Below are positions 1 to 64,000 of a stretch of DNA of 64,000 nucleotides, one piece after another. Location: assembly GCA_026398135.1 (NCBI GenBank), contig JAPLTN010000108.1:1-64000 (forward strand). The letters run 5' to 3'. Each line of letters begins with the position of its first letter. The first letter of the stretch is position 1. Source of the stretch: Verrucomicrobiota bacterium (lineage in GTDB: Bacteria > Verrucomicrobiota > Verrucomicrobiia > Opitutales > Opitutaceae). Both the position numbers and the translations under genes were made by a program. Below the pieces are notes generated by a model. It worked only from the letters and a program-made list of their open reading frames with translations, was not told where the DNA came from and did not search any database.

Positions 1-238
1 CGTTGGCCTCCACCCGAAATCCCGGTTGCAGAAAAATAAGATCTCCGGCGCGCAGGCTGAGATTGCCACCCGCACCTACCACCACCGAACCCTGAGTCTC
101 GATCGACGAACCCGCCCAGTACGCCTTGTTTTGATTGATCGTTACGGGCCCGACCACATCGACATCGAGCTCGGCCCGGGTAGTATTCGCCAAAACCAAA
201 CCCAGCAGGACGAAGAGTGAGTAGTTAAACGATTTCAT
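1..238 (-). CDS. Exported protein, coathanger-stack type, N-terminal fragment
   Basis: Seen: an ATG at 238 opens a frame that stays open to the window edge (79 codons). Residues 1-22 look like a signal peptide: a short charged start, the hydrophobic run LFVLLGLVLA and a cleavage site near TRA. The mature part is made of short beta-strand-like phrases ending in LRAGDLIFLQPGFRVEAN. Known of the family: the phrase I-x-L-x-P-G-F-x-V-x-A is typical of stacked-strand (coathanger) modules in large surface or secreted proteins of Bacteroidota and the PVC group. The function and full length cannot be seen because the 3' part is missing. The neighbouring gene at 446-1615 is also exported and reads the same way. 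Confidence 0.6.
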   Translation of the reverse strand, partial: MKSFNYSLFVLLGLVLANTTRAELDVDVVGPVTINQNKAYWAGSSIETQGSVVVGAGGNLSLRAGDLIFLQPGFRVEAN

Positions 239-377
239 TTTATAAAAGGGATTTAGTATGGGATAGACTGATGTAAAACCGATCGCTGATCGGTTATTCC
301 GAGAATACCCGACAACAAATGGATAAGCCAAACGCATCGGAAAACTTAGTCACAAAAAACATCAGATATCCGAATGC

Positions 378-411
378 ATTTATCCGTGCTCTCCGTGCCA
401 TCCGTGGTTAA
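378..411. repeat. Three-word repeat arm ending GTGGTTAA
   Basis: The word CCGTG occurs three times at 9-bp spacing, and the arm ends in the GTGGTTAA word shared with other arms in this window (for example at 15217-15246). It lies just downstream of the stop codon of the leftward gene at 446-1615. No inverted partner is obvious nearby, so this may be a solitary arm. Confidence 0.55.
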
Positions 412-445
412 ATCCGGTTTTCGATTATTAAGAACAAGCTTTACC

Positions 446-1615
446 TTAAGGCTGATTATTCCGCTGGGCATCATTCCCGCGTTTATCGCCCTGATTCTCA
501 AGTTGTTCGATCCGCGCCTGCTGGGCTTTTACCTGTTTGTTCAATTCGATCACATGGAGCATGAGTTCTTCGATTTTAGCCATCTGCACCGCCGACATTT
601 GCCCCAAATCCAAGCCCTTGCTTATCACGTCGGCCTCCGAAGGCACGCCGGGCAGGTGGCGCTTCTCCTTGATATGCGCCTCCACCTCGTCCAGCGAGGC
701 GAGTTTATAATCGTCGGCGAAGACATAGTCCGACCAATTGCTCGTATCGGTTATAAAACCTTTGGATCTTACCTGACCATTGACAGTGAGTTTATGGGTA
801 GGGCCGTAGGTCCCGATGCCGACATTTCCCGTAATAGGTTGTAGTAAAAGTCTGTTATGAATGTCCCCGCCGTAACCATTGAGTGGTTGGCCATTCAAGG
901 TGGTTTGCAGCGCAATTGCGTCGTCAGCCGGATTGTAAACATTTAAAGCATCTCCGTTACCGGAGCTGACGGACAACTTGCCGAATGGTGTTATCGTTCC
1001 GATACCGACATTCCCACTTCCACGTTGTATCCAAAACGCATCTCCATCCATCCATATACGAGCATTGCCAGCGCCGCCAGGATAACTTGGGCCCGTCACC
1101 GCAAATTCAACTCTTTGCGCTATGTTATTAGGATGAGCAGTAAAGCCACCGCCGCCCGGATTCGTTGAATTGGCCACGATGGGCTGCCACGAATTAGCCA
1201 AAACCTCCAACTTGAATTGCGGCGTATCCGTTCCAATACCCACGTTACCCGCAGAGTTCTGCGCGACAAATTTACTCCAACCTGCGGAAGGATCGTTGGC
1301 TGTTTTTCGAAACCACAGATTTTGATCAAAAAAACCACCCGCGATTTGCAGGGCGAAGTTGTTTCCGGTATTACTATGCCGGGCCTCGATCAAATGCTGC
1401 CAACTGCTGGCGCCCGGATACCAACTGGTAGCGGGGTTTGGATTGGCGGTTTCGTAAAACCCGGATCGTCCTCCCATTACGCCCGCATTATCTTTATATT
1501 CGGTGCGGGTGCCGGCGTTTCCGTAAGCTATGCCCGTGGGAGTGACTTCCAAGGCTTGGGCGAAGGCGGTGCCGCTTAGGGCGGTGGTGAGCAGGAGGGT
1601 GGCGACTGTTTTCAT
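446..1615 (-). CDS. Exported tail-fibre-like protein with GIGT repeats and C-terminal coiled coil
   Basis: A 389-aa protein. Residues 1-19 are a signal peptide (MKTVATLLLTTALSGTAFA). The middle has three copies of the phrase NVGIGT-x-x-P-x-x-K-L-x-V (about residues 124-137, 201-214 and 264-277), which is common in trimeric tail-fibre or spike-like proteins. The C-terminal about 90 residues carry the HLPGVPSEADV segment followed by KIEELMLHVIELNKQ and a coiled coil rich in Q, E and R. This resembles the chaperone-like end of exported fibre proteins in Bacteroidota and Verrucomicrobiota. Inference: a surface-exposed trimeric fibre or adhesin. It is not a phage gene on context, since no phage genes lie nearby. 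The start at 1615 is fixed by the signal peptide; no clear ribosome binding site precedes it. Confidence 0.75.
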   Translation of the reverse strand: MKTVATLLLTTALSGTAFAQALEVTPTGIAYGNAGTRTEYKDNAGVMGGRSGFYETANPNPATSWYPGASSWQHLIEARHSNTGNNFALQIAGGFFDQNLWFRKTANDPSAGWSKFVAQNSAGNVGIGTDTPQFKLEVLANSWQPIVANSTNPGGGGFTAHPNNIAQRVEFAVTGPSYPGGAGNARIWMDGDAFWIQRGSGNVGIGTITPFGKLSVSSGNGDALNVYNPADDAIALQTTLNGQPLNGYGGDIHNRLLLQPITGNVGIGTYGPTHKLTVNGQVRSKGFITDTSNWSDYVFADDYKLASLDEVEAHIKEKRHLPGVPSEADVISKGLDLGQMSAVQMAKIEELMLHVIELNKQVKAQQARIEQLENQGDKRGNDAQRNNQP

Positions 1616-1642
1616 ATGTTAGGAATGAGTTGATTGATTTTT

Positions 1643-2361
1643 TAAACCACGAAAGGCACAAAGGTTCACGAAGATAGGATGGATAAAATCCGGAAATGAT
1701 TGGCGGGTTGTATTGAAACTTCGTGTGTCTTCGTGAGCCTTAGTGGTTTAAAAGGCCTGATGGATTGTTTTATACAAGGATTGAATCGGAGGTTTGGTTT
1801 AGCGTTCTTTAGCGAGCTTTAGCGGTTAAATAATTCCGGGAAACTGAGGGAAAGTTATTCGGAGGTGGTTAACCGCTAAAAGGCGCTAAAACTCGCTAAA
1901 GGGGAAATCGGAGATTTTGAACCACTAATGGACACTGATGGACACTAATAATACCGGTCGTGAATGATTCTGGATTAGTGTGCATGAGTGAAAATTAGTG
2001 GTTAAAACGTCCGGCGGATTGATTATTCAAGGATTGAATCCAAGGTTTGATTTAGCGAAATCAGTTTTACCACGGAGAACACAGAGCGCACAGAGTCGAA
2101 CCCAGACTCCCGAAATAAACTGCCTTGCTCTGTGCACTCTGTGTCCGCCCTCCGACTTGGCTCTGTGTAACTATCCGAAAATTCATATTAAGATTGAGAA
2201 GTTTGATTTAGCGTTATTTAGCGAAAGTTAGCGGTTAAAATAATAGATGATTTTTAAACCGCGAAGACGATCCGAAGGGGCGCGAAGGGGGGTTCAATCA
2301 ATTGAATTATAAGTATTGGGTTGTGCTTCGCGTAACTTCGCGAGCCTTCGTGGTTAAAAAA
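1643..2361. repeat. Field of inverted three-word repeat arms
   Basis: No gene is seen from 1616 to 2555. The stretch is built of about 30-bp arms, each made of three variants of a word spaced about 10 bp apart and ending in or starting from GGTTAA/TTAACC. Arms: 1643-1673, 1719-1750, 1798-1829, 1869-1900, 1919-1950, 1972-2006, 2068-2096, 2130-2171, 2207-2237, 2252-2290 and 2331-2361. Neighbouring arms are inverted partners of each other: CTTCGTG words, TTTAGCG words, ACTAATGG words, CACAGAG words, CGCGAAG words. The sentence-like spacer GGATTGAATC..AGGTTTG also recurs (about 1778 and 2033). Nothing suggests a transposase or CRISPR. Confidence 0.8.
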
Positions 2362-2555
2362 TGGGGTTTATAGATGAGTCGTTTCCGATGTTCGCAGGCG
2401 GTGTTTTCGATGGGGGAAGCTTGGGTGGTTCGGGTGGTATAAAGGGAAAGGGGGCAGGAATTCATATACAAGGTTCTGATCTCTTTGGTTTAGCTTAAAA
2501 TGTAACAAGTAACGGCCTGACCCCTTTGGCTTATTCGTCCCTTTGGCTTATCCGC

Positions 2556-2723
2556 TTATCTTCGATATGTGCGCCAAGCAAGGCTGAGTGCTAACGCGAT
2601 CATCAACGTAACAAAGATTGCAACTCCCCACTCTTTTCCAATCAGAGCGTGATACAATACCCAGCTTAACGGAATGCATCCACCCAGCCATAAATGCTTA
2701 GTAACTTGATCAAGCCATTTCAT
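2556..2723 (-). CDS. Small membrane protein (55 aa)
   Basis: A 55-aa frame starting at ATG 2723, whose start codon overlaps the stop codon of the 77-aa frame upstream (ATGA), a usual sign of translational coupling. It starts MKWLDQVTKHLWLGGCIPLS and has a second hydrophobic segment (WGVAIFVTLMIALALSLAW) before a basic end (RTYRR), so it is probably a one- or two-pass inner-membrane protein. I do not recognise the family. The base composition is poorer in G+C than that of the flanking long genes, which suits an acquired accessory pair. Confidence 0.45.
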   Translation of the reverse strand: MKWLDQVTKHLWLGGCIPLSWVLYHALIGKEWGVAIFVTLMIALALSLAWRTYRR

Positions 2724-2953
2724 TTGCATCCTAAATCCTTCATCTGCTTAGACACTCGGTTAGTCATTTCCGAGGCTGTACTTATAACACTATGAGCTGT
2801 TTGCACTGACTGATCAAAAAGACCTTGCGCTTGAATGTTAGCTTTTGCCTGTTCGTATGTAATCCAAGAAGAGACAGCAAATCGGGCAGAAAAAAGGGGT
2901 CGGGGCGTTACATGGATACATTCTGATAAATTGACTATAGAACTGAAAATCAT
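2720..2953 (-). pseudogene. Small gene whose 5' end is replaced by a REP copy
   Basis: The 77-codon frame ends in FAVSSWITYEQAKANIQAQG... and a polar helix-like tail. Its first about 25 codons, however, run straight through an inverted copy of the RAYT-associated repeat (2889-2920 encodes CIHVTPRPLFS). The gene-like part therefore starts only near residue 26. Inference: the repeat inserted into, or recombined with, an older longer gene and now provides an alternative N-terminus. It overlaps the 55-aa membrane protein gene by ATGA. Family not recognised. Confidence 0.4.
2889..2920 (-). repeat. RAYT-associated REP, inverted copy
   Basis: The reverse complement matches the repeat at 2993-3029 over about 32 bases, with the core GGGGTCGGGGCGTTACATGG. 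It faces the copy at 2993, giving an inverted pair upstream of the transposase relic. Confidence 0.8.
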
Positions 2954-2992
2954 AAGTAATTGGTTATAATGTTTAAATAGTTTAATTTTAAG

Positions 2993-3029
2993 AAATTGTA
3001 TCCATGTAACGCCCTGACCCCTTTTTCAG
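2993..3029 (+). repeat. RAYT-associated REP, left direct copy
   Basis: Thirty-seven bases, nearly identical to 3799-3835 (two differences in the middle). It ends directly before codons that read YAYVI-MSNHYHL, that is, inside what should be the coding sequence of the transposase. An in-frame TGA within the repeat blocks any longer N-terminus. Confidence 0.85.
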
Positions 3030-3047
3030 GTCTACGCTTACGTAATC

Positions 3048-3815
3048 ATGTCCAACCACTACCATCTGGCGTTGGAAACGCCGATCCCGAATTTGAGCGA
3101 CGGGATGCATCGCTTGCAAAGTACATTTGCCACTAGATTTAACCGGTTTCGGGACGAGCGGGGGCACCTGTTTCAGGGGCGTTTTCATGCTCTTCGCATT
3201 GAAAACACGTCGGCCTTGGCGCGAGTGGTTGATTATATTCACCTCAATCCCGTTCGCGCCAAAATAACTGATCCGGAGAAGGTTGCCGAGTATCGTTGGA
3301 GTAGTTTGCGGAGCTTCATCACGCCAGATCGAAATACCGGTCTGGCAGCGGGCTTGGTCCTGGGTAAATGGGGACTGACGGACACACCGCAAGGCTGGGA
3401 CGACTACTGCGCCCGACTGATTAGTTTGGCTGTAGATGAAGCGGAGCAAAAAAGATTGGGTTTTGATCAACTGAGCAAGGGCTGGGCCATTGGCACCGAC
3501 GGATGGAAGAAAACCTTGGCCAAGGAATTGAAACAAACCTCCTTGGTAGGTTTGGCCCAATCCGATGCCAAAGCTATGCGCGAAGCACGATGGTTGGATG
3601 TACTCACAGGGGCGATTTCCGCCAAAGGTAAGAATCTGCAAGAGATCGCTCAACTGGCCCCCTACGCCAAAGGTGAAGAGTGGCGCTTGGAAATCGCCGC
3701 TAACCTTCGTAGCCAAGGTGTTCCTTACGCTTGGATAGCAAAGCATCTGGGTTTCAGTAAACCCAACAGCCTCAAGGTTAAATTGTTTCGATTTCATAAA
3801 ATTGTATCCATGTAA
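3048..3815 (+). pseudogene. REP-associated tyrosine transposase (RAYT), truncated at both ends
   Basis: Encodes up to 255 residues of a Y1/HUH single-strand transposase of the IS200-like RAYT group. Seen: the HUH motif in MSNHYHLALETP at the very start, then FATRFNRFRDERGHLFQGRF and the catalytic tyrosine region VDYIHLNPVRAK near residues 62-73. A C-terminal region follows that could hold a helix-turn-helix (GVPYAWIAKHLGFSKPNSLK). Family members have about 30-60 residues before SNHYHL, which are absent here: the left repeat with an in-frame stop replaces them. The last codons (KIVSM and the stop) are read from the right repeat. Probably a dead gene; the REP sequences nearby are its likely former substrates. 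It could still be translated from ATG 3048 but would lack the first beta strands of the fold. Confidence 0.8.
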
Positions 3816-3835
3816 CACCCCGACCCCTTTTTCAG
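3799..3835 (+). repeat. RAYT-associated REP, right direct copy
   Basis: Second direct copy of the 37-bp repeat. It contributes the stop codon of the RAYT relic. The fragment CCCCTTTTTCAGCC is partly repeated again just downstream (about 3845-3860). Confidence 0.85.
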
Positions 3836-3870
3836 CCGGCCAGTACCCCTTTTCAGCCATGTTTGATCGT

Positions 3871-4140
3871 TTACCCCTTCGGCTCGTACTTAGACTCATT
3901 CGGCCAAGGTATTACACTGACAACACTGGCTTTACATAATTGATCCATCGCTTCAAAATTTGTGTAATGTGAGCCAGCGTCTCCCTCATAAACACAAAGA
4001 TACTCACCATTTCGGATATTTAAAACACGATATACCGCGCCAATCCTGAGTCCGTAAGTAGGGTGATGAGGAATCCAACCCTGTGTGCTTGCGGTGGGCT
4101 TGTAACAAACCAAATCACCGACAGTAAAAGGATTATTCAT
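3871..4140 (-). CDS. Probable immunity protein for the Rhs toxin
   Basis: An 89-aa protein without signal peptide or membrane segment, starting 9 bases after the Rhs stop codon on the same strand. It begins MNNPFTVGDLVCYKPTAS and alternates short strands (RIGAVYRVLNI, GEYLCVYEGD), which suggests a small SH3-like beta barrel. Known: Rhs and other polymorphic toxin genes are followed by a small gene that neutralises the variable tip. Inference: this is the cognate immunity gene. The AT-rich composition is shared with the Rhs tip and not with the Rhs core, as expected if tip and immunity gene moved together. No immunity family was recognised from sequence, so the call rests on position and composition. 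Confidence 0.55.
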   Translation of the reverse strand: MNNPFTVGDLVCYKPTASTQGWIPHHPTYGLRIGAVYRVLNIRNGEYLCVYEGDAGSHYTNFEAMDQLCKASVVSVIPWPNESKYEPKG

Positions 4141-4149
4141 ATATCAGTG

Positions 4150-7100
4150 TTATGGTAACGTTCCAAATGGATTGCCTGCTGGATAAGGGGTTCCGAGTCT
4201 GTCTGGAGGAATGCCGGCAGGGAATATATATTCATTGCCTCCCCCGGATCTTAACGGGGATGCAGTCGGCTGCACAATCATGGGCCCCCAATATAAATCA
4301 CCCGGCTCAACCCGGACAGGAATAACTACACTGGGTGCGTCAGGAGATGGTATCGCTAACAGCTGATGTGCGCCTTCTGGGGTATAAGCAGGGTTGTCGG
4401 TTGCAAACGCTCCCCAGCGTCCGCTTGTAGGATTCGCACCCCATAATCCCAATGATTTTATCGAACTTACATATTGCGGCTGCGTGTAGTGATATAAATA
4501 AAACGCAGAACGAGTTTCTAAACTAGAGAGATAATTTAACTGAATTGGCGACGGTGCGTTAGCCGTATTTGGAGTAAGTAATGCTGAAATAAACCCAAGG
4601 GGACCTGTAAGCGCACGGGTTATTAAACTGGTCCCAATCTTCGGGGCAGCGCTTACAGCTGGAGCTAAGAATGGAGCAATCGAAGGAACTGCGTTTGGGG
4701 AGACTAAAGCCAACGATGGACTGTCAATTGTCGGAACACTTGAGCCGCCCCCTGAATAACTCTCAGATTCCCCGCCGCGCATATAAAAAGATGCGTTGGA
4801 AGACCCTGAATCTCGCGGCAAAGGTTGATCAAATGTTACAGCATTATTACCGCTCGGCGTGGTGTAAAATACAGCTCCGGAATTGCCATTGCTCATCTCT
4901 TTTTTAATCGCAGCATCAACGTCGTCCGTTGTGACTGTTTCCCCATTTCTAAGCGCCTCAGTCAATTCGTGGACGCCACGAACTTGATTTAAGTTATTAT
5001 CCGGTTGGCTGTTAGAATCCGAGAATCCAAAGAAATCAAATATCCAGCGATACCAAGGTCTATCACTATCATCATCCAGCCCCAAATAATCCCAGCGGCT
5101 AATCGGTCCATTATTCACAAAGGCGTATATATTATACCCGCCTTGGATATCGATGGGGTCGCGATTTATGAAGCGGCCGTTGCGGGGGTCGTAGAAGCGG
5201 TAGCCGTAATAAACCAGGCCGGTTTCGTCGTCGGTGTACTTGGTGCTAAAGCGGAAGGGGTTGCTCTTGGCATAGCCGCCGCTGGCGCGCAGCAACTCTC
5301 CGTAGGGGGAGTATTCGTATTGGGCCTCGGTCGCACCGGTCGCGGCGTTGGTGAGAGTGGCCACGTTGCCGTTGGGATCGTAGCTGGGGAGCAGGCGCTT
5401 GTTGGCAGCATGGTCCACGATCTGCACCAACGCACCGACCCCGCCGGAGGCGGAGAGATCGCCAGTGATATCCAGGCCCCAAGTGTAGCTGCGGAGCAAG
5501 GTGCCGCTGGCGTTGGTCTCCGCAATCAGGTTCCAGCCTTGGTAGATAAAGCGGGTGTCGCTGAGCTGCGACCAGGCGCCGAGCCATTGGTAAACGACTT
5601 TGCGCACGCGGCGGCCTTGGTAATCGTAGGTATAGTCGAGGCGTTTGGCGGTGGGTGCGCCGGGCAGGATGGTCCAGGGTTTCTGTTCCTGGCGGATGAG
5701 GCGGTTTTCGGCGTCGTAAGTGTAGGTCCAGGTGCCGTCGGCGGTGAGGTTGCCGTCGAGGTCGTAGGCGAAGGCTTCGCCGCTGCCGGGGAAGAAGGCG
5801 TAGCGGTTGTCGAGCTGGGCGGTATCGACCGCACCGCCGGTGCCGATCAGGGCGGCGGCGAGGGTGACGCGGCGCACGGCGGCATCTCCGGTGAAGACGG
5901 CCTCTTCCCAGAAGTATTTGCCCTGGCGCTGGGCGGGGCGGCCATCGACCGCGACCTTGGCGTTGGCGGCGGCAAGGCCGGAGTAGGCCACGCCTTTGTT
6001 GGTCCGGCTGGTGTACTGATTGAGGGAATTTACCCCGTAATCGGACTTGCGGGTGGGCTCGGCGGCGCGGGCGGTGGAGCTCGTGCGGTTGCCAATGGCA
6101 TCGTAACCGTAGGCGAAGTCGCGACCGGGCAGGGTGGCGACGGGGGCGGCGTTGGCCCCGAGGTAGGTGGTCGCGGAGGTGAGTTGGTGGCGCGCGTCGT
6201 AGGCGTAGTCGGTGGTAAGCACGGCTCCGTAATCGGCGGTGGTGAGGCTGCCGCCCTGGGTGCGGCGGGTGGGCTGCTGGAGCTCGTTGTAAGCGGTGGT
6301 GGTGCTCAGGCGGGTGGCCCCGTTCCAGCTGGAGGCGATGCCGGTGGGCAGGTCGCGCAGGGAATCGTAGGTGCGGGTCTGGGCAAAACCCACGGTCTGC
6401 AACTGGAGGCTTTCGATCAGACGGGTATCGGGCGCATACGTGTAGAGATAGCCGCCGAGACCGCCGTCGGAGCCGCCACCCGCACCGCCACCTGCTTTGC
6501 TATGAACACCGGCGATGCGTCCGGTATTGGCGACGGGGTAAAGCACTTCCAGATCGCGGCTGGCATCGGAGGCGTTGCCCAAGCGGTAGCCCCAGGCCTG
6601 GCCTTTGATGGCGCGCTGGGTGTGCGGGCCCCATGCGCCCCCTTGGTTCGTGGTGCCGTCGTAGTAAATCGGGCGGAGGATTCGCCCGCCAAGGAGGTCG
6701 GGCAGGGTCTCGGAGGTGAAGCGCCACGGAGCGTTGACATCGTAGGCGAGGGTGCGGGTGCCGGCGGCGTCGGTGATGGTGGTGGGCTCGCCGGAGCGGG
6801 TGAAGCCGCCGTAGGTGAGGCCGGGGGTGCCGTCGTTGTAGGTGACGGTTTTGATCTGGGGGGTCTTGGGTTCGTAGGTGTAGCTGGCGCTTACGCGGGC
6901 GGCGCCGCCGGGGACCGAGCGGGCCCAGGTGCGGCTCTGGAGTTTGCCGCAAAGGTAGTAGGTGAAATCGACCGCGCGGCCTTGGGCGTCCACCTGGCGG
7001 AGCAGGCCGCCGCTGGCGGGGGCGTATTCCCAGGTGCTGGTGCTGACCACGCCGCCGGGGTTGGCGGGCCAGGTGGCGGCGGTCCATTGGTTGCCGGCGT

Positions 7101-10100
7101 CGGACTGGTAGGTACGCAGGGTGGCGCGTTCGCCGTAGGCGTTGTACTCGAAGGCGACGGGGTAGGTGGCATCGCCCCACTGCTTGGCGAGTTCGCCGCG
7201 CAAGGTGTAGGCGGAGCGGACGATGCGGCCAAGGGCGTCGGCCACGAAGATGGGGCGGCCGAGCGGATCGTAAAAGGTGGAGGACGTGGTGATGTTGGCC
7301 GGGTCTTTTACGGTGGAAGGCAGGGTGGTGCCGGAGTGGTAGGCCAGAGTAGTGGTGCGGGCGGTGCCGGAGCGGACGTGGGTGGTGGTGCTGGCACGGC
7401 CCAGAGCATCGTAGCCGGTGGTGACGGTGATGCCGTCGGGGGCGGTGGAGCGGACGGGGCGGCCGTTGCGTGCTTCCTCAACGGAGGGGGCGAGGAGGCC
7501 GGGGGCGGTGGTGGTGCGCAGAACCTGGCGGGCGGCACGGTCCACGGTGAGCTTGGCGGTGGTGCGGTTGCCCTCGATGTCTTCGCTCCAGGCTTCGTCG
7601 CGCAGGGTGCCGGTGTAGCCGGTGAGGCGGGTGCGGGTCTCGCCGAGTTTGGTGGGGGTGGCGGATCCGAGGGTCAGGTAGCCGGAGGAGACGGTTTGTT
7701 GCCAGTAGGCTCCGTCGGCAAAAATGAGCTGGGTATCCTGGGTGGAAACGCGGTCGGGCCCGGTGAGGTCCACCTGGCCGTTTTCATTAAAATCGGCGGT
7801 GGTGCGGCTGGGGGCGCCAAAGGCATCGTATTCGTAAAGCGTGGGATGGCTGCCGGGGCCGGTGGAACGGGTGAGCAGGCCGCGAGAGTCGTAGGTCTGG
7901 GTGGACTTACGATTAACCGAGCCGGAGTAGGGTGGCTCCTGGCTTTCGACGGTGCGGCCGAGCCAGTCGGTCCAGGTGGTGGTCCAGCGCGGGGAGTCGG
8001 CGGCGGCGAGGTGGCGGCGGCTCCAGCGGCGTCCGTCGCCCTCGATGCCGTAGAAGTAGTATTCGGCGACGGTGGCGGTGCCGGTCACGCTGGCAGGCTG
8101 GCCGTCGATGTACGCGGTGGAGATGGAGATGGCTCCATCGGGGGCGGTGACGGTGCGGGTGCGGGCGGCGGGATCGTAGGTGGTGGTGGTGGTGCCGAGG
8201 CCGGCGGGGGTCTCGCTGGTGATGCGGCCCACGCGGTCGTAAGCGCGGGTGGAGATGAGTTTCTCGGTGGTGGCGGGTGAGGAGAGTTCGGTGCGGGTGA
8301 CCTGCCCGGCGGCGTCGTAGGTGGTGGTGGTGACGACATCGGCTTGGGCGGCGTAAGTACCTGAAGCGGCCAAGCCTTGGCGGGTGGTGGTTTTTAAGCG
8401 GCCGGCGTCGTCGTAATCGTAGAGGGTAACGAGGCCGGTGGCGTCGGTGGTCTTGGTCAGCAGAAAGCCGGTGTATTCCATGTCCTCGACCTCGCCGCGA
8501 CTGGTGGCGCGCTGGGTGAGGCGTCCGGCGGGATTGTAGGTGAAGGAAGTCCAGTCGAGGAGGGACCAGGAGCCGTTCCAGGAATAGGATTCGGTGCGGA
8601 CGACGCGGGCGGCGGCATCGCGGTAGGTGTAGCTGAGGGTGCTCTTGCCGGGCACGACGTGGACGGTCTCGAGGGTGTAGCCATCCACGCTGGAGAGCGC
8701 GGTGGAGCCGGTGGTGGGCGAGGCGAGGCCCTGAATGACGCCGATGCGGGAGGCGGGGCCGTTGGCGTCGCCGGAGAAGACTTGGGTAGAGGCGTTCCAC
8801 TGGCCGCGATGGCGAATGTAGGACTGGCGGACGCCGGCGGGGCTGGTGGTGGCGTGGACCTGGTCGCGGAAGAAGGCGTCGGTAAGCTGGCCGGGGCCGG
8901 CGGGAACCTTGGCGACATCGTAAACCACGGTGGTGGATACGAGGGACGCATTGCTGGCAGAGCTCTCGGTGCGGGTGGCGGTTAAAAGACGTTGGCCGTT
9001 GGCTTCGGTGGTGGCGTAAGAGACGCTGGTGGAGGCGGTGAGCACGCCATTGATGCGAGTCTGGGACGAGGTGAGGCGGCGATTGTCGCCAAAGGAGTCG
9101 GGGCCGTAGTCGAAGGTGGTGACGACGCCTTGATTGGCGGTGGGCAAGTTGCCATCGGGGTTGGCGGCGGGGGTGGAGCCGAAGGGGGTGTAGGTGGTTT
9201 TGATGGTGCCGAGCCCGCGTCCGTCGGCGGAATCGGTGCTGTTGCTGTAATCGTAACCGGTCCAGCTTCCTCCAGTAGAGAGGGTGTAGCGAGGTTGGCC
9301 GTAGGTGGCGGTTTGATCGGGATTGGTGTAATATTTATAGACGGTGGTGATGTCGTTGGCGGCTTGGTCGCCGAGCACGGATTGAACCGGAGCCACGCCC
9401 CAGCCGAGGCGCGGGTAGGTGTGGCGGCTCTGGCGGGCCACGGTGTTGTCGGAATTCAGCAGTTGTTGAAGTTCTTCGTAACCATCGCCGAGGGCGGTCC
9501 AGACCCGGCGTTCGCGGACGAAGGGCGTGGTGTTTTGACGGGTCCAGTCGGTGCGGTCCCAAGTGAAGGCGGGGTAACTTCCGGTGCGTTCCAGGGTGGT
9601 GTATTCTATGCGGGCGGCAGGGTTGCCGGGGGTGTTGAGGTCGGCCGTGGTCTTAGTGATGCGCAGCCTGGTATCGGAGCCATCACGGGCGACGCGGTAG
9701 GTGACAAAAGCGGCGCCGACGGGGGCTTGATAACCGGTGGCGGCGGGGGAAACCGGTGGGTAGAAGCGAAGCTCGTAGGTCGTTGGGTCGATGGTGACGA
9801 TGTCCACCAAGGCCTCGTTGGCCAAAATCTGGCGCAGGGCGCCGGACTCGCGATAAATGCGGATCTCGCTGTCAGTGGCATTATAAGCGAGGGCGGCGGG
9901 GCTGAAGATATTCCATGTGCCCAGGCCGTGATCAGCGAGCATGAGGGAGCCGGCGGAGCCGCCATTGCGGAGTGAGCCGAGGGAGACCTCCCAGCCGATG
10001 GAGCCGCCCTGTAAAGAGGATGCGGAGCCGACGAGGCCGCTGTAGGTGCCGGATGCGGGAAGCAGAATGACCTCGTAGTTCGGGAGGTTGAAAGTCCCGG

Positions 10101-11316
10101 CTCCATAAACGAGGCGCGTGGTGGGAACGCCATTAATCCATAAGGTAAAGCCGGCGGGCGGCGCGAGCAGGACCTCGCCGGAGGCTAGGTTGGTGCCGGA
10201 GACGTTGAGTACGTAGCTTTTCCCCGGCTGGAGAACGGTGGGGGCATAGCCAAGCGTTCCGTAAAGTGCGCCCAGGTTGAGGCCATTTAGGGAGGCGGTG
10301 AGATCGGGGCCAGCAGCGCCGTTGCCCTGGTATTGAACGGCGAGGTTGACTACGTGGCCTGAAAGGGGCGCTGCGGGCGCAGGAGGCGGAGGGGGAGGAG
10401 GGGTTGGCGGAGCGGCGGGGGCATCGGCCACAAGTTTGAGCTGGTAGGTCAGCGGCCCCGGCACTGCACCGATAGTAATGCCGGTCTGCGGAGTGCCGTT
10501 AATATGTATCGAGTATCCAGTTGGCCAAGTGAAGCTAACGCTTCCATCCTCTATAGCCCAAGGCTCCAAAGTCAGGGTATAGTTCTGACCAGGATTGAGC
10601 GTGACGGGAAGGGGCCCTACGGTGTTACCGGGGGCCGGATCTGATGAAGCGGTGCCGATTACGTTGTTATCGAGCTTGGCAGTGAGGCTGCCTTGCCAAC
10701 CTGAACTGAAGGCGAGCTCGTTTTTTTCATCATAGTAGGTGGTGCCATACCAAGAACCGGACTCGGAGATGGTAAAGGAGACGGATTGAGGCGTCGGTGC
10801 AGGGGGGCTTGTGGGCGGCGGCGTAGGTGATGGCGGTTGTGGAGGCGGAGGTAGTGGCGGCGCGGCCGGGGCGATAATGAGCAATTCGTAAGTTTCGTTT
10901 ATACGTGGGTAGCCACTTGATCCGTAGTTTAGCTGCGTACGATCAACGCCACCGATTCGCACGGTGTAACCAGCGGGTGCGGTGATGTTGACTACGCCCG
11001 ATTCTATGGATCCGCCCTCGATTCTGATTTGGTAGGCTTGGCCGGGAGTGAGGTCGCGGATCACGTCACCCGATTCCGCGTAATAGAAATATTCACCGAA
11101 AGCGACAGCAACGGGCACCGAGTTAAGGGCAACGGAAAGATCACCGTCCCAATAGTATTCAAAATACCTACCGTCCTGCGGATGTTCGCGCCACTCGCCG
11201 GTCATTTGGCCAATGCGCTGAACGGAGAAAGTGACCCCCACACCCAACAATTGCTGAAACGTGCAGAGAACCCAGACAACGAGGGCGCGGAAAAGGTAAG
11301 TGCGGTGAAAATGCAT
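4150..11316 (-). CDS. Rhs/YD-repeat polymorphic toxin with ADP-ribosyltransferase-like tip
   Basis: About 2388 aa. I choose the start at 11316 because it puts the signal peptide (MHFHRTYLFRALVVWVLCTF) at the N-terminus; an upstream in-frame ATG at 11529 would overlap the preceding gene and add a basic leader. Three related beta modules, joined by proline-rich linkers, occupy roughly residues 25-450. Long YD-repeat stretches follow (GYDALGR, YEYDAFG, TYDAENRLI types). The canonical core end is GLVYYGYRFYDPRNGRFINR, then RDPIDIQGGYN and DYLGL near residue 2079. The tip of about 310 residues contains YHYTQPQYVSSIKSLGL and a late NEYIFPAGIPPDRLG, which resemble the H-Y-T opening strand and the final glutamate of HYD1/ART-type ADP-ribosylating toxins. 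The tip is visibly AT-richer than the core. A large antisense open frame over the core is a composition artefact. Confidence 0.85.
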   Translation of the reverse strand: MHFHRTYLFRALVVWVLCTFQQLLGVGVTFSVQRIGQMTGEWREHPQDGRYFEYYWDGDLSVALNSVPVAVAFGEYFYYAESGDVIRDLTPGQAYQIRIEGGSIESGVVNITAPAGYTVRIGGVDRTQLNYGSSGYPRINETYELLIIAPAAPPLPPPPQPPSPTPPPTSPPAPTPQSVSFTISESGSWYGTTYYDEKNELAFSSGWQGSLTAKLDNNVIGTASSDPAPGNTVGPLPVTLNPGQNYTLTLEPWAIEDGSVSFTWPTGYSIHINGTPQTGITIGAVPGPLTYQLKLVADAPAAPPTPPPPPPPAPAAPLSGHVVNLAVQYQGNGAAGPDLTASLNGLNLGALYGTLGYAPTVLQPGKSYVLNVSGTNLASGEVLLAPPAGFTLWINGVPTTRLVYGAGTFNLPNYEVILLPASGTYSGLVGSASSLQGGSIGWEVSLGSLRNGGSAGSLMLADHGLGTWNIFSPAALAYNATDSEIRIYRESGALRQILANEALVDIVTIDPTTYELRFYPPVSPAATGYQAPVGAAFVTYRVARDGSDTRLRITKTTADLNTPGNPAARIEYTTLERTGSYPAFTWDRTDWTRQNTTPFVRERRVWTALGDGYEELQQLLNSDNTVARQSRHTYPRLGWGVAPVQSVLGDQAANDITTVYKYYTNPDQTATYGQPRYTLSTGGSWTGYDYSNSTDSADGRGLGTIKTTYTPFGSTPAANPDGNLPTANQGVVTTFDYGPDSFGDNRRLTSSQTRINGVLTASTSVSYATTEANGQRLLTATRTESSASNASLVSTTVVYDVAKVPAGPGQLTDAFFRDQVHATTSPAGVRQSYIRHRGQWNASTQVFSGDANGPASRIGVIQGLASPTTGSTALSSVDGYTLETVHVVPGKSTLSYTYRDAAARVVRTESYSWNGSWSLLDWTSFTYNPAGRLTQRATSRGEVEDMEYTGFLLTKTTDATGLVTLYDYDDAGRLKTTTRQGLAASGTYAAQADVVTTTTYDAAGQVTRTELSSPATTEKLISTRAYDRVGRITSETPAGLGTTTTTYDPAARTRTVTAPDGAISISTAYIDGQPASVTGTATVAEYYFYGIEGDGRRWSRRHLAAADSPRWTTTWTDWLGRTVESQEPPYSGSVNRKSTQTYDSRGLLTRSTGPGSHPTLYEYDAFGAPSRTTADFNENGQVDLTGPDRVSTQDTQLIFADGAYWQQTVSSGYLTLGSATPTKLGETRTRLTGYTGTLRDEAWSEDIEGNRTTAKLTVDRAARQVLRTTTAPGLLAPSVEEARNGRPVRSTAPDGITVTTGYDALGRASTTTHVRSGTARTTTLAYHSGTTLPSTVKDPANITTSSTFYDPLGRPIFVADALGRIVRSAYTLRGELAKQWGDATYPVAFEYNAYGERATLRTYQSDAGNQWTAATWPANPGGVVSTSTWEYAPASGGLLRQVDAQGRAVDFTYYLCGKLQSRTWARSVPGGAARVSASYTYEPKTPQIKTVTYNDGTPGLTYGGFTRSGEPTTITDAAGTRTLAYDVNAPWRFTSETLPDLLGGRILRPIYYDGTTNQGGAWGPHTQRAIKGQAWGYRLGNASDASRDLEVLYPVANTGRIAGVHSKAGGGAGGGSDGGLGGYLYTYAPDTRLIESLQLQTVGFAQTRTYDSLRDLPTGIASSWNGATRLSTTTAYNELQQPTRRTQGGSLTTADYGAVLTTDYAYDARHQLTSATTYLGANAAPVATLPGRDFAYGYDAIGNRTSSTARAAEPTRKSDYGVNSLNQYTSRTNKGVAYSGLAAANAKVAVDGRPAQRQGKYFWEEAVFTGDAAVRRVTLAAALIGTGGAVDTAQLDNRYAFFPGSGEAFAYDLDGNLTADGTWTYTYDAENRLIRQEQKPWTILPGAPTAKRLDYTYDYQGRRVRKVVYQWLGAWSQLSDTRFIYQGWNLIAETNASGTLLRSYTWGLDITGDLSASGGVGALVQIVDHAANKRLLPSYDPNGNVATLTNAATGATEAQYEYSPYGELLRASGGYAKSNPFRFSTKYTDDETGLVYYGYRFYDPRNGRFINRDPIDIQGGYNIYAFVNNGPISRWDYLGLDDDSDRPWYRWIFDFFGFSDSNSQPDNNLNQVRGVHELTEALRNGETVTTDDVDAAIKKEMSNGNSGAVFYTTPSGNNAVTFDQPLPRDSGSSNASFYMRGGESESYSGGGSSVPTIDSPSLALVSPNAVPSIAPFLAPAVSAAPKIGTSLITRALTGPLGFISALLTPNTANAPSPIQLNYLSSLETRSAFYLYHYTQPQYVSSIKSLGLWGANPTSGRWGAFATDNPAYTPEGAHQLLAIPSPDAPSVVIPVRVEPGDLYWGPMIVQPTASPLRSGGGNEYIFPAGIPPDRLGTPYPAGNPFGTLP

Positions 11317-11347
11317 GTGCAGAAGAGAAGGCTGCAGAATCAAAGAG

Positions 11348-12064
11348 TTAGGGGGTCTTTTTCTTGCCTGCGGGTGGATCGTTTTGATCGAGCACCGCCT
11401 TTTCAGCGGGTGAGAGCTTGGTTTTTTCGTCGTCCTTATCGTCCTTATCCTTGGCTTTCTTTTTTTCAGGAATTTCCGAACCGGGGCTTCCCGGCTTTTG
11501 CTGCGTGCGGTCTTTACGAGGCTTGGCACGGGACTTGGACTCCAGTTCCTGTAAGTTTTTTAAAGCCGCTGAAGTTGTAGAACTGGCAAGAAACTGCTCA
11601 GCGATTGTTTGGCGCAGCACGGATACCCGGGTTTTTATGGTGAGGTCATCACCGGCCAAGTTGGCGGCCTTTTCAGTCTGTCGCATAGCCCGCCAAGCGA
11701 TGTCGCGAGCACCGGCCAGGTTGCCTTGTTCTTTTGTCTGGGAAGCGGCACGAAGCAGGTTGTTGGCGTTTTCCAGGTGCCAATCGGCGCTTAGAGGTGG
11801 GCGAGCATTGAGTTTCTCCAAAGCGGCCTCGGCTTCGACCACGTTGCCACGCTTCAGCGCATCTTTGCTTTCGCGCAAGGCGCGACCGGTTTTTTCGATT
11901 TTCTCAGATCTCTCCTCTGCTGATTTGGATTGATCGGATTTTTTCCCAGACGGCTTGGTCTGCCCCGACAAGGGCGCGGCCGCCAAAACCAAGAAAAACA
12001 AGGCCACAAAGCCAAGCCCAGCCCGTGCGCTGGGCGCAAAGCACCGATGAAACGAAGATGTCAT
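11348..12064 (-). CDS. Exported helical repeat protein of unknown function
   Basis: About 238 aa from ATG 12064, chosen because it gives a compact signal peptide (GLGFVALFFLVLAAAPLSG, cleavage near LSG-QT); an ATG at 12100 would add 12 residues. The mature protein is helical and highly charged, with a TPR-like middle (ALKRGNVVEAEAALEKL, AASQTKEQGNLAGARDIAWR). The C-terminus is very rich in K, D and E (about residues 180-238). It ends 31 bases before the Rhs gene on the same strand, so the two may be cotranscribed. A role in export or assembly of the Rhs protein is possible but only inferred from position. Confidence 0.6.
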   Translation of the reverse strand: MTSSFHRCFAPSARAGLGFVALFFLVLAAAPLSGQTKPSGKKSDQSKSAEERSEKIEKTGRALRESKDALKRGNVVEAEAALEKLNARPPLSADWHLENANNLLRAASQTKEQGNLAGARDIAWRAMRQTEKAANLAGDDLTIKTRVSVLRQTIAEQFLASSTTSAALKNLQELESKSRAKPRKDRTQQKPGSPGSEIPEKKKAKDKDDKDDEKTKLSPAEKAVLDQNDPPAGKKKTP

Positions 12065-12381
12065 AAATCTTAAAGGCATTCGTTGGCTGGGCATGACCAA
12101 AGGGAAATAACTTTTTACCGCTAAATAATTAACACTTCATCAATTTTAGCAGCGGGCGTGCCAGCGGAATAAGCTTACGTGCGAATTCCTGAAGTTTTGC
12201 GGATTCGTGACATACGGCGCAAAGAATCCTTCGGCGCGAATTCCACGGGGGTGCCAATGCAACGGGGTCAGATGGCCGCTGTTGGTTGATTCTCCTATAA
12301 GTTACCTGGCGGTTTTCATCTGGGCTAGCTGCGCCGTGGTCACGCTGCCGGGCGGACTAATCAGGCGCTCGTGGTCGATGG

Positions 12382-12894
12382 TCAGGCGCCCGGCTCCGGC
12401 GTTTTTTTCGCATAAAGAAGCTGTTGAAGGAAGCGACGGTCGGCCGTGTCTTTTTCGCGTATGCCTTGTTTCATTTTCAGCATGAGAGCGGCACCGGCAA
12501 AAGGGATGGGCACTCCATCAATGGTCTCTATTTCGATGCCCTCACGCGCATCCTCAAAGCGCACTCCGCAGGCTTCCGTCATGAGATCCACGGTGATGTC
12601 GTCGTTGACCCGGACTACCACCCATTGGGCTATGTCTTCGTCGCCCAGTTCCTGGATGGCACGATCAGGAAGGATTTCGAGCGCTTGTTTTACCAGGGCT
12701 TGGTTGGCCAGATCACGGGCGATCAGCAGATCGATATCTTCGGTGGCACGAATAAACCCAAGACGGTTGATGGCGAAACCGCCGACCACGAGGTAGGCGA
12801 CACCCAGGCGATTGAATTCTCGCGCCAGCGATACAAGATCGGCGTCGCTGGGAACCCGGGTTACTTCCGGTCTCGGTTCAAGTTCGCCGTCCAT
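12382..12894 (-). CDS. Nucleotidyltransferase-fold protein (MNT/AbiEii-like)
   Basis: About 170 aa from ATG 12894. The signature is YLVVGGFAINRLGFIRATED-IDLLIA, where G-G-x(n)-D-x-D marks the nucleotidyltransferase active site and the DID acidic pair binds metal; DDITVDLMTEACGV supplies the third acidic position. This fold is used by MNT/AbiEii-type toxins or antitoxins and by small orphan enzymes. The gene overlaps the 61-aa frame upstream by 34 bases and reads the same way, suggesting a two-gene unit of toxin-antitoxin style. I see no HEPN partner, so the classic HEPN/MNT pair is not present. Confidence 0.7.
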   Translation of the reverse strand: MDGELEPRPEVTRVPSDADLVSLAREFNRLGVAYLVVGGFAINRLGFIRATEDIDLLIARDLANQALVKQALEILPDRAIQELGDEDIAQWVVVRVNDDITVDLMTEACGVRFEDAREGIEIETIDGVPIPFAGAALMLKMKQGIREKDTADRRFLQQLLYAKKTPEPGA

Positions 12895-13046
12895 GTGTCG
12901 CAGGCTTCGTTGCTGGAGAAACGGAAGACGCCTTTGGGCTGGCCCTTCCCCTTGGTCAGCTGGGCCGTGGTGCGCTGGAGGCGCGCAAAGCGCTCCCACG
13001 GGGTTTTGCGTAATTGCCCGACGACCTTGATCGGAACCAGGTTCAC
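12861..13046 (-). CDS. Small basic protein paired with the nucleotidyltransferase
   Basis: A 61-aa frame from a GTG at 13046. It is basic in the first half (RKTPWERFARLQRTTAQLTK), then GVFRFSSNEACDTWTANLNR, a pattern seen in small proteins encoded just before nucleotidyltransferases. Its 3' end overlaps the start of the next gene, which suggests coupling. It may be the partner (antitoxin-like) of the enzyme, but no DNA-binding motif is evident. Confidence 0.5.
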   Translation of the reverse strand: MNLVPIKVVGQLRKTPWERFARLQRTTAQLTKGKGQPKGVFRFSSNEACDTWTANLNRDRK

Positions 13047-13273
13047 GCCGACACATTCGTCCGGGCGGTTGCCATGGTCAAGGTTGAGCTAGGAGTGCGG
13101 AGCCCGCCCCAGCGCCCTCCTCTTCCTCGCCCTGCTTGCCCCGCCGCCCTCTTCGCCCAAAACCTGATCGCCCGCCAACCAGAAGCCCGCTGCCGCGACT
13201 TCGCGTTATCATGAACGCTCAACAAAAACCATAAGCTCGCCAGACACACCGTCCGCCGCCTCTTTTTTGTATC

Positions 13274-14806
13274 ATGCATAAGCGCAGCCTATCCCGACTC
13301 CTCTTGGTCATCCTGAGTGCCTTCGCCGCACCATCACTGCAAGCCAGTCGTTATAACCCTGCCAGCACCCCGCCTTCCTACGACGCCGGCGACCTGACCC
13401 GCATCGCTCAACAGGCCGCGGACCGGGCCTGCGAACAAGGCCTTCCCCGCTCCGTCATTGCTATTGTTGACCGCGATGGCCGGGAGCTGGCCCTGCTTCG
13501 CGCCAACGGTGAAGCCCCGTCGGGCATCTCGGCCACCGAACGCGCCATCGCCGTTTCCAAGGCAGGCACCGCCGTATTCCTGAGCTCCAACGAACAGGCC
13601 TTCACCACTCGCACCGCCGGCTTCATCATTCAGCCCAATTTCCCTCCCGGCGTGCGCAACCGCCCCCCCGGTCCACTGGTCGGCGTAGGCTTCTCCAACC
13701 TCTCCTATTCCGACATCAACCGCTTCACCGCCGCAGCGGGTGTCGCCCCCATTCCAAACACCCGTCTCTACGCCTCTCCCGGTGGCGTGCCGCTCTATAA
13801 AAAGGGTCTCCTCTTCGCCGGCTTGGGCGTCACGGGAGACGGCACTGAAGCGGAAGATTATAGCATCACACGAGCCGACCCGGATGAAAACGCCGCCCTC
13901 TCCGGTCAATTAGGCTACGCCCCCCCTAAATCCATACTCGCCTCCGAGGTCTTGATCGATGGGGTGCGGCTGCCCTACACCGACAAGGCCCCGCGCAAAC
14001 CTTCGCCCCGCCGCGCACCCACGCCGATTATCGCCCCGCCCCCGGCCCCGATGGCGTGGCCCCAACTTGCCTTGGGCGGCGTCACCGGAGAATTACGCGC
14101 CCCCATCATCGGCGATCCCGTTGCCGGCGCCTTAAACGGCAGCGCCCGACTTCGAGCCGACGAGGTACGCGCCATCCTCAACGCCGCCGCCACCCGCGCC
14201 CAGCAAACCCGCGCCGGCATACGCCTGCCCTTGGGCCGGCCCGCACAGGTGTTTATCAGCGTGGTAAACAATCCCGGCACTCCGGGCCAGGCACCCGTAG
14301 TGCTCGGCACCTTCCGCACGCCCGACGCGCCGATTTTCTCCTGGGACGTTTCGGTACAAAAAGCCCGCACCGTGCTTTACTACATCAATGCCCGCCCGGG
14401 CCTGGTCGTTTCTTCCCGCTCCGTCGGTTTCCTCGCCCAGGAAAACTTCCCGCCCGGTATCAACGGCAAGCCCCCCGGACCACTCCATGGCGAGCAACTC
14501 GCCTTTTCCCTGCCCTTGCTAACGGGCGCCGCCTTGCTCGAACCGGAACTCCCCAATGGCATCACCATTTTCCCCGGCGGCTTCCCGCTGTACCGCAACG
14601 GCGTGCTCATCGGTGCCATCGGTGTATCCGGCGATGGCATCGACCAGGACGATCTCATCGCCGCCTCCGGTGCCACCGGCTGGGAGCCCCCCGCCGAACA
14701 ACGCGCCGACTATCAATTCGAACAGGGCGTCCGCCTCCCCTACGCCAAATTTCCCCGCGACCCGCTGCTCCGCCGTGAAGCCAAGCCAGTTACCCGCAGT
14801 CCGTAA
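13274..14806 (+). CDS. Exported two-domain GlcG/HbpS-like protein
   Basis: A 510-aa protein with a signal peptide (SLSRLLLVILSAFAAPSLQA). It contains two copies of a GlcG/HbpS-type domain (about residues 40-225 and 285-495). Each copy has a helix opening, a phrase for use in the heme or small-molecule pocket (IAIVDRDGRELALLR in copy one; the equivalent VFISVVNNPGTP in copy two) and the shared GF..Q.NFPPG(V/I)N..PPGPL segment. Both end in a GV-x-GDG loop (AGLGVTGDG, GAIGVSGDG). Known: HbpS-type proteins bind heme or cobalamin-like ligands outside the cell. A role in handling heme for the cytochrome cluster that follows is possible but speculative; a REP field separates them. The start is placed at the ATG before the signal peptide. 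Confidence 0.8.
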   Translation: MHKRSLSRLLLVILSAFAAPSLQASRYNPASTPPSYDAGDLTRIAQQAADRACEQGLPRSVIAIVDRDGRELALLRANGEAPSGISATERAIAVSKAGTAVFLSSNEQAFTTRTAGFIIQPNFPPGVRNRPPGPLVGVGFSNLSYSDINRFTAAAGVAPIPNTRLYASPGGVPLYKKGLLFAGLGVTGDGTEAEDYSITRADPDENAALSGQLGYAPPKSILASEVLIDGVRLPYTDKAPRKPSPRRAPTPIIAPPPAPMAWPQLALGGVTGELRAPIIGDPVAGALNGSARLRADEVRAILNAAATRAQQTRAGIRLPLGRPAQVFISVVNNPGTPGQAPVVLGTFRTPDAPIFSWDVSVQKARTVLYYINARPGLVVSSRSVGFLAQENFPPGINGKPPGPLHGEQLAFSLPLLTGAALLEPELPNGITIFPGGFPLYRNGVLIGAIGVSGDGIDQDDLIAASGATGWEPPAEQRADYQFEQGVRLPYAKFPRDPLLRREAKPVTRSP

Positions 14807-14818
14807 GCCCGCTTATTC

Positions 14819-14939
14819 CAATTCGCGATCAATTTGAGCCCATAACCGCAATTGGCCGGGGACGGCCAACGCTACACAAAACGCCAGATGTAGGGTTGGC
14901 CGTCCCCGGCCAATTCAGCTCAACTGGAAAGCGAATTAG
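14819..14939. repeat. About 120-bp palindromic element, copy A
   Basis: Inverted arms built around TTGGCCGGGGACGGCCAACG at 14853-14872, mirrored at 14894-14913. The outer flanks are also mirrored (AATTCGC...TTGAGC against GCTCAA...GCGAATT). It has the same architecture as the element at 19532-19675. No gene is inside, so it is a REP/MITE-like element. Confidence 0.8.
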
Positions 14940-14956
14940 CCTAAAAAAAGCAGTTG

Positions 14957-15246
14957 AACCACAGATTCCACAGATAGACACGGATTATCAAGGTATTATA
15001 GAACTCACTATGCTCACCCTGCGGGTGAGTTTTATTCATAGGTATCTGATCGGGTGTAACACAAACAGATATCAGCTCCGGTGGTGACACAGGCATTCTT
15101 GCCTGTGGGTTTGTCGCTGAGCCCGGCAACCTGAGCACAGACAGGAATATCTGTGTCACTTCGGCGGCCAGGCTGACATCACTTTGTGTCACACCCGTAT
15201 CTGATCCGTAAATGCCTTTATCCGTGCTCTCCGCAATCCGTGGTTA
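14957..15246. repeat. Nested repeat block: three inverted pairs inside each other
   Basis: Outer pair: three-word arms at 14957-14987 and 15217-15246 (AACCACAG... and ...CCGTGGTTAA). Middle pair: GGGTGTAACACAAA at 15051-15064 against TTTGTGTCACACCC at 15183-15196. Inner pair: hairpins at 15085-15109 (CACAGGCATTCTTGCCTGTG) and 15136-15158 (CACAGACAGGAATATCTGTG). A further small hairpin lies at 15012-15029 (CTCACCCTGCGGGTGAG). No coding sequence is seen in 14807-15274. Confidence 0.75.
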
Positions 15247-15274
15247 ATTCCTACTGCCGGATTTAGGATTAGAA

Positions 15275-16390
15275 TCAGCGGGACAACACCCGGGCAAATT
15301 CCGCCATTAAACCGGCGAATTTCTGCGGTTCAAAATCCGGCACCGACTGGGCCGCCGCGAACAGGTTAGCCAGCTGGGGCCCGGCGCCATTCGCCCGCGC
15401 CCGCTCCGGCCACGCCGCCAGCAGCCGGTCCAGGGCCAAGACCAGCCGCTCCGCCCGGTAAGCCTGTTCCCGCACACTCACCTCCTCCGCGGTAAACTCC
15501 GCCGCGCATCCGGCCAACGCATACAGCACGCGCTCACCGTCGGCCGTCTTCCAGCCTGCCTCCGCCGCCCGGGCCAGCCCATCCGCCTCGCCCCCCGCAA
15601 CATCGAGAGCCCCCGCACCCAGGCCGGTTGCTCCCGCCGCCCGGCGCACCAGCCACGCCAAAGCCCGCTCGCGTTCATCAACCCCCGCCAGCGTATCGCG
15701 CCCGCTGGCCCGTGCCGCCGCCGCTTCACGCCAAGCCACGGCCTGCCCGACGAACCAAGCCTTGGCTCCATCCCACCCGTGGACTTCCCGCCAGTGCCTC
15801 GGTTCCGAAGCCAGCTGACCATCCAATTCAAAAATCAGGCGGGGATGCCGCCCCTGCTCCACCAAGCGTGACTCGATAACTTGATGGCACGCCACGCACG
15901 CCTCGGCCCGCGCCAGCGGAGAACGCAGATCGCGCATTCCCGAAGCCACTTTTTCCGCATGGCTTAACTCCGGCCGGGTATGCGTGCGCAGCCATGAATC
16001 GGTGCTCTCATGGCAGCTCGCGCACCCCACCCCGTCCGCAACGAGTAAATCCCCGCCCCGCATTAACTCCGGCACCCCCGCCGCCGGCGCATGACACACC
16101 GTGCAACTCGCACTCGCCGTCACATCCGCGAGCCCCAGCACTTCGCCCATCCGCGCCGAACGAGCGCTGGCCAAAGTCGCGAAAGCCCGGGCGTGCCCAT
16201 CGCGCGATTTAAACCGCTCGCCCACCCCGCCCACCGCACCCGCCCCGCCATGGCAGCCACTGGTGCCGCAAGAGGCATTACCCAGGATTTTATTCATCAA
16301 CGCGACCTCTCCCGCCACTTCGCCCATCACTTGGGCCGGGTGCAGGAAGAAAAAACCCGTGAATAAGTTAATAAGCGATTTACGCAGCAT
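15275..16390 (-). CDS. Periplasmic four-heme cytochrome c (c554-like)
   Basis: 371 aa with an N-terminal signal peptide (SLINLFTGFFFLHPAQVMG). Heme sites: an unusual CGTSGCH (C-x4-C-H) near residue 41, then CTVCH, CASCH and CVACH. The C-x4-C-H first site followed by C-x2-C-H sites is a pattern of cytochrome c554-like proteins. Histidines in GHARAF, THTRPE and GRHPRL may serve as distal ligands. The C-terminal half is alanine-rich and helical, without heme sites. It is divergent from the reductase gene at 16483; the 92-bp gap probably holds promoters for both. Inference: a soluble electron carrier for the cluster to the right. Confidence 0.8.
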   Translation of the reverse strand: MLRKSLINLFTGFFFLHPAQVMGEVAGEVALMNKILGNASCGTSGCHGGAGAVGGVGERFKSRDGHARAFATLASARSARMGEVLGLADVTASASCTVCHAPAAGVPELMRGGDLLVADGVGCASCHESTDSWLRTHTRPELSHAEKVASGMRDLRSPLARAEACVACHQVIESRLVEQGRHPRLIFELDGQLASEPRHWREVHGWDGAKAWFVGQAVAWREAAAARASGRDTLAGVDERERALAWLVRRAAGATGLGAGALDVAGGEADGLARAAEAGWKTADGERVLYALAGCAAEFTAEEVSVREQAYRAERLVLALDRLLAAWPERARANGAGPQLANLFAAAQSVPDFEPQKFAGLMAEFARVLSR

Positions 16391-16442
16391 AGTGTTTTCT
16401 GCTTATCACTTAGTAGCTGGCCGAACAAAACACAGAGTAAAT

Positions 16443-16448
16443 TATAAT
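16443..16448 (+). promoter_or_regulatory. Candidate -10 box in the divergent gap
   Basis: A TATAAT hexamer sits 35 bases before the reductase start, in an AT-rich patch of an otherwise GC-rich region. No good -35 hexamer is placed 17 bases upstream, so this is only a suggestion. Confidence 0.25.
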
Positions 16449-16482
16449 AGTAATTTCGAGCGCTCCAACCATCGCCCCAAAG

Positions 16483-17766
16483 ATGCCAGTCCTCACCCCC
16501 ACTGACTTCACCCTGATCGTCGGCTTCGTGCTCGTTGGCGGACTTCTCGTGCAGCTCACCCTCCTGCTGGTTGACAGCCTGCGCTCCGCCGCCCACGCCC
16601 GCTCCGCCCGCGCCCGGGAACTGGAACGCCTCGAACTCGACATCCGCGCCGCCCGCCTCCGCATCCAATCCGCAGAACAGGAGCGCACCGCCTGGAGCGG
16701 CGTGCGTAAATTCACCGTCGCCAAAAAAATCCCGGAATGCGCGGACACCTACTCCTTCGAACTCACCCCGCACGACCGCCGCCCCATCCCCGGTTTCAAA
16801 CCCGGCCAATACCTCACTTTCCAGCTCACCCTGCCCGGCTTGGCCAAGCCCATCATACGCTGCTACTCACTCTCCGACTGTTCCCGCCCGAACCATTACC
16901 GCGTGACCATCAAACGCTGCCCCCCGCCGGCCGGCAGCGAGCACCCCCCCGGCAAAGGCTCGTCGTTTTTCTGCGACTCCGTTGCCCAAGGCGACATCCT
17001 CGACGTCAAAGCGCCCGCCGGCCACTTCTACCTCGATCTCGAAAAAGAGACCCCCACCGTCCTCATTTCCGGCGGAGTCGGCATAACTCCGATGATTGCC
17101 ATGGCCCACGCCTTGATCGAGGCCCGCTCCAACCGCGAGGTCTGGTTTTTCTTCGGCTCCCGCAACAGCGAGGACCACATGCTTCGGGCCGAGACCCTCG
17201 CACTCACCTCCAAATACCCCAATTTAAAGCTCCATATCTGCTACTCCCGGCCCGGGAAAAACGACCGCCTCGGACACGATTTTCAACACGAGGGCCGCGT
17301 CACCGTGGACCTGATGAAGTCCCTCCTGCCCTCGCAAAACTACCATTTCTACCTCTGCGGCCCGGGAGCGTTCATGGAGAGCATCACCGACGATCTCCGC
17401 ACCTGGGGCGTGCCCGATGCCGCCGTGCACTTCGAGGCCTTCGGACCGGCCTCAGTGAAAAAAGCCGCCAAGCCCGACATGAAAAAGTCGCTCACCTCGG
17501 CGCCCTTCACCGCGAAGGTGATCACGTTCGCCAAGTCCGGGCTCTCCACCGAATGGAGCCCCGAGCACGCCACTCTGCTCGACGCCGCCGACGCCTGTGG
17601 CGTGCGCATCGAAGCCGGCTGTCGTGCCGGCAACTGCGGCGCGTGTCTCGTGGCCATCAAGTCCGGCGAAGTCGAATACCTCAACGAACACGGCGCCGAC
17701 GCCGAGCCCGGCAGCTGCCTGGCCTGCATCTGCAAACCCAAGGGCGCGCTCACCCTCGACGCGTAA
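16483..17766 (+). CDS. Membrane-anchored FAD/NAD(P) oxidoreductase with [2Fe-2S] domain
   Basis: 427 aa. Residues 9-32 form one membrane helix, followed by a charged coiled helix (30-70). The FAD domain carries RCYSLSD. The NAD(P) domain carries LISGGVGITPMIAM and FYLCGPGAFMESI. The C-terminal plant-type ferredoxin has CRAGNCGACLV plus a later cysteine (C-x4-C-x2-C ... C in GSCLACICKPKG). This domain order is that of NqrF-, phenol hydroxylase reductase- or Hcr-like enzymes. It transfers electrons between NAD(P)H, FAD and [2Fe-2S] on the cytoplasmic face. It is first in a rightward run that continues with a four-cluster ferredoxin fusion and a cytochrome b. The physiological direction (reductase or NAD+ reduction) cannot be read from sequence. 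Confidence 0.85.
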   Translation: MPVLTPTDFTLIVGFVLVGGLLVQLTLLLVDSLRSAAHARSARARELERLELDIRAARLRIQSAEQERTAWSGVRKFTVAKKIPECADTYSFELTPHDRRPIPGFKPGQYLTFQLTLPGLAKPIIRCYSLSDCSRPNHYRVTIKRCPPPAGSEHPPGKGSSFFCDSVAQGDILDVKAPAGHFYLDLEKETPTVLISGGVGITPMIAMAHALIEARSNREVWFFFGSRNSEDHMLRAETLALTSKYPNLKLHICYSRPGKNDRLGHDFQHEGRVTVDLMKSLLPSQNYHFYLCGPGAFMESITDDLRTWGVPDAAVHFEAFGPASVKKAAKPDMKKSLTSAPFTAKVITFAKSGLSTEWSPEHATLLDAADACGVRIEAGCRAGNCGACLVAIKSGEVEYLNEHGADAEPGSCLACICKPKGALTLDA

Positions 17767-17814
17767 GAGAAAAGCAACCCGCCTCCGCACTTCCGCCTCC
17801 GCTCGCTTTCAACC

Positions 17815-19527
17815 ATGTCGATTCCCGCCCCCAGCCTGGAACGCCCACGCCGCTGGGATGCCCCCTTCAATCCCGATTTCCCCGCCGCGGAAATTGAGCG
17901 CCTGCTCACCCTCTCGCCCTTCCGCGAGATGAACCTGGCGAGCTTCCCCCGCTCCGCCCCCCTGGCGGATATCCTGCGCAACGACACCACCCTCCGCACT
18001 TACAAGGCCGGCGAGCTCATCGTACGCGAACGCGACTACGGCACCTCCGCCTTTCTCATTCTCTCGGGCCGGGCCCGTGTCGTGCTCGCGCCCGACCTTC
18101 CCCCGGCCGCCGTCGGCCGGAACGAACGCACCCGCCCGGGGCTCCTGCGATCTCTCGCCCAGCTCTGGACGAACTCGCGCGAGGACGAGGCCGCGCGCCG
18201 GCGCCAAAGCCGCAAACTGCAAAACCATTCCGTCTTCCTCCAGGACATCCCCCGCGTGCTCGACGAGTATAAAACCGCCGCCATGCAAGCCGGCGATTTC
18301 TTCGGCGAGATCGCCGCCCTCTCGCGCATGCCGCGCACCGCCAGTATTTTTGCCGAAGTGGACGAAACCCAGCTGCTCGAGATCCGCTGGCAGGGCCTGC
18401 GCGACTTGCTCAAATACGATCCCGCGCTGCGCAACCACGTGGACAAGATCTACCGCCAGCGCGCCCTCGCCACCTACCTGGAAGAGACTCCCTTCCTTCG
18501 TCACCTCAGCCCCGAGGCCCGCGCCGCCGTCGAAGCCGCCACCCAATTCGAAACCTACGGCGAATACGACTGGTCCGGCGAATACAAGAAACTCGTCCAG
18601 GCCGGCTCCGCTGCCGTGGCTAAGGAACCCCTCATCGCATCGGAAGGGGATTACCCGAACGGCATTATCATGATTCGCTCCGGTTTCGCCCGGCTCACCC
18701 AGCGCCATGGAGCCGGCCACCGCACCCTCAACTACCTCGGCGCCGGCTCCGTTTACGGCCTGGCCGAAATCGCCCACAACTACTCCCACCCCGACGACAC
18801 CGTTTCCCTGCAACACAGCCTGCGCGTCATCGGCCACACCCATATCCTTACCATCCCGGCGGCCATCATCGCACAATACGTCCTGCCCTCGATGCCCGCC
18901 GACGCACGGCCCGCACCCATCGCGCAAAACACCTCCGACGCCCGCCCCGCCGCCGCTAAAAAAGCCCGGGACCGCAGTGCCAGCCCCGCGGTTGACTCCG
19001 CCATGATGGAGTTCCTCACCCAGAACCGTCTCTTCAACGGCACCAAGTCCATGGTCATCGACCTGGATCGCTGCACCCGTTGCGACGACTGCGTCCGGGC
19101 CTGCGCCGCCACCCACGACAACAACCCGCGCTTCCTCCGCCACGGCCCCATCCATGATTCCCTCATGGTCGCCCAGGCCTGCATGCACTGCACCGACCCC
19201 ATCTGCATGATCGGCTGCCCCACCGGAGCCATCCACCGCGATAGCTTCGGCGGGGAAGTGGTGATCAATGCCGATACCTGCATCGGCTGCACCGTCTGCG
19301 CGAATAACTGCCCCTACGGCTCCATTCGCATGGTTGAAGTACGCGACGAAACCGGCCGCGCCCTGCTCGCCCAAGACGCCAAACCCATCCTCAAAGCCAC
19401 CAAATGCGACCTCTGCCTCGACCAGCTCGGCGGTCCCGCCTGCGTGCGCGCATGCCCCCACGACGCCCTCGATCGCATCAACCTGAACTCCCTCGATCCG
19501 CTCACTAAATGGCTTACCCGCCTCTAA
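17815..19527 (+). CDS. Two cyclic-nucleotide-type domains fused to a four-[4Fe-4S] ferredoxin
   Basis: 570 aa, soluble, no signal peptide. The N-terminal half has two cNMP-binding-fold domains: domain one with GDFFGEIAALSRMPRTAS, which matches the phosphate-binding cassette F-G-E-[IL]-A-L..R-T-A; and a second, weaker one around EPLIASEGDYPNGIIMIRSG. After a proline/alanine linker (about residues 365-395), a DmsB/NrfC-type domain carries sixteen cysteines in four motifs: CTRCDDCVRAC, CMHCTDPICMIGC, CIGCTVCANNC and CDLCLDQLGGPACVRAC. Known: such ferredoxins wire flavin or molybdenum enzymes to membrane partners. Inference: an electron relay between the flavoprotein at 16483 and the cytochrome b at 19735, possibly gated by a nucleotide. 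The in-between gap of 48 bases supports cotranscription. Confidence 0.85.
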   Translation: MSIPAPSLERPRRWDAPFNPDFPAAEIERLLTLSPFREMNLASFPRSAPLADILRNDTTLRTYKAGELIVRERDYGTSAFLILSGRARVVLAPDLPPAAVGRNERTRPGLLRSLAQLWTNSREDEAARRRQSRKLQNHSVFLQDIPRVLDEYKTAAMQAGDFFGEIAALSRMPRTASIFAEVDETQLLEIRWQGLRDLLKYDPALRNHVDKIYRQRALATYLEETPFLRHLSPEARAAVEAATQFETYGEYDWSGEYKKLVQAGSAAVAKEPLIASEGDYPNGIIMIRSGFARLTQRHGAGHRTLNYLGAGSVYGLAEIAHNYSHPDDTVSLQHSLRVIGHTHILTIPAAIIAQYVLPSMPADARPAPIAQNTSDARPAAAKKARDRSASPAVDSAMMEFLTQNRLFNGTKSMVIDLDRCTRCDDCVRACAATHDNNPRFLRHGPIHDSLMVAQACMHCTDPICMIGCPTGAIHRDSFGGEVVINADTCIGCTVCANNCPYGSIRMVEVRDETGRALLAQDAKPILKATKCDLCLDQLGGPACVRACPHDALDRINLNSLDPLTKWLTRL

Positions 19528-19531
19528 TTCC

Positions 19532-19675
19532 CATTCGCGGTCAAGATGAGCGGAAAGTCGGCGTTGGCCGGGAACGGCCAACGCTGCACAAATCCCCAGA
19601 TGTCAGTAAGCTATGTATTATATGTAGGGTTGGCCGTCCCCGGCCAATTCAGCTCAACTTGAACGCGCACTAGAA
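19532..19675. repeat. About 120-bp palindromic element, copy B
   Basis: Same architecture as 14819-14939: arms at 19562-19585 and 19628-19649 (GGCCGGGAACGGCC against GGCCGTCCCCGGCC), with outer flanks CATTCGCGGTCAAGATGAGC and CAGCTCAACTTGAACGCG. It falls between two genes of the electron-transfer run. Confidence 0.8.
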
Positions 19676-19734
19676 TAAGCCGCCACCCGACTTCTCCGCC
19701 CGCTCACCCGCTTGGTTTTTCCCGCCCTTTATAA

Positions 19735-20562
19735 ATGCTACGCCCGCTCCAGCTTCGCCGCGCCGCCCTCTCCTTTCTGACTCTGGCTGCGTCCGTCCTT
19801 CTCGCACTCTATTACCCGCAACTGGAGGCCCGGTTGCCTCACTTGGTCTATCTCTCCGGCTGGCTGTTGCTCGGCCTCTGCCTGTTCCTGACCGCCTACA
19901 ACGCGCGTAAAAAGCTCCCCATGTTACCGCTCGGCGGCTCGCGTCTCTGGCTGCAACTTCACGCCTACGCCGGTCTCTTCACCGGAGTTATCTTTGTTTT
20001 CCACCTGCGCTTCGCCCTGCCCAAGGGAATGTTCAATCTCACCCTCGCCGCTCTCTTTGCCGCCGTTACCGTGAGTGGTATTCTGGGTTGGTGGCTCTCT
20101 CGCATCATCCCTCGCCGCCTTGCCACCGCCGGCGGTGAAGTGCCCTACGAACGCATACCCATTATTCGACGCGATCTGCGACTACGCGCCGAAAAGATCG
20201 CGTTAACCACCATTCCCGAGGCCAAAGCCTCCACTCTGGCCGAATTCTACGCCCGCGATCTCGCCCCTGCTTTCAGCGCCAACCCTCGCTTCTTTATCCA
20301 CCTGCTCGGCTCCCGCCGTCCACTCAACGATCTGCTCGCCCATTTGGATGAGGCTGGACGTTATCTAAGTCCCCAGGAGCAGACCCGGGCCGCAGACTTG
20401 GCTGAGTTGGTGCGTGCCCGTCACCACCTCGATTTTCACTACGCCAACCAGCTCCTGCTCAAAGCCTGGCTCTTTGTCCATATCCCCCTCACCTACGGCC
20501 TGCTGCTTTTCGCCGCTGTCCATATCGTAGTCGTTTACGCATTTAGCGGAGGAGCCCAATGA
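19735..20562 (+). CDS. Diheme cytochrome b-like membrane protein
   Basis: 275 aa with about five membrane helices (about residues 10-28, 35-58, 73-97, 102-124 and 240-270). Two helices carry paired histidines one helix-length apart: H-x13-H in LHAYAGLFTGVIFVFH and H-x13-H in VHIPLTYGLLLFAAVH. Each could bind two b hemes on opposite membrane sides, as in NarI, b561 or ferric-reductase-like subunits. A soluble loop of about 110 residues with several Arg and Glu separates helices four and five. Its stop overlaps the start of the decaheme gene (ATGA), so the two are likely made together. Likely role: passing electrons across the inner membrane between the cytoplasmic ferredoxin and the periplasmic hemes. 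Confidence 0.75.
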   Translation: MLRPLQLRRAALSFLTLAASVLLALYYPQLEARLPHLVYLSGWLLLGLCLFLTAYNARKKLPMLPLGGSRLWLQLHAYAGLFTGVIFVFHLRFALPKGMFNLTLAALFAAVTVSGILGWWLSRIIPRRLATAGGEVPYERIPIIRRDLRLRAEKIALTTIPEAKASTLAEFYARDLAPAFSANPRFFIHLLGSRRPLNDLLAHLDEAGRYLSPQEQTRAADLAELVRARHHLDFHYANQLLLKAWLFVHIPLTYGLLLFAAVHIVVVYAFSGGAQ

Positions 20563-22286
20563 GCACGGAAGGCCGCCAACCTGCCCCCGATTTCGATGAT
20601 CGCCACTACGAGCGACCGCAAAAAAACTGGATCTGCGGCCACGCCGCCGAGGGCTGTCCCTGCAAACTCGGGCCCGGCCCCGGCGGCACCTGTCGCGCCG
20701 GTCCGGAATGCACCCCGCAACTCGTCATCAATCCCGGCGAAACCAAAGGACTGTGGAAATGCACCCGCCCGGCCGACCAGGGCGGGTCCTGTCCCCTGGG
20801 TCCCAATGTCGATGGCACGTGCTGCCGCAACACGCCGTCTTGCCAGCCCGTCCGCAGCTTGCGCGCTCGTCGCGGCCTGCTCGTTCGCGCCACGCTGATT
20901 GCGTGCACCGGAGTTCTCCTCCTCGCCCTCGCCACCCCGCGGCGGGCCGGTATCCTTAGCCCCGGTCCGCTCACCCCGGTCCACACCGGCGCGCATTTCG
21001 CCAGCTCGCACGGGCACGCTGAGGTCAAGGATCCCGCCGGTTGCGCGGAATGCCACCCCGCCGCCCACTCCGGGCCGGAATCCTGGGTCGGTCTCGCACT
21101 CACCACCGCCAACCGCTCGGGACCACTCGCCCCCGCCCGTTTGCTCGGCCCAGCCCGGCGGGATTTCACCGCCATGGACACGGCCTGCCAGTCCTGCCAC
21201 CAACCCCACTCTTTCCATCAAGCGAGCGTTGCTCAGGCCGCCTCCTGCTCCGTCTGCCATCTCGAACACCAGGGCCGCGACCACAATCTGCTCAACGTAA
21301 ACCCGGCCCACTGCACCACCTGCCATGGCGACGCCGCCCAGATGCAGGCGTCCGCCACCCTCGCCGAAAAACTCCCCGCCGCCCTCTTCGCCAAAATCCT
21401 TCCCAAGGGCCAGTCGGCCTTCCCCGTCGCCCGCCCCGCCGGCGGGCTTACTTCGCGCATTTCCTCCTTCGCCGGCGACCACCCCGAGTTCCGCCTCCAC
21501 CAAGCGGGCACGGGCGACCGCAACCCGCTCGCCTTTAACCACGCCCTCCACCTCAAGGGCCAGGCGATCCCGCTCCTGAATAACGCCCCCCTCGACTGCC
21601 AGTCCTGCCACGTTCCCGACGCTTCCGGCGTGCGCATGCAACCGGTCACGTACGCCCAAAACTGCCAGTCTTGCCACGCGCTGCAAATCGACCCGGCCAC
21701 CCCGTCGCTTACCCTGCCCCACGGCAGCGCCGAGACCGCCCGGGCGGTTCTCCGCAGCCTGCCCGTTGCCTATACCGACGACGCCGTGCGCCGCCTCCAG
21801 CTCTCCGGCTCAGCCTTGCGCACCCACGTGGCGGAGAAACTCGCCGCCTTCCAAAAGCTGAATCCCTCCGGCGAGGCCCTGGAACGTAGGGTTTTCTTCG
21901 GCCTTCCCTCCGCCCCCGTCGGTCGCGATTCCTGCAACCTTTGCCACACGGTGGAATCCTCCGCTTCGGGGGGGGCCCCGCGCATCGCACCGGTCACTGT
22001 GCCTGACATCTGGCTGCCCCGCGCCCGATTCGACCACGCCAAACACACCCAAACCAGCTGCTACGCCTGCCACGCCTCCGCCACCACCAGCACCCTCACT
22101 TCCGATGTGCTCATGCCGACCAAAGCCAACTGCGCCAGTTGCCACGGCCCGGCCGGCGGAGTGACCGATTCCTGCACCGCCTGCCACGGTTTTCATAATC
22201 CCCCTCCACCCGCCAGCCCCCCTCTGCGCGCCTATTTCGATTCCAAATTACCGACGCGTCCGGCGTCACTGGCCGCCCAGCCATGA
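20559..22286 (+). CDS. Inner-membrane-anchored decaheme cytochrome c with duplicated Cys-rich head
   Basis: 575 aa. The cytoplasmic head (residues 25-95) has two related Cys-rich units: WICGHAAEGCPCKLGPG then GGTCRAGPEC, and WKCTRPADQGGSCPLGP then GTCCRNTPSC. A membrane helix follows (about 107-127). The periplasmic part contains ten CxxCH sites: CAECH, CQSCH, CSVCH, CTTCH, CQSCH, CQSCH, CNLCH, CYACH, CASCH and CTACH. It resembles NrfB/MtrA-like or c3-like decaheme carriers but is tied to the inner membrane. The head could bind a metal or cluster and take electrons from the ferredoxin fusion. It overlaps both neighbours by 4 bases (cytochrome b before, barrel after), which argues for one functional complex. 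Confidence 0.9.
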   Translation: MSTEGRQPAPDFDDRHYERPQKNWICGHAAEGCPCKLGPGPGGTCRAGPECTPQLVINPGETKGLWKCTRPADQGGSCPLGPNVDGTCCRNTPSCQPVRSLRARRGLLVRATLIACTGVLLLALATPRRAGILSPGPLTPVHTGAHFASSHGHAEVKDPAGCAECHPAAHSGPESWVGLALTTANRSGPLAPARLLGPARRDFTAMDTACQSCHQPHSFHQASVAQAASCSVCHLEHQGRDHNLLNVNPAHCTTCHGDAAQMQASATLAEKLPAALFAKILPKGQSAFPVARPAGGLTSRISSFAGDHPEFRLHQAGTGDRNPLAFNHALHLKGQAIPLLNNAPLDCQSCHVPDASGVRMQPVTYAQNCQSCHALQIDPATPSLTLPHGSAETARAVLRSLPVAYTDDAVRRLQLSGSALRTHVAEKLAAFQKLNPSGEALERRVFFGLPSAPVGRDSCNLCHTVESSASGGAPRIAPVTVPDIWLPRARFDHAKHTQTSCYACHASATTSTLTSDVLMPTKANCASCHGPAGGVTDSCTACHGFHNPPPPASPPLRAYFDSKLPTRPASLAAQP

Positions 22287-24532
22287 AGAAGCCAACCTTC
22301 TTAGCCTCAGTCGTTTTTACTTCGGCGGTCGCAATCGCGTGGGCCAATCCCGTAACGCCTGCCCGAGAAGACCCGCTCCCCGACGACCTTCGCGCCCATC
22401 AACGTCTCGACCCCGAGCCGCCCCCCTCCGCGCCCGCCAACACCCCGGCCGATCCCGGTCGTCCCCTTCCGCCACTCCCGGCACCCGCCTCTGCCGGAAA
22501 AATTCAGGTAAACACCCTCACCACCCCCTCGCCCGCCCCCGGTTTCAACCCCGACCCCGGTTCCCCCGAACCCGCCCCGTCCGCGAGCTCTCCCTACTTT
22601 TCCAACGACCCGCAATACCCCGTTCCCAATCCCGCATCGAGCCCTGCCCCCGACTACCCCGCCACCACGACCAGCCCCCGCCCCACCACCCTGCCCGACA
22701 CCCGCACCTCGGATCCCGCCGAGATGATCCGCCGCACTTCAGAAATCACCGGCGCCCCCGCCCTCCCTCGTTCCGGCGTGCGCGCCACCGACTACATCCC
22801 GCCCGACCATGGCCATGGTTGGAAAGCGCCGGGCACGTACCCGCTGGCCGAGCAGGGTCGGGGCTACCCCTCCAATTCCGAACCCGCACCCGACCGCTGG
22901 AAAGACGTCGGGTTTACCCCTTGGCGGCGCTACACCTCGGGCGACCTCAACGAACAACCCTTCGCCCACCCCGACACCGAGGTCTGGCACTGGTATCGCC
23001 AAAGCCTGCTCAAGGGCGATGCCCCCATCCACGGCCAGGACTGGTTCCTCGCCCTCACCGCATCCTCCGAGAGCCTCTACGAAAACCGCGATCTTCCCAC
23101 GCCCTCCGGAGTCAGCGCCGCCAGCCCCGGCCAATTCGATTTCTTCGGCGATTACCGCTCCACCGTCTTGGTGCAAAACATCGCCCTCGATGTGCTGCTC
23201 TTTCAGGGCGAAACGGTTTTTACCCCGCCCCGCCAAGTCGTTAAACTCCGCTTCGTCGGCAACTACAACCTGGTCGAGTTCTCCGCCCCGGGCATCATCA
23301 ACCCCAACCCCGGCAATCCCGGCGGTGGCAACAACTCCCCGCTCCGCCGTGAAGACACCGACTTCGCCCTCCAGGAGGCCTTCTACGAATACCACCTCGC
23401 CGACCTTTCCCCGACCTACGATTTCGTCTCCCTTAAAGTCGGCATCCAACCCTTCAACAGCGATTTCCGGGGCTTCATTTTTAACGACACCCAGCTCGGA
23501 CTCCGCCTCCTCGGCAATCAGGACAACAACCGCCTGCAATACAATGTAGCCTTCTTCGACCTGCGCGAGAAGGACACCAACTCCGAACTCAACACCCTCG
23601 ACTCCCGCCAGCAATACGTCGCGGTCGCCAACCTCTACCGGCAGGATTTTTTCACCAAGGGCTACACCGCCCAGCTCTCGCTCCACGCCAACTTCGACCA
23701 GGGCGGAGGCGAATACTACGACACCAACGGCGGCATCGTGCGCCCCGCCCCCCTCGGCACCATCGCCCCGCACGATGTCTCCGTCGGCTACCTCGGCTGG
23801 GCCGGCGACGGCCACCTCGGCCGCATCAACCTCAACCACGCGCTCTACTACGCGTTCGGACGCGATGAACTCAACGGTCTGGCCGGCCGCGCGAACGAAA
23901 TCTCCGCCGCCCTCGCCGCCCTCGAAGTCAGCTACGATCGCGACTGGATCCGTTACAAAGCCTCCGCCCTCTACGCCACCGGCGATTCCGACCCGACCGA
24001 CGGCCGCGCCACCGGCTTCGACTCCATCGTGGACAACACCAACTTCACCGGCGGCCCCTTCAGCTACTACGTCCGACAGGGCTTCAATCTCGGCGGCACC
24101 GCCGTCGCCGCCAAACAACGCTTCTCCGTCCTGCCCAATCTCCGCACCAGCAAAACCCAGGGCCAGGCCAATTTCGTCAACCCGGGCGTCGTCCTCCTCG
24201 GCCTCGGCACCGATATCGAGGTCACCCCGAAAGTACGCGCCTTCGTAAACGCCAACCACATCAGCCTGGCCCGGACCGAAGCGATCCAGACCGCCCTTTT
24301 AACCAACCAGGTACATTCCGACTTCGGCTTGGACTTCTCCCTCGGCCTCCAATGGCGCCCCCTGCTCACCGATAACATCATCCTCTCCGCCGGCTACGCC
24401 CTCTTCCTGCCCGGCCGTGGCTTCGACGACATCTATCGCAACACCTCCCCCGGTCTGCCCGGGCTTTCGCGTTCCACCGCACCCGACGACCAGCTACACA
24501 GCGCGGTCCTTTCCCTGAACTTCACCTACTGA
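22283..24532 (+). CDS. Outer-membrane beta-barrel protein of the cytochrome cluster
   Basis: 749 aa with signal peptide (TFLASVVFTSAVAIAWA). Residues 22-190 are a low-complexity proline/serine region, probably periplasmic. From about residue 230 on, alternating amphipathic strands (TVLVQNIALDVLLFQ, VKLRFVGNYNLVEFS, and so on) continue to the C-terminal strand AVLSLNFTY. That strand ends in an aromatic residue, as outer-membrane barrels do. Placed between two decaheme cytochromes and coupled by ATGA to the first, it is the natural candidate for the pore that lets hemes cross the outer membrane. That is inference; no close match to MtrB or OmbB is visible by eye, and a general porin is the alternative. 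Confidence 0.75.
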   Translation: MKKPTFLASVVFTSAVAIAWANPVTPAREDPLPDDLRAHQRLDPEPPPSAPANTPADPGRPLPPLPAPASAGKIQVNTLTTPSPAPGFNPDPGSPEPAPSASSPYFSNDPQYPVPNPASSPAPDYPATTTSPRPTTLPDTRTSDPAEMIRRTSEITGAPALPRSGVRATDYIPPDHGHGWKAPGTYPLAEQGRGYPSNSEPAPDRWKDVGFTPWRRYTSGDLNEQPFAHPDTEVWHWYRQSLLKGDAPIHGQDWFLALTASSESLYENRDLPTPSGVSAASPGQFDFFGDYRSTVLVQNIALDVLLFQGETVFTPPRQVVKLRFVGNYNLVEFSAPGIINPNPGNPGGGNNSPLRREDTDFALQEAFYEYHLADLSPTYDFVSLKVGIQPFNSDFRGFIFNDTQLGLRLLGNQDNNRLQYNVAFFDLREKDTNSELNTLDSRQQYVAVANLYRQDFFTKGYTAQLSLHANFDQGGGEYYDTNGGIVRPAPLGTIAPHDVSVGYLGWAGDGHLGRINLNHALYYAFGRDELNGLAGRANEISAALAALEVSYDRDWIRYKASALYATGDSDPTDGRATGFDSIVDNTNFTGGPFSYYVRQGFNLGGTAVAAKQRFSVLPNLRTSKTQGQANFVNPGVVLLGLGTDIEVTPKVRAFVNANHISLARTEAIQTALLTNQVHSDFGLDFSLGLQWRPLLTDNIILSAGYALFLPGRGFDDIYRNTSPGLPGLSRSTAPDDQLHSAVLSLNFTY

Positions 24533-24586
24533 TTTCCGGCTGCTTACCTGCCGTCCTCTTTCCAACCGCAGTCTGCCCTCACTCCC

Positions 24587-27500
24587 GTGCTCCGTTTCAA
24601 AAACACGCTCCGCCGCCTTGCCCTGCCACTGGCTGCCCTCTGGTCCCTGACCGTCTTCAGTCTCCTCCTTTTCGCCGACCCCACCGCCCCGACCGGCGGC
24701 ATCTCCCCGACGACTTCCGCCGCCGCCCCGTCGATCACCGGCCCCGCCACGTCCGTCTCCGCCACCCGCCCGCTCCCCGCCCCGGCCAACCTGCCCGCCC
24801 CCAGCCTCGTTGACCAGTCGCACGCCGCCGCCCGGCGCAAATCCGCCGGCTGCATCGAGTGCCACACCGGCATCGAGGACATGCACCAATCCACCCACGT
24901 TGTCCTCGGTTGCACCGATTGCCACGGCGGCGACCCCACCCCCGGGCTGACCATGCGCAAGGCCCACGTCGCCCCCCGCCACCCCGAACTTTGGCCCAGC
25001 TCCGCCAACCCCGCCGACTCCTCCGTCCTGCTCAACCACGAGTCCCCCGGGTTCATCCAGTTTATCAACCCCGGCGATCTCCGCGTCGCCGACCGGGCCT
25101 GCGGCTCCTGCCACGCCGAGATCAATGCCCACGTCGGCCACAGCATCATGCGCCACGGCGCCATGCTCTGGGGCGCCGCGCTCTACAACAACGGCGCCAC
25201 TCCGCAAAAAAATCCGCGCTACGGCCAGGCCTACGGTGCCGACGGCGTGCCCCTCCGGCTTGTCTCCCCCATCCCCGTCACCCCGGAAATGACCCGTCTC
25301 CAGGGCATCCTCGAATTCATCGAACCGCTCCCGCGCTTCGCCCTTGGCCAGCCTTCGAACATTCTGCGCATCTTCGAACGCGGCGGGGAAAAACAAACCG
25401 AGCTCGGCAACCCCAACGCCTTCGAGCCCCCCGGCCGCCCCGCCCGCCGCCTCTCCGAACGCGGCCTCGGCACGCTCAACCGCATCGACCCCGTTTACCT
25501 CAACCTCCAGAAAACCCGCCTGCACGATCCCATGCTCGATTTCATGGGCAGCAACGATCACCCCGGCGACTACCGCTCCTCCGGCTGCACCGCCTGCCAC
25601 GTCCCCTACGCCAACGACCGCTCCCCCACCAACTCCGGCCCCTGGGCCAAATACGGCCACCAGGGGCTCTCCTTCTCCGCCGATCCCATGATCTCCAAAA
25701 AGGAGAAGGGCCACCCCATCAAACACCAGTTCACCCGCAGCATCCCCAGCTCCCAATGCATGAACTGCCACATGCACCAGGGTAATCTCTTCGTGAATCC
25801 GTTCCTTGGTTACACCTGGTGGGATCAGGAATCCGACGGTGCCTTCATGTATCCGAAGGAACAAAAGGACCCCGCCGCCGCCGAGGAGCGCGCCTCCCTC
25901 CAGCGCAATCCCGAGGCCGCCGCCGCCCGCGGTCTCTGGTCCGACCCCGCCTTCCTCGAACGCGTCGCCGAACTGAATCCCAAGCTCAAAGAAACCCAGT
26001 TCGCCGACTACCACGGTCACGGCTGGGTCTTCCGCGCCGTCTTCAAAAAAGACAAGGAGGGCAGACTCCTCACCCTCGACGACCAGGTCATCCCCTCCTC
26101 CGATTCCGAAAAATTCAAAAAAGCCGTCCACCTCAAGGACGTCCACCTCGCCCGCGGCATGCAGTGCGTGGACTGCCACTTTACCACCGATGTCCACGGC
26201 AACGGCCTGCTCTACGCCGAGCCCCGCGCCGTGACCGCCATCGAGTGCATCGATTGCCACGGCACCATCGACCGCCGCCCCACCTTGCTCACCAGCGGCG
26301 CCGGCGGCCGGGTCGAAAACGGTCAGGTGCTCCCCAACAACCTCGCCAACGGCTCCACCCCCTTCGGCCCGCGCTTCCGCTGGGAAGGCAAACGCCTCCT
26401 CCAGCAATCCATGATGGACAAGGACTTGGTCTGGGAAGTCCCCCAAACCCTCGACGTCATCGATCCCGCCAGCCCCCGCTACAACCCCAAGGCCGCCCAC
26501 GCCAAAACCCTCCGCCGCGACGGCACCACCTGGGGTTCCCTGCCTGTAGGGCGTTCGCTTGCGAATGCCTCCGACTCCCCCTCCGCCGCCCTCGAAACCG
26601 GCTCCCCCCGCGATGCCTCCGGCGCGCTCAAAATCCTCTCTCCCGCCGCCCCCCTCAACTCTGCCACTCCGCCCGCCGACGCCGCCCACGCCTCCCTCGC
26701 CCACTCCGACGCCAACATCAGCTGCCAGGTCTGCCACACCAGCTGGGCCACCAGCTGCTTCGGCTGCCACCTCCCGCTCAAAGCCAACCAAAAGGTTCCC
26801 GGCAATAAATTCGAGGGTACCACCACCCGCTTCTACACCAGCTACAATCCCCAGGTCGTGCGCGACGATGTCTTCATGCTCGGCCGCGATGCCACCTACA
26901 AAAACAACCGCCTCGCCGTCATCCGCAGCTCCAGCGCCATCATCGTCGGCTCCCAAAACGCCAACCGCGAAGCTGTTTACTCCCAGCAACAAACCATCTC
27001 CTCCGAGGGCTTCAGCGGCCAGGCCTTCAACCCCCACTTCGCCCACACCACTTCCTCCGTCGGTACCACCAAGGGTTGCACCGATTGCCACCTCTCCGCC
27101 CAAAACGACAACCACGCCTGGATGACCCAGCTCCTCGGCTTCGGCACCGGCACGGTCAACTTCTTCGGTCGCTACGCCTACGTCGCCAACGGCGACCACG
27201 GCCTCGATGCCGTGGTCTGGACCGAAAACGAAGAACCCCAGGCCGCCCTGGGCAGCCACCTTCAACGCCTCGCCTACCCTCGCAACTACGCCGAACACCT
27301 CGCCCGGGATTCCCGCCTCACCGAGGCCCACCACCACCACGGCGCTGGCCAGGTCCTCGACGTCCTGCAACGCGGCGAATACCTCTACGCCGCCTGCGGC
27401 GAGGCCGGCTTCGTCGTCTTCGACATCGCCAACATCGACAACAAGGCCTTCTCCGAGCGCATCGTCACCGCCCCCGTATCTCCCCTCGGCCAGCGCCTCT

Positions 27501-28606
27501 ACGTCCCCACCAAATACGCTACCAGCGTGGTCTCCCCGTCCACCCTGGGCCTGGATCCGCTGCGCACCCGCCTCCCGGAAAACGAAGAGCAAGCCATCGG
27601 CTTAAACTACGGCTTCATCTACATCACCGACCGCGAAGAAGGCCTCGTTGCCGTGCTCGCCGCCACCCTGCTCGACGGCAATCCCGCCAACAACTATTTC
27701 GACGAGAAAAAAGACGTCGTCCGCTTCAACCCCGGCGGCCTGCTCACCGGAGCCACCCACGCCTACATGGCCGGCACCCGCCTCTACCTTACCTGCGCCG
27801 CCGGCCTGGCCGTGGTGGACGTCACCGACCCCTTCCACCCCAAACTACTCGCCGCGCCCACCCCCGGCCTCCTCCGCGCCCCCCGCAAGCTCGCCGTCCA
27901 ATTCCAGCACGCCTTCGTCACCGACGCCGATGGCGTTAAAGTCTTCGACCTCGCCAAGCCCGACCAGCCCAAGCTCATCGCCAGCCTCCCGCTCGCCCAC
28001 GCCGGGGGCCTCTACGCCGCCCGCACCTACCTCTACGTTGCCGACGGCCCCAACGGTCTCGCCATCATCGACATTAAAAACCCCGCCCAGCCCCGGCTCC
28101 ACTCCCGCTTCACCGCCGACGGACAGCTAAACGACACCCGCGCCATCCAGATCGGAGCCGTCAACGCCTCCATGTTCGGCCTCGTCGCCGACGGCAAAAA
28201 CGGCCTGCGCGTCGTCCAGCTCATCAGCCCCGAAAACCAGCCCGACTACCAGGGCTTCTCCCCCGAACCCAAGCCCAAGCTCATCGCCACCTACCCCACC
28301 TCCGGCCCCGCCCTCGCCATCAGCCGAGGCCTCGACCGCGACCGCGTGGTTGACGAAACCGGTGGCCAGACCGTGGTCTTCGGCCGCCGCGGCAGCCGTC
28401 CCTTACACGAGCCGGAATGGTTAAAATTCCTCCAACACAGCGACGGCACGCCCTACCGGGTAGAGGACGTAAAAACCCGGCCCGACGGCGTCCTCCGCAC
28501 CACCTCGGGCCAAGTGCTCACCCCCGCCGCCTACGTGAGCCCCGAACCCCTGGAAACCGTCACCCCAACCCCGCGCGCCCGTCTCGAACGCCGCCCCGCC
28601 CGTTAG
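24587..28606 (+). CDS. Exported decaheme cytochrome c with LVIVD-type beta-propeller
   Basis: 1339 aa, GTG start at 24587, signal peptide (LALPLAALWSLTVFSLLLFA). Ten CxxCH sites: CIECH, CTDCH, CGSCH, CTACH, CMNCH, CVDCH, CIDCH, CQVCH, CFGCH and CTDCH, all in residues 80-830. The C-terminal about 450 residues form repeated blades such as GEYLYAACGEAGFVVFDIAN, LYLTCAAGLAVVDVTDP, AFVTDADGVKVFDLAKP and LYVADGPNGLAIIDIKNP, the LVIVD-repeat pattern. It follows the barrel gene by 54 bases. Inference: the terminal, outer-face electron donor or acceptor with a propeller for binding or interaction. A GTAGGG hairpin is inserted in frame at 26546-26569 in a low-complexity linker. A fully periplasmic location cannot be excluded. 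Confidence 0.88.
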   Translation: MLRFKNTLRRLALPLAALWSLTVFSLLLFADPTAPTGGISPTTSAAAPSITGPATSVSATRPLPAPANLPAPSLVDQSHAAARRKSAGCIECHTGIEDMHQSTHVVLGCTDCHGGDPTPGLTMRKAHVAPRHPELWPSSANPADSSVLLNHESPGFIQFINPGDLRVADRACGSCHAEINAHVGHSIMRHGAMLWGAALYNNGATPQKNPRYGQAYGADGVPLRLVSPIPVTPEMTRLQGILEFIEPLPRFALGQPSNILRIFERGGEKQTELGNPNAFEPPGRPARRLSERGLGTLNRIDPVYLNLQKTRLHDPMLDFMGSNDHPGDYRSSGCTACHVPYANDRSPTNSGPWAKYGHQGLSFSADPMISKKEKGHPIKHQFTRSIPSSQCMNCHMHQGNLFVNPFLGYTWWDQESDGAFMYPKEQKDPAAAEERASLQRNPEAAAARGLWSDPAFLERVAELNPKLKETQFADYHGHGWVFRAVFKKDKEGRLLTLDDQVIPSSDSEKFKKAVHLKDVHLARGMQCVDCHFTTDVHGNGLLYAEPRAVTAIECIDCHGTIDRRPTLLTSGAGGRVENGQVLPNNLANGSTPFGPRFRWEGKRLLQQSMMDKDLVWEVPQTLDVIDPASPRYNPKAAHAKTLRRDGTTWGSLPVGRSLANASDSPSAALETGSPRDASGALKILSPAAPLNSATPPADAAHASLAHSDANISCQVCHTSWATSCFGCHLPLKANQKVPGNKFEGTTTRFYTSYNPQVVRDDVFMLGRDATYKNNRLAVIRSSSAIIVGSQNANREAVYSQQQTISSEGFSGQAFNPHFAHTTSSVGTTKGCTDCHLSAQNDNHAWMTQLLGFGTGTVNFFGRYAYVANGDHGLDAVVWTENEEPQAALGSHLQRLAYPRNYAEHLARDSRLTEAHHHHGAGQVLDVLQRGEYLYAACGEAGFVVFDIANIDNKAFSERIVTAPVSPLGQRLYVPTKYATSVVSPSTLGLDPLRTRLPENEEQAIGLNYGFIYITDREEGLVAVLAATLLDGNPANNYFDEKKDVVRFNPGGLLTGATHAYMAGTRLYLTCAAGLAVVDVTDPFHPKLLAAPTPGLLRAPRKLAVQFQHAFVTDADGVKVFDLAKPDQPKLIASLPLAHAGGLYAARTYLYVADGPNGLAIIDIKNPAQPRLHSRFTADGQLNDTRAIQIGAVNASMFGLVADGKNGLRVVQLISPENQPDYQGFSPEPKPKLIATYPTSGPALAISRGLDRDRVVDETGGQTVVFGRRGSRPLHEPEWLKFLQHSDGTPYRVEDVKTRPDGVLRTTSGQVLTPAAYVSPEPLETVTPTPRARLERRPAR
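26546..26569. repeat. GTAGGG hairpin inserted in frame in the decaheme gene
   Basis: GTAGG followed by a 9-bp stem (GGCGTTCGC / GCGAATGCC, one G-T pair) and a TT loop. The same design occurs at 62032-62055. It encodes PVGRSLANAS in a poorly ordered linker between heme sites 7 and 8. Confidence 0.7.
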
Positions 28607-29200
28607 TTCCACTTTGTTAAACCCCGAGGTGAAGTTCCCGCTCATGTGCGCTTTACCTTTTTTTGGCCGGGGACGACCAACACTGCAAAAGAACCAGGTC
28701 ATTTTGCTGGCAGGAATGTGTGGCGTTGGCCGTCCCCGGCCAATTTCAGAGGGCTTTTGGCTCACTTTCACAAACTAGAGTGAGAACCGCATAAATGCGG
28801 GACTCCAACAATGCGTGGCTTGGCGTTGGAGTTCCGGTTTTAGCCGGGGCTTGCAGGCCGGGTAGCTCTTACATCTCGCTGCGCTGGCCGGTATACGACG
28901 CCGCTTTGCACGGCGCACCTCGGTGCGTCTTCGCTTATACGCTTTATCGATCAAACCGGGTCTTTAACGCAAAGGGACAGAGTGGCATATAAAGCATTAT
29001 TCCAAAATTAGTTATCCCATGCTCCGCGCCTTGGCTTCTACCCTTGGGTGCCGCGGGCAAGGAACGAAAGGCGGAGGTCCGCCAGATTACGTCGGATCGC
29101 GACGATCACAGTCGGTATTCAGGTTAATCGTGGAATCCGGGTTGAAACCCCTCTCCCGGGCCCGTTTCGTGCTCCCAACCACGCGCCCTCCATACACGTA
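28607..29200. other. Intergenic region with palindromic elements, no gene seen
   Basis: Contains the third GGCCGGGGACG palindrome (28663-28684 against 28723-28745), without the outer flanks of copies A and B. It also holds hairpins at 28801-28835 (GACTCCAAC against GTTGGAGTTCC) and around 28914-28927 (GCACCTCGGTGC). Short open frames here look like repeat-derived shadows. The AT-rich patch near 28988-29015 may hold the liv promoter, but no clear boxes were found. Confidence 0.6.
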
Positions 29201-30343
29201 ATGAACGCTCTCATCCGCCTCATCCTCGCCTCCTCCGTCCTCGGTCTCTTCTCCGCCTGCAACCGCCAGGAATCCCCCGCCGCCGGCACCATTAAAATCG
29301 GCAACTACGGCGCCATCACCGGCAAAGACGGCACCTTCGGCGACTCCTCCACCAAGGCCACCCGCCTCGCCTTCGAGGAAATCAACGCCGCCGGCGGTAT
29401 CCTCGGCAAACAGATCGAGCTCGTGGTCGAGGACACCCAGTCCAAGCCCGGCGAAGCCTCCACCGTGGTCAAAAAACTCATCACTCGCGATAACGTCGTC
29501 GCCCTCATCGGCGAGATGACCTCCAGCCGCTCCCTCGAAGGCGCGGGCGTCGCCCAGGCCTTCAAGATCCCCATGATCAGCCCCTCCGGCACCAACCCCG
29601 CCGTCACCGCCACCGGCGACCAGATCTTCCGCGCCTGCTTCATCGACCCCTTCCAGGGCGCAGTTCTTGCCACCTTCGCCCGCGACCAGCTCAAGGCCCA
29701 CCGCGCCGCCATCCTCACCTCCATCTCCTCCGCCTACAGCACCGGCCTGGCCGACGTCTTCCGCGTCCAATTCCCCAAGGCCGGCGGCACCATCGTCTCC
29801 GACCAGAAATTCGCCGAGGGCGACAAGGATTTTAAGGCCCAGCTCACCGCCATCAAGGCCGCCAACCCCGACGTCATCTTCCTCCCCTGCTACTACACCG
29901 AGGCCGCCCTCGTCGCCAAACAAGCCCGCGAACTCGGCATCACCGCTCCCCTCATCGGCGGCGACGGCTGGGAAGCCCCCGAACTCGTCCAGATCGGCGG
30001 CGCCGCCATCGACGGCTGCTACTACTCCGCCCACTACTCCGCCGAATCCCCCGACCCCAAGGTCCAGGCCTTCGTCAAAAAATACCAGGCCCGCTTCGGC
30101 GGCCGCACCCCCGACGGCATGGCCGCCCTCGGCTACGACGCCGCCAACATGCTCGCCGACGCCATCCGCCGCGCCGGCTCCGCCGAACCCGCCAAAATCC
30201 GCGACGCCCTCGCCGCCACCAAGGGCTTTGAGGGCGTGACCGGCCGCATCGACATGGATGCCGACCGCAACGCCAGCAAACCCGCCGCCATCCTCACCAT
30301 CAAGGGCGGCAAATTCACCTACGTCCAAAACGTCTCGCCCTAA
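29201..30343 (+). CDS. livK: Branched-chain amino acid-type ABC substrate-binding lipoprotein
   Basis: 380 aa from ATG 29201, chosen because it puts a lipoprotein signal at the N-terminus (LILASSVLGLFSAC, lipobox LFSAC). An in-frame longer version would add a non-signal leader. Typical Leu/Ile/Val-binding periplasmic protein features: IKIGNYGAITGKDGTFGDSS, AFEEINAAGGILGKQIELV, IGEMTSSRSLEGAGVAQ, MISPSGTNPAVT. It heads livKHMG. The true ligand may be another amide or amino acid; sequence alone does not say. Upstream lies only a repeat-filled gap. Confidence 0.88.
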   Translation: MNALIRLILASSVLGLFSACNRQESPAAGTIKIGNYGAITGKDGTFGDSSTKATRLAFEEINAAGGILGKQIELVVEDTQSKPGEASTVVKKLITRDNVVALIGEMTSSRSLEGAGVAQAFKIPMISPSGTNPAVTATGDQIFRACFIDPFQGAVLATFARDQLKAHRAAILTSISSAYSTGLADVFRVQFPKAGGTIVSDQKFAEGDKDFKAQLTAIKAANPDVIFLPCYYTEAALVAKQARELGITAPLIGGDGWEAPELVQIGGAAIDGCYYSAHYSAESPDPKVQAFVKKYQARFGGRTPDGMAALGYDAANMLADAIRRAGSAEPAKIRDALAATKGFEGVTGRIDMDADRNASKPAAILTIKGGKFTYVQNVSP

Positions 30344-30369
30344 GTCAGAAACTCCCGCCCCTCCGCACC

Positions 30370-31260
30370 GTGAGCGAGTTTCTCCAGCAGCTGATCAACG
30401 CCCTCTCCCTCGGCGCGATCTACGCCCTGCTCGCCCTCGGTTACACCATGGTTTACGGGGTGCTGCGCTTCATTAACTTCGCCCACGCCGACGTCTTCAT
30501 GGTCGGCGCCTTCACCGGCTCCTACGTCGCCAAACACGTGCCCTCCGGCACCCTCCTCGGCGGCCTCGCAGTGCTCTTCGCCGCCATGGCCGTCTGCGCT
30601 GTGCTTGGCGTGCTCATCGAGCGCCTCGCCTACCGCCCCCTGCGCCGCGCCCCCGTGCTCAACGTCCTCATCACCGCCATCGGCGTGTCCCTGCTCCTCG
30701 AATACGGCGTGCAGCTCACCGCCGGGGCCAACCCGCGCAGCTTCCCCGCCGTCTTCCCCGTCACCCGGTTCCAGCTCGGCCCGCTCACCGTCTCCAGCAA
30801 CCAGCTCGTGGTCATCGCCGTCGCCCTTGCCCTGGTCGGCGGTCTGCAATGGATCATCTACCGCACCCGCCTCGGCGCGGCCATGCGCGCCGTCTCCCTC
30901 AACCCCCGCGCCGCCCAGCTCGTCGGCATCAACCTCAACACCGTCATCGCCTTCACCTTCGCCCTCGGCTCCGCCCTGGCCGGCGCGGGCGGCGTGCTCT
31001 ACGCGCTCAACTACCCGTCCATCGACCCTTTCATGGGCGTCATGCCCGGCCTCAAGGCCTTCGTCGCCGCCATCCTCGGCGGCATCGGCAGCCTGCCCGG
31101 CGCGGCCCTCGGCGCGCTCATCCTCGGCACCGCCGAGACCTTCGTCGGCGGCAGCGCCTACTCCACCTACAAGGACGCCATCGCCTTCGGCCTGCTCATC
31201 GTGATCATGCTCTTCCGCCCCGCCGGCCTGCTCGGACGCTTCACCGTCGAAAAAGTCTGA
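30370..31260 (+). CDS. livH: Branched-chain amino acid ABC permease LivH
   Basis: 296 aa, GTG start at 30370. Polytopic membrane protein with LINALSLGAIYALLALGYTM and the conserved GLKAFVAAILGGIGSLPGAA loop near residues 225-245, which contacts the ATPases. It lies 26 bases after livK and 11 before livM, in one operon. Confidence 0.9.
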   Translation: MSEFLQQLINALSLGAIYALLALGYTMVYGVLRFINFAHADVFMVGAFTGSYVAKHVPSGTLLGGLAVLFAAMAVCAVLGVLIERLAYRPLRRAPVLNVLITAIGVSLLLEYGVQLTAGANPRSFPAVFPVTRFQLGPLTVSSNQLVVIAVALALVGGLQWIIYRTRLGAAMRAVSLNPRAAQLVGINLNTVIAFTFALGSALAGAGGVLYALNYPSIDPFMGVMPGLKAFVAAILGGIGSLPGAALGALILGTAETFVGGSAYSTYKDAIAFGLLIVIMLFRPAGLLGRFTVEKV

Positions 31261-31271
31261 TCCGCCCCGCC

Positions 31272-32210
31272 ATGCCCCGCCAGCACGCCGCCCTCCTCGC
31301 CACCATCCTCGTCGCCATGGCCGTCGCCCTTTTCGGCGGCGCGCTCAACGCCTACTACCTCGACGTCGCCATGAACGTCGGCGTGGCCGTCATCCTCGTC
31401 GTTTCGCTCAACCTCGTAAACGGCCACACCGGCCAGTTCTCCCTCGGCCACGCCGGTTTCATGGCCGTCGGCGCCTACCTCTCCTCCGCCTGCACCCTGC
31501 GCTTCGCCCCCGCCCTCGCCACCACCGCCCACCCCGCCCTCGCCCAGCACACCCTGTTCTTTTTCGCCCTGCTGGTCGGCGGCCTCACCGCCGCCCTCGC
31601 CGGCTTCCTCATCGGCCTGCCTTCCCTCCGCCTTAAAGGCGACTACCTCGCCCTCATCACCCTCGGCTTCGGCGAGATCATCCGCGTCGTATTCCAAAAT
31701 ACCCCGGCCCTCGGCGGAGCCATCGGCCTCAACGGCATGCCGCCCCTCACCACCGTCGCCTGGACCTACGGCACCGTCGCCGTGACCGTTTTCACCATCA
31801 CCTGCCTGGTCAATTCGACCTACGGACGCGGCTTTCTCGCCGTGCGCGACAACGAGATCGCCGCCTCCTCCATCGGCCTCGACCCCACCCGCTACAAGGT
31901 CGTCGCCTTCACCCTCGCCGCCTTTTTCGCCGGCCTCGCCGGGGGCCTCTTCGCCCACCTCAAACTCGCCATCGACCCGCGCGGCTTCGACTTTTTCCGC
32001 TCCTTCGAGCTCGTCGCCATGGTCCTGCTCGGCGGCATGGGCAACACCCTCGGCGTCATCCTTGCCGCCGTCCTGCTCACCCTCCTGCCCGAGTTCCTCC
32101 GCCCCGTGGCCGAGTATCGCATGATCCTCTACGCCGTCCTGCTCATCGGCCTCATGCTCCTCCGCCCCCAGGGCCTGCTCAACTTCCGCCTCGGCCGCGC
32201 CCGCCTCTGA
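31272..32210 (+). CDS. livM: Branched-chain amino acid ABC permease LivM
   Basis: 312 aa from ATG 31272, the first in-frame start after livH; a longer open frame exists but overlaps livH deeply. Hallmarks: NLVNGHTGQFSLGHAGFMAV, LRLKGDYLALITLGFGEIIR and the EAA-like ELVAMVLLGGMGNTLG. Its stop overlaps the livG start by one base (TGATG). Confidence 0.9.
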   Translation: MPRQHAALLATILVAMAVALFGGALNAYYLDVAMNVGVAVILVVSLNLVNGHTGQFSLGHAGFMAVGAYLSSACTLRFAPALATTAHPALAQHTLFFFALLVGGLTAALAGFLIGLPSLRLKGDYLALITLGFGEIIRVVFQNTPALGGAIGLNGMPPLTTVAWTYGTVAVTVFTITCLVNSTYGRGFLAVRDNEIAASSIGLDPTRYKVVAFTLAAFFAGLAGGLFAHLKLAIDPRGFDFFRSFELVAMVLLGGMGNTLGVILAAVLLTLLPEFLRPVAEYRMILYAVLLIGLMLLRPQGLLNFRLGRARL

Positions 32211-33001
32211 TGTCCGCCCCCCTGCTCCAGCTCGACCAGGCCACCATCCGCTTCGGCGGCCTCACCGCCGTCAACGCCGTGGACCTCGCCCTCGCCCCCG
32301 GCGGCCTGCACGGCCTCATCGGCCCCAACGGCGCGGGCAAGACCACCCTCTTCAACCTCATCACCGGCGTTTACGCCCCCACCTCCGGCCGCCTCGCCTT
32401 CGCCGGCCGCGACCTCGCCGGCCTGCGCCCCGACCGGATCACCGCCCTCGGCATCGCCCGCACCTTTCAAAACATCCGCCTCTTCGGCGGCCTCACCGTC
32501 TTCGACAACGTCCGCGTCGCCGCCAACCTCCACCGCGCCACCTCCCCGCTTCAGGCCCTCGTGCGCGGGTCCGCCTTCCGCGCCGATGAAGCCGCCCTCG
32601 CCGCCCGGGCCGACGAACTCTTGGCCCTATTCAACCTCGACCGCTTCCGCGACGCCCCCGCCACCTCGTTGCCCTACGGCGAGCAACGCCGCCTCGAAAT
32701 CGTGCGCGCCCTCGCCACCCGACCCCGCCTGCTCCTGCTCGACGAACCCGCCGCCGGCATGAACCCCTCCGAGAAGGTCGAGCTCATCCGCCTCATCCGC
32801 GAGATCCACCAACGCTTCCAACTCACCATCCTCCTGGTCGAACACTCCATGCGCGTGGTCATGGGCGTGTGCGAACGTATCACCGTGCTCGATTACGGCG
32901 TAAAAATCGCCGAAGGTCCGCCCGCCGAAATCCAAAAAGACCCCAAGGTCATCGAAGCCTACCTCGGCGAAGACCACACCGCCAAATTCGGCCACCACTG
33001 A
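32210..33001 (+). CDS. livG: Branched-chain amino acid ABC ATPase LivG
   Basis: 263 aa. Walker A GPNGAGKTT, Q-loop region ARTFQNIRLF, a signature-like LPYGEQRRLEI and Walker B LLLLDEPAAGMN. In usual liv operons livF follows directly. Here it is 4.2 kb away, beyond a restriction and toxin cassette. Confidence 0.92.
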   Translation: MSAPLLQLDQATIRFGGLTAVNAVDLALAPGGLHGLIGPNGAGKTTLFNLITGVYAPTSGRLAFAGRDLAGLRPDRITALGIARTFQNIRLFGGLTVFDNVRVAANLHRATSPLQALVRGSAFRADEAALAARADELLALFNLDRFRDAPATSLPYGEQRRLEIVRALATRPRLLLLDEPAAGMNPSEKVELIRLIREIHQRFQLTILLVEHSMRVVMGVCERITVLDYGVKIAEGPPAEIQKDPKVIEAYLGEDHTAKFGHH

Positions 33002-33020
33002 GCCGCCGCCACCCCCGCCC

Positions 33021-33104
33021 GCCCATTCGTCCCCGGCCATTCGTGATTGGCCCTTCGTCCTTGGTCATTGGTCATTGGCCACTGGCCATTGGTCATTGGT
33101 CATT
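33021..33104. repeat. Twelve tandem degenerate heptamers (GGTCATT type)
   Basis: Twelve consecutive 7-bp units with consensus GGTCATT fill the gap between livG and the restriction gene. It is the longest heptamer run in the window. Confidence 0.9.
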
Positions 33105-33165
33105 CCGCGCCGCCCCAGCGGCGCGGCTTGCCCCGCGCCCGCCGCCCGCTCACAACCGTGCGCAA

Positions 33166-36096
33166 ATGGCCCTTCCCGCCGAGATCGCCGCCCTCATCGC
33201 CACCTTCGCCGCCAACGAGGCCGACTACACCGCCCCCGACTTCAAGGAGGCCCAGGTCCGCCAGCAGTTCATCGACCCCCTCTTCGCCGCCCTCGGCTGG
33301 GACGTCGCCAACACCGCCGGTTACGCCGAGGCCTATAAGGAAGTCATCCACGAGGACGCCCTCAAAATCGGCGGCGAGACCAAGGCCCCCGACTACTCCT
33401 TCCGCATCGGCGGCCAGCGCAAATTCTTCGTCGAGGCCAAGAAACCTGCCGTCCTCATAAAGGACCACCCCGAGCCCGCCTACCAGCTCCGCCGCTACTC
33501 CTGGTCCGCCAAGCTCCCCCTCGGCATCCTCACCGACTTCCAGGAATTCGCCGTTTACGATACCCGCGTAAAACCCGCCCCCACCGACAAAGCCTCCGCC
33601 GCCCGCCTCTTCTACTGCCGCTACGACGAACTGGAGAAACACTGGGCCTTCATCGCCGGCACCTTTTCCAAAGAAGCCATCCTCAAAGGCTCCTTCGATA
33701 AATACGCCGCCACCGCCAAGGGCAAACGCGGCACCGCCACCGTCGACGACGCTTTCCTCGAAGAGATCGAAAACTGGCGCGACCTCCTCGCCCGCAACCT
33801 CGCCCTCCGCAACCCCGCCCTCGATACCCGCGGCCTCAACTTCGCCGTCCAACGCACCATCGACCGCATCGTCTTCCTCCGCATCGCCGAGGATCGCGGC
33901 AACGAACCCTTCGGCCAGCTCCAGGCCCTCACCGCCGGCCCCAAAATCTACCCCCGCCTCGTCGAAATCTTCGAAAAAGCCGACTACCGCTACAATTCCG
34001 GCCTCTTCCACTTTGCCAAGGACCCCGACTGCGCCGAGACGCCCGACACCCTCACCCCCGGCCTCGCCATCGACGACGCCGTACTCAAGCAAATCCTCGG
34101 CTCCCTCTACTACCCTCAGAGCCCCTACGTCTTCAACGTCCTCCCCGCCTACATCCTCGGCCACGTTTACGAACAGTTCTTGGGCAAAGTCATACGCCTC
34201 ACCGACGCCCACCAGGCCAAGGTCGAGGAAAAGCCCGAAGTCCGCAAAGCCGGCGGCGTTTACTACACGCCCCAGTACATCGTGGACTACATCGTCCAGA
34301 AAACCGTCGGCCCCCTGCTTGAGGAAAAAACGCCCAAGCAAATCGAAACCCTCGCCGTGCTCGACCCCGCCTGCGGCTCCGGCACCTTCCTGCTCGGCGC
34401 CTACGACCACCTGCTCGGCTGGTATCTCCGGCATTATTCGGAAAACGCCCCCGAAAAATGGGCCAAACAAGGCCGCCTCTACGAAACCGCCCCCAATGCC
34501 CACCTGGGAACGCCGACGTCCCCGTCGGCCTCCTCTCGATCCGCCCGCTCCTGGCAACTCACCACCGCCGAACGCAAACGCATCCTCCTCGCCCACATCC
34601 ACGGGGTGGATATCGACGCCGCTGCCGTGGAAGTCACCAAACTCTCCCTCCTGCTCAAAGTCTTGGAAGGCGAACGCCGCGAATTCCAAGGCAAGACCAA
34701 GGAAATGAGCGCCGTGCTGCCCGACCTGAGCCATAATATAAAATGCGGGAACAGCCTGATCGGCCACGATTTTTACGCCCAGCCCGAGCTCCCCGCCCTC
34801 GACGCCGAAGCCAGATACAAACTCAACACCTTTGAGTGGAAAGACGGGTTTCCCGAAATAATAAAACGCGGCGGCTTCGACGCCGTGATCGGTAATCCGC
34901 CGTATTTAGGCGGGCGCGAATGGAAAGAAGAAAACGGCCGCCAATATGACTACTTCTGTTCCTTGTATGAAGTGGCGGAAGTGCAGTTCGATATCTACGC
35001 ACTGTTTCTGGAGAAAGGCCTGAAACTTCTCCGGCCGGACTCTTATTTAGGATACATTACCCCAAACACGTGGTTTAATAATAAAACCTGCCTCAAGCTG
35101 CGGACATTTTTGCTAAAAAAATCGCGCATCCTAGCGATAGCTGATTACTCAGGTGAAAACGTCTTCAAGGATGCTATAGTATTGCCGGCTATTACCATTA
35201 TGCAGCGCGGTTCACCTGCCCCTGATCACAAGGTTGAAATAGCAAAATCGGAAAAATTGACGCCTAAACTTGTTAATTCTGTAAATCAGTCGGTGTGGGC
35301 GCAAGATTCGCTTAAAATCATAAATATAGATCTCAGTGAAGCGGATGCCGCGTTGCGTGATTTAATAGTCGAACGAGGTGAACCTCTTTCGACCTTCGCT
35401 ACGGTTAAATTTGGAATCAAAATTTACGAGACAGGCCGGGGCACTCCTCCGCAAAAACCCTCGGACGCCCCAAATCACGTTTTCGAGTCTGATAAACAAC
35501 TGGATTCAACTTATCGTGCTTACCTTGAAGGAAAAGACATCGACCCTTATCTCACCAAATGGGCTTCTCGTTGGCTTAAGTATGGCCCCAATCTAGCTGC
35601 GCCGCGTGATCCGACCTTGTTTGAAGGTGAACGGCTTGTCTTTCGCCGAATCGTTGGAGAACGACTTATTGGAACCTTGCTAGAGAAAAATTACGTCACC
35701 AGCCAATTACTTCAAATCGTTAAGCCTCACGCAGGAGTGTCGGCGAAATTTCTACTCGGGGTGCTAAACTCAAAGCTCACTGCTTTCGTATTTCGTAAGA
35801 CTTATAATCGGACGGAAAAAACTTTTCCTGAAATACGCGTTTACGAGTTGGAAAACCTACCAATCCCAAAGCCTGACGGAAATAAAGACTTTCAGAAGCT
35901 TAAACAAAAACTGGAGATAGTTGTTCAGGCTATGCTGGACTCCCGAATCGCCCAAGCCGCCGCGCAATCCCCGCACGAGAAAGACGCCTTGGCCAAGCAG
36001 ATCACCGCCACCGACCGCCAGATCGACGCCCTCGTCTATCAACTCTACGCCCTCACCCCCGAAGAAATCGCCCTCGTCGAAGGCGCTGCCGCTTAA
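33166..36096 (+). CDS. Type IIG restriction-modification enzyme (fused nuclease and adenine methyltransferase)
   Basis: 976 aa from ATG 33166, which removes a leader that would overlap livG. The N-terminal nuclease region has a PD-(D/E)xK-like set: PDYSFRIGGQRKFFVEAKKP. The methyltransferase has motif I DPACGSGTFLLGAYDHLL and motif IV NPPYLGG (N6-adenine type, Eco57I-like). The C-terminal third, a target-recognition region from about 35050 to 35930, is visibly AT-richer with different codon use; the last about 55 codons return to the local style. A 7-bp-stem hairpin sits in frame at 34512-34529 between motif I and the following helix. It cuts and methylates DNA by itself; the recognition sequence is unknown. 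Confidence 0.85.
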   Translation: MALPAEIAALIATFAANEADYTAPDFKEAQVRQQFIDPLFAALGWDVANTAGYAEAYKEVIHEDALKIGGETKAPDYSFRIGGQRKFFVEAKKPAVLIKDHPEPAYQLRRYSWSAKLPLGILTDFQEFAVYDTRVKPAPTDKASAARLFYCRYDELEKHWAFIAGTFSKEAILKGSFDKYAATAKGKRGTATVDDAFLEEIENWRDLLARNLALRNPALDTRGLNFAVQRTIDRIVFLRIAEDRGNEPFGQLQALTAGPKIYPRLVEIFEKADYRYNSGLFHFAKDPDCAETPDTLTPGLAIDDAVLKQILGSLYYPQSPYVFNVLPAYILGHVYEQFLGKVIRLTDAHQAKVEEKPEVRKAGGVYYTPQYIVDYIVQKTVGPLLEEKTPKQIETLAVLDPACGSGTFLLGAYDHLLGWYLRHYSENAPEKWAKQGRLYETAPNAHLGTPTSPSASSRSARSWQLTTAERKRILLAHIHGVDIDAAAVEVTKLSLLLKVLEGERREFQGKTKEMSAVLPDLSHNIKCGNSLIGHDFYAQPELPALDAEARYKLNTFEWKDGFPEIIKRGGFDAVIGNPPYLGGREWKEENGRQYDYFCSLYEVAEVQFDIYALFLEKGLKLLRPDSYLGYITPNTWFNNKTCLKLRTFLLKKSRILAIADYSGENVFKDAIVLPAITIMQRGSPAPDHKVEIAKSEKLTPKLVNSVNQSVWAQDSLKIINIDLSEADAALRDLIVERGEPLSTFATVKFGIKIYETGRGTPPQKPSDAPNHVFESDKQLDSTYRAYLEGKDIDPYLTKWASRWLKYGPNLAAPRDPTLFEGERLVFRRIVGERLIGTLLEKNYVTSQLLQIVKPHAGVSAKFLLGVLNSKLTAFVFRKTYNRTEKTFPEIRVYELENLPIPKPDGNKDFQKLKQKLEIVVQAMLDSRIAQAAAQSPHEKDALAKQITATDRQIDALVYQLYALTPEEIALVEGAAA
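34512..34529. repeat. Short hairpin inserted in frame in the type IIG gene
   Basis: Stem GCCGACG / CGTCGGC with a 4-base loop TCCC. The codons give GTPTSPSAS, a Ser/Pro/Thr linker after LYETAPNAHL that looks foreign to the surrounding helix-rich region. Confidence 0.55.
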
Positions 36097-36098
36097 CC

Positions 36099-36605
36099 AT
36101 GCCACGCTGCCTCATTATCGCAGGCCCCAACGGGGCCGGGAAAACTACTTTTGCCCGGCGCTATTTACCCAAGCTCGGCATCTTGACCTTTATAAATGCC
36201 GATTACCTCGCAAGCGGGCTTTCACCGCTCAAGCCCTCTGCTGCCCAAGTCGCTGCAGGTAAATTATTCTTACGTGAACTTGACCGGCTGGCTGCCGCCC
36301 AAACTGATTTTTGTTTTGAAAGCACCCTGAGCGGGCTCACTTACGTCGCACGACTTACGGAGTGGAAATCGCAGGGCTACGACCTGGAAATCATCTACCT
36401 GCGCCTTCCAAGTGTCCGCATCTCGCTGCAACGCGTTGCGGCCAGGGTTAAAACTGGCGGACACGATATACCCGAAGCCGATGTGCGCCGCCGCTTCGCC
36501 CGCAGTTGGCAGAACTTTCAAACCGTTTATAGTCCCTTGGCCGTTCGCACCTGGACTTACGATGTAGGCGGCCCCGAACCCGTTTTTATAACCAACTCAC
36601 CATGA
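36099..36605 (+). CDS. Zeta-toxin-like P-loop kinase
   Basis: 168 aa starting two bases after the restriction gene's stop. Walker A IAGPNGAGKTTFA; then NADYLASGLSP and FCFESTLSGLTY, which match the substrate-binding parts of zeta-type kinases, and a late EIIYLRLPS strand with several Arg. Known: zeta kinases phosphorylate UDP-GlcNAc or related substrates and act as toxins. Chromosomal relatives of this length also exist as general kinases. It overlaps the small frame behind it by ATGA, which would be its partner. Confidence 0.7.
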   Translation: MPRCLIIAGPNGAGKTTFARRYLPKLGILTFINADYLASGLSPLKPSAAQVAAGKLFLRELDRLAAAQTDFCFESTLSGLTYVARLTEWKSQGYDLEIIYLRLPSVRISLQRVAARVKTGGHDIPEADVRRRFARSWQNFQTVYSPLAVRTWTYDVGGPEPVFITNSP

Positions 36606-36772
36606 AAACCGCGACCGTCAAAACGCCCAAGAAAGCCAGGCCCGACGCGATGACCAAGCTCATCACTGCGTCGTTACGTCTCGCCCGCGCCGACGCGGTG
36701 AAGACCGCTCGCATGCACGGCACCGCCATCATTTACCAACTCGACGGCAAGATCATATCCGAGCGCCCGTAA
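36602..36772 (+). CDS. Small basic protein, possible antitoxin of the zeta-like kinase
   Basis: 56 aa. Starts MKTATVKTPKKARPDAMTKL, basic and helical, and ends IIYQLDGKIISERP. Its ATG overlaps the kinase stop codon. It lacks a recognised antitoxin motif, so pairing is inferred from overlap and size only. Confidence 0.5.
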   Translation: MKTATVKTPKKARPDAMTKLITASLRLARADAVKTARMHGTAIIYQLDGKIISERP

Positions 36773-36782
36773 AACCCGTTTT

Positions 36783-36803
36783 CGCTCCTCGCTCCCTGCT
36801 CCC
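36783..36803. repeat. Three heptamers (CGCTCCC type) just before a start codon
   Basis: Units CGCTCCT, CGCTCCC and TGCTCCC end directly at the ATG of the 92-aa frame, so they occupy its ribosome-binding region. Confidence 0.6.
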
Positions 36804-37082
36804 ATGCCAGTCCTCGCCGCCAAACCCCGCACCGCCCGCCGCCCGCAGTTGGAGCGCGAAACGCCCATCGTGGCGCTGGCCGCGGCCCGCACCGTGCTGG
36901 AGGAAGCCAGCCTTCGCCTGGGCCGGCCGCTGCCCCAGCGCCTGGCCGCCCGTCTCGCCCACCAAGCCCGCCGCATTTATGCTCACAGCCCCAGTTTCCG
37001 CCGCCGCCTCCGCGCCCCCGGCGACACCGGCCGCGACACCCTCCACGCCTTCATGCACCACTGGCTGGAAGGGCTTCTATGA
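36804..37082 (+). CDS. Small arginine-rich protein (92 aa), function unknown
   Basis: Basic N-terminus, then a helical middle (PIVALAAARTVLEEASLRLG) and FMHHWLEGLL at the end. No family recognised. Its stop overlaps the ATG of a 34-aa frame. The composition matches the local coding style, which supports it, but the size leaves doubt. Confidence 0.4.
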   Translation: MPVLAAKPRTARRPQLERETPIVALAAARTVLEEASLRLGRPLPQRLAARLAHQARRIYAHSPSFRRRLRAPGDTGRDTLHAFMHHWLEGLL

Positions 37083-37183
37083 AGCAAAGTCCCTATAAAC
37101 AGCGCCCCGGCCTCGAACCTGAAAACCCGCCCCCACCCACGCTTCCGCATCCCGTCGCCGTTTCCGAAACTCCCGCATTTTAA
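37079..37183 (+). CDS. Possible 34-aa peptide overlapping the 92-aa frame
   Basis: Starts MKQSPYKQRPGLEPENPPPP, overlaps the previous stop by 4 bases and ends before livF. Proline-rich, no motif. Low confidence as a real gene. Confidence 0.2.
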   Translation: MKQSPYKQRPGLEPENPPPPTLPHPVAVSETPAF

Positions 37184-37210
37184 AAATCCGCCGGTTGATC
37201 CCTGCCTGAA

Positions 37211-37241
37211 TGAGTGCCCCTTAATGCCCATTAGTGGTTAA
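37211..37241. repeat. Three-word repeat arm ending GTGGTTAA before livF
   Basis: Three 10-base words: TGAGTGCCCC, TTAATGCCCA, TTAGTGGTTA. It ends 10 bases before the livF start codon and marks the right edge of the cassette inserted in the liv operon. Confidence 0.65.
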
Positions 37242-37251
37242 AAAATCCCGC

Positions 37252-37959
37252 ATGCTCACCGTCACCGATCTCTCCGTCGCCTACGGCCCCATCAAGGCCG
37301 TCACCGGCATCTCCTTCGAGATTCCGCGCGGTGCCATCGTCACCCTCATCGGCGGCAACGGCGCGGGCAAAACCACCACCCTCCAGACCATCTCCGGCCT
37401 CGTCCGCCCCTCCGCCGGTCGCATCGTTTTTGACGGCGAAGACATCACCCGCCTCGCCCCCCACCAAATCGTCGCCCGCGGCCTCTGCCACGTGCCCGAG
37501 GGCCGCCTCGTTTTCTCCAACCTCACCGTCGCCGAAAACCTCGACCTCGGCGCCTACCTGCAAAACGACCGCGCCGCCAACGCCCGCACCCTCGACACCG
37601 TCCTCACCCTTTTCCCGCGCCTCAAAGAACGCCTCGCCCAAAACGCCGGCACCCTCTCCGGCGGCGAACAGCAAATGCTCGCCATCGGCCGCGCGCTCAT
37701 GGGACGCCCCCGCTTTCTGATGCTCGACGAACCCTCCCTCGGCATCGCCCCCCGCCTCATCACCACCATTTTTGAACAGATCGTCGCCATTAACCGCGAA
37801 CAGGGCCTCACCATCCTGCTGGTCGAGCAAAACGCCCACCTCGCCCTCGAAATCTCCACCCACGCCTACGTGCTCGAAACCGGCCAGATCGCCATGTCCG
37901 GCCCCAGCGCCGAACTCCGCGAAGACCCCCGCCTGAAAGCCGCCTACCTCGGCGGCTAA
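37252..37959 (+). CDS. livF: Branched-chain amino acid ABC ATPase LivF
   Basis: 235 aa from ATG 37252; an in-frame GTG at 37234 lies inside a repeat and would add six residues. Walker A GGNGAGKTT, signature LSGGEQQMLAIGRAL, Walker B FLMLDEPSLG, plus the LivF-typical TILLVEQNAHLAL. It belongs with livKHMG but stands alone behind the inserted cassette. A MoeB-type gene follows. Confidence 0.9.
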   Translation: MLTVTDLSVAYGPIKAVTGISFEIPRGAIVTLIGGNGAGKTTTLQTISGLVRPSAGRIVFDGEDITRLAPHQIVARGLCHVPEGRLVFSNLTVAENLDLGAYLQNDRAANARTLDTVLTLFPRLKERLAQNAGTLSGGEQQMLAIGRALMGRPRFLMLDEPSLGIAPRLITTIFEQIVAINREQGLTILLVEQNAHLALEISTHAYVLETGQIAMSGPSAELREDPRLKAAYLGG

Positions 37960-37963
37960 GCCC

Positions 37964-38047
37964 GCCAATTCGTCATCAGTCATCCGTCATTCCGCCTCCG
38001 CCTTCCCTTCCCCTACTCGCTACTCACTACCCGCTACTCGCTACTTC
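37964..38047. repeat. Two heptamer runs (CGTCAT(C/T) and CTACTCG types) between livF and moeB
   Basis: Four units at 37964-37991 and five at 38013-38047. The two unit sequences are unrelated but have the same 7-bp period and lie in the same gap. Confidence 0.8.
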
Positions 38048-38067
38048 ATCCTCCTCCCCGCTCCTCC

Positions 38068-39150
38068 GTGTCCCGTTACTCTCGCCAAATCTGCCTGCCC
38101 GAGCTCGGCCCCGAGGGCCAGGCCCGCCTCGCCGCCGGCCGCGTGCTCATCGTCGGCCTAGGCGGACTCGGCAGCCCGGTCGCCCTCTACCTCGCCGCCG
38201 CCGGCGTCGGCAACCTCGGCCTGGCGGATTTCGACACCGTCGCCCTCCACAACCTGCAACGCCAGATCCTGCACGACACCCCCGCCGCCACCGCCGCCGC
38301 GCCCAAGCTCGCCACCGCCACCGCCCGCCTCACCGCCCTCAACCCCGAAATTCGCCTCGTCCCCCACCCCGAAGGCCTCACCCCGGAAAACGCCGCCGCC
38401 CTCGTCGCCGCCTACGATGTCGTGGTCGATTGCGCCGACAACTTCGCAACCCGTTACCTCGCCCACGACGCCGCCGTGCTTGCCCGAGTGCCCCTCGTCC
38501 ACGGCAGCGTTTACCAATGGGAGGGCCAGGTCACGGTCTTCGCCCCCCACCTCGGCGGTCCCTGTTACCGCTGCCTCCACCCCGAAGCTCCCGCCCCCGG
38601 CCTCGTGCCCGGCTGCGGCGAAGCCGGGGTGATCGGCGCGCTCTGCGGCCAGGTCGGCACCCTGCAAGCCCTCGAAACCCTCAAACTCCTCGCCCGGATC
38701 GGCGAACCCCTCCTGGGCCGCCTCTGGCAATTAGATGCCCTCGCCGCCACCACCCGCACCCTGCGCTTCGCCCCCGACCCCGCCTGCCCGCTCTGCGGCG
38801 CACACCCGACCCTCACCCGCCTCGACCTCGCCCGCTACGCCGCGCCTGTCTGCACCGCCGCCCCGCCCGCGCCCGCGCAACCCGACGAAGAAACCGACAC
38901 CCCCGCCGGCGCCGACTTCCTCCTCGACGTTCGCGAGCCCACCGAGACCGCCGCCGGCACCCTGCCTGGCGCGCACCTAATTCCCCTGGCCGAGCTTGCC
39001 GCCCGCGCCCCCGCCGAAATCCCCCGCACCGGCCGCCTCGTCGTCTACTGCGCGCTCGGCGGCCGCAGCCTGCGCGCCGTGCGCCAGCTCCGCGCCCTTG
39101 GCTGGCCCCAAGCCCTCAGCCTCACAGGCGGCTACACCGCCCACCGCTAA
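38068..39150 (+). CDS. moeB: MoeB/ThiF-type adenylyltransferase with C-terminal rhodanese
   Basis: 360 aa, GTG start at 38068. The ThiF-type E1 fold has IVGLGGLGSPVALYLAAAGV, the ATP/acceptor site around DNFATRYL and two zinc CxxC pairs (CYRC, CPLC). The C-terminal rhodanese domain has DVREPTET and the catalytic loop VYCALGGRS, where C is the persulfide cysteine. Known: such fusions activate the C-terminal GG of MoaD (and other ThiS-like proteins) and give it sulfur. The cognate MoaD is at 48693-48932 in this window. It is separated from the other molybdenum cofactor genes by the restriction island. Confidence 0.85.
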   Translation: MSRYSRQICLPELGPEGQARLAAGRVLIVGLGGLGSPVALYLAAAGVGNLGLADFDTVALHNLQRQILHDTPAATAAAPKLATATARLTALNPEIRLVPHPEGLTPENAAALVAAYDVVVDCADNFATRYLAHDAAVLARVPLVHGSVYQWEGQVTVFAPHLGGPCYRCLHPEAPAPGLVPGCGEAGVIGALCGQVGTLQALETLKLLARIGEPLLGRLWQLDALAATTRTLRFAPDPACPLCGAHPTLTRLDLARYAAPVCTAAPPAPAQPDEETDTPAGADFLLDVREPTETAAGTLPGAHLIPLAELAARAPAEIPRTGRLVVYCALGGRSLRAVRQLRALGWPQALSLTGGYTAHR

Positions 39151-39421
39151 CCCTGTAGGTTGGGGTCGCCGCACCCCGCCGTAGCGTGCCCAGCGCCCGA
39201 ATGCCGAAAAAGCCGCCGCCCCCTCACTCCCATCCATCATGGGGCATTCCACGGCTCCACCCTTGCCAAGGCACACGTTGCCCAAAAACCTCCGCCCATG
39301 GTCACGTCCGCCATTGCTGCCCGCCCGACCATAGCCGCACTCCGCCGGACTCGACGGCCCTTTCGCCACCCACTGCACCCGTTTCCCTTGTAAACTATCA
39401 GCGGCATTCCATCCCTCGCCT

Positions 39422-40390
39422 ATGCCCATGCCCAAAGCCATTAACGCCGACAAACCGCACCTCTGGAAAGCAGACGTCGCCGCTTCGGTCGATCAGTTCA
39501 ACCAATGGTTCCTGCTCTTCGCCCCCGAAACCTTCCGCGCCACCCGCCGCACTACCACCGAAAGCGTCAAGGCAGCCCTCATCGCCACGCGCGACCTGCA
39601 CGAACTCACCCCCGCTTCGCTCAAAGTCAGCCCCGCCGCACTCTCCACCCTACGGATGTGTTCCGCACCCCCGCTCGCGGTGGATCGACTCATCGGTCTT
39701 TCCGGTGCCAGCAAATCTCTCGTTGGGTCCATGGAGGGCGGTAAACTGGCCGCCCGCATGAGCTCCGCCGCACTGGACGAAAACCTCGGTAAACTCTGCG
39801 CCATTCTCACCCGCCTGCTGGATCGCGACATCTTCCCTTGGCTCGATGCCGCCGCTCCCCGCCACGCCACCGGCCCCGAGCGCGAGCGCGCCGCCACCAT
39901 TGTTGCCGACCGCCTTTGCAGCGCCGTCGCCAATCCCATCGTTCGCAACGCACAGGAACGCCGTCAGCTCGAATTTATTGGCACCTGGCTCGATGCCCGG
40001 GGCTACCGTAAACAAGCCCTCCCCTCCGGCACCGCCCTCACCGCCATGCCGCCCGGCACCTACACCTTTCGCCATAACGTCCCGGTTGGCCGCACTCAGC
40101 GCCTAAACATCCCCATCGACGTCGTCGTGCAGCCCCTCCGTCCGCGCAAAAATCGCCTCCCCATCCTCATCGAGGCCAAATCCGCTGGCGATTTCACCAA
40201 CACCAATAAACGCCGCAAAGAGGAGGCCACGAAAGTCCACCAACTGCGCGAGGCGCTCGGCCCCTCCACCCAGTTCCTCCTTTTTCTCTGCGGTTATTTC
40301 GGCAGCGACTACCTTGGCTACGAAGCCGCCGAAGGCATCGACTGGATCTGGGAACACCGCATCGACGACCTCGCCAAACTCGGCCTTTGA
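39422..40390 (+). CDS. XamI-family restriction endonuclease
   Basis: 322 aa. I recognise the family from its N-terminal SVDQFNQWFLLFAPETFRAT and the internal LLDRDIFPWLDAA. The nuclease site is probably the PD-(D/E)xK-like IPIDVVVQPLRPRKNR and ILIEAKSAGDFTNTNKRR. It is followed by the cognate methyltransferase with an 8-base gap. Known XamI cuts a GTCGAC-type site, but specificity here is not proven. An alternative ATG lies two codons later. Confidence 0.7.
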   Translation: MPMPKAINADKPHLWKADVAASVDQFNQWFLLFAPETFRATRRTTTESVKAALIATRDLHELTPASLKVSPAALSTLRMCSAPPLAVDRLIGLSGASKSLVGSMEGGKLAARMSSAALDENLGKLCAILTRLLDRDIFPWLDAAAPRHATGPERERAATIVADRLCSAVANPIVRNAQERRQLEFIGTWLDARGYRKQALPSGTALTAMPPGTYTFRHNVPVGRTQRLNIPIDVVVQPLRPRKNRLPILIEAKSAGDFTNTNKRRKEEATKVHQLREALGPSTQFLLFLCGYFGSDYLGYEAAEGIDWIWEHRIDDLAKLGL

Positions 40391-40398
40391 TTCTCCCC

Positions 40399-42024
40399 AT
40401 GGTCGCCCTCGAACAGCACCTCCTCGAAACGCGCCGCCAGACCTGGCAGCGCGAAATCGACGCGACCAAATCCGCCGCCGAGCGCAACCGCCTCGGCCAG
40501 TTTGCCACGCCCTATCCGCTGGCCCTGCAAATCGCCGCTTACGTCCGCTCCCTGCTTCCACCCGCGCATCCGCCCCTGCGCTTCGCCGACCCCTCCATCG
40601 GCTCCGGCAGTTTTTACTCCGCCGCCACGCACATCTTTGGCCGCGAGAGTTTCGACCTCGCCACCGGCATTGAACTCGACCCCGCCTTCGCCGACGCCGC
40701 CGACGCCCTCTGGGGCCACTCCGGCCTGCGCCTCGTGCGCGGCGATTTCACCCGCATCATCACCCACAGCGCCTGCCCCCCCGCGCCCAACCTCCTTCTA
40801 GCCAACCCGCCCTACGTCCGCCACCACCACCTTGATCGCGACGAAAAACTCCGCCTCCATGCCCTCGTGCTCCAACGCACCGGCCTCAAAATCAGCGGCC
40901 TCGCCGGACTCTACGTTTACTTCCTCCTGCTCGCCACCACCTGGATGGAAAAAGGCGGCATCGCCGCCTGGCTCATCCCCTCCGAGTTCATGGATGTGAA
41001 CTACGGCGCGCCCCTCCGCGAATTTCTCGCCACCCAAGTCACCCTCCGCCGCATCCACCGCTTCGACCCCGCCGAGGTGCAGTTCGACGACGCCCTCGTT
41101 TCCTCCGCCATCGTTGTATTTGAAAACACGCCCGCGCCCGCCGCCCACCACGCCGAGTTCAGCTTTGGCGGACCGCTCGCCACCCCCGCGGTCCACGAAA
41201 CCATCAGCCGCACCCGCCTCCGCGAATCAAACAAGTGGTCGAGCTTCCCCCGCCACGCGACTAACGACCGCCCCGGTTCGCACCACGGCGACGGCCCCCG
41301 TCTCGGCGACTTTTTCCGCATCCAGCGCGGCATCGCCACCGGATGTAACGACTACTTCATTCTCCCCCGCGCCGAAGCCCGCCGCCTCGGCCTGCCCGCC
41401 GCCTACCTGCGCCCCATCCTGCCCAGCCCACGCCACCTGCCCGCAACCGTGATCGAGGCCGACGCCGACGGCTACCCCCGCCTCCCCCCCCAACTTTGCC
41501 TGCTTGATTGCGATCTCCCCGAGGCTCAAATCGCCGCACGCCACCCCGAACTCTGGGCCTACCTGCAAACCGCCGATAGTGCCGGCGTGAAAGACGGATA
41601 TCTAGTCCGCAGTCGAGCCCCTTGGTATAAACAAGAACAACGCCAGCCCGCCCCCTTCCTCTGCACCTACATGGGGCGCGGCACCAAAGACAAAGCCCCC
41701 TTCCGCTTCATCTGGAACCGCTCCGCCGCCACCGCCACCAACCTCTACCTCCTGCTGACGCCCCAAAACGGCCTGGCCAAGATGCTCGCCGCCCACCCCG
41801 ACCGCGCCGCGTGGATACACGATTGGCTGAGCCAAATCACCGGCGACGAACTCCGAGGCGAAGGCCGCGTGTACGGCGGCGGGTTAAACAAAATAGAGCC
41901 TAAGGAACTCGCCCGCATTTCGGCCGAACCCCTTCTCTCCCACTGGCCCGAAATCGGCTTCACCGACGCAGAACAGGGCGAGCTTTTCCCACCGACTGAA
42001 CTGCCCAAACTCAGCTGCGCATGA
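40399..42024 (+). CDS. Adenine-N6 DNA methyltransferase of the XamI-type system
   Basis: 541 aa from ATG 40399; a TTG at 40387 overlapping the previous stop is a less likely start. Motifs: LGQFATP and ADPSIGSGSFYSAA (motif I), GDFTRII, and NPPYVRH (motif IV). It is the methyl partner protecting against the upstream endonuclease, and its stop overlaps the next gene by ATGA. The C-terminal about 200 residues presumably recognise the target. Confidence 0.85.
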   Translation: MVALEQHLLETRRQTWQREIDATKSAAERNRLGQFATPYPLALQIAAYVRSLLPPAHPPLRFADPSIGSGSFYSAATHIFGRESFDLATGIELDPAFADAADALWGHSGLRLVRGDFTRIITHSACPPAPNLLLANPPYVRHHHLDRDEKLRLHALVLQRTGLKISGLAGLYVYFLLLATTWMEKGGIAAWLIPSEFMDVNYGAPLREFLATQVTLRRIHRFDPAEVQFDDALVSSAIVVFENTPAPAAHHAEFSFGGPLATPAVHETISRTRLRESNKWSSFPRHATNDRPGSHHGDGPRLGDFFRIQRGIATGCNDYFILPRAEARRLGLPAAYLRPILPSPRHLPATVIEADADGYPRLPPQLCLLDCDLPEAQIAARHPELWAYLQTADSAGVKDGYLVRSRAPWYKQEQRQPAPFLCTYMGRGTKDKAPFRFIWNRSAATATNLYLLLTPQNGLAKMLAAHPDRAAWIHDWLSQITGDELRGEGRVYGGGLNKIEPKELARISAEPLLSHWPEIGFTDAEQGELFPPTELPKLSCA

Positions 42025-42524
42025 CCGATCAACCTGTGTTCTCGATTATACCCAACATCAATTGCACGGCTGACGCTGACCTAATCGAAGCGGTCCTAAC
42101 GGATCTTGTCCCTCGTTGGTTTCCAAACTCGGAGTGCCTATATGCTCATACCTCAGACGATCAGCCGACTCACTTTAACGAAGCCCGGTTCGCCGACCTC
42201 GGTATCCAACTGGACGCCGCCGCCAAGATGCCCGACGTCGTCATCCACGATGTAAAACGCAATTGGGTGATTCTCATCGAAGCCGTCACCAGTGCAGGCC
42301 CGGTGGACGGCAAACGCCGTTCCGAACTCAAACAATTGTTCAAAGGCTCCACCGCCGGCCTGGTTTTCGTAACTGCCTTCGAAACCCGCAAAGCCATGCA
42401 AGCCTTCCTCGGCCAAATCTCCTGGGAATCCGAAGTCTGGATCGCCGAAGCCCCTGACCACCTCATCCACTTCAACGGCGAACGCTTCCTCGGCCCGTAT
42501 CCGGACGCTATGCCGAAAGACTAA
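42021..42524 (+). CDS. Stand-alone BsuBI/PstI-type nuclease domain
   Basis: 167 aa. It matches the C-terminal catalytic part of BsuBI/PstI enzymes: PDVVIHD, NWVILIEAVTSAGPVDGKRR, TAGLVFVTAFETRKAM, WIAEAPDHLIHFNGERFLGP. Family members have an extra helical N-terminal half (about 150 residues), which is missing here. It overlaps the methyltransferase stop by 4 bases, so it belongs to the same unit. It may be a reduced active nuclease, a second endonuclease for the same methylase, or a remnant. Confidence 0.8.
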   Translation: MTDQPVFSIIPNINCTADADLIEAVLTDLVPRWFPNSECLYAHTSDDQPTHFNEARFADLGIQLDAAAKMPDVVIHDVKRNWVILIEAVTSAGPVDGKRRSELKQLFKGSTAGLVFVTAFETRKAMQAFLGQISWESEVWIAEAPDHLIHFNGERFLGPYPDAMPKD

Positions 42525-42787
42525 CAAAAATCGGCCTGACCCTGTTCGCACCCCCCACCCCACAACATGCTTATTTGCCGCAATGTTGATTATGCCAATT
42601 CCAGTCTAATCACCCTTCGCATGAGTTAATCCGCCGCCTGCCGCTCTGACCTCTGTCTCTCAGTCGTTCTGATTTCTAAGCATCCACCGCAACCACCTAG
42701 CTCTTAGCACCTCATTTCGTCTCCGCTCACCATGCTTGATCGTAAGCGTCCGGTCAGCGACACCGGAGAAGGAGTCGATCCACGGGG
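42525..42787. other. Gap without a recognised gene
   Basis: After the nuclease stop there is a short inverted piece of the GGTCAGG family (TCGGCCTGACC, about 42532-42542). The rest shows no open frame with coding character. Confidence 0.4.
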
Positions 42788-42831
42788 GTCAGGCCGTTTG
42801 TGCTACATTTTGCTCCTTTTGTGGGGGAAAG
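42788..42831 (+). repeat. GGGGTCAGG-family repeat, left copy of a pair
   Basis: About 44 bases (GTCAGGCCGTT ... GCTACATTTTGCTCCTTTTG) repeated in the same direction at 44164-44206. The piece GGGGTCAGGCCGTT also matches the sequence near 2500-2525. It runs directly into the hsdR remnant. Confidence 0.8.
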
Positions 42832-43102
42832 AGCCAAAATTAGGGACCGGTTCTTCAATCTCGCATGGAACGCCCCTGTGCTCGCCCGCGCCGAGCGTGC
42901 TGCACGCGTCGGCAATCAGCGTCCCGACTTCTTCGACACCTACGCCGACAATGGCCCGCCGGAATTTCCCATCCCCGATTCGCTAAAAGTTCCGCCTCTC
43001 TCCGAGATCGGCAACGTCTCCGAGATCGTTGCCCGTTTCGGCGGCACCGATCAGTTTCGCTCCGCCGTAAAACAGCTCCAAGAGCAGCTTTGCGCCGCTT
43101 GA
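42831..43102 (+). pseudogene. Remnant of a type I restriction R subunit (3' end)
   Basis: About 90 codons ending at a natural stop: DFFDTYADNG, LKVPPLSEIGNVSEIVARFG and DQFRSAVKQLQEQLCAA. This matches the style of the C-terminal EcoEI-type end of HsdR proteins (LLxKYAD-G, VPP, EIV-FGG, L-LLY-A). There is no start and no upstream part; a repeat copy replaces it. It is a relic in the restriction island. Confidence 0.5.
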
Positions 43103-43136
43103 CCACGATTCGTCTGGTGATAGCTTGGCTCTCATC

Positions 43137-43379
43137 ATGAAGACTGCCACCGTCGCCGACCTGCGCAACGATTTCGCCGCCATCTCCAAGTGGATTCACG
43201 AAGGCGAAGCCATCACCATCACCAAGCGCGGCCTGCCCTTCGCCACCCTGTCCCCCGTCCGCAGGCGTAAGAAACCCGCGCCCCTCGACCGCCTCGCCCG
43301 GCTTCACCGCCTTTTCCCCGACGGCCCGGTGTCTGGTGACGCCCGCGCCGTCGTTGACCACGACCGGGGTGACCGGTGA
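43137..43379 (+). CDS. Phd/YefM-type antitoxin
   Basis: 80 aa from ATG 43137. The N-terminal MKTATVADLRNDFAAISKWI is the DNA-binding strand-helix of Phd-like antitoxins, followed by ITITKRGLPFATLSPV and a charged tail that would wrap the toxin. Its stop overlaps the GTG start of the PIN gene (GTGA). It likely represses the pair. Confidence 0.85.
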   Translation: MKTATVADLRNDFAAISKWIHEGEAITITKRGLPFATLSPVRRRKKPAPLDRLARLHRLFPDGPVSGDARAVVDHDRGDR

Positions 43380-43831
43380 GCTCCTACTTCGACACCGCCC
43401 TTTTCGTGAAGGCCTACGTGCTGGAAGCCGATTCCGCCGAGGCCATCGCCATCCTGGAGACCGTCGGCGAGCCTTTCGCCTACTCCCACTTGCACGCCAT
43501 CGAGATACCCAACGCGATCCGCCTCAAACGCTTTCGCGGCGAGATCACCCTCGCCCAGGAAAACGCCGCCCTTCGCGCTTTCCGGGGCGAGGTCGATGCG
43601 GGCCGCTTCCTGCACATCGACTACGATCTGCCCTCGGTCTTCAAACGCGCGGAGGAACTTTCGTCTCGCTTCTCCGGCGAACTCGGCACCCGCAGCCTCG
43701 ACTTATGGCACGTCGCGGCCGCCCTCGAAGCCGGTTGCACCGCCTTCGCCTCCTACGACGCCCGCCAGCGTCGTGCCGCCGCCCTCTGTAAGCTCAAGCT
43801 CGTGCCCGCCACCACGGCAGCGATCAAATAA
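43376..43831 (+). CDS. PIN-domain toxin (VapC-like) RNase
   Basis: 151 aa, GTG start. Acidic active-site residues occur in YFDTALFVKAYV (first Asp), AIEIPNAI (Glu) and SLDLWHVAAALEAGCTAFAS-YD (third and fourth Asp). Paired with the Phd-like antitoxin; such toxins cut tRNA or other RNAs. The pair lies between the two direct copies of the GTCAGGCC repeat. Confidence 0.85.
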   Translation: MSSYFDTALFVKAYVLEADSAEAIAILETVGEPFAYSHLHAIEIPNAIRLKRFRGEITLAQENAALRAFRGEVDAGRFLHIDYDLPSVFKRAEELSSRFSGELGTRSLDLWHVAAALEAGCTAFASYDARQRRAAALCKLKLVPATTAAIK

Positions 43832-43937
43832 TCCTCCCCCTCTTTTTACGGCCAAGGCCGCCGTCGATTCGACGGGTTCAAGCCGTTACAGGCTAATTGG
43901 GTGCGGCTTCCTTTTCCGCCAAGAGCGGCGCCCCGCC

Positions 43938-44100
43938 CTACGCTTCCTTCGTTTGCTTGATCGACATTTCGTGGAGTTTCAGATCGGGGGGGGGCTCGAT
44001 GAAATACTCGCGTGTCCAGTCGTTGGGAAAGAGCACGATCGGGTGTCCGAATTTTATCCACGCCGAAAGCCACGCCGCTCGCCACCACCAGCGCATTCGG
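43938..44100 (-). pseudogene. Possible 3' remnant of an unidentified gene
   Basis: Leftward translation ends FGHPIVLFPNDWTREYFIEP then PPDLKLHEMSIKQTKEA and a stop. The sequence is plausible for a protein C-terminus but upstream codons lose coding character in this frame. Family not recognised; it may also be chance. Confidence 0.25.
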
Positions 44101-44163
44101 ATTGGGGGCCGATCCGAGGGGGACTGGCCGTGTTTTGTTAGTTTTTGGCGTCGAGCCGACGTG

Positions 44164-44206
44164 GTCAGGCCGTTATATGCTACATTTTGCTCCTTTTGTG
44201 GGGGAG
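44164..44206 (+). repeat. GGGGTCAGG-family repeat, right copy of a pair
   Basis: Direct copy of 42788-42831 (GTCAGGCCGTT ... GCTACATTTTGCTCCTTTTG). Together they bracket the hsdR remnant and the Phd-PIN pair. Confidence 0.8.
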
Positions 44207-44373
44207 ATAAGAATACCCAACGCCTTACCCGCACGATTTGGAGTATCAAGACAGAGTGCCGGCAAAGGAGGCGGGCGCATACGCGGGGACAGTTTCGCTC
44301 CGCAATCCGCAGACCCGAAACCGGATCAAAACAATCTGCTGGTCTCGCTGCTATCTCCGCAAACTCCGGCCGT

Positions 44374-44973
44374 TTACCCCAAATCCTTCGGCGCGTTCCA
44401 ATTAGCCAACACTGCCTCGTCCTCCGGCGCACTCACCTCCCTAAGCCAGCCTTCCGCCACTCCGGCCGCCACCAAGGGCTGCAAACTCAGCCGACCTGCC
44501 GTTAAAGCCTTCGCAAAAGCTCCCGCCGCCATCGCCGGATACACCGTGCACAAGGGCTCGCACCCCGCCGCACCGCGCACCACCACCCCGCACTCGGGCG
44601 TAGCGCGCGCCACCAAGCCGCACACCCACTCCGCAGTCACCCCGGGCATATCTACCGCCAGCACCATCACCCGTGCCTCCCGCGCCCGTGCCAGCCCGAC
44701 CGCAATCGCCCCCAGCGGACCACTCGCTCCGTCGTCAAAAAGTCGCGTTATTTCCGCGCCGATCTCTGGATAATCCGTCTCCGCCCGCACCGCCAAAAAA
44801 CACTCCGCGCACCCCGCCGCCCGCAGCAACTCAACCTGATGCTCCACCATCGGCAGTCCCGAACGCGGATGCGCCAACCGTGCCTTGTCCCGCCCCATGC
44901 GCGTGGAACGCCCCCCGGCGAGCAACACCCCGCTAAACGCCAAACCCACCTCTTCATTACCGTTTTCCATCAC
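44374..44973 (-). CDS. mobA: Molybdenum cofactor guanylyltransferase
   Basis: 199 aa. GTP-binding start SGVLLAGGRSTRMGRDKA, then VLAVDMPG (metal-binding Asp) and GCEPLCTVYP. It adds GMP to molybdopterin to make the bis-MGD form used by DMSO-reductase family enzymes such as assimilatory nitrate reductase. Last gene of the leftward molybdenum cofactor run; a repeat arm separates it from the MOSC gene. Confidence 0.88.
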   Translation of the reverse strand: MMENGNEEVGLAFSGVLLAGGRSTRMGRDKARLAHPRSGLPMVEHQVELLRAAGCAECFLAVRAETDYPEIGAEITRLFDDGASGPLGAIAVGLARAREARVMVLAVDMPGVTAEWVCGLVARATPECGVVVRGAAGCEPLCTVYPAMAAGAFAKALTAGRLSLQPLVAAGVAEGWLREVSAPEDEAVLANWNAPKDLG

Positions 44974-44982
44974 CGGGTTTGA

Positions 44983-45014
44983 TTTAGCGCCCTTTAGCGA
45001 ACTTTAGCGGTTAA
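44983..45014. repeat. Three-word TTTAGCG arm giving the MOSC stop codon
   Basis: Three TTTAGCG words 10 bases apart, ending GCGGTTAA. The last codons and stop of the MOSC gene (VNR and TAA) are read from its reverse strand. Same word set as 1798-1829 and 2207-2237. Confidence 0.8.
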
Positions 45015-45498
45015 CACCCGCAGTCGGCCCGACATCAACGCGCAGGTTTCCATCGCTCAAAATCTTCGCCCGCAAGCCGCCCCGCCCCTTCAGCGCCGCT
45101 TCCGCCCCCACCGCGAAGGCCTGGTTCATCCAATGACACGGACTGCACTCCGCGCAGCCGAGAAACCGCACCCCCTGCACCTCGAATTCCCGCCCGATCA
45201 GCGCATTCAAATCCACCCCGCGCGTGATCACGTTGCGCCGAAACGCCGAGGGCTCGGGATGCGCCCCCGCGAGGGGCAAAAACATCGTGCACAGCTCATC
45301 GTAAAGTTCGCCGCTGAAAAACGTGACCTGCCCTTTGTAATCAGGTTTGTAGTCGAAAAAACGATCCCCGCGCAGCCCCCGCCCCGCCACGCACTCGACC
45401 TCGGCCACTGCCACCATCGGGTGCTCGCCCGCCGCCTGACCGTGATGCCCGAAGTAGTTGTGCCCCGGCGACAGGTAAAGGTGCTCGATTCGGAACAT
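45004..45498 (-). CDS. MOSC-domain protein
   Basis: 164 aa. Typical: VECVAGRGLRGDRFFDY, ELYDEL, RRNVITRGVDLNALIG, and the conserved cysteine region FLGCAECSPCHWM. MOSC proteins handle sulfur or molybdenum cofactor transfer. Its place between mog and mobA supports a cofactor role. The last three residues come from a repeat arm. Confidence 0.85.
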   Translation of the reverse strand: MFRIEHLYLSPGHNYFGHHGQAAGEHPMVAVAEVECVAGRGLRGDRFFDYKPDYKGQVTFFSGELYDELCTMFLPLAGAHPEPSAFRRNVITRGVDLNALIGREFEVQGVRFLGCAECSPCHWMNQAFAVGAEAALKGRGGLRAKILSDGNLRVDVGPTAGVNR

Positions 45499-45504
45499 GC
45501 GCGT

Positions 45505-45990
45505 TTACTCCCCCCTCAGGTGTTTAAGACACTCCCGGATGGCAGGCACCAGCGGCGGCAGGCACTCGCCAATCGCACGCGGATTGCCCGGCAGGTTGAC
45601 AATCAAAGTCCGCCCCCGCGTGCCCGCCGTCGCCCGCGAGAGAATCGCGGTCGGCACCTTGGCAAAACTCACCGCCCGCATCGCCTCGCCAAAGCCGGGC
45701 AACTCGCGTTCCAGAACGTCGCGCGTCGCCTCCGGCGTCACATCGCGCGCCGCCGGGCCCGTCCCGCCCGTCGTCACCACCAACTCGCACCCTTCCTGAT
45801 CGCAAAGCTCGCGCAGCGTCTGCGCGATCAACCCGCGCTCATCCGGAATCAACCGCGAAACAAAAACCACCTCCCCGTCCAGCTTCCCGTCCAACGCCGC
45901 GCCGAGCACGCGTTCGATCTCCGGGCCGCTCAGGTCGGGGTAAACTCCCGCCGACGCGCGGTCGCTCAGGGTAACGCGCGCGATTTTCAT
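45505..45990 (-). CDS. mog: Molybdopterin adenylyltransferase (MogA/MoaB family)
   Basis: 161 aa. Signature [19 protein letters not shown] and [12 protein letters not shown]. It adenylates molybdopterin before metal insertion by MoeA. Overlaps the moaC stop by 4 bases. Confidence 0.88.
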
Positions 45991-46460
45991 GCCTTCTCCT
46001 TTAACTCCACGCGGACCTCGCCGATGACCATGGTTTTATCCACCGCTTTCATCATGTCGTAAAGCGTCAGCGCGGCCACGCTGACAGCGGTCAAGGCCTC
46101 CATTTCGACCCCGGTTTTACCGGTCAGCCGGGCCTCGGCGGTGATGAGCACACGATCCGTTTTCACCACAAAATCGACCGTGACTTTTTCCAGGGCGAGC
46201 GGGTGGCAAAGCGGGATGAGCTCGCTGGTGCGTTTGGCGGCCATGATGCCCGCCAGGCGGGCGCAGGCCAGCACGTCGCCCTTGGGCAGCGCCTGCTTTT
46301 TCAGGAGGCGGATCGTGGTCGCCCGGCAACGCAGTTCGCCGCTGGCGACGGCGCGGCGCAGTTGAGGGGTTTTCGCGCCCACATCCACCATGGTGGCGGC
46401 TCCGGCGGCATCGAGATGGGAGAATGCAGAGGGTGGAGACTTCAGGGAATGTCGGGGCAT
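45987..46460 (-). CDS. moaC: Cyclic pyranopterin monophosphate synthase MoaC
   Basis: 157 aa. Contains [31 protein letters not shown] and [20 protein letters not shown] with the MoaC active-site Lys and Asp (KAVDK). Works with MoaA on GTP in the first step. Here it is split from moaA-moeA by a VapBC pair. Confidence 0.92.
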
Positions 46461-46467
46461 GGGCGGA

Positions 46468-46842
46468 TCAGAGCTTGGCGAGTTCAGCGAAATGCGCGTC
46501 GGCAGCTTCGACAGGCACCTTGTGGTGGCGGGCGACGGCGGCGATGAGCAGGTCGGGGTTGGGCACTGTAAGCCCCTTGGCCCGGGCTCGGCGTCCGAGT
46601 TCGCAGGCGAGCTCCCAGACTTCGGGCGTAATTTCGAGCTCGGGCAGGGTCTGCTCGAAGTCGTTGATCATTCTTTTTTCGAGCGTGCCGCGCGCGCCGT
46701 GCCAAAGCTCAACCCGGACCATCGGGCACCAGCAAACTTCACCGCCGATTAGTAGATCGTGGAATCTGGCCCGGTTGGCTGCCTGGCCCTGTTCGCGCAG
46801 GGCCTCGATGAAAAGCGAGGTATCGACCAGTCGCATGCTCAA
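46468..46842 (-). CDS. vapC: PIN-domain toxin VapC
   Basis: 124 aa. First Asp in [12 protein letters not shown], Glu in VRVELWHG, and [13 protein letters not shown] with the third acidic residue. Overlaps the antitoxin by 4 bases and precedes moaC by 8. Inserted inside the cofactor operon in the same direction. Confidence 0.85.
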
Positions 46843-47060
46843 AAGGTGTGGGTGCCGCGAGCGCGCAGATCCATGAGTTCTTCCAAGCTCATCATGCCGT
46901 CTCCTTTGCTCTGCCCGAGGTATTTAGTGAGCTCGGCCATTTTTTTACGGCGGTTGAAATCCGCGACGGCAGTGACGATGGCTTCCTTTTTGGTCGCGGC
47001 CTTGGTCAAACGCATGAGGTCCTTGAGCTCCCTTTCTGGAATATCAACGGTCGTTTTCAT
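46839..47060 (-). CDS. vapB: VapB-type antitoxin
   Basis: 73 aa. MKTTVDIPERELKDLMRLTK and KEAIVTAVADFNRRKKMAEL form a ribbon-helix-helix-like N-terminus; the tail LEELMDLRARG would bind the PIN toxin. Likely the autorepressor. Confidence 0.85.
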   Translation of the reverse strand: MKTTVDIPERELKDLMRLTKAATKKEAIVTAVADFNRRKKMAELTKYLGQSKGDGMMSLEELMDLRARGTHTF

Positions 47061-47108
47061 GCTTCTTAATAAGTGGTTTTTGGAATCCCTGACAAGCGCT
47101 TCGGGAAT

Positions 47109-48278
47109 TTAAACCAGCAGGCCCTCGGCGGTGTAGTCGGGCGGAGCATCGGCCGGGACACGCAGGAGGGCGGAGGCGCGGGCGAGCACGGTAAGGTCGG
47201 AGGAATCAGCCCAAGGCAAGGGGGCGTAACCGGCCGGAGTGGCAACCGCAGGCCACCAGGTTTCGCGAGGGTTGGAGGTGAGCGCTGCGCCCGGAGCGAG
47301 CGTGAGGCGGTGGAGCGGGATCGGCGCGGCACCAACGAGGCGGGCGAGCACCCGTTTCACGAACAGGTGGTAACACACGAAGTGCGAGAGCGGGTTGCCG
47401 GGCAGGCCAAAAGCGAGCCGTCCCTCGCGGGCGGCGGCGATGAAGGGTTTTCCGGGGCGGCTGGCGACTTTATCGCAGTGGATGGTAAAGCCGCACTCGG
47501 CGAGAAGTGCGCCGGTATGGTCGTGGTCACCCACGCTGGCCCCTCCGCTCACCAGTATCACGTCGGCCGGAGACGCGAGCGCCTCGGCCAGGGCCTCGGC
47601 GGCGGCGGCGCGGGCATCACCCACGCGACGGTGCCAGCAAAGCTCGGCCCCCGCTTCGGCGAGAAACGCCGCGATGAGCGTGGAGTTGCAATCGCGGATC
47701 CGGCCGGGCGCAGGCACCTGCTCGGGAGCGACGAGTTCACCGCCGGTGACGAGGTGTGCGACGCGCGGGCGACGCGACACCAGCACCTGAACGACCCCGA
47801 GCGAAGCCAGCAGGGCGAGCGCACCGGGACCGAGCGCCTGGCCGGGCGTAAGCAAGCGATCTCCCGCACGGGCTTGCGAAGCGCGCCGCCGGATGTGCCG
47901 GATCGAGGGTGCTTGCAGAAGCTCGCGTTGGTCGGGGCGGGCGGCCGCACGAGTATCTTCCTGCATAACCAGCGCGGCGGCGGTGGCGGGCAGAGCGCTA
48001 CCGGTGAGGATGCGCCAAGCGGTGCCGGGCTCGGGGGCGATGGCGGGTGGCGGCAAACCGGGAGACACCGTGCCGAGCAGAGTAACGATACCGGCGGCTT
48101 GGTCGGCGTTAACCAAGTAGCCATCGATGGCTGATCGGTCGAAGGCGGGCTGATCCTCGGGAGCGAAAATGGGCTCGGCCAAAATGCGCCCGAGGGCGGC
48201 GGAGAGCGGCACGCGTTCCTGCGGCAAGGGCAAGGCCAGCTCGTCGAGACGACCCCAAAGTTCGGTTACCGTGATCAT
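47109..48278 (-). CDS. moeA: Molybdopterin molybdenumtransferase MoeA
   Basis: 389 aa. DRSAIDGYLV (MoeA signature), VILVSGGASVGDHDHTG and FGLPGNPLSHFVCY. Inserts molybdenum into adenylated molybdopterin. Overlaps the moaE stop by 4 bases. Confidence 0.92.
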   Translation of the reverse strand: MITVTELWGRLDELALPLPQERVPLSAALGRILAEPIFAPEDQPAFDRSAIDGYLVNADQAAGIVTLLGTVSPGLPPPAIAPEPGTAWRILTGSALPATAAALVMQEDTRAAARPDQRELLQAPSIRHIRRRASQARAGDRLLTPGQALGPGALALLASLGVVQVLVSRRPRVAHLVTGGELVAPEQVPAPGRIRDCNSTLIAAFLAEAGAELCWHRRVGDARAAAAEALAEALASPADVILVSGGASVGDHDHTGALLAECGFTIHCDKVASRPGKPFIAAAREGRLAFGLPGNPLSHFVCYHLFVKRVLARLVGAAPIPLHRLTLAPGAALTSNPRETWWPAVATPAGYAPLPWADSSDLTVLARASALLRVPADAPPDYTAEGLLV

Positions 48279-48655
48279 GCGACGGTGTCAGTTTTCCAGA
48301 TGGGGACGTCTTGTTTAAGCTGGTCCATAAAGGCGGCAAGCAAGGCAAAGGCCTCGGCGCGATGGCGAGCCTGCACCACGATATGAATGGCGGCTTCGCC
48401 CACCCCCACCACGCCAACGCGATGCTGCACCCGCACGGCCAGACAAGGATGCTCCTTCGCCAGCTCGGTCAGCAGACGGCGCATCACCGTCTCGGCCATG
48501 GGTTGGTAGGCTTCGTAAACCAACGCGGCGATGGGTCGCCCGCCTTCCTCTCCGCGCACCGTGCCCGTAAACTCGGCGACCGCCCCCACCCGAGGGTCCG
48601 GCGGCACGGCAGGGGCGACGATCACAGTGTCGTTGATGACAATTTCGATGCGCAC
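48275..48655 (-). CDS. moaE: Molybdopterin synthase catalytic subunit MoaE
   Basis: 126 aa. EFTGTVRGEEGGRPIAALVY, the RVQHRVGVVGVGEAAIHIVV strand pair and the active-site end PIWKTD. Forms molybdopterin synthase with MoaD. Confidence 0.92.
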   Translation of the reverse strand: MRIEIVINDTVIVAPAVPPDPRVGAVAEFTGTVRGEEGGRPIAALVYEAYQPMAETVMRRLLTELAKEHPCLAVRVQHRVGVVGVGEAAIHIVVQARHRAEAFALLAAFMDQLKQDVPIWKTDTVA

Positions 48656-48692
48656 GGGAAAACAGGGAGCCGATAACCAAGGTGCGATTAAC

Positions 48693-48932
48693 TCAGCCGC
48701 CGGAAACCGGAGGGATTAACGCGATCTCGTCGCCGGGTGCGAAAACCGTATCCGCCGTGGCGAAGTCGCCGTTGCGGGCCAGGCGGGTAACCGGGCGCAG
48801 TGGCGCGAGGGCGGGATGACGCGCGAGCAGCTCCTGCCACAGCGTCTCCGCCGACACCGGAGGCGGCAGCGCGAGCGTTTCGGAAGCGGTGCCGGCGAGG
48901 CGGCGAGCTTGGGCGAAGTAGATAACAGTCAT
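48693..48932 (-). CDS. moaD: Molybdopterin synthase sulfur carrier MoaD
   Basis: 79 aa, ubiquitin-like, ending IALIPPVSGG. The terminal Gly-Gly is the thiocarboxylate site, activated by the MoeB/rhodanese protein encoded at 38068-39150. Confidence 0.92.
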   Translation of the reverse strand: MTVIYFAQARRLAGTASETLALPPPVSAETLWQELLARHPALAPLRPVTRLARNGDFATADTVFAPGDEIALIPPVSGG

Positions 48933-48957
48933 GGCGGGCGCGGGCGTTTTTTCAGAT

Positions 48958-49929
48958 TTAACCGCCGATGGCGGTCATCGGACGGTCTGGCTGGTAGTCG
49001 GCCTGGAAGGTGTGATCGGCGGGCTTGTTGGCGATAGCTTCGGTAAGCAGCGCGGTGAGGTCGGCCTCACCGCCACGCATCGGAGCGAGCAGGTCGATCT
49101 CGCCATGGCGGCCGAGGCAGGGACGGAGTTTACCGTCGGCGGTAAGACGGAGCTTGTTACACGTCGCGCAGAAATCGGTCGTGGTGAGCGCACCGATAAA
49201 GCCGATCGTAGCACCGTTGGCTGCGCGGGCGTAGCGGGCGGGGCCGTGCCCGGCACGGTAGTCGGGCAGCGTCTCCAGCGGCCCAAGCTCGGCTTCGATA
49301 CGGGCGCGGGCATCGGCGCAGGAGAGAAAGTTGGCCGGGCTCAACACATCGGTGCGCGTGAGCGGCATCAGCTCGATAAACCGCACCGGGAGGCGGTGCG
49401 CGGCGGCGAAGCGCACCAGCGGCACGAGCTGGTCCTCGTTGACGCCGCGCATGAGCACGACGTTCAGCTTCACCACTTCGAAGTCGGCCGCGAGGGCCGC
49501 TTCGAGGCCGGCCAAGGCATCGGCCAGGCGTCCTCCGGTGACTCGGTGGTAAACATCCGCGTTGAGCGCATCCAAGCTCAGGTTAATCGCCGTGATACCC
49601 GCCGCGCAAAGTTCACGCGCGACCGGAGCCAGGCGGGTGCCATTGGTGGAGAGGCCGAGCGCAGTGGTGGTCGGCAGGGCGGCGATGCCGGCCGCGATGG
49701 AAACTAAATCGGAGCGCAGCAACGGCTCGCCCCCCGTGAGGCGGAACTTGCGAAAGCCAAGCTGGGAGGCGGCTGCGGCGATGCGCACGAGTTCGGCCGC
49801 CGTGAGGTGGTCGGGGCGTTGCGCCCAGCCCTTGTAGCCCTCGGGCATGCAATACAGGCAACGCTCGTTGCACCGGTCGGTGACGGAGATGCGCAGGTAG
49901 TCGATGGTGCGTCCGAAGGGATCGAGCAT
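48958..49929 (-). CDS. moaA: GTP 3',8-cyclase MoaA (radical SAM)
   Basis: 323 aa. Radical SAM motif CNERCLYC, SAM site RLTGGEPLLR, C-terminal cluster CATCNKLRLTADGKLRPC and the final GG. First gene of the leftward cofactor operon. Its 190-bp upstream gap shows no molybdenum-cofactor riboswitch that I can recognise. Confidence 0.93.
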   Translation of the reverse strand: MLDPFGRTIDYLRISVTDRCNERCLYCMPEGYKGWAQRPDHLTAAELVRIAAAASQLGFRKFRLTGGEPLLRSDLVSIAAGIAALPTTTALGLSTNGTRLAPVARELCAAGITAINLSLDALNADVYHRVTGGRLADALAGLEAALAADFEVVKLNVVLMRGVNEDQLVPLVRFAAAHRLPVRFIELMPLTRTDVLSPANFLSCADARARIEAELGPLETLPDYRAGHGPARYARAANGATIGFIGALTTTDFCATCNKLRLTADGKLRPCLGRHGEIDLLAPMRGGEADLTALLTEAIANKPADHTFQADYQPDRPMTAIGG

Positions 49930-50117
49930 GGCGTTAACCCCACTCTGCGCAGCAACGATGGAAAATCACGGGGTATTTCCAGTTTTCAGACACGAACCTC
50001 TTCATGCATACCATGAATCGACTGATAAACCGGCCTAATACGCTCCAGCAAATTCTGAACAATCCTCGGCAACGAATGCACAGCCGGTGCGTTTCCCATC
50101 CGCTAGAGTATTTCGTT

Positions 50118-50606
50118 ATGGAGCCAAAAAGCGCCACAACACTCGCGCGCCGGCGCCCAGAACTCCTCGCCGAGTGGAAGCTCCAACTGCGCTCCGCCCC
50201 CGTGGTCAGCGCCCTGGCTCTGCCCGCGAGCTTGGAATACCTCATGACGCGCACGCTCGACGACCTTGCGATTCACCTCGGGCTCAAAACTCCCGCCACC
50301 CCGGTGGACTGGCCGCCCCGCTGCGGCTGCGGTCGCAACCCCTTTCGCGCTTACTACCTGACCGGTGAAAGCGCGCTGATAAACGTGCTCGCGGCCCACT
50401 CCCCGGCTTCGCTCGAACGCGCGCGGGCCGCCTGGCAACAAATCGCCAGCGCGGAACTCGGTGCCTTCTGCGGCCTGTGCCAGTTTTGCGGCACGGCCAA
50501 ACTCACCGGCGGCTGCCAAAGCGAAAGTGCCCAACCGTCCAAAGCCGCCCGCCCGCGCTCGAAACCGGCCAGTCCCAAGCGCCGCCGCCAGACCGCTCTT
50601 AAGTAA
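50118..50606 (+). CDS. Conserved hypothetical protein with two Cys clusters
   Basis: 162 aa from ATG 50118, chosen over upstream starts that would run into the moaA gap. The N-terminal helix (LLAEWKLQLRSAPVVSALAL) resembles a small sensor-like helical domain. Two Cys clusters, RCGCGRNPF and FCGLCQFCG, could bind a metal. The C-terminal 30 residues are basic and disordered. Function unknown; divergent from moaA. Confidence 0.55.
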   Translation: MEPKSATTLARRRPELLAEWKLQLRSAPVVSALALPASLEYLMTRTLDDLAIHLGLKTPATPVDWPPRCGCGRNPFRAYYLTGESALINVLAAHSPASLERARAAWQQIASAELGAFCGLCQFCGTAKLTGGCQSESAQPSKAARPRSKPASPKRRRQTALK

Positions 50607-50713
50607 GGTGCCCCGCCCGCCAAGACCTTACCCGGCGAGCAAAACCGAAGTAGGTGAACACCTGATAGCACCGGCAAACGCACTCTGGGATAGTGGGACG
50701 GCTCACCAGCCAC

Positions 50714-50731
50714 CGACCCTTCGGTCGGCGT
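50714..50731. other. Perfect hairpin without U-tract
   Basis: CCGACC-CTTC-GGTCGG just before the lipoprotein gene. No T run follows, so it is not a standard terminator; it could be a repeat piece. Confidence 0.35.
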
Positions 50732-50754
50732 AAAGCAATCCGTCCATCCATCCC

Positions 50755-51210
50755 ATGAAACCCTCTTCCGCCTTCACCTTCAGTATCGCCGCAATCGCGG
50801 CCAGCCTCTCCGCCCTGGCCCTCACCGGCTGCAACAAAAACGACCGCAACGACGCCAGCGCCAAAGCGGGCGTCATCATGGCCGACACCAAGGAGGCCAT
50901 GAGCCACGGCTGGGATAACGTGAAGTCCTTCAGCTTCGAAAAACGCGACGACTTCAACGCCAACAGCAAAGCCATCGGCGCGAAGTGGGACGCCCAAATG
51001 AGCGAACTGCGCGCGAGCTATTCCGAGGCCAAGGCCAGTGCCAGTCGCAAGTCGGCCATGGCCGAGCTCAAGGACTCCGAGACCGCCTATAAGGAAAAAC
51101 TCGCGGCCCTCGGCACCGCGACCGCCGCCACCTGGGACAGCGCCAAACAAAACGTCCTCTCGGCCTGGGACCGCCTGCAAGCATCCTACTACAAAGCCCG
51201 CGCCGAATAA
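50755..51210 (+). CDS. Small helical lipoprotein
   Basis: 151 aa with a lipoprotein signal (SLSALALTGC). The mature part is one long polar helix set (EAMSHGWDNVKSFSFEK, SELRASYSEAKASASRKS). Function unknown; not evidently tied to neighbours. Confidence 0.6.
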   Translation: MKPSSAFTFSIAAIAASLSALALTGCNKNDRNDASAKAGVIMADTKEAMSHGWDNVKSFSFEKRDDFNANSKAIGAKWDAQMSELRASYSEAKASASRKSAMAELKDSETAYKEKLAALGTATAATWDSAKQNVLSAWDRLQASYYKARAE

Positions 51211-51275
51211 CGCAGCCACCGTCGAGCCGCCCAGAGCCCGGCAAGCGTGGCAACCCTGCGTTGAGAGCGCGGTTG

Positions 51276-52184
51276 TTACTGCTCCAGGGTCTGCGCCACC
51301 GCCTCGCAGAGCCCGGAAAACGTCTCCTCGGCGAGCGAAAGGCTGCGCCCCCGCAGATGCGCCACCCCCCAGGTGCGCCGCAGCTTCCCCCCCGGCAAGG
51401 GCAACGCCACCAGCGAGCCTTCGGCGAGTTCGCGGCGCGCAATCCACGGAGCGAGCACGCCCGCGCCGACACCCACCTTGGCCAGCTCCTTGATCGCCTC
51501 CATGCTACCCAGCTCCATGGTGTTGCCCAGCTGGATGCCGGCGGCGTGCAAATGATCCGTAAGAAGCTCGTCGGTAAAACTGCCCTTGTTGTAAACAATG
51601 AGGGTTTCCGTCGCGAGCGCCTCCGCCGCAATCCGCCCCGCCCGCGCCCACGCATGCATCGGCGAGACCAGGATGCGCAGTTCATCTGAAAACAAGCGGC
51701 GGAACTCCATCCCTTCGTCGCGCGTCGGTTCCAGCATCAGGGCGATATCCACGCGGTTGCTGCGCAACAGCTCCACCATCTGCGGGCCGTCACCCGGTTC
51801 GATCCGCAGCGCGCAATCGGGAAAACTCTGGCGAAACTCGCGCAGCACCGTGGGCAAAACATGCTGGCACGTCGTCACACTCGCGCCGACTCGCAGCCGG
51901 CCCCGCCCCCACTGCCCGAGCTCAAGCAAGGCCGTGCGCGCATCATGCATATCCCGCAGGATCCGCTCCGCCGTCGGCCTCAATTGCTCACCCGCCTGCG
52001 TGAGAAACACTTTTTTCCCCACCCGTTCAAACAACGGCACGCCCACGTCCTGCTCCAGCGACTTAATGGTGTGACTGATCGCAGACTGCGTCAGGTGCAG
52101 GTCCTTCGCCGTCTGGGTAAAGCTCCCGCAACGCGCCAGTGTGGCAAACGCGAGCATCTGGCGGCTGTCGATCGTCGTGGTCAT
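51276..52184 (-). CDS. LysR-family regulator
   Basis: 302 aa. N-terminal helix-turn-helix GSFTQTAKDLHLTQSAISHT and the usual effector domain. It is divergent from the NasS-like gene; the 105-bp gap holds a palindrome suited to LysR binding (52200-52222). By context it probably regulates nitrogen-compound uptake, and an effector such as nitrate, nitrite or cyanate is plausible but unproven. The HTH and effector features resemble CysB/CynR-type family members only broadly. Confidence 0.85.
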   Translation of the reverse strand: MTTTIDSRQMLAFATLARCGSFTQTAKDLHLTQSAISHTIKSLEQDVGVPLFERVGKKVFLTQAGEQLRPTAERILRDMHDARTALLELGQWGRGRLRVGASVTTCQHVLPTVLREFRQSFPDCALRIEPGDGPQMVELLRSNRVDIALMLEPTRDEGMEFRRLFSDELRILVSPMHAWARAGRIAAEALATETLIVYNKGSFTDELLTDHLHAAGIQLGNTMELGSMEAIKELAKVGVGAGVLAPWIARRELAEGSLVALPLPGGKLRRTWGVAHLRGRSLSLAEETFSGLCEAVAQTLEQ

Positions 52185-52199
52185 TTTATGGTGAGGTCT

Positions 52200-52222
52200 A
52201 TGAATGAAGATTTATCATTCAT
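52200..52222. promoter_or_regulatory. Candidate LysR operator
   Basis: Eight-base arms ATGAATGA and TCATTCAT separated by 7 bases, 15 bases upstream of the regulator start and 67 before the NasS-like start. A related ATT-rich palindrome occurs at 59954-59972. Confidence 0.45.
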
Positions 52223-52289
52223 AATTTAAAATACGTGAGCAGCATTTTTTGGACCACTCCGCTGGCACGACATCCGCTGTCTTGATTTT

Positions 52290-53372
52290 ATGTCAACGCC
52301 CCCCGAATCTCCCGCATCCATGGTCGCGGACCCCGTCCCGCCGGCCGGCCGCATCCGCCTGGGTTTCATTCCCCTGACCGACGCCGCCCCCATCCTCGTA
52401 GCCGACGCCCAAGGCTTTTTCCGCCGGCGCGGCTTGGAGGTTCAACTCAGCCGAGAAGTCGGCTGGGCCACCGTGCGCGACAAGATCATCTACCGCGAGC
52501 TCGACGCCGCCCACGCCGTCGCGCCGATGGCTGCCGCCATCACCTTGGGCTTGGGTTGTCTGGCCATCCCCTGCCTCTCCGCCTACGTGCTCAACGCCCA
52601 CGGCAACGCCATCACCCTCTCAACCGCCCTGTGGAAACGCGGCGTGCGCGATGCCGTGACTCTGCGCGACGAGATCCAGCGCACCCGCCATGAACGCACC
52701 CTCGTCCTCGGGGTCGTTTTCGCCCACTCCGCCCAGCAAATCCTGCTTCGTGATTGGTTGCGCGGCGGCCAGATAAACCCCGACAAGGACGTGCGCATCG
52801 TCGTCGTGCCCCCCGCCCAGCTCCATCGCAACCTCGCCGCCGGCACCATCGACGGCTACTGCGTGGGCGAACCCTACAACACCCAGGCGGTGCGCGAAAA
52901 AACCGGCTGGATCGCCGCCATCTCCGCCGACCTCGCCCCCGGTCATCCCGAAAAAGCCCTGCTCGTCCGCGAAGACTTCGCCGCCACCCGCCCCGAAGAA
53001 CATCTCGCCTTGGTCGGCGCCCTTCAGGAAGCCGCCATCCTTTGCGACGACCCGGCCTTCCGCCCCGAACTCGTGCGCCTGCTCGCCCGCCCCGAGTACC
53101 TGGACGTACCCGCCCGCTTGCTCACCCCCGCACTGCTCGGTCCCATCGACCCCGGCATGGGCCGCGAACCTCTCGCCACCACCAGCTACATCCGCTTTTC
53201 CCAGGCCGAAGCCAACGTCCCCACCCCCCTGCGCGCCCAGTGGATCATCGACGGCTTCGCCCGCCACGGGCTTTTGCCCAAAGGACTCGTCATCCCGCCC
53301 GACCTGGCCCGCCGCACCTTCCGCTCCGATTTATTTTCCCAAGCCCGCGCCCGCCACTCCGCGCCCGCTTGA
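52290..53372 (+). CDS. nasS: Cytoplasmic nitrate-binding sensor (NasS-like)
   Basis: 360 aa, homologous to NrtA/CmpA-type binding proteins (IRLGFIPLTDAAPILVADAQ, GYCVGEPYNTQAV, ISADLAPGHPEKALLV) but with no signal peptide, lipobox or Tat motif. It should therefore stay in the cytoplasm. Known: NasS is such a protein and normally controls the ANTAR antiterminator NasT. No NasT gene is adjacent or elsewhere in the window. A strong terminator follows it. It could instead sense cyanate or nitrite. Confidence 0.7.
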   Translation: MSTPPESPASMVADPVPPAGRIRLGFIPLTDAAPILVADAQGFFRRRGLEVQLSREVGWATVRDKIIYRELDAAHAVAPMAAAITLGLGCLAIPCLSAYVLNAHGNAITLSTALWKRGVRDAVTLRDEIQRTRHERTLVLGVVFAHSAQQILLRDWLRGGQINPDKDVRIVVVPPAQLHRNLAAGTIDGYCVGEPYNTQAVREKTGWIAAISADLAPGHPEKALLVREDFAATRPEEHLALVGALQEAAILCDDPAFRPELVRLLARPEYLDVPARLLTPALLGPIDPGMGREPLATTSYIRFSQAEANVPTPLRAQWIIDGFARHGLLPKGLVIPPDLARRTFRSDLFSQARARHSAPA

Positions 53373-53397
53373 CCCAAAATCAGCTCTGACTCCCCCC

Positions 53398-53427
53398 AAA
53401 GACCCGCCGGCCGCGGGTCTTTTTTTG
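53398..53427 (+). terminator. Rho-independent terminator
   Basis: Ten-bp stem AAAGACCCGC / GCGGGTCTTT with a CGGCC loop and a following T run, 26 bases after the NasS-like gene. It lies at the upstream edge of the nrtA leader. Confidence 0.85.
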
Positions 53428-53522
53428 CGCGTATTGCCAGCGACTCACCCGTTAATCCATAAATTTCTCTCATCATTTTAATAGATTATTTGAACCGCCC
53501 TTATCGACCGGTAAGATTCGTT

Positions 53523-53538
53523 TGGCACGTTCACCGCT
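53523..53538 (+). promoter_or_regulatory. Candidate sigma-54 promoter for nrtABCD
   Basis: TTGGCACG followed by N4 and CCGCT: the GG and GC pairs are ten bases apart, as for -24/-12 promoters. The -24 half fits well; the -12 half (CCGC instead of TTGC) is weak. A nitrogen-uptake operon is a natural sigma-54 target. It lies about 85 bases before nrtA. Confidence 0.4.
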
Positions 53539-53546
53539 ACTGGCCG

Positions 53547-53568
53547 AGGTGTTCAAAAAGAACCACCT
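53547..53568 (+). promoter_or_regulatory. Leader hairpin before nrtA
   Basis: Stem AGGTGTTC / GAACCACCT with an AAAAA loop and one bulge; another small stem (CTTATC-GACC-GGTAAG) is at 53500-53515. Two leader hairpins would fit an RNA-level control point, but neither loop clearly has the ANTAR hexaloop pattern. Confidence 0.3.
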
Positions 53569-53624
53569 GAGCAAAAAATCGCCCATTCACGTTCTCCATA
53601 AAAAACAGCTTCCTGCCTTCCTCG

Positions 53625-54929
53625 ATGAAAACCAAAGCCAACACCTCCACCGCTCGCGGCCTTGACCGCCGCTCCTTCCTTACCCGCGCCGCCACCGGTC
53701 TGGGTGCCGCCGCCCTGCTCGGCACCGGCCTTTCCAGCCGCGCACTCGCCCAGGGAGCCCCCTCCGTCACCGGCGCAGCCGACGCCCCCGAACAGCCGAA
53801 CATTTCCATCGGCTTCATCGCCCTGACCGACTGCGCCCCCTTCGTCATCGCCCACGAAAAAGGCTTCTTCGCCAAATACGGCATCAAAGCCACCCTGAAG
53901 AAAGGAGCCAACTGGGCCTCGATTCGTGACATGCTCTCCACCGGCGAGACCCAGGCCACCCACATGCTCTTCGGCATGCCCCTCGCCTCCACCATGGGTC
54001 TGGCCGGCTCGCCCAAGAAACCGATGATCATCCCCTGGATCGTCAACCGCAACGGCCAGGCCATCACCCTGACCAACAGCTTCAAGGGCAAGGTCGCTTC
54101 CGATCCCAAGGCGCTCAAGCCCCTCGTCGATTCCGCCAAATCCCTCGGCGAGCCGCTCACCTTCGCCATGACCTTCCCGCCCGGCACCCACGCCATGTGG
54201 ACCCGCTACTTCCTCGGGGCCGGCGGCATCAACCCGGACAAAGACATCAACCTCATCACCATCCCACCCCCACAGATGGTCGCCAACATGAAGATCGGCA
54301 AAATGGATGGCTACTGCGTCGGCGAACCCTGGGGTGCCCGCGCCATCGCCGACGGCATCGGCTTTAGCGCTATCACCACCCAGGACATCTGGAAGGACCA
54401 CCCCGAGAAGGTCTGCGCCTTCACCGAAGAGTTCGCCGCCAAGAACCCCAAAACCGTCAAAGCCGTGCTCAAGGCCCTCCACGAAGCCTCCGTCTGGCTC
54501 GACGACATGGCCAACCGGCCCGAAATGGCCGAAATCATCGGTCGCCCCAACTACGTCTCCGTTGCCAAGGAAGTCATCCTGCCCCGCCTGCTCGGCGAGC
54601 TCGACTACGGCGACGGACGCAAGGTCAAGGACGAGTTTCCCATGCATTTCTCCAAGCGCAACTGTAACTACCCGCAGGAGAAATACGCTCTCTGGACCTT
54701 GGCGCAATACCGTCGCTGGGGCCTCGTGAAAGGCGCGCCCGACTACGCCGGCATCAGTGCCAAGGTCCTCCGCGGCGACCTCTACGAAGAAGCCATGCGC
54801 GAACTCGGCTACACCCACGGCGGAAAAAACCAAGAGCCCGAGACTCTCTTCGACGGCGTGACCTTCGACCCCAAGGGCAACCTCGAGGCCTACGCTTCCG
54901 GCTTCGCCGTCCATAGCATTAAAAACTGA
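53625..54929 (+). CDS. nrtA: Nitrate/cyanate ABC transporter binding protein, Tat-exported
   Basis: 434 aa. Twin-arginine signal LDRRSFLTRAATGLGAAALL. NrtA-type body: ISIGFIALTDCAPFVIAHEK, NRNGQAITLTN, GYCVGEPWGARAIADGIGF, KDHPEKVCAFTEEFAAKNP. It captures the substrate in the periplasm for NrtBCD. Nitrate versus cyanate cannot be decided from sequence; cyanase lies downstream. Confidence 0.88.
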   Translation: MKTKANTSTARGLDRRSFLTRAATGLGAAALLGTGLSSRALAQGAPSVTGAADAPEQPNISIGFIALTDCAPFVIAHEKGFFAKYGIKATLKKGANWASIRDMLSTGETQATHMLFGMPLASTMGLAGSPKKPMIIPWIVNRNGQAITLTNSFKGKVASDPKALKPLVDSAKSLGEPLTFAMTFPPGTHAMWTRYFLGAGGINPDKDINLITIPPPQMVANMKIGKMDGYCVGEPWGARAIADGIGFSAITTQDIWKDHPEKVCAFTEEFAAKNPKTVKAVLKALHEASVWLDDMANRPEMAEIIGRPNYVSVAKEVILPRLLGELDYGDGRKVKDEFPMHFSKRNCNYPQEKYALWTLAQYRRWGLVKGAPDYAGISAKVLRGDLYEEAMRELGYTHGGKNQEPETLFDGVTFDPKGNLEAYASGFAVHSIKN

Positions 54930-55023
54930 TCCCGCTGACCGACCGCGCCGTCTTCGCCACCTCCGGGGCGAAGGCGGCGCATCTCCTGCCCTCCACATCC
55001 GACGCACTCCCGCCCGAACCGCC

Positions 55024-55815
55024 ATGAATTCCAAATTCCAAAACGCCGCACTCAGCACCGCGCTCGCACTCATCGGCGTCGGACTCTTTTTCCTCCTCTG
55101 GCTCGCGCTCAACCGTTTCGCGCCCGATCTCCCCACCCCCACCAGCACCTGGCAAGGCGCGCGGATCTACATCGTCGAACCCTTCGCCTACCGCGGCGAA
55201 CAAGACCAGGGCCTGCTCAGCCTCACCAGCAAATCCCTCATCCTCGTGGCCAAGGGCTACTTCATCGCCCTGCTCATCGGTGCCCCCATCGGCTTCTGCC
55301 TCGGCTTGAGCAAAAACTTCACCCGCACCTTCGATCCCATCGTGCAGGTTCTCCGCCCCGTCTCCCCCCTCGCGTGGTTCCCGCTCGGCATGGTTCTCTT
55401 CCTCGGCACCGGCGGCCAAGCCCTCGAATACGGAGCGCTCTTCACCATCGCGGTCTGCGCCATGTGGCCCACCGTGCTCAACACCGCCGTCGGCGTGCGC
55501 GCCATACCCCAGGACTATCTCAACGTCGGCCGCGTACTCCGCCTCTCTAAAACCAAGATGCTCTTCAAGATCATGGTGCCCGCCACCCTCCCCTACATGT
55601 TCACCGGCTTCCGCCTCTCCCTCGGTATCGCCTGGCTGGTCATCGTCGCCGTCGAAATGCTCACCGGCAAAGTCGGCATCGGCCAGTTCATCCAAGACGC
55701 GTATATGAACGCCAACTACGGCAACATCATCGTCGGCATCCTCACCATCGGCATCGTCGGCTACATCCTCGACCGCCTCATGAGCGTGGTCGAAGCCCGC
55801 TTCAAAACCGCCTGA
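55024..55815 (+). CDS. nrtB: Nitrate/cyanate ABC permease
   Basis: 263 aa, six or so membrane helices. Characteristic: LRPVSPLAWFPLGMVLFLG and the EAA loop VPATLPYMFTGFRLSLGIAW. Follows nrtA by 94 bases and precedes the first ATPase by 12. Confidence 0.9.
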   Translation: MNSKFQNAALSTALALIGVGLFFLLWLALNRFAPDLPTPTSTWQGARIYIVEPFAYRGEQDQGLLSLTSKSLILVAKGYFIALLIGAPIGFCLGLSKNFTRTFDPIVQVLRPVSPLAWFPLGMVLFLGTGGQALEYGALFTIAVCAMWPTVLNTAVGVRAIPQDYLNVGRVLRLSKTKMLFKIMVPATLPYMFTGFRLSLGIAWLVIVAVEMLTGKVGIGQFIQDAYMNANYGNIIVGILTIGIVGYILDRLMSVVEARFKTA

Positions 55816-55827
55816 TCCTGCCGCCAC

Positions 55828-56718
55828 ATGAGCTTTCTCGAACTCAAACACGTCTCTAAGTCCTTCGGCGGCCACGCCGTGCTTAAGGACGTCAACCTCT
55901 CGCTAATCGAGGGCGAGTTCGTCGCCATCGTCGGCTACTCCGGCCATGGCAAGACCACCCTCATGTCCCTCATCGCCGGTCTCACCCGGCCCGACTCCGG
56001 AGAGATTATCCTGGAAGGGAAACCCATCACCGGCCCCGGCCCCGACCGCGGCCTCGTTTTCCAAAACTACTCCCTCCTCCCCTGGCTCACCGTGGGAGAA
56101 AACATCGCCCTCGCCGTCGATTCCGTCTTCCCCGCCCTCTCCCCCGAGGAACGCGCCGCCAAGGTCGATAAACACATCGCCATGGTGAAGCTCTCCCACG
56201 CCAAGGACCGCCTCCCCCGCCAGCTCTCCGGCGGCATGCGCCAGCGCGTCTCCGTCGCCCGCACCCTCGCCATCAACCCGCGCATCCTCCTCCTCGACGA
56301 ACCGCTCTCCGCCCTCGACGCCCTCACCCGCGCCAACCTCCAAGACGAGATCTCCCAAATCTGGCAGGCCGATAAAAAGACCGTCGTGCTCATCACCAAC
56401 TCGGTGGACGAAGCCCTTCTCCTCGCCGACCGCGTCATCCCCCTCACCCTCGGCCCCGGCGCCACCCTCGCCGCCCCCATCACCGTCGATCTCCCCCGCC
56501 CGCGCGATCGCATCGCCCTCAACCACGAACCGGAATTCAAACGCCTGCGCGCCCAAATCACCGAGCAACTCCTCGGCTACTCCGCCGCCCGCCGCACCCA
56601 CGTCTCCCGCAAACTCGTGCTGCCCGACATCCTTCCCGAGGACCTCGACCACCCCCGCGTCAACCGCCCCCCCCGCCGCCTCTCCGAGGAGAAACGCGAG
56701 CTCATCTCTCAATCTTAA
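55828..56718 (+). CDS. Nitrate/cyanate ABC ATPase (NrtC-like, without the regulatory tail)
   Basis: 296 aa. Walker [10 protein letters not shown], signature [16 protein letters not shown], Walker [12 protein letters not shown]. Known NrtC proteins carry a C-terminal NrtA-like domain; here only about 50 extra residues follow, so that regulation is absent. Confidence 0.88.
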
Positions 56719-56747
56719 AAATCACCACCACCACCCTCCGACCCATA

Positions 56748-56775
56748 GGTCATTGGACATTGGTCATTGGGCCTT
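56748..56775. repeat. Four heptamers (GGTCATT type)
   Basis: GGTCATT, GGACATT, GGTCATT and GGGCCTT sit just before the second ATPase start codon (56783). Confidence 0.8.
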
Positions 56776-56782
56776 TCATCGC

Positions 56783-57646
56783 ATGAGCCACTTCCTCGAA
56801 CTTTCCCAACTCCACAAAACCTTTCCCACCCCGAAAGGCCCGCTCACCGTCGTCAAAGACTTCAACCTCAAGTTCCGCAAAGGCGAATTCATCGCCCTCA
56901 TCGGCCACTCCGGTTGCGGCAAGTCCACCGTCCTCTCCATGGTGGCCGGCCTTGAGGACGTCTCCCGGGGCGGCATCGTGCTCACCGGCAAAGAGGTCAC
57001 CTCCGCCGGCCCGGACCGTGGCGTCGTTTTCCAAGCCCCCTGCCTGCTCCCCTGGTTTACCGCCTTTGAAAACGTCATGCTCGGCGTCGATCAGGTTTAC
57101 TACACCGCCAGCAAACTCGAACGCCGCCAGATCGCCGAATACTACCTCTCCCTCGTCGGCCTCGCCGACGCCATGCACAAACGCCCCGCCGAGCTCTCCC
57201 AAGGCATGCGCCAGCGCTGCGGCATCGCCCGCGCCTTCGCCCTCAGCCCCAAAATGCTCCTCCTCGACGAGCCCTTTGGGATGCTCGATAACCTCACCAA
57301 AATGGAGCTCCAGGACGTCCTCCTGGACCTCTGGCAGCGCGACCAAAAAACCGCCCTCATGGTCACCCACGATGTGGACGAAGCCCTCTACCTCGCCGAT
57401 CGCGTCGTCATGATGACCGACGGACCCGAGGCCACCGTCGGCGACATCCTCGAAATCCCTTTCCCTCGCCCGCGCAACCGCCGCGAGCTCCTCGAAAATC
57501 CCGAATACTACCGCCTCCGCGAATACCTGATCCACTTCCTCAACGAACGCTCCCACCACCGCCCAGCTCCCTCCATCCCCCCCGCCGCCACCCCGGCGCC
57601 GGACTCCGGCATCAAACGCTTCTTCAACTCCCTGAGCGTCGTGTAA
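56783..57646 (+). CDS. nrtD: Nitrate/cyanate ABC ATPase (NrtD-like)
   Basis: 287 aa from ATG 56783; an in-frame ATG at 56753 lies inside the heptamers and gives an unlikely leader. Walker [10 protein letters not shown], signature [16 protein letters not shown], Walker [12 protein letters not shown]. Pairs with the upstream ATPase. Confidence 0.9.
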
Positions 57647-57763
57647 CCCACACCCGCACTCCGCTCATTTTTGCCCCGAATTTCTCCGGGCAACCCGGCT
57701 ACCGCCTTGCCCGCCCACTTCCTTTTCCGCTCCGCCAACCACACCAAATCCACCATTCCCACC

Positions 57764-59353
57764 ATGAAAAATCATCGTCGCTCGCTCGCCGCGCTCATCA
57801 CAGGCCTCGTCGCCCTCTGCCACAGCCTGCCGGCCCAATACGTGCCGTCCGCTCCCTCCCGCCCCTTCCCCGGCTACATCAACGAAGCCCTGCGCAAAAA
57901 CGACGTTTACATGTCCCAGTGGGACGTAGGCGTCAACGTGCGTGGCCGTCTCGAAGTCAAAGACAACGCCGGCTTCACCTACTCCGGCCAAAACGCCGAT
58001 TTCCGCGCCGGTGGCGTCGCCAACGGCATCCCGATCGACAACGACAACAGCTACTTCCTCACCCGCGTCATGCCCCGCGTCGGCTACACCGAGAAATGGT
58101 ATTCTTTCCTCGTCGAAGCCCGCTCCAGCGCCTCCGTCGAGGACGAACGCGGCGACCTCCGCGTCGCCGCCGATCGCGCCGCCAACGGCAAAACCTACCG
58201 CGGCAACGACCTCGCCGAAAACGACCGCGACCTCAACATCCACCAGGCCTTCGTCACCTTCGGCAACCACAAGGAATTCCCCGTCTCCGTAAAAGTCGGT
58301 CGCCAGGAACTCGTTTACGGCGATCAACGCCTCGTCGGCCACCTCCGCTGGAACAACAACGCCCGCACCTTCGACGCCGTCAAAGCCCGCTACCAAAACC
58401 GCTACGTCGGAGCCGACGTCTTCGCCGGCGGCCTGGTTTATAACGACAACCAAAACTTCAACCAATCCCACCCTCAAGACGATCTCTTCAGCGGCGTGTA
58501 TCTGAATTTCCCCAACCTGGGCGACTTCACCCAGAAAAACGTGGTCGAGGCCTACTACCTGAATCGCAGCGTCGAGCGCTCCAGCGCCACCGTCGATCTG
58601 CGCGGCACCACCCCCTACTCCGGCGTTCCCCTGCCCTTCCGTAACCCCGCCGTTCAAGACCTCTCCACCGTCGGCCTGCGCATCAAATCCAAACCCGGTG
58701 CCACCGGAGCCTGGGATTACAGCGCCGAGCTCATGCACCAATTCGGCGAACGCGCCACCACCGCCCCCGCCGCCTCCTCCGCCGCCGTGCGCACCGCCAG
58801 GCTGCTCGACCAGGACGCCTACGCCGCCATCCTCGGCGGCGGCTACACCTGGACCGATCTCGCCTGGCAACCCCGCGCCGGCCTCGTTTACAGCTACGCC
58901 TCGGGCGATGAAAACATCGCCGACGGCAAGAGCGGCACCTTCCAAAACCTCTTCGCCACCACCCATCTCCACTACGGGTTCATGGACCTGAACAGCCTGC
59001 AAAACCTGCACGACATCCGCCTCGTCTTCCAGGCCAAGCCCAAGACCAACATCAGCTTCTCCCTCGAACACCACTTCCAGTTCCTCGATACCAACAACGA
59101 CTACTGGTACAATGTCGCCGGTGTGGCGCGCAACGGCGGTGCCTACGCCGACGCCCTCACCCGCTCCGGTAGCAACGAGCTCGGCCAGGAAACCGACTTC
59201 GTGATCAGCTGGAATCCCATTCCCTCCACCCAACTCGAACTCGGCCTCAGCCACTACTTCCGCGGCGACTACATCAAAGAGACCCTCGCCAACGACGTCG
59301 GCGGCTCCAAGGACTCCTCCTACGCCTACTTCCAAGTCACCGTCAGTCTCTGA
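57764..59353 (+). CDS. Alginate-export-family outer-membrane porin
   Basis: 529 aa from ATG 57764, which gives a signal peptide (SLAALITGLVALCHSLPA). The AlgE-like barrel phrases are RLEVKDNAGFTYSGQ, HQAFVTFGNHKEFPVSVKVG, RQELVYGDQRLVGHLRWNNN and the ending FQVTVSL. It probably lets small anions or sugars cross the outer membrane; its place after an anion ABC transporter suggests nitrate/cyanate entry. A strong terminator follows. Confidence 0.82.
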   Translation: MKNHRRSLAALITGLVALCHSLPAQYVPSAPSRPFPGYINEALRKNDVYMSQWDVGVNVRGRLEVKDNAGFTYSGQNADFRAGGVANGIPIDNDNSYFLTRVMPRVGYTEKWYSFLVEARSSASVEDERGDLRVAADRAANGKTYRGNDLAENDRDLNIHQAFVTFGNHKEFPVSVKVGRQELVYGDQRLVGHLRWNNNARTFDAVKARYQNRYVGADVFAGGLVYNDNQNFNQSHPQDDLFSGVYLNFPNLGDFTQKNVVEAYYLNRSVERSSATVDLRGTTPYSGVPLPFRNPAVQDLSTVGLRIKSKPGATGAWDYSAELMHQFGERATTAPAASSAAVRTARLLDQDAYAAILGGGYTWTDLAWQPRAGLVYSYASGDENIADGKSGTFQNLFATTHLHYGFMDLNSLQNLHDIRLVFQAKPKTNISFSLEHHFQFLDTNNDYWYNVAGVARNGGAYADALTRSGSNELGQETDFVISWNPIPSTQLELGLSHYFRGDYIKETLANDVGGSKDSSYAYFQVTVSL

Positions 59354-59364
59354 GTTGTTCGCCC

Positions 59365-59396
59365 AAGCCCCCGGCACCCTGCCGGGGGCTTTTTTA
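59365..59396 (+). terminator. Rho-independent terminator after the porin
   Basis: Perfect 12-bp stem AAGCCCCCGGCA / TGCCGGGGGCTT with a CCC loop and T run. Confidence 0.92.
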
Positions 59397-59442
59397 TGCC
59401 CGTCCCCGCCCACCTTTGTTTTCACCCAACCACATCGCTCCC

Positions 59443-59886
59443 ATGAAAAAATCCACCCTCACCGAACTCATCCTCGAAGCCAAAAAAGCCCAAGGCCTTA
59501 CCTGGGCCGCCATCGCCACCGCCGCCGGCCTCTCCGAAGTGTACACCACATCCGCCTGCCTGGGCGAAAACGCCCTCCCGCCCGAAGCCGCTGCCAAGGT
59601 CGCCACCACCCTCGGCCTCGGCCCAGAAATCGCCGCCGCCCTCACCGAATACGCCAACAAGGGCGAAGCCGCCTCCACCGTTTCCAAAGAGCCGCTCCAA
59701 TACCGCTTTCAAGAAATCATCTACGTTTACGGCGGCACCCTGAAGGCCCTGATCGAGGAAAAGTTCGGCCCCGGCATCATGAGCGCCATCGACTTCACCA
59801 TGGACATCGAAAAGGTGCCCGACCCCAAGGGCGACCGGGTGAAAATTACCATGAACGGCAAATTCCTCGGCTACAAAACCTGGTAA
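59443..59886 (+). CDS. cynS: Cyanate hydratase (cyanase)
   Basis: 147 aa from ATG 59443. KKAQGLTWAAIATAAGLSEV (HTH-like N-terminal) and the catalytic C-terminal QYRFQEIIYVYGGTLKALIE with KFGPGIMSAIDFTMDIEKVP. Converts cyanate and bicarbonate to CO2 and ammonia. It lies after the ABC transporter and porin but behind a terminator, so it may have its own promoter. Confidence 0.95.
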   Translation: MKKSTLTELILEAKKAQGLTWAAIATAAGLSEVYTTSACLGENALPPEAAAKVATTLGLGPEIAAALTEYANKGEAASTVSKEPLQYRFQEIIYVYGGTLKALIEEKFGPGIMSAIDFTMDIEKVPDPKGDRVKITMNGKFLGYKTW

Positions 59887-59953
59887 CCTGCCCCCTGCCT
59901 CTCCGCCCGTTCCGCCGGAGTTCGCCCGCCCCGCCCTCCGGCCCCGCTTAGAT

Positions 59954-59972
59954 TTATTCCATTAATGAATAA
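59954..59972. promoter_or_regulatory. Palindromic AT-rich box upstream of nirA
   Basis: TTATTC-N7-GAATAA in an AT-rich patch, about 75 bases before the nitrite reductase start. It could be a LysR-type site related to 52200-52222 (both contain ATGAAT/ATTCAT-like words). Confidence 0.35.
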
Positions 59973-60046
59973 CTCTAATTTAATTCACCCTGTAAATAGG
60001 TCGCCAGCCGCCTGCTGGCACCTGCGGTGCTGAAATATAAATCATC

Positions 60047-61855
60047 GTGAGCGCCGTCCTCCCCCCTTTTTCCCCCTCCGCTTCTTCGCCTTTCCCCGAG
60101 GGCGCGTTTACCTCCGCCCAAAAGGAATACCTGCAAGGCTTCATGGCTGGCGCGCTCACCACTGGAGCCGGTCTGTCCCAGGTTCCCGCTCCCGTCCCCA
60201 CCTTGGCCACTCCCGCCGCCTTGGCCGGTTTCCACGGCGTGCCCATCGAGGACCTCTGCCAGCAGGAAAAATGGAAACACGCCACACTACCGCTCGACGA
60301 CAACTGGGAGCGCCTCCTCGCCCACGCCGCCACCGACCGCCCCCCCGACGCCGAGCACAACTTCCGCTTCCGCTGGCACGGCCTATTTCACGTCGCCCCC
60401 AATCAGGATAGCTACATGCTCCGCCTGCGCCTCCCCGGCTGCGGCATCACCAGCCCCCAGCTCCACGGCCTGGCCGATCTCGCCACCGATCTCTGCGGCG
60501 GCTACGCCCACGTCACCACTCGCGGCAACCTCCAGCTCCGCGAGATCCGCCCCAAGGACGCCGTCACCGTCCTCATGCGCCTCGCCGAGCTCGGCCTCTC
60601 CGCCCGCGGCTCCGGCGCGGACAACCTGCGCAACATCACCGCCTCCCCCGACAGCGGCTTCGCTCCCGACGAAGTCCTCGACGTGCGCCCCTACGCCCTC
60701 GCCCTCGGCCACTACGTTTTTAACCACCGCGACCTCTACGACCTGCCCCGCAAGTTCAACATCGCGTTCGACAACGGCGGCTCCCTCACCACCGCCGTCG
60801 ACACCAACGACCTCGGCTTCCAAGCCGTGCGTGTCACCGAGAAGACCCTTCAAACCTTTCGAGACTCGGGTCTGGCTGCCAGCTCCCCGCTCCCGGCTCC
60901 CGGCTTGTTCTTCCGCGTCCTCCTCGGCGGCATCTCCGGCCACAAAGACTTCGCCCGCGACACCGGCCTCCTCCTCGCCCCCGACGAAGCCGTGCCCTTC
61001 TCCGCCGCCGTCCTGCGCGCCTTCTCCGACCACGGCGACCGCACCAACCGCAAAAAGGCCCGCCTCAAATACATCCTCGATGCCAAGGGTGCCGACTGGT
61101 TCCTCGCCGAGGTCGCCAAACGCCTCTCCTTTCCCCTGCGCCGCGTGCCGCTCGCCGCCTGCGAACCCCGCCGCCCGGTCGAGAAACACGCCTGGCTCGG
61201 CCCCCGCCGCCAGGCCCAGCCCCACCTCAATTCCCTCGGCGTCGGCTGCCCCGTCGGCCGCCTCACCCCGCGCCAGATGCACCGCCTCGCCGACCTCGCC
61301 CAGAACTACGGCAAAGGCGAACTCCGCTTCACCGTTTACCAAAACGTGCTCATCCCCCACCTGCCCGACGCCTTCCTCGAAACCGTCAAACGCGCCGTCG
61401 TCTCCATGGGCCTCTACCACGAGGCCGGTCTCGCCACCGGCGGCATCATCGCCTGCACCGGCAGCTGGGGCTGCAAATACGCCTCCGCCGACACCAAGGC
61501 CCACGCCCTCGCCCTCATCCGCGAACTACCCTCCCGAGTGCAGATCGACCAACCGGTCAATATCCACGTCACCGGCTGCGCCCACACCTGCGCCCAGCAC
61601 TACTGCGGCGACCTCGGCTTCATTTCCACCAAACTCGCCGACGGCTCGCCCGGCTACCACATGGTGCTCGGCGGAGGCATGGACCACGAACAAGGCATCG
61701 CCCGCGAGGTCTTCAAAGGCGTGCGCGCCGACGAACTCACCGCGCTCGTCGTCCGTGTGCTCCAAACCTGGCAAACCCTCCGCCATTCCGGCGAGACCTT
61801 CGTCGAATGGACCCGCCGCCACGAAGTAAAACAGCTTCAGGAACTCCTCTCTTAA
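60047..61855 (+). CDS. nirA: Siroheme-[4Fe-4S] nitrite/sulfite reductase, assimilatory
   Basis: 602 aa, GTG start. NirA/CysI-type fold with two ferredoxin-like halves. The cofactor cysteines are CTGSWGC and GCAHTC (C-x5-C ... C-x3-C). Siroheme-binding arginines lie in THVTTRGNLQLREIR-type (here GYAHVTTRGNLQLRE) and NFRFRWHGLFH. The context of nitrate uptake, cyanase and molybdenum cofactor favours nitrite as substrate. The N-terminal peptide FTSAQKEYLQGFMAGAL also occurs in the next gene's product. Four heptamers are embedded in frame at 60874-60901. Confidence 0.88.
   Translation: MSAVLPPFSPSASSPFPEGAFTSAQKEYLQGFMAGALTTGAGLSQVPAPVPTLATPAALAGFHGVPIEDLCQQEKWKHATLPLDDNWERLLAHAATDRPPDAEHNFRFRWHGLFHVAPNQDSYMLRLRLPGCGITSPQLHGLADLATDLCGGYAHVTTRGNLQLREIRPKDAVTVLMRLAELGLSARGSGADNLRNITASPDSGFAPDEVLDVRPYALALGHYVFNHRDLYDLPRKFNIAFDNGGSLTTAVDTNDLGFQAVRVTEKTLQTFRDSGLAASSPLPAPGLFFRVLLGGISGHKDFARDTGLLLAPDEAVPFSAAVLRAFSDHGDRTNRKKARLKYILDAKGADWFLAEVAKRLSFPLRRVPLAACEPRRPVEKHAWLGPRRQAQPHLNSLGVGCPVGRLTPRQMHRLADLAQNYGKGELRFTVYQNVLIPHLPDAFLETVKRAVVSMGLYHEAGLATGGIIACTGSWGCKYASADTKAHALALIRELPSRVQIDQPVNIHVTGCAHTCAQHYCGDLGFISTKLADGSPGYHMVLGGGMDHEQGIAREVFKGVRADELTALVVRVLQTWQTLRHSGETFVEWTRRHEVKQLQELLS
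60874..60901. repeat. Four heptamers embedded in nirA
   Basis: GGCTGCC, AGCTCCC, CGCTCCC, GGCTCCC. They encode the Ser/Pro/Ala loop LAASSPLPAPG between conserved strands TEKTLQTFRD and LFFRVLLGGISG. Confidence 0.75.
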
Positions 61856-61879
61856 CATTCACCAAGGCCTCGTCCGCGA

Positions 61880-61914
61880 CCTCATTGGTCATTGGACATT
61901 GGTCATTCGTCATT
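61880..61914. repeat. Five heptamers (GGTCATT type) between nirA and the diflavin gene
   Basis: Units CCTCATT, GGTCATT, GGACATT, GGTCATT and CGTCATT, ending 6 bases before the next start codon. Confidence 0.85.
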
Positions 61915-61920
61915 TCTTCC

Positions 61921-63660
61921 ATGTCCGCCTCCGTCCCCCAGCTTCCCGAGTCCGCGCCCTTCACGCCCGAGCAACGCGCCTGGCTCAACGGTTTCTTCGC
62001 GGGCATCTTTAACCGCCAGACCGTCCCCCCCGTAGGGTCGTCGCTTGCGACGACCGCCTCCGCGCTCGTCCCCCTCACCATCCTATACGGCACCCAAACC
62101 GGCACCGCCGAAAGCCTGGCCAAAAAAGCCGCCAAAGTCGCCGGCCAGCGCGGCTTCGCCCCCGCCATCCTCGACCTCGGCCAGACCGACGCCGCCCGCC
62201 TCGCCGCCGAGAAAAACGTGCTCCTCATCACCAGCACCTACGGCGACGGCGAGCCGCCCGACGCCGCCAAGCCCCTCCACACCGCCCTCCGCGAAGGCAC
62301 CCACGCCCTCGCCGGCCTGCGCTACAGCGTCTGCGCGCTCGGCGACACCAACTACACCCTCTTTTGCCAGGCCGGAAAAGACTTCGACGCCGCCCTCGAA
62401 AAACACGGTGCCACCCGCATCCACCCCCGCGCCGACTGTGACGTCGATTACGACGCCCCCTTCGAGTCCTGGCTCCACGCCGCCCTCTCCGCCTTCGGCC
62501 CCGTCTCCGTTTCCGACTCTCAAATCACAGATCATAAATCAGAAATCATAAATGAGCTGGTCTACTCAAAGAGCAGCCCGTTTCCCGCCCCCGTCCTGGC
62601 CGTCCGCCCGCTCAACGCCCCCGGCTCCGCCAAAGAGGTTAACCACATCGAATTCGACCTCACCGCCGCCGGGTCCGCGCTGACCTACGAAGCAGGCGAC
62701 GCCCTCGGCGTCATCCCGCGCAACGACCCTGCCCTCGTCTCCGCCGTGCTCGCCGCCCTCGGAGCTGATGGCGAAGAAGCGGTCTCCACTCCGGCCGGCG
62801 AACTTCCCCTCCGCCGCGCCCTCACCGAGCACTACGACCTCGGCAAACCCACCCCCGCCCTCCTCGAAGCCCTTGGCCTATCCGTCGCTCCTTCCGCCTC
62901 CCCGCCCCCCGCTCCCAGCTCCCAGCTCCTCGACGTCCTCGACGCCCTCCTCAGCTCCCCCGCCCCTAAGCAAAGTGTAACCAAATTGGTTACACTTTTC
63001 CGAAAAATCGCGCCGCGTCTTTATTCCATTTCCTCATCGCCCAAGGCCCACCCGGGACACGTTCACCTCACCGTCGGTGCCGTTCGCTACGAACACGCCG
63101 GACGCACCCGCAAAGGCGTTTGCTCCACCTTCCTCGCCGAACGCGCCCTCGCCCACGGCACCGCCCACGTTTTCATCCACGCCAACAAAGCCTTCCGCCC
63201 GCCCGCCGATCCCGCCGCGCCCATGATCATGGTCGGCCCCGGCACCGGCATCGCCCCCTTCCGCGCCTTCCTCGAAGAACGCGCCGCCACCCAGGCTCCC
63301 GGTAAAAACTGGCTCTTCTTCGGCGACCAAAAGGCCGCCACCGATTTCCTCTACCGCGAAGAACTCGAAGCCCTCCAACGCTCCGGCGTGCTCACCCGGC
63401 TAGACCTCGCCTTTTCCCGCGACCAGGCGGAAAAAATCTACGTGCAACACCGCATGCTCGCCGCCGCCGCCGAACTCTTCGCCTGGCTCGAACAAGGCGC
63501 TTACTTCTACGTCTGCGGCGACGCCTCCCGCATGGCCAAAGACGTGGACGCCGCCCTGCACCAGGTGATCGAGACCGCCGGCTCGCGCACCCCCGCCGAG
63601 GCCGCCGCCTACGTGCAGGCCCTCCGCACCGCCAAGCACTACCAGCGCGACGTGTATTGA
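61921..63660 (+). CDS. CysJ-like diflavin reductase, partner of the nitrite reductase
   Basis: 579 aa from ATG 61921; an in-frame upstream start lies before the heptamers. Order: N-terminal FTPEQRAWLNGFFAGIF; flavodoxin (ILYGTQTGTAESLAKKAA, STYGDGEPP, LGDTNYTLFC); FAD domain (PRLYSISSSPK, KGVCSTFLA); NADPH domain (MVGPGTGIAPFRAFLEERAA, VCGDASRMAKDVD); terminal YQRDVY as in CysJ. It passes electrons NADPH-FAD-FMN to the siroheme enzyme. Three repeat insertions lie in frame: 62032-62055, 62520-62554 and 62911-62931, all in linker-like regions. Confidence 0.88.
   Translation: MSASVPQLPESAPFTPEQRAWLNGFFAGIFNRQTVPPVGSSLATTASALVPLTILYGTQTGTAESLAKKAAKVAGQRGFAPAILDLGQTDAARLAAEKNVLLITSTYGDGEPPDAAKPLHTALREGTHALAGLRYSVCALGDTNYTLFCQAGKDFDAALEKHGATRIHPRADCDVDYDAPFESWLHAALSAFGPVSVSDSQITDHKSEIINELVYSKSSPFPAPVLAVRPLNAPGSAKEVNHIEFDLTAAGSALTYEAGDALGVIPRNDPALVSAVLAALGADGEEAVSTPAGELPLRRALTEHYDLGKPTPALLEALGLSVAPSASPPPAPSSQLLDVLDALLSSPAPKQSVTKLVTLFRKIAPRLYSISSSPKAHPGHVHLTVGAVRYEHAGRTRKGVCSTFLAERALAHGTAHVFIHANKAFRPPADPAAPMIMVGPGTGIAPFRAFLEERAATQAPGKNWLFFGDQKAATDFLYREELEALQRSGVLTRLDLAFSRDQAEKIYVQHRMLAAAAELFAWLEQGAYFYVCGDASRMAKDVDAALHQVIETAGSRTPAEAAAYVQALRTAKHYQRDVY
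62032..62055. repeat. GTAGGG hairpin in frame in the diflavin gene
   Basis: GTAGG plus perfect 9-bp stem GGTCGTCGC / GCGACGACC with a TT loop, same design as 26546-26569. It encodes part of PPVGSSLATTAS between the N-terminal peptide and the flavodoxin domain. Confidence 0.85.
62520..62554. repeat. Five heptamers (ATAAATC type) in frame between flavodoxin and FAD domains
   Basis: TCAAATC, ACAGATC, ATAAATC, AGAAATC, ATAAATG. They code for the linker SQITDHKSEIINE, AT-rich against its surroundings. Confidence 0.85.
62911..62931. repeat. Three heptamers (GCTCCCA type) in the FAD region
   Basis: GCTCCCA, GCTCCCA, GCTCCTC. Exactly 21 bases, that is seven codons, encoding APSSQLL. Confidence 0.65.
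62972..62998. repeat. 27-bp perfect palindrome inside the diflavin gene
   Basis: Arms AAAGTGTAACCAA around one central A. In frame it encodes SVTKLVTL just before the conserved PRLYSIS motif. Could be a repeat or an operator-like site. Confidence 0.7.
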
Positions 63661-63695
63661 GCTCGAAGCAGCGAGCATCGAGTAGCGAGTAGAGC
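63661..63695. repeat. Five heptamers (GTAGCGA type) directly after the diflavin stop
   Basis: GCTCGAA, GCAGCGA, GCATCGA, GTAGCGA, GTAGAGC. The consensus is the reverse complement of the units at 63744-63778, so the pair can form a hairpin around the next start codon. Confidence 0.8.
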
Positions 63696-63706
63696 GCATA
63701 CAAGCC

Positions 63707-64000
63707 ATGCCATTCCCCACCCCGAGCTCCCCCTCCGAGTCCGACCCACTCGCTACTCGCTACCCGCTGCCCGCTACTTCACTCGGTTTGGACCCCTTCC
63801 TCGCCGCACTCCTCGCCGACCAGCAAACGCTTCAAACTCCCGTCACCCGCGCCGCCACCGCGCACGCCCTCCAGCCCTCGGCCTGGCGTGCCGAGCGTTT
63901 CCGCGAACTCATCCCCCTCACCGCGCCCGCCCCCGGCCAGCAATACGCCTTCGAGGTCGATCTCGACGCCTGCTCCGGCTGCAAGGCCTGCGTCTCCGGC
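63707..64000 (+). CDS. Ferredoxin-type subunit, N-terminal fragment (probable nitrate reductase electron carrier)
   Basis: 98 codons from ATG 63707 to the window edge. Residues 13-25 are read from heptamers (63744-63778). Then LDPFLAALLADQQTLQTPV and the start of a four-Cys cluster motif, FEVDLDACSGCKACVSG. This opening is typical of DmsB/NrfC-type Fe-S subunits, some of which are fused to a DmsC-like anchor or serve molybdenum enzymes. Given the neighbours, it is probably the Fe-S partner of an assimilatory nitrate reductase. The rest lies outside. Confidence 0.65.
   Translation, partial: MPFPTPSSPSESDPLATRYPLPATSLGLDPFLAALLADQQTLQTPVTRAATAHALQPSAWRAERFRELIPLTAPAPGQQYAFEVDLDACSGCKACVSG
63744..63778. 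repeat. Five heptamers (CGCTACT type) in the start of the ferredoxin gene
   Basis: ACCCACT, CGCTACT, CGCTACC, CGCTGCC, CGCTACT. They code for PLATRYPLPATS and pair in inverted sense with 63661-63695. Confidence 0.8.

Follow-up and report, generated by a model that had tools for sequence, protein, structure and literature searches.

The window, by which we mean the whole stretch of 64,000 nucleotides that was analysed, contains a cluster of seven genes (A to G) whose products could form an NAD(P)H-driven line for exporting electrons across the cell envelope, a reading to which we give about even chances. Its inner-membrane portion, which would take electrons from NAD(P)H as far as periplasmic haems, is likely when taken alone. 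Stated in full, our proposal is more tentative: a quinone-independent machine, gated by cyclic nucleotides, that would take electrons from NAD(P)H out to the cell surface, would be built on a bridging protein (E, with a cytoplasmic Fe-S domain and a periplasmic ten-haem wire) and would use one of two outer-membrane modules depending on the lineage. What is uncertain in the export line is its extracellular end, where a haem wire through the predicted 18-strand barrel F would be conjectural.

The seven genes and their products

An earlier note on this DNA had described seven genes forming an electron route through the envelope, and domain matches and motifs confirmed their positions and products (Table 1). 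The ATGA overlaps that it had placed between the genes for cytochrome b, decaheme protein and barrel proved real. It had not mentioned the Cys-rich N-terminus of E, the variable first haem motif of A or the 207-bp gap that separates C from D in the window. The genome (3.39 Mb; contig C42) belongs to a genus that includes Verrucomicrobia bacterium IMCC26134 (L053/G010), and it also encodes ResB, a protein of haem attachment. The domains, the haem and cysteine motifs, the topology of E, the gene order and the co-occurrence of the genes, as given here and below, were read from the sequences.

Table 1. Features of the window
Feature	Position	Strand	Description
A	15275-16390	minus, divergent	c554-like tetraheme cytochrome; PF13435 (E 2e-8) and haem motifs
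B	16483-17766	plus	NAD(P)H-flavin-[2Fe-2S] reductase, membrane-anchored; PF00970/PF00175/PF00111
C	17815-19527	plus	two cNMP-binding domains fused to a four-[4Fe-4S] ferredoxin; PF00027 (E 2e-21), Fer4 families
D	19735-20562	plus	five-helix cytochrome b; four invariant His, 120-residue cytoplasmic loop (predicted)
E	20559-22286	plus	Cys-rich domain, single TM (107-125), periplasmic decaheme
E, N-terminal domain (residues 1-105)	20559-20873	plus	8 invariant non-heme Cys
F	22283-24532	plus	predicted outer-membrane barrel, ~18 strands (residues 255-747); no CxxCH, no Pfam family
G	24587-28606	plus	exported decaheme, 10 CxxCH, C-terminal LVIVD beta-propeller (repeats E 5e-17), no lipobox
D/E overlap	20559-20562	plus	ATGA start-stop
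E/F overlap	22283-22286	plus	ATGA start-stop
Repeat, left of A	14852-14913		palindromic, intergenic; core GTTGGCCGTCCCCGGCCAA
Repeat, between C and D	19563-19647		same core
Repeat, right of G	28725-28743		same core
Downstream genes	29048-32210		periplasmic binding protein and two permeases
Low G+C	1-4000		G+C 0.46-0.53, ~0.65 around
Low G+C	34001-36000		G+C 0.46-0.53, ~0.65 around

By motif count, A has four haem sites (three CxxCH and one CX4CH), and it is likely to be a periplasmic shuttle. In B, an N-terminal helix (TM 12-30) is followed by FAD_binding_6, NAD_binding_1 and plant-type Fer2 domains (best E 2e-21), with the catalytic part predicted on the cytoplasmic side. The 16 cysteines of C (residues 420-547) make up four 4Fe-4S sets that are conserved in the alignment. 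Its two cNMP domains are CRP-like; the first matched PF00027 above the cut-off and retains an intact, conserved phosphate-binding cassette (FGEIAALSR.PRT); the second is degenerate.

D fell into no Pfam family and showed only a weak similarity to DUF4405 and cytochrome b561. Four histidines (H76, H90, H249 and H263) were invariant among 13 homologues; their placement on two helices would allow a haem near each face of the membrane. D would thus bind two b haems, for which the four histidines suffice. Its loop of 120 residues, cytoplasmic by prediction, carries an invariant ERIP motif. Searching PDB sequences with D and F as queries returned nothing useful.

In E, all ten CxxCH motifs were invariant among 18 homologues from three phyla, as were eight non-heme cysteines that precede the TM helix (C26, 35, 45, 51, 68, 78, 88 and 95). 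Since c-type haems become bound on the outer side of the inner membrane, the Cys domain must be cytoplasmic. It matched no Pfam family even at E 10, and may be an Fe-S domain; eight cysteines would suit two [4Fe-4S] clusters. Its sequence makes E a bridge that crosses the membrane once, from the cytoplasmic Cys domain through one helix to ten haems outside, in agreement with the earlier claim that the decaheme protein is membrane-anchored. The structure model of E was of low confidence (pLDDT 56, pTM 0.33), including the haem region, and a fold search with it gave no match.

The gap between C and D carries one of three sites of a palindromic repeat. This repeat is REP- or MITE-like, occurs as paired copies left of A and between C and D, and brackets the cluster. 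Downstream of G lies a set of genes that resembles a branched-chain amino acid ABC transporter, and the two stretches of low G+C are possibly foreign or non-coding.

Conservation of the core and of the outer modules

The earlier note had proposed looking for the same seven-gene order in other genomes. This order, with A divergent, recurs within the genus (G009, G010 and G001) and in other genera of the Opitutaceae (G055, G040 and G045); partial copies, with their ends cut off, were found in G006, G004, G011 and G041. As the order is kept at protein identities of 45-83%, the cluster is not a product of chance.

A search with E yielded 39 loci, mostly from Verrucomicrobiota but also from Alphaproteobacteria, Nitrospirales and Pseudomonadales, in which A, B, C, D and E were mostly clustered together. 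In most loci that extended far enough, A adjoined the core, and the ten haem motifs of E and the four of A were present throughout the compared loci. Judged by these sequences, A to E are a conserved inner-membrane core, present in at least three phyla. It is sparse: D was matched in 16 of the 388 genomes of the phylum, three of them weakly. In one locus (L025), B and C, C and D, and D and E overlap or abut, and C, D and E lie close together in other loci, which places B and C in one operon with D and E. The genes are one conserved unit, and the flavin/Fe-S module, which the earlier note had described as an addition to the conduit idea, accompanies the decaheme protein even where the outer genes differ.

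Several of these loci had features of their own. A CHASE2 adenylate/guanylate cyclase is encoded near an alphaproteobacterial core cluster (L055:17656-20115) whose C has cNMP domains, and a C protein from Nitrospirales (L062:1522-4098) has extra FHA domains ahead of its cNMP and ferredoxin parts. Opitutia-type clusters also occur in lake MAGs that bear the title Akkermansia muciniphila, and in one labelled Proteobacteria (L030, L031, L047, L052, L056; L046, L048); these titles look wrong.

F was present in 12 of 95 relatives, and G, in full or clearly matching form, in the same 12. Eleven of these genomes have D (the twelfth is a fragmented assembly), as do three of the 83 others (Fisher P 5e-11, kinship not corrected for). 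At loci without F and G, two other genes often adjoin the core, one for a pentaheme protein (roughly 570-760 residues) and the other for a barrel-like protein (about 450-500 residues); this arrangement was seen in L055, L057, L058, L061, L063, L064, L066, L105 and L108. According to sequence, then, the core joins one of two outer modules, each consisting of an exported multiheme protein and a barrel, and its pairing elsewhere with another such set suggests an outward task. Loci L046 and L052 have F and G on the opposite strand, and the outer module can therefore move separately. In a tree of C, the F+G rows formed one clade (100/100) apart from the rows of the other type, long branches limiting the deeper order. 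Homology of F with the ~450-residue barrel of the other type was considered because of a similar-looking motif, but found no support in hhalign (probability below 1%). F had no match in IMG/VR.

A structure prediction of the barrel together with each decaheme protein had been proposed as a check on the conduit, to be refuted by an ordinary solute porin with no room or interface for haems. The AlphaFold2 model of F alone went part of the way towards such a porin. It comprised about 18 strands, with pLDDT 70-85 in most of them, after a proline-rich, unstructured N-terminus of 250 residues; overall it was modest (mean pLDDT 53, pTM 0.48). Its closest folds (Foldseek, VIA-align) were AlgE (Z 17.6, 349 residues, rmsd 10.6) and then OprD-like porins, and MtrB (6r2q_B) came far down, at rank 48 in the Foldseek list. 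An MtrB-like sheath is therefore not favoured, and a narrow wire or a contact at the surface would be compatible with the predicted fold. In G, no conserved cysteine of a lipobox was found at the end of the signal-like helix in nine homologues. The window's genome also encodes, at another place, a second LVIVD-like propeller protein (G000:C27:863-1600), of which only the propeller part matched the G profile.

A proposed model of electron export and its alternatives

We infer the order of the carriers, their gating by cNMP, the outward direction, a surface location of G and a physiological role as follows. B would oxidise NAD(P)H in the cytoplasm and pass the electrons through FAD to its [2Fe-2S] cluster, and the four [4Fe-4S] clusters of C would take them up, the cNMP domain of C gating or docking the electron step. 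From C they would go to D, whose two b haems would lie one near either face of the membrane, to the Cys domain on the cytoplasmic side of E, or to both. The ten periplasmic haems of E, with A as a shuttle, would then deliver them to the outer module (F and G), and from there to an acceptor at or beyond the outer membrane, such as humics, Fe(III) or another oxidant. The likely role would be to dispose of surplus NADH in a lake bacterium that degrades sugars and is partly anaerobic. Control is probably exerted by cyclic nucleotides; class III cyclases were found in all nine genomes tested, which makes a cyclic nucleotide for C plausible, though such cyclases are common.

The main alternative, which we regard as rather unlikely, is that the core (A to E) feeds a periplasmic reductase of a small soluble oxidant, this being G or the pentaheme protein of the other type, with F as an ordinary substrate channel. 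The predicted resemblance of F to the 18-strand AlgE and OprD, a fold of solute and polymer channels that is narrower than MtrB, would suit this reading, as would the missing lipobox of G. G and the pentaheme protein also match ExtM and ExtKL of a selenite/tellurite operon weakly and far below the cut-offs, and the first haem region of G weakly matches an eight-heme nitrite reductase. Yet no haem site of G could be identified as catalytic, the linkage of F to G in the same 12 genomes is unusually strict for a general channel, and the occurrence of an exported multiheme protein next to either of two different barrels is easier to reconcile with a dedicated partner.

We also considered the possibility that D draws on the quinone pool like CbcL or ImcH, with B and C as a separate or regulatory branch. 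The conduits known so far take in electrons at the inner membrane through quinol oxidases (PMC6295460), and the weak resemblance of D to cytochrome b561 and DUF4405 is in line with this. However, B, C, D and E remain linked across several phyla and overlap or abut in L025, while the cytoplasmic Cys domain of E and the large cytoplasmic loop of D suggest a cytoplasmic donor, and we hold a quinol-linked conduit to be improbable. A flow in the opposite sense, in which Fe(II) or another external donor would reduce NAD(P)+, is less probable still. Electron flow through porin-cytochrome systems such as PioAB and MtoAB is believed to be inward (PMC6344600), but the reduction of NAD(P)+ by donors at the level of Fe(II) is uphill, the cluster showed no energy-coupled subunit, and the freshwater Verrucomicrobia of a 2017 lake study were characterised as (poly)saccharide degraders (PMC5615132). 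The direction, which the earlier note had called unknown, is less open than that: NAD(P)H oxidation runs downhill in the outward sense, and no component that could drive the reverse was seen in the cluster.

Comparison with known systems

A search of 5.4 million open-access papers found none with this combination of parts, nor a description of the inner-membrane part, and the novelty is therefore provisional. The idea of an undescribed conduit type holds in so far as the cluster matched no named conduit family and differs from the known verrucomicrobial one; a haem conduit through the barrel is conjectural. Known Gram-negative routes of extracellular electron transfer mostly start from quinol. 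If our reading is correct, a module shared across phyla would lead NAD(P)H electrons directly to periplasmic, possibly surface, cytochromes under a built-in cyclic-nucleotide sensor, as another way to dump reducing power, and more lake bacteria would be worth testing for the reduction of humics or iron. The N-terminal domain of E offers a compact, testable part.

IMCC26134 and a relative with a single contig of 5,957,605 bp, which we take to be O. terrae, encode a hexaheme membrane cytochrome, a protein with 7 CxxCH and one CX4CH, and a barrel of 706-763 residues. This barrel was found in 27 of the 95 relatives and was absent from the window's genome; BLASTP and profile comparison revealed no kinship between it (L143) and F, and the E and F profiles had no match in the O. 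terrae-like genome. He et al. (2017) described, for Verrucomicrobia, porin-cytochrome clusters whose periplasmic cytochrome has eight haems, named Opitutus terrae and IMCC26134, and stated that homologues of Geobacter OmbB-OmaB-OmcB were absent from their verrucomicrobial MAGs (PMC5615132). By haem number, barrel and hosts, the hexaheme/octaheme/barrel cluster fits that description, and the identity of the present cluster with theirs was rejected. Given this separate octaheme cluster, its unrelated barrel and its absence here, we conclude that the present cluster is a second system. The two are alike in phylum, partly in organism (IMCC26134) and in combining a periplasmic multiheme with a barrel and sometimes an exported multiheme; E has ten CxxCH motifs in place of the eight haems reported there, and F is unrelated to the other barrel.

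Hmc, Tmc, DsrMKJOP and Rnf with MmcA likewise link cytoplasmic Fe-S carriers through the inner membrane to periplasmic multihemes, to our knowledge with no outer-membrane partner. D matched none of the Pfam families of their membrane subunits, and the similarity of C to their Fe-S subunits was only the general one of a four-cluster ferredoxin. In NADPH oxidase and ferric reductase, an FAD-NAD(P)H domain feeds two b haems stacked across the membrane; here, this arrangement would be split over two unrelated proteins, with Fe-S clusters and c haems added, and Ferric_reduct (PF01794) was detected in only one of 13 D proteins, at E 0.02. The match of G to ExtM, of a Geobacter selenite/tellurite operon, was partial (E 5e-18, short stretches; 64.8 bits against NF040943, threshold 800), and that of the pentaheme protein to ExtKL was partial and short, far below the curated cut-off.

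The closest design is that of MtrCAB, PioAB and MtoAB, which likewise combine a decaheme, a barrel and an exported decaheme, and the last part of E matched chain A of the Mtr complex (6r2q_A; E 4e-8 over 62 positions). Yet E is not of the soluble MtrA/DmsE type, with a cleaved signal peptide, as it has a cytoplasmic N-terminal domain and one TM helix (25 bits against TIGR03508, cut-off 192). F has about 18 predicted strands against the 26 of MtrB, in a model of modest confidence (pTM 0.48), and G, unlike the surface decaheme lipoprotein of MtrCAB, has a propeller and no lipobox. Finally, the electrons here apparently come from NAD(P)H instead of quinol.
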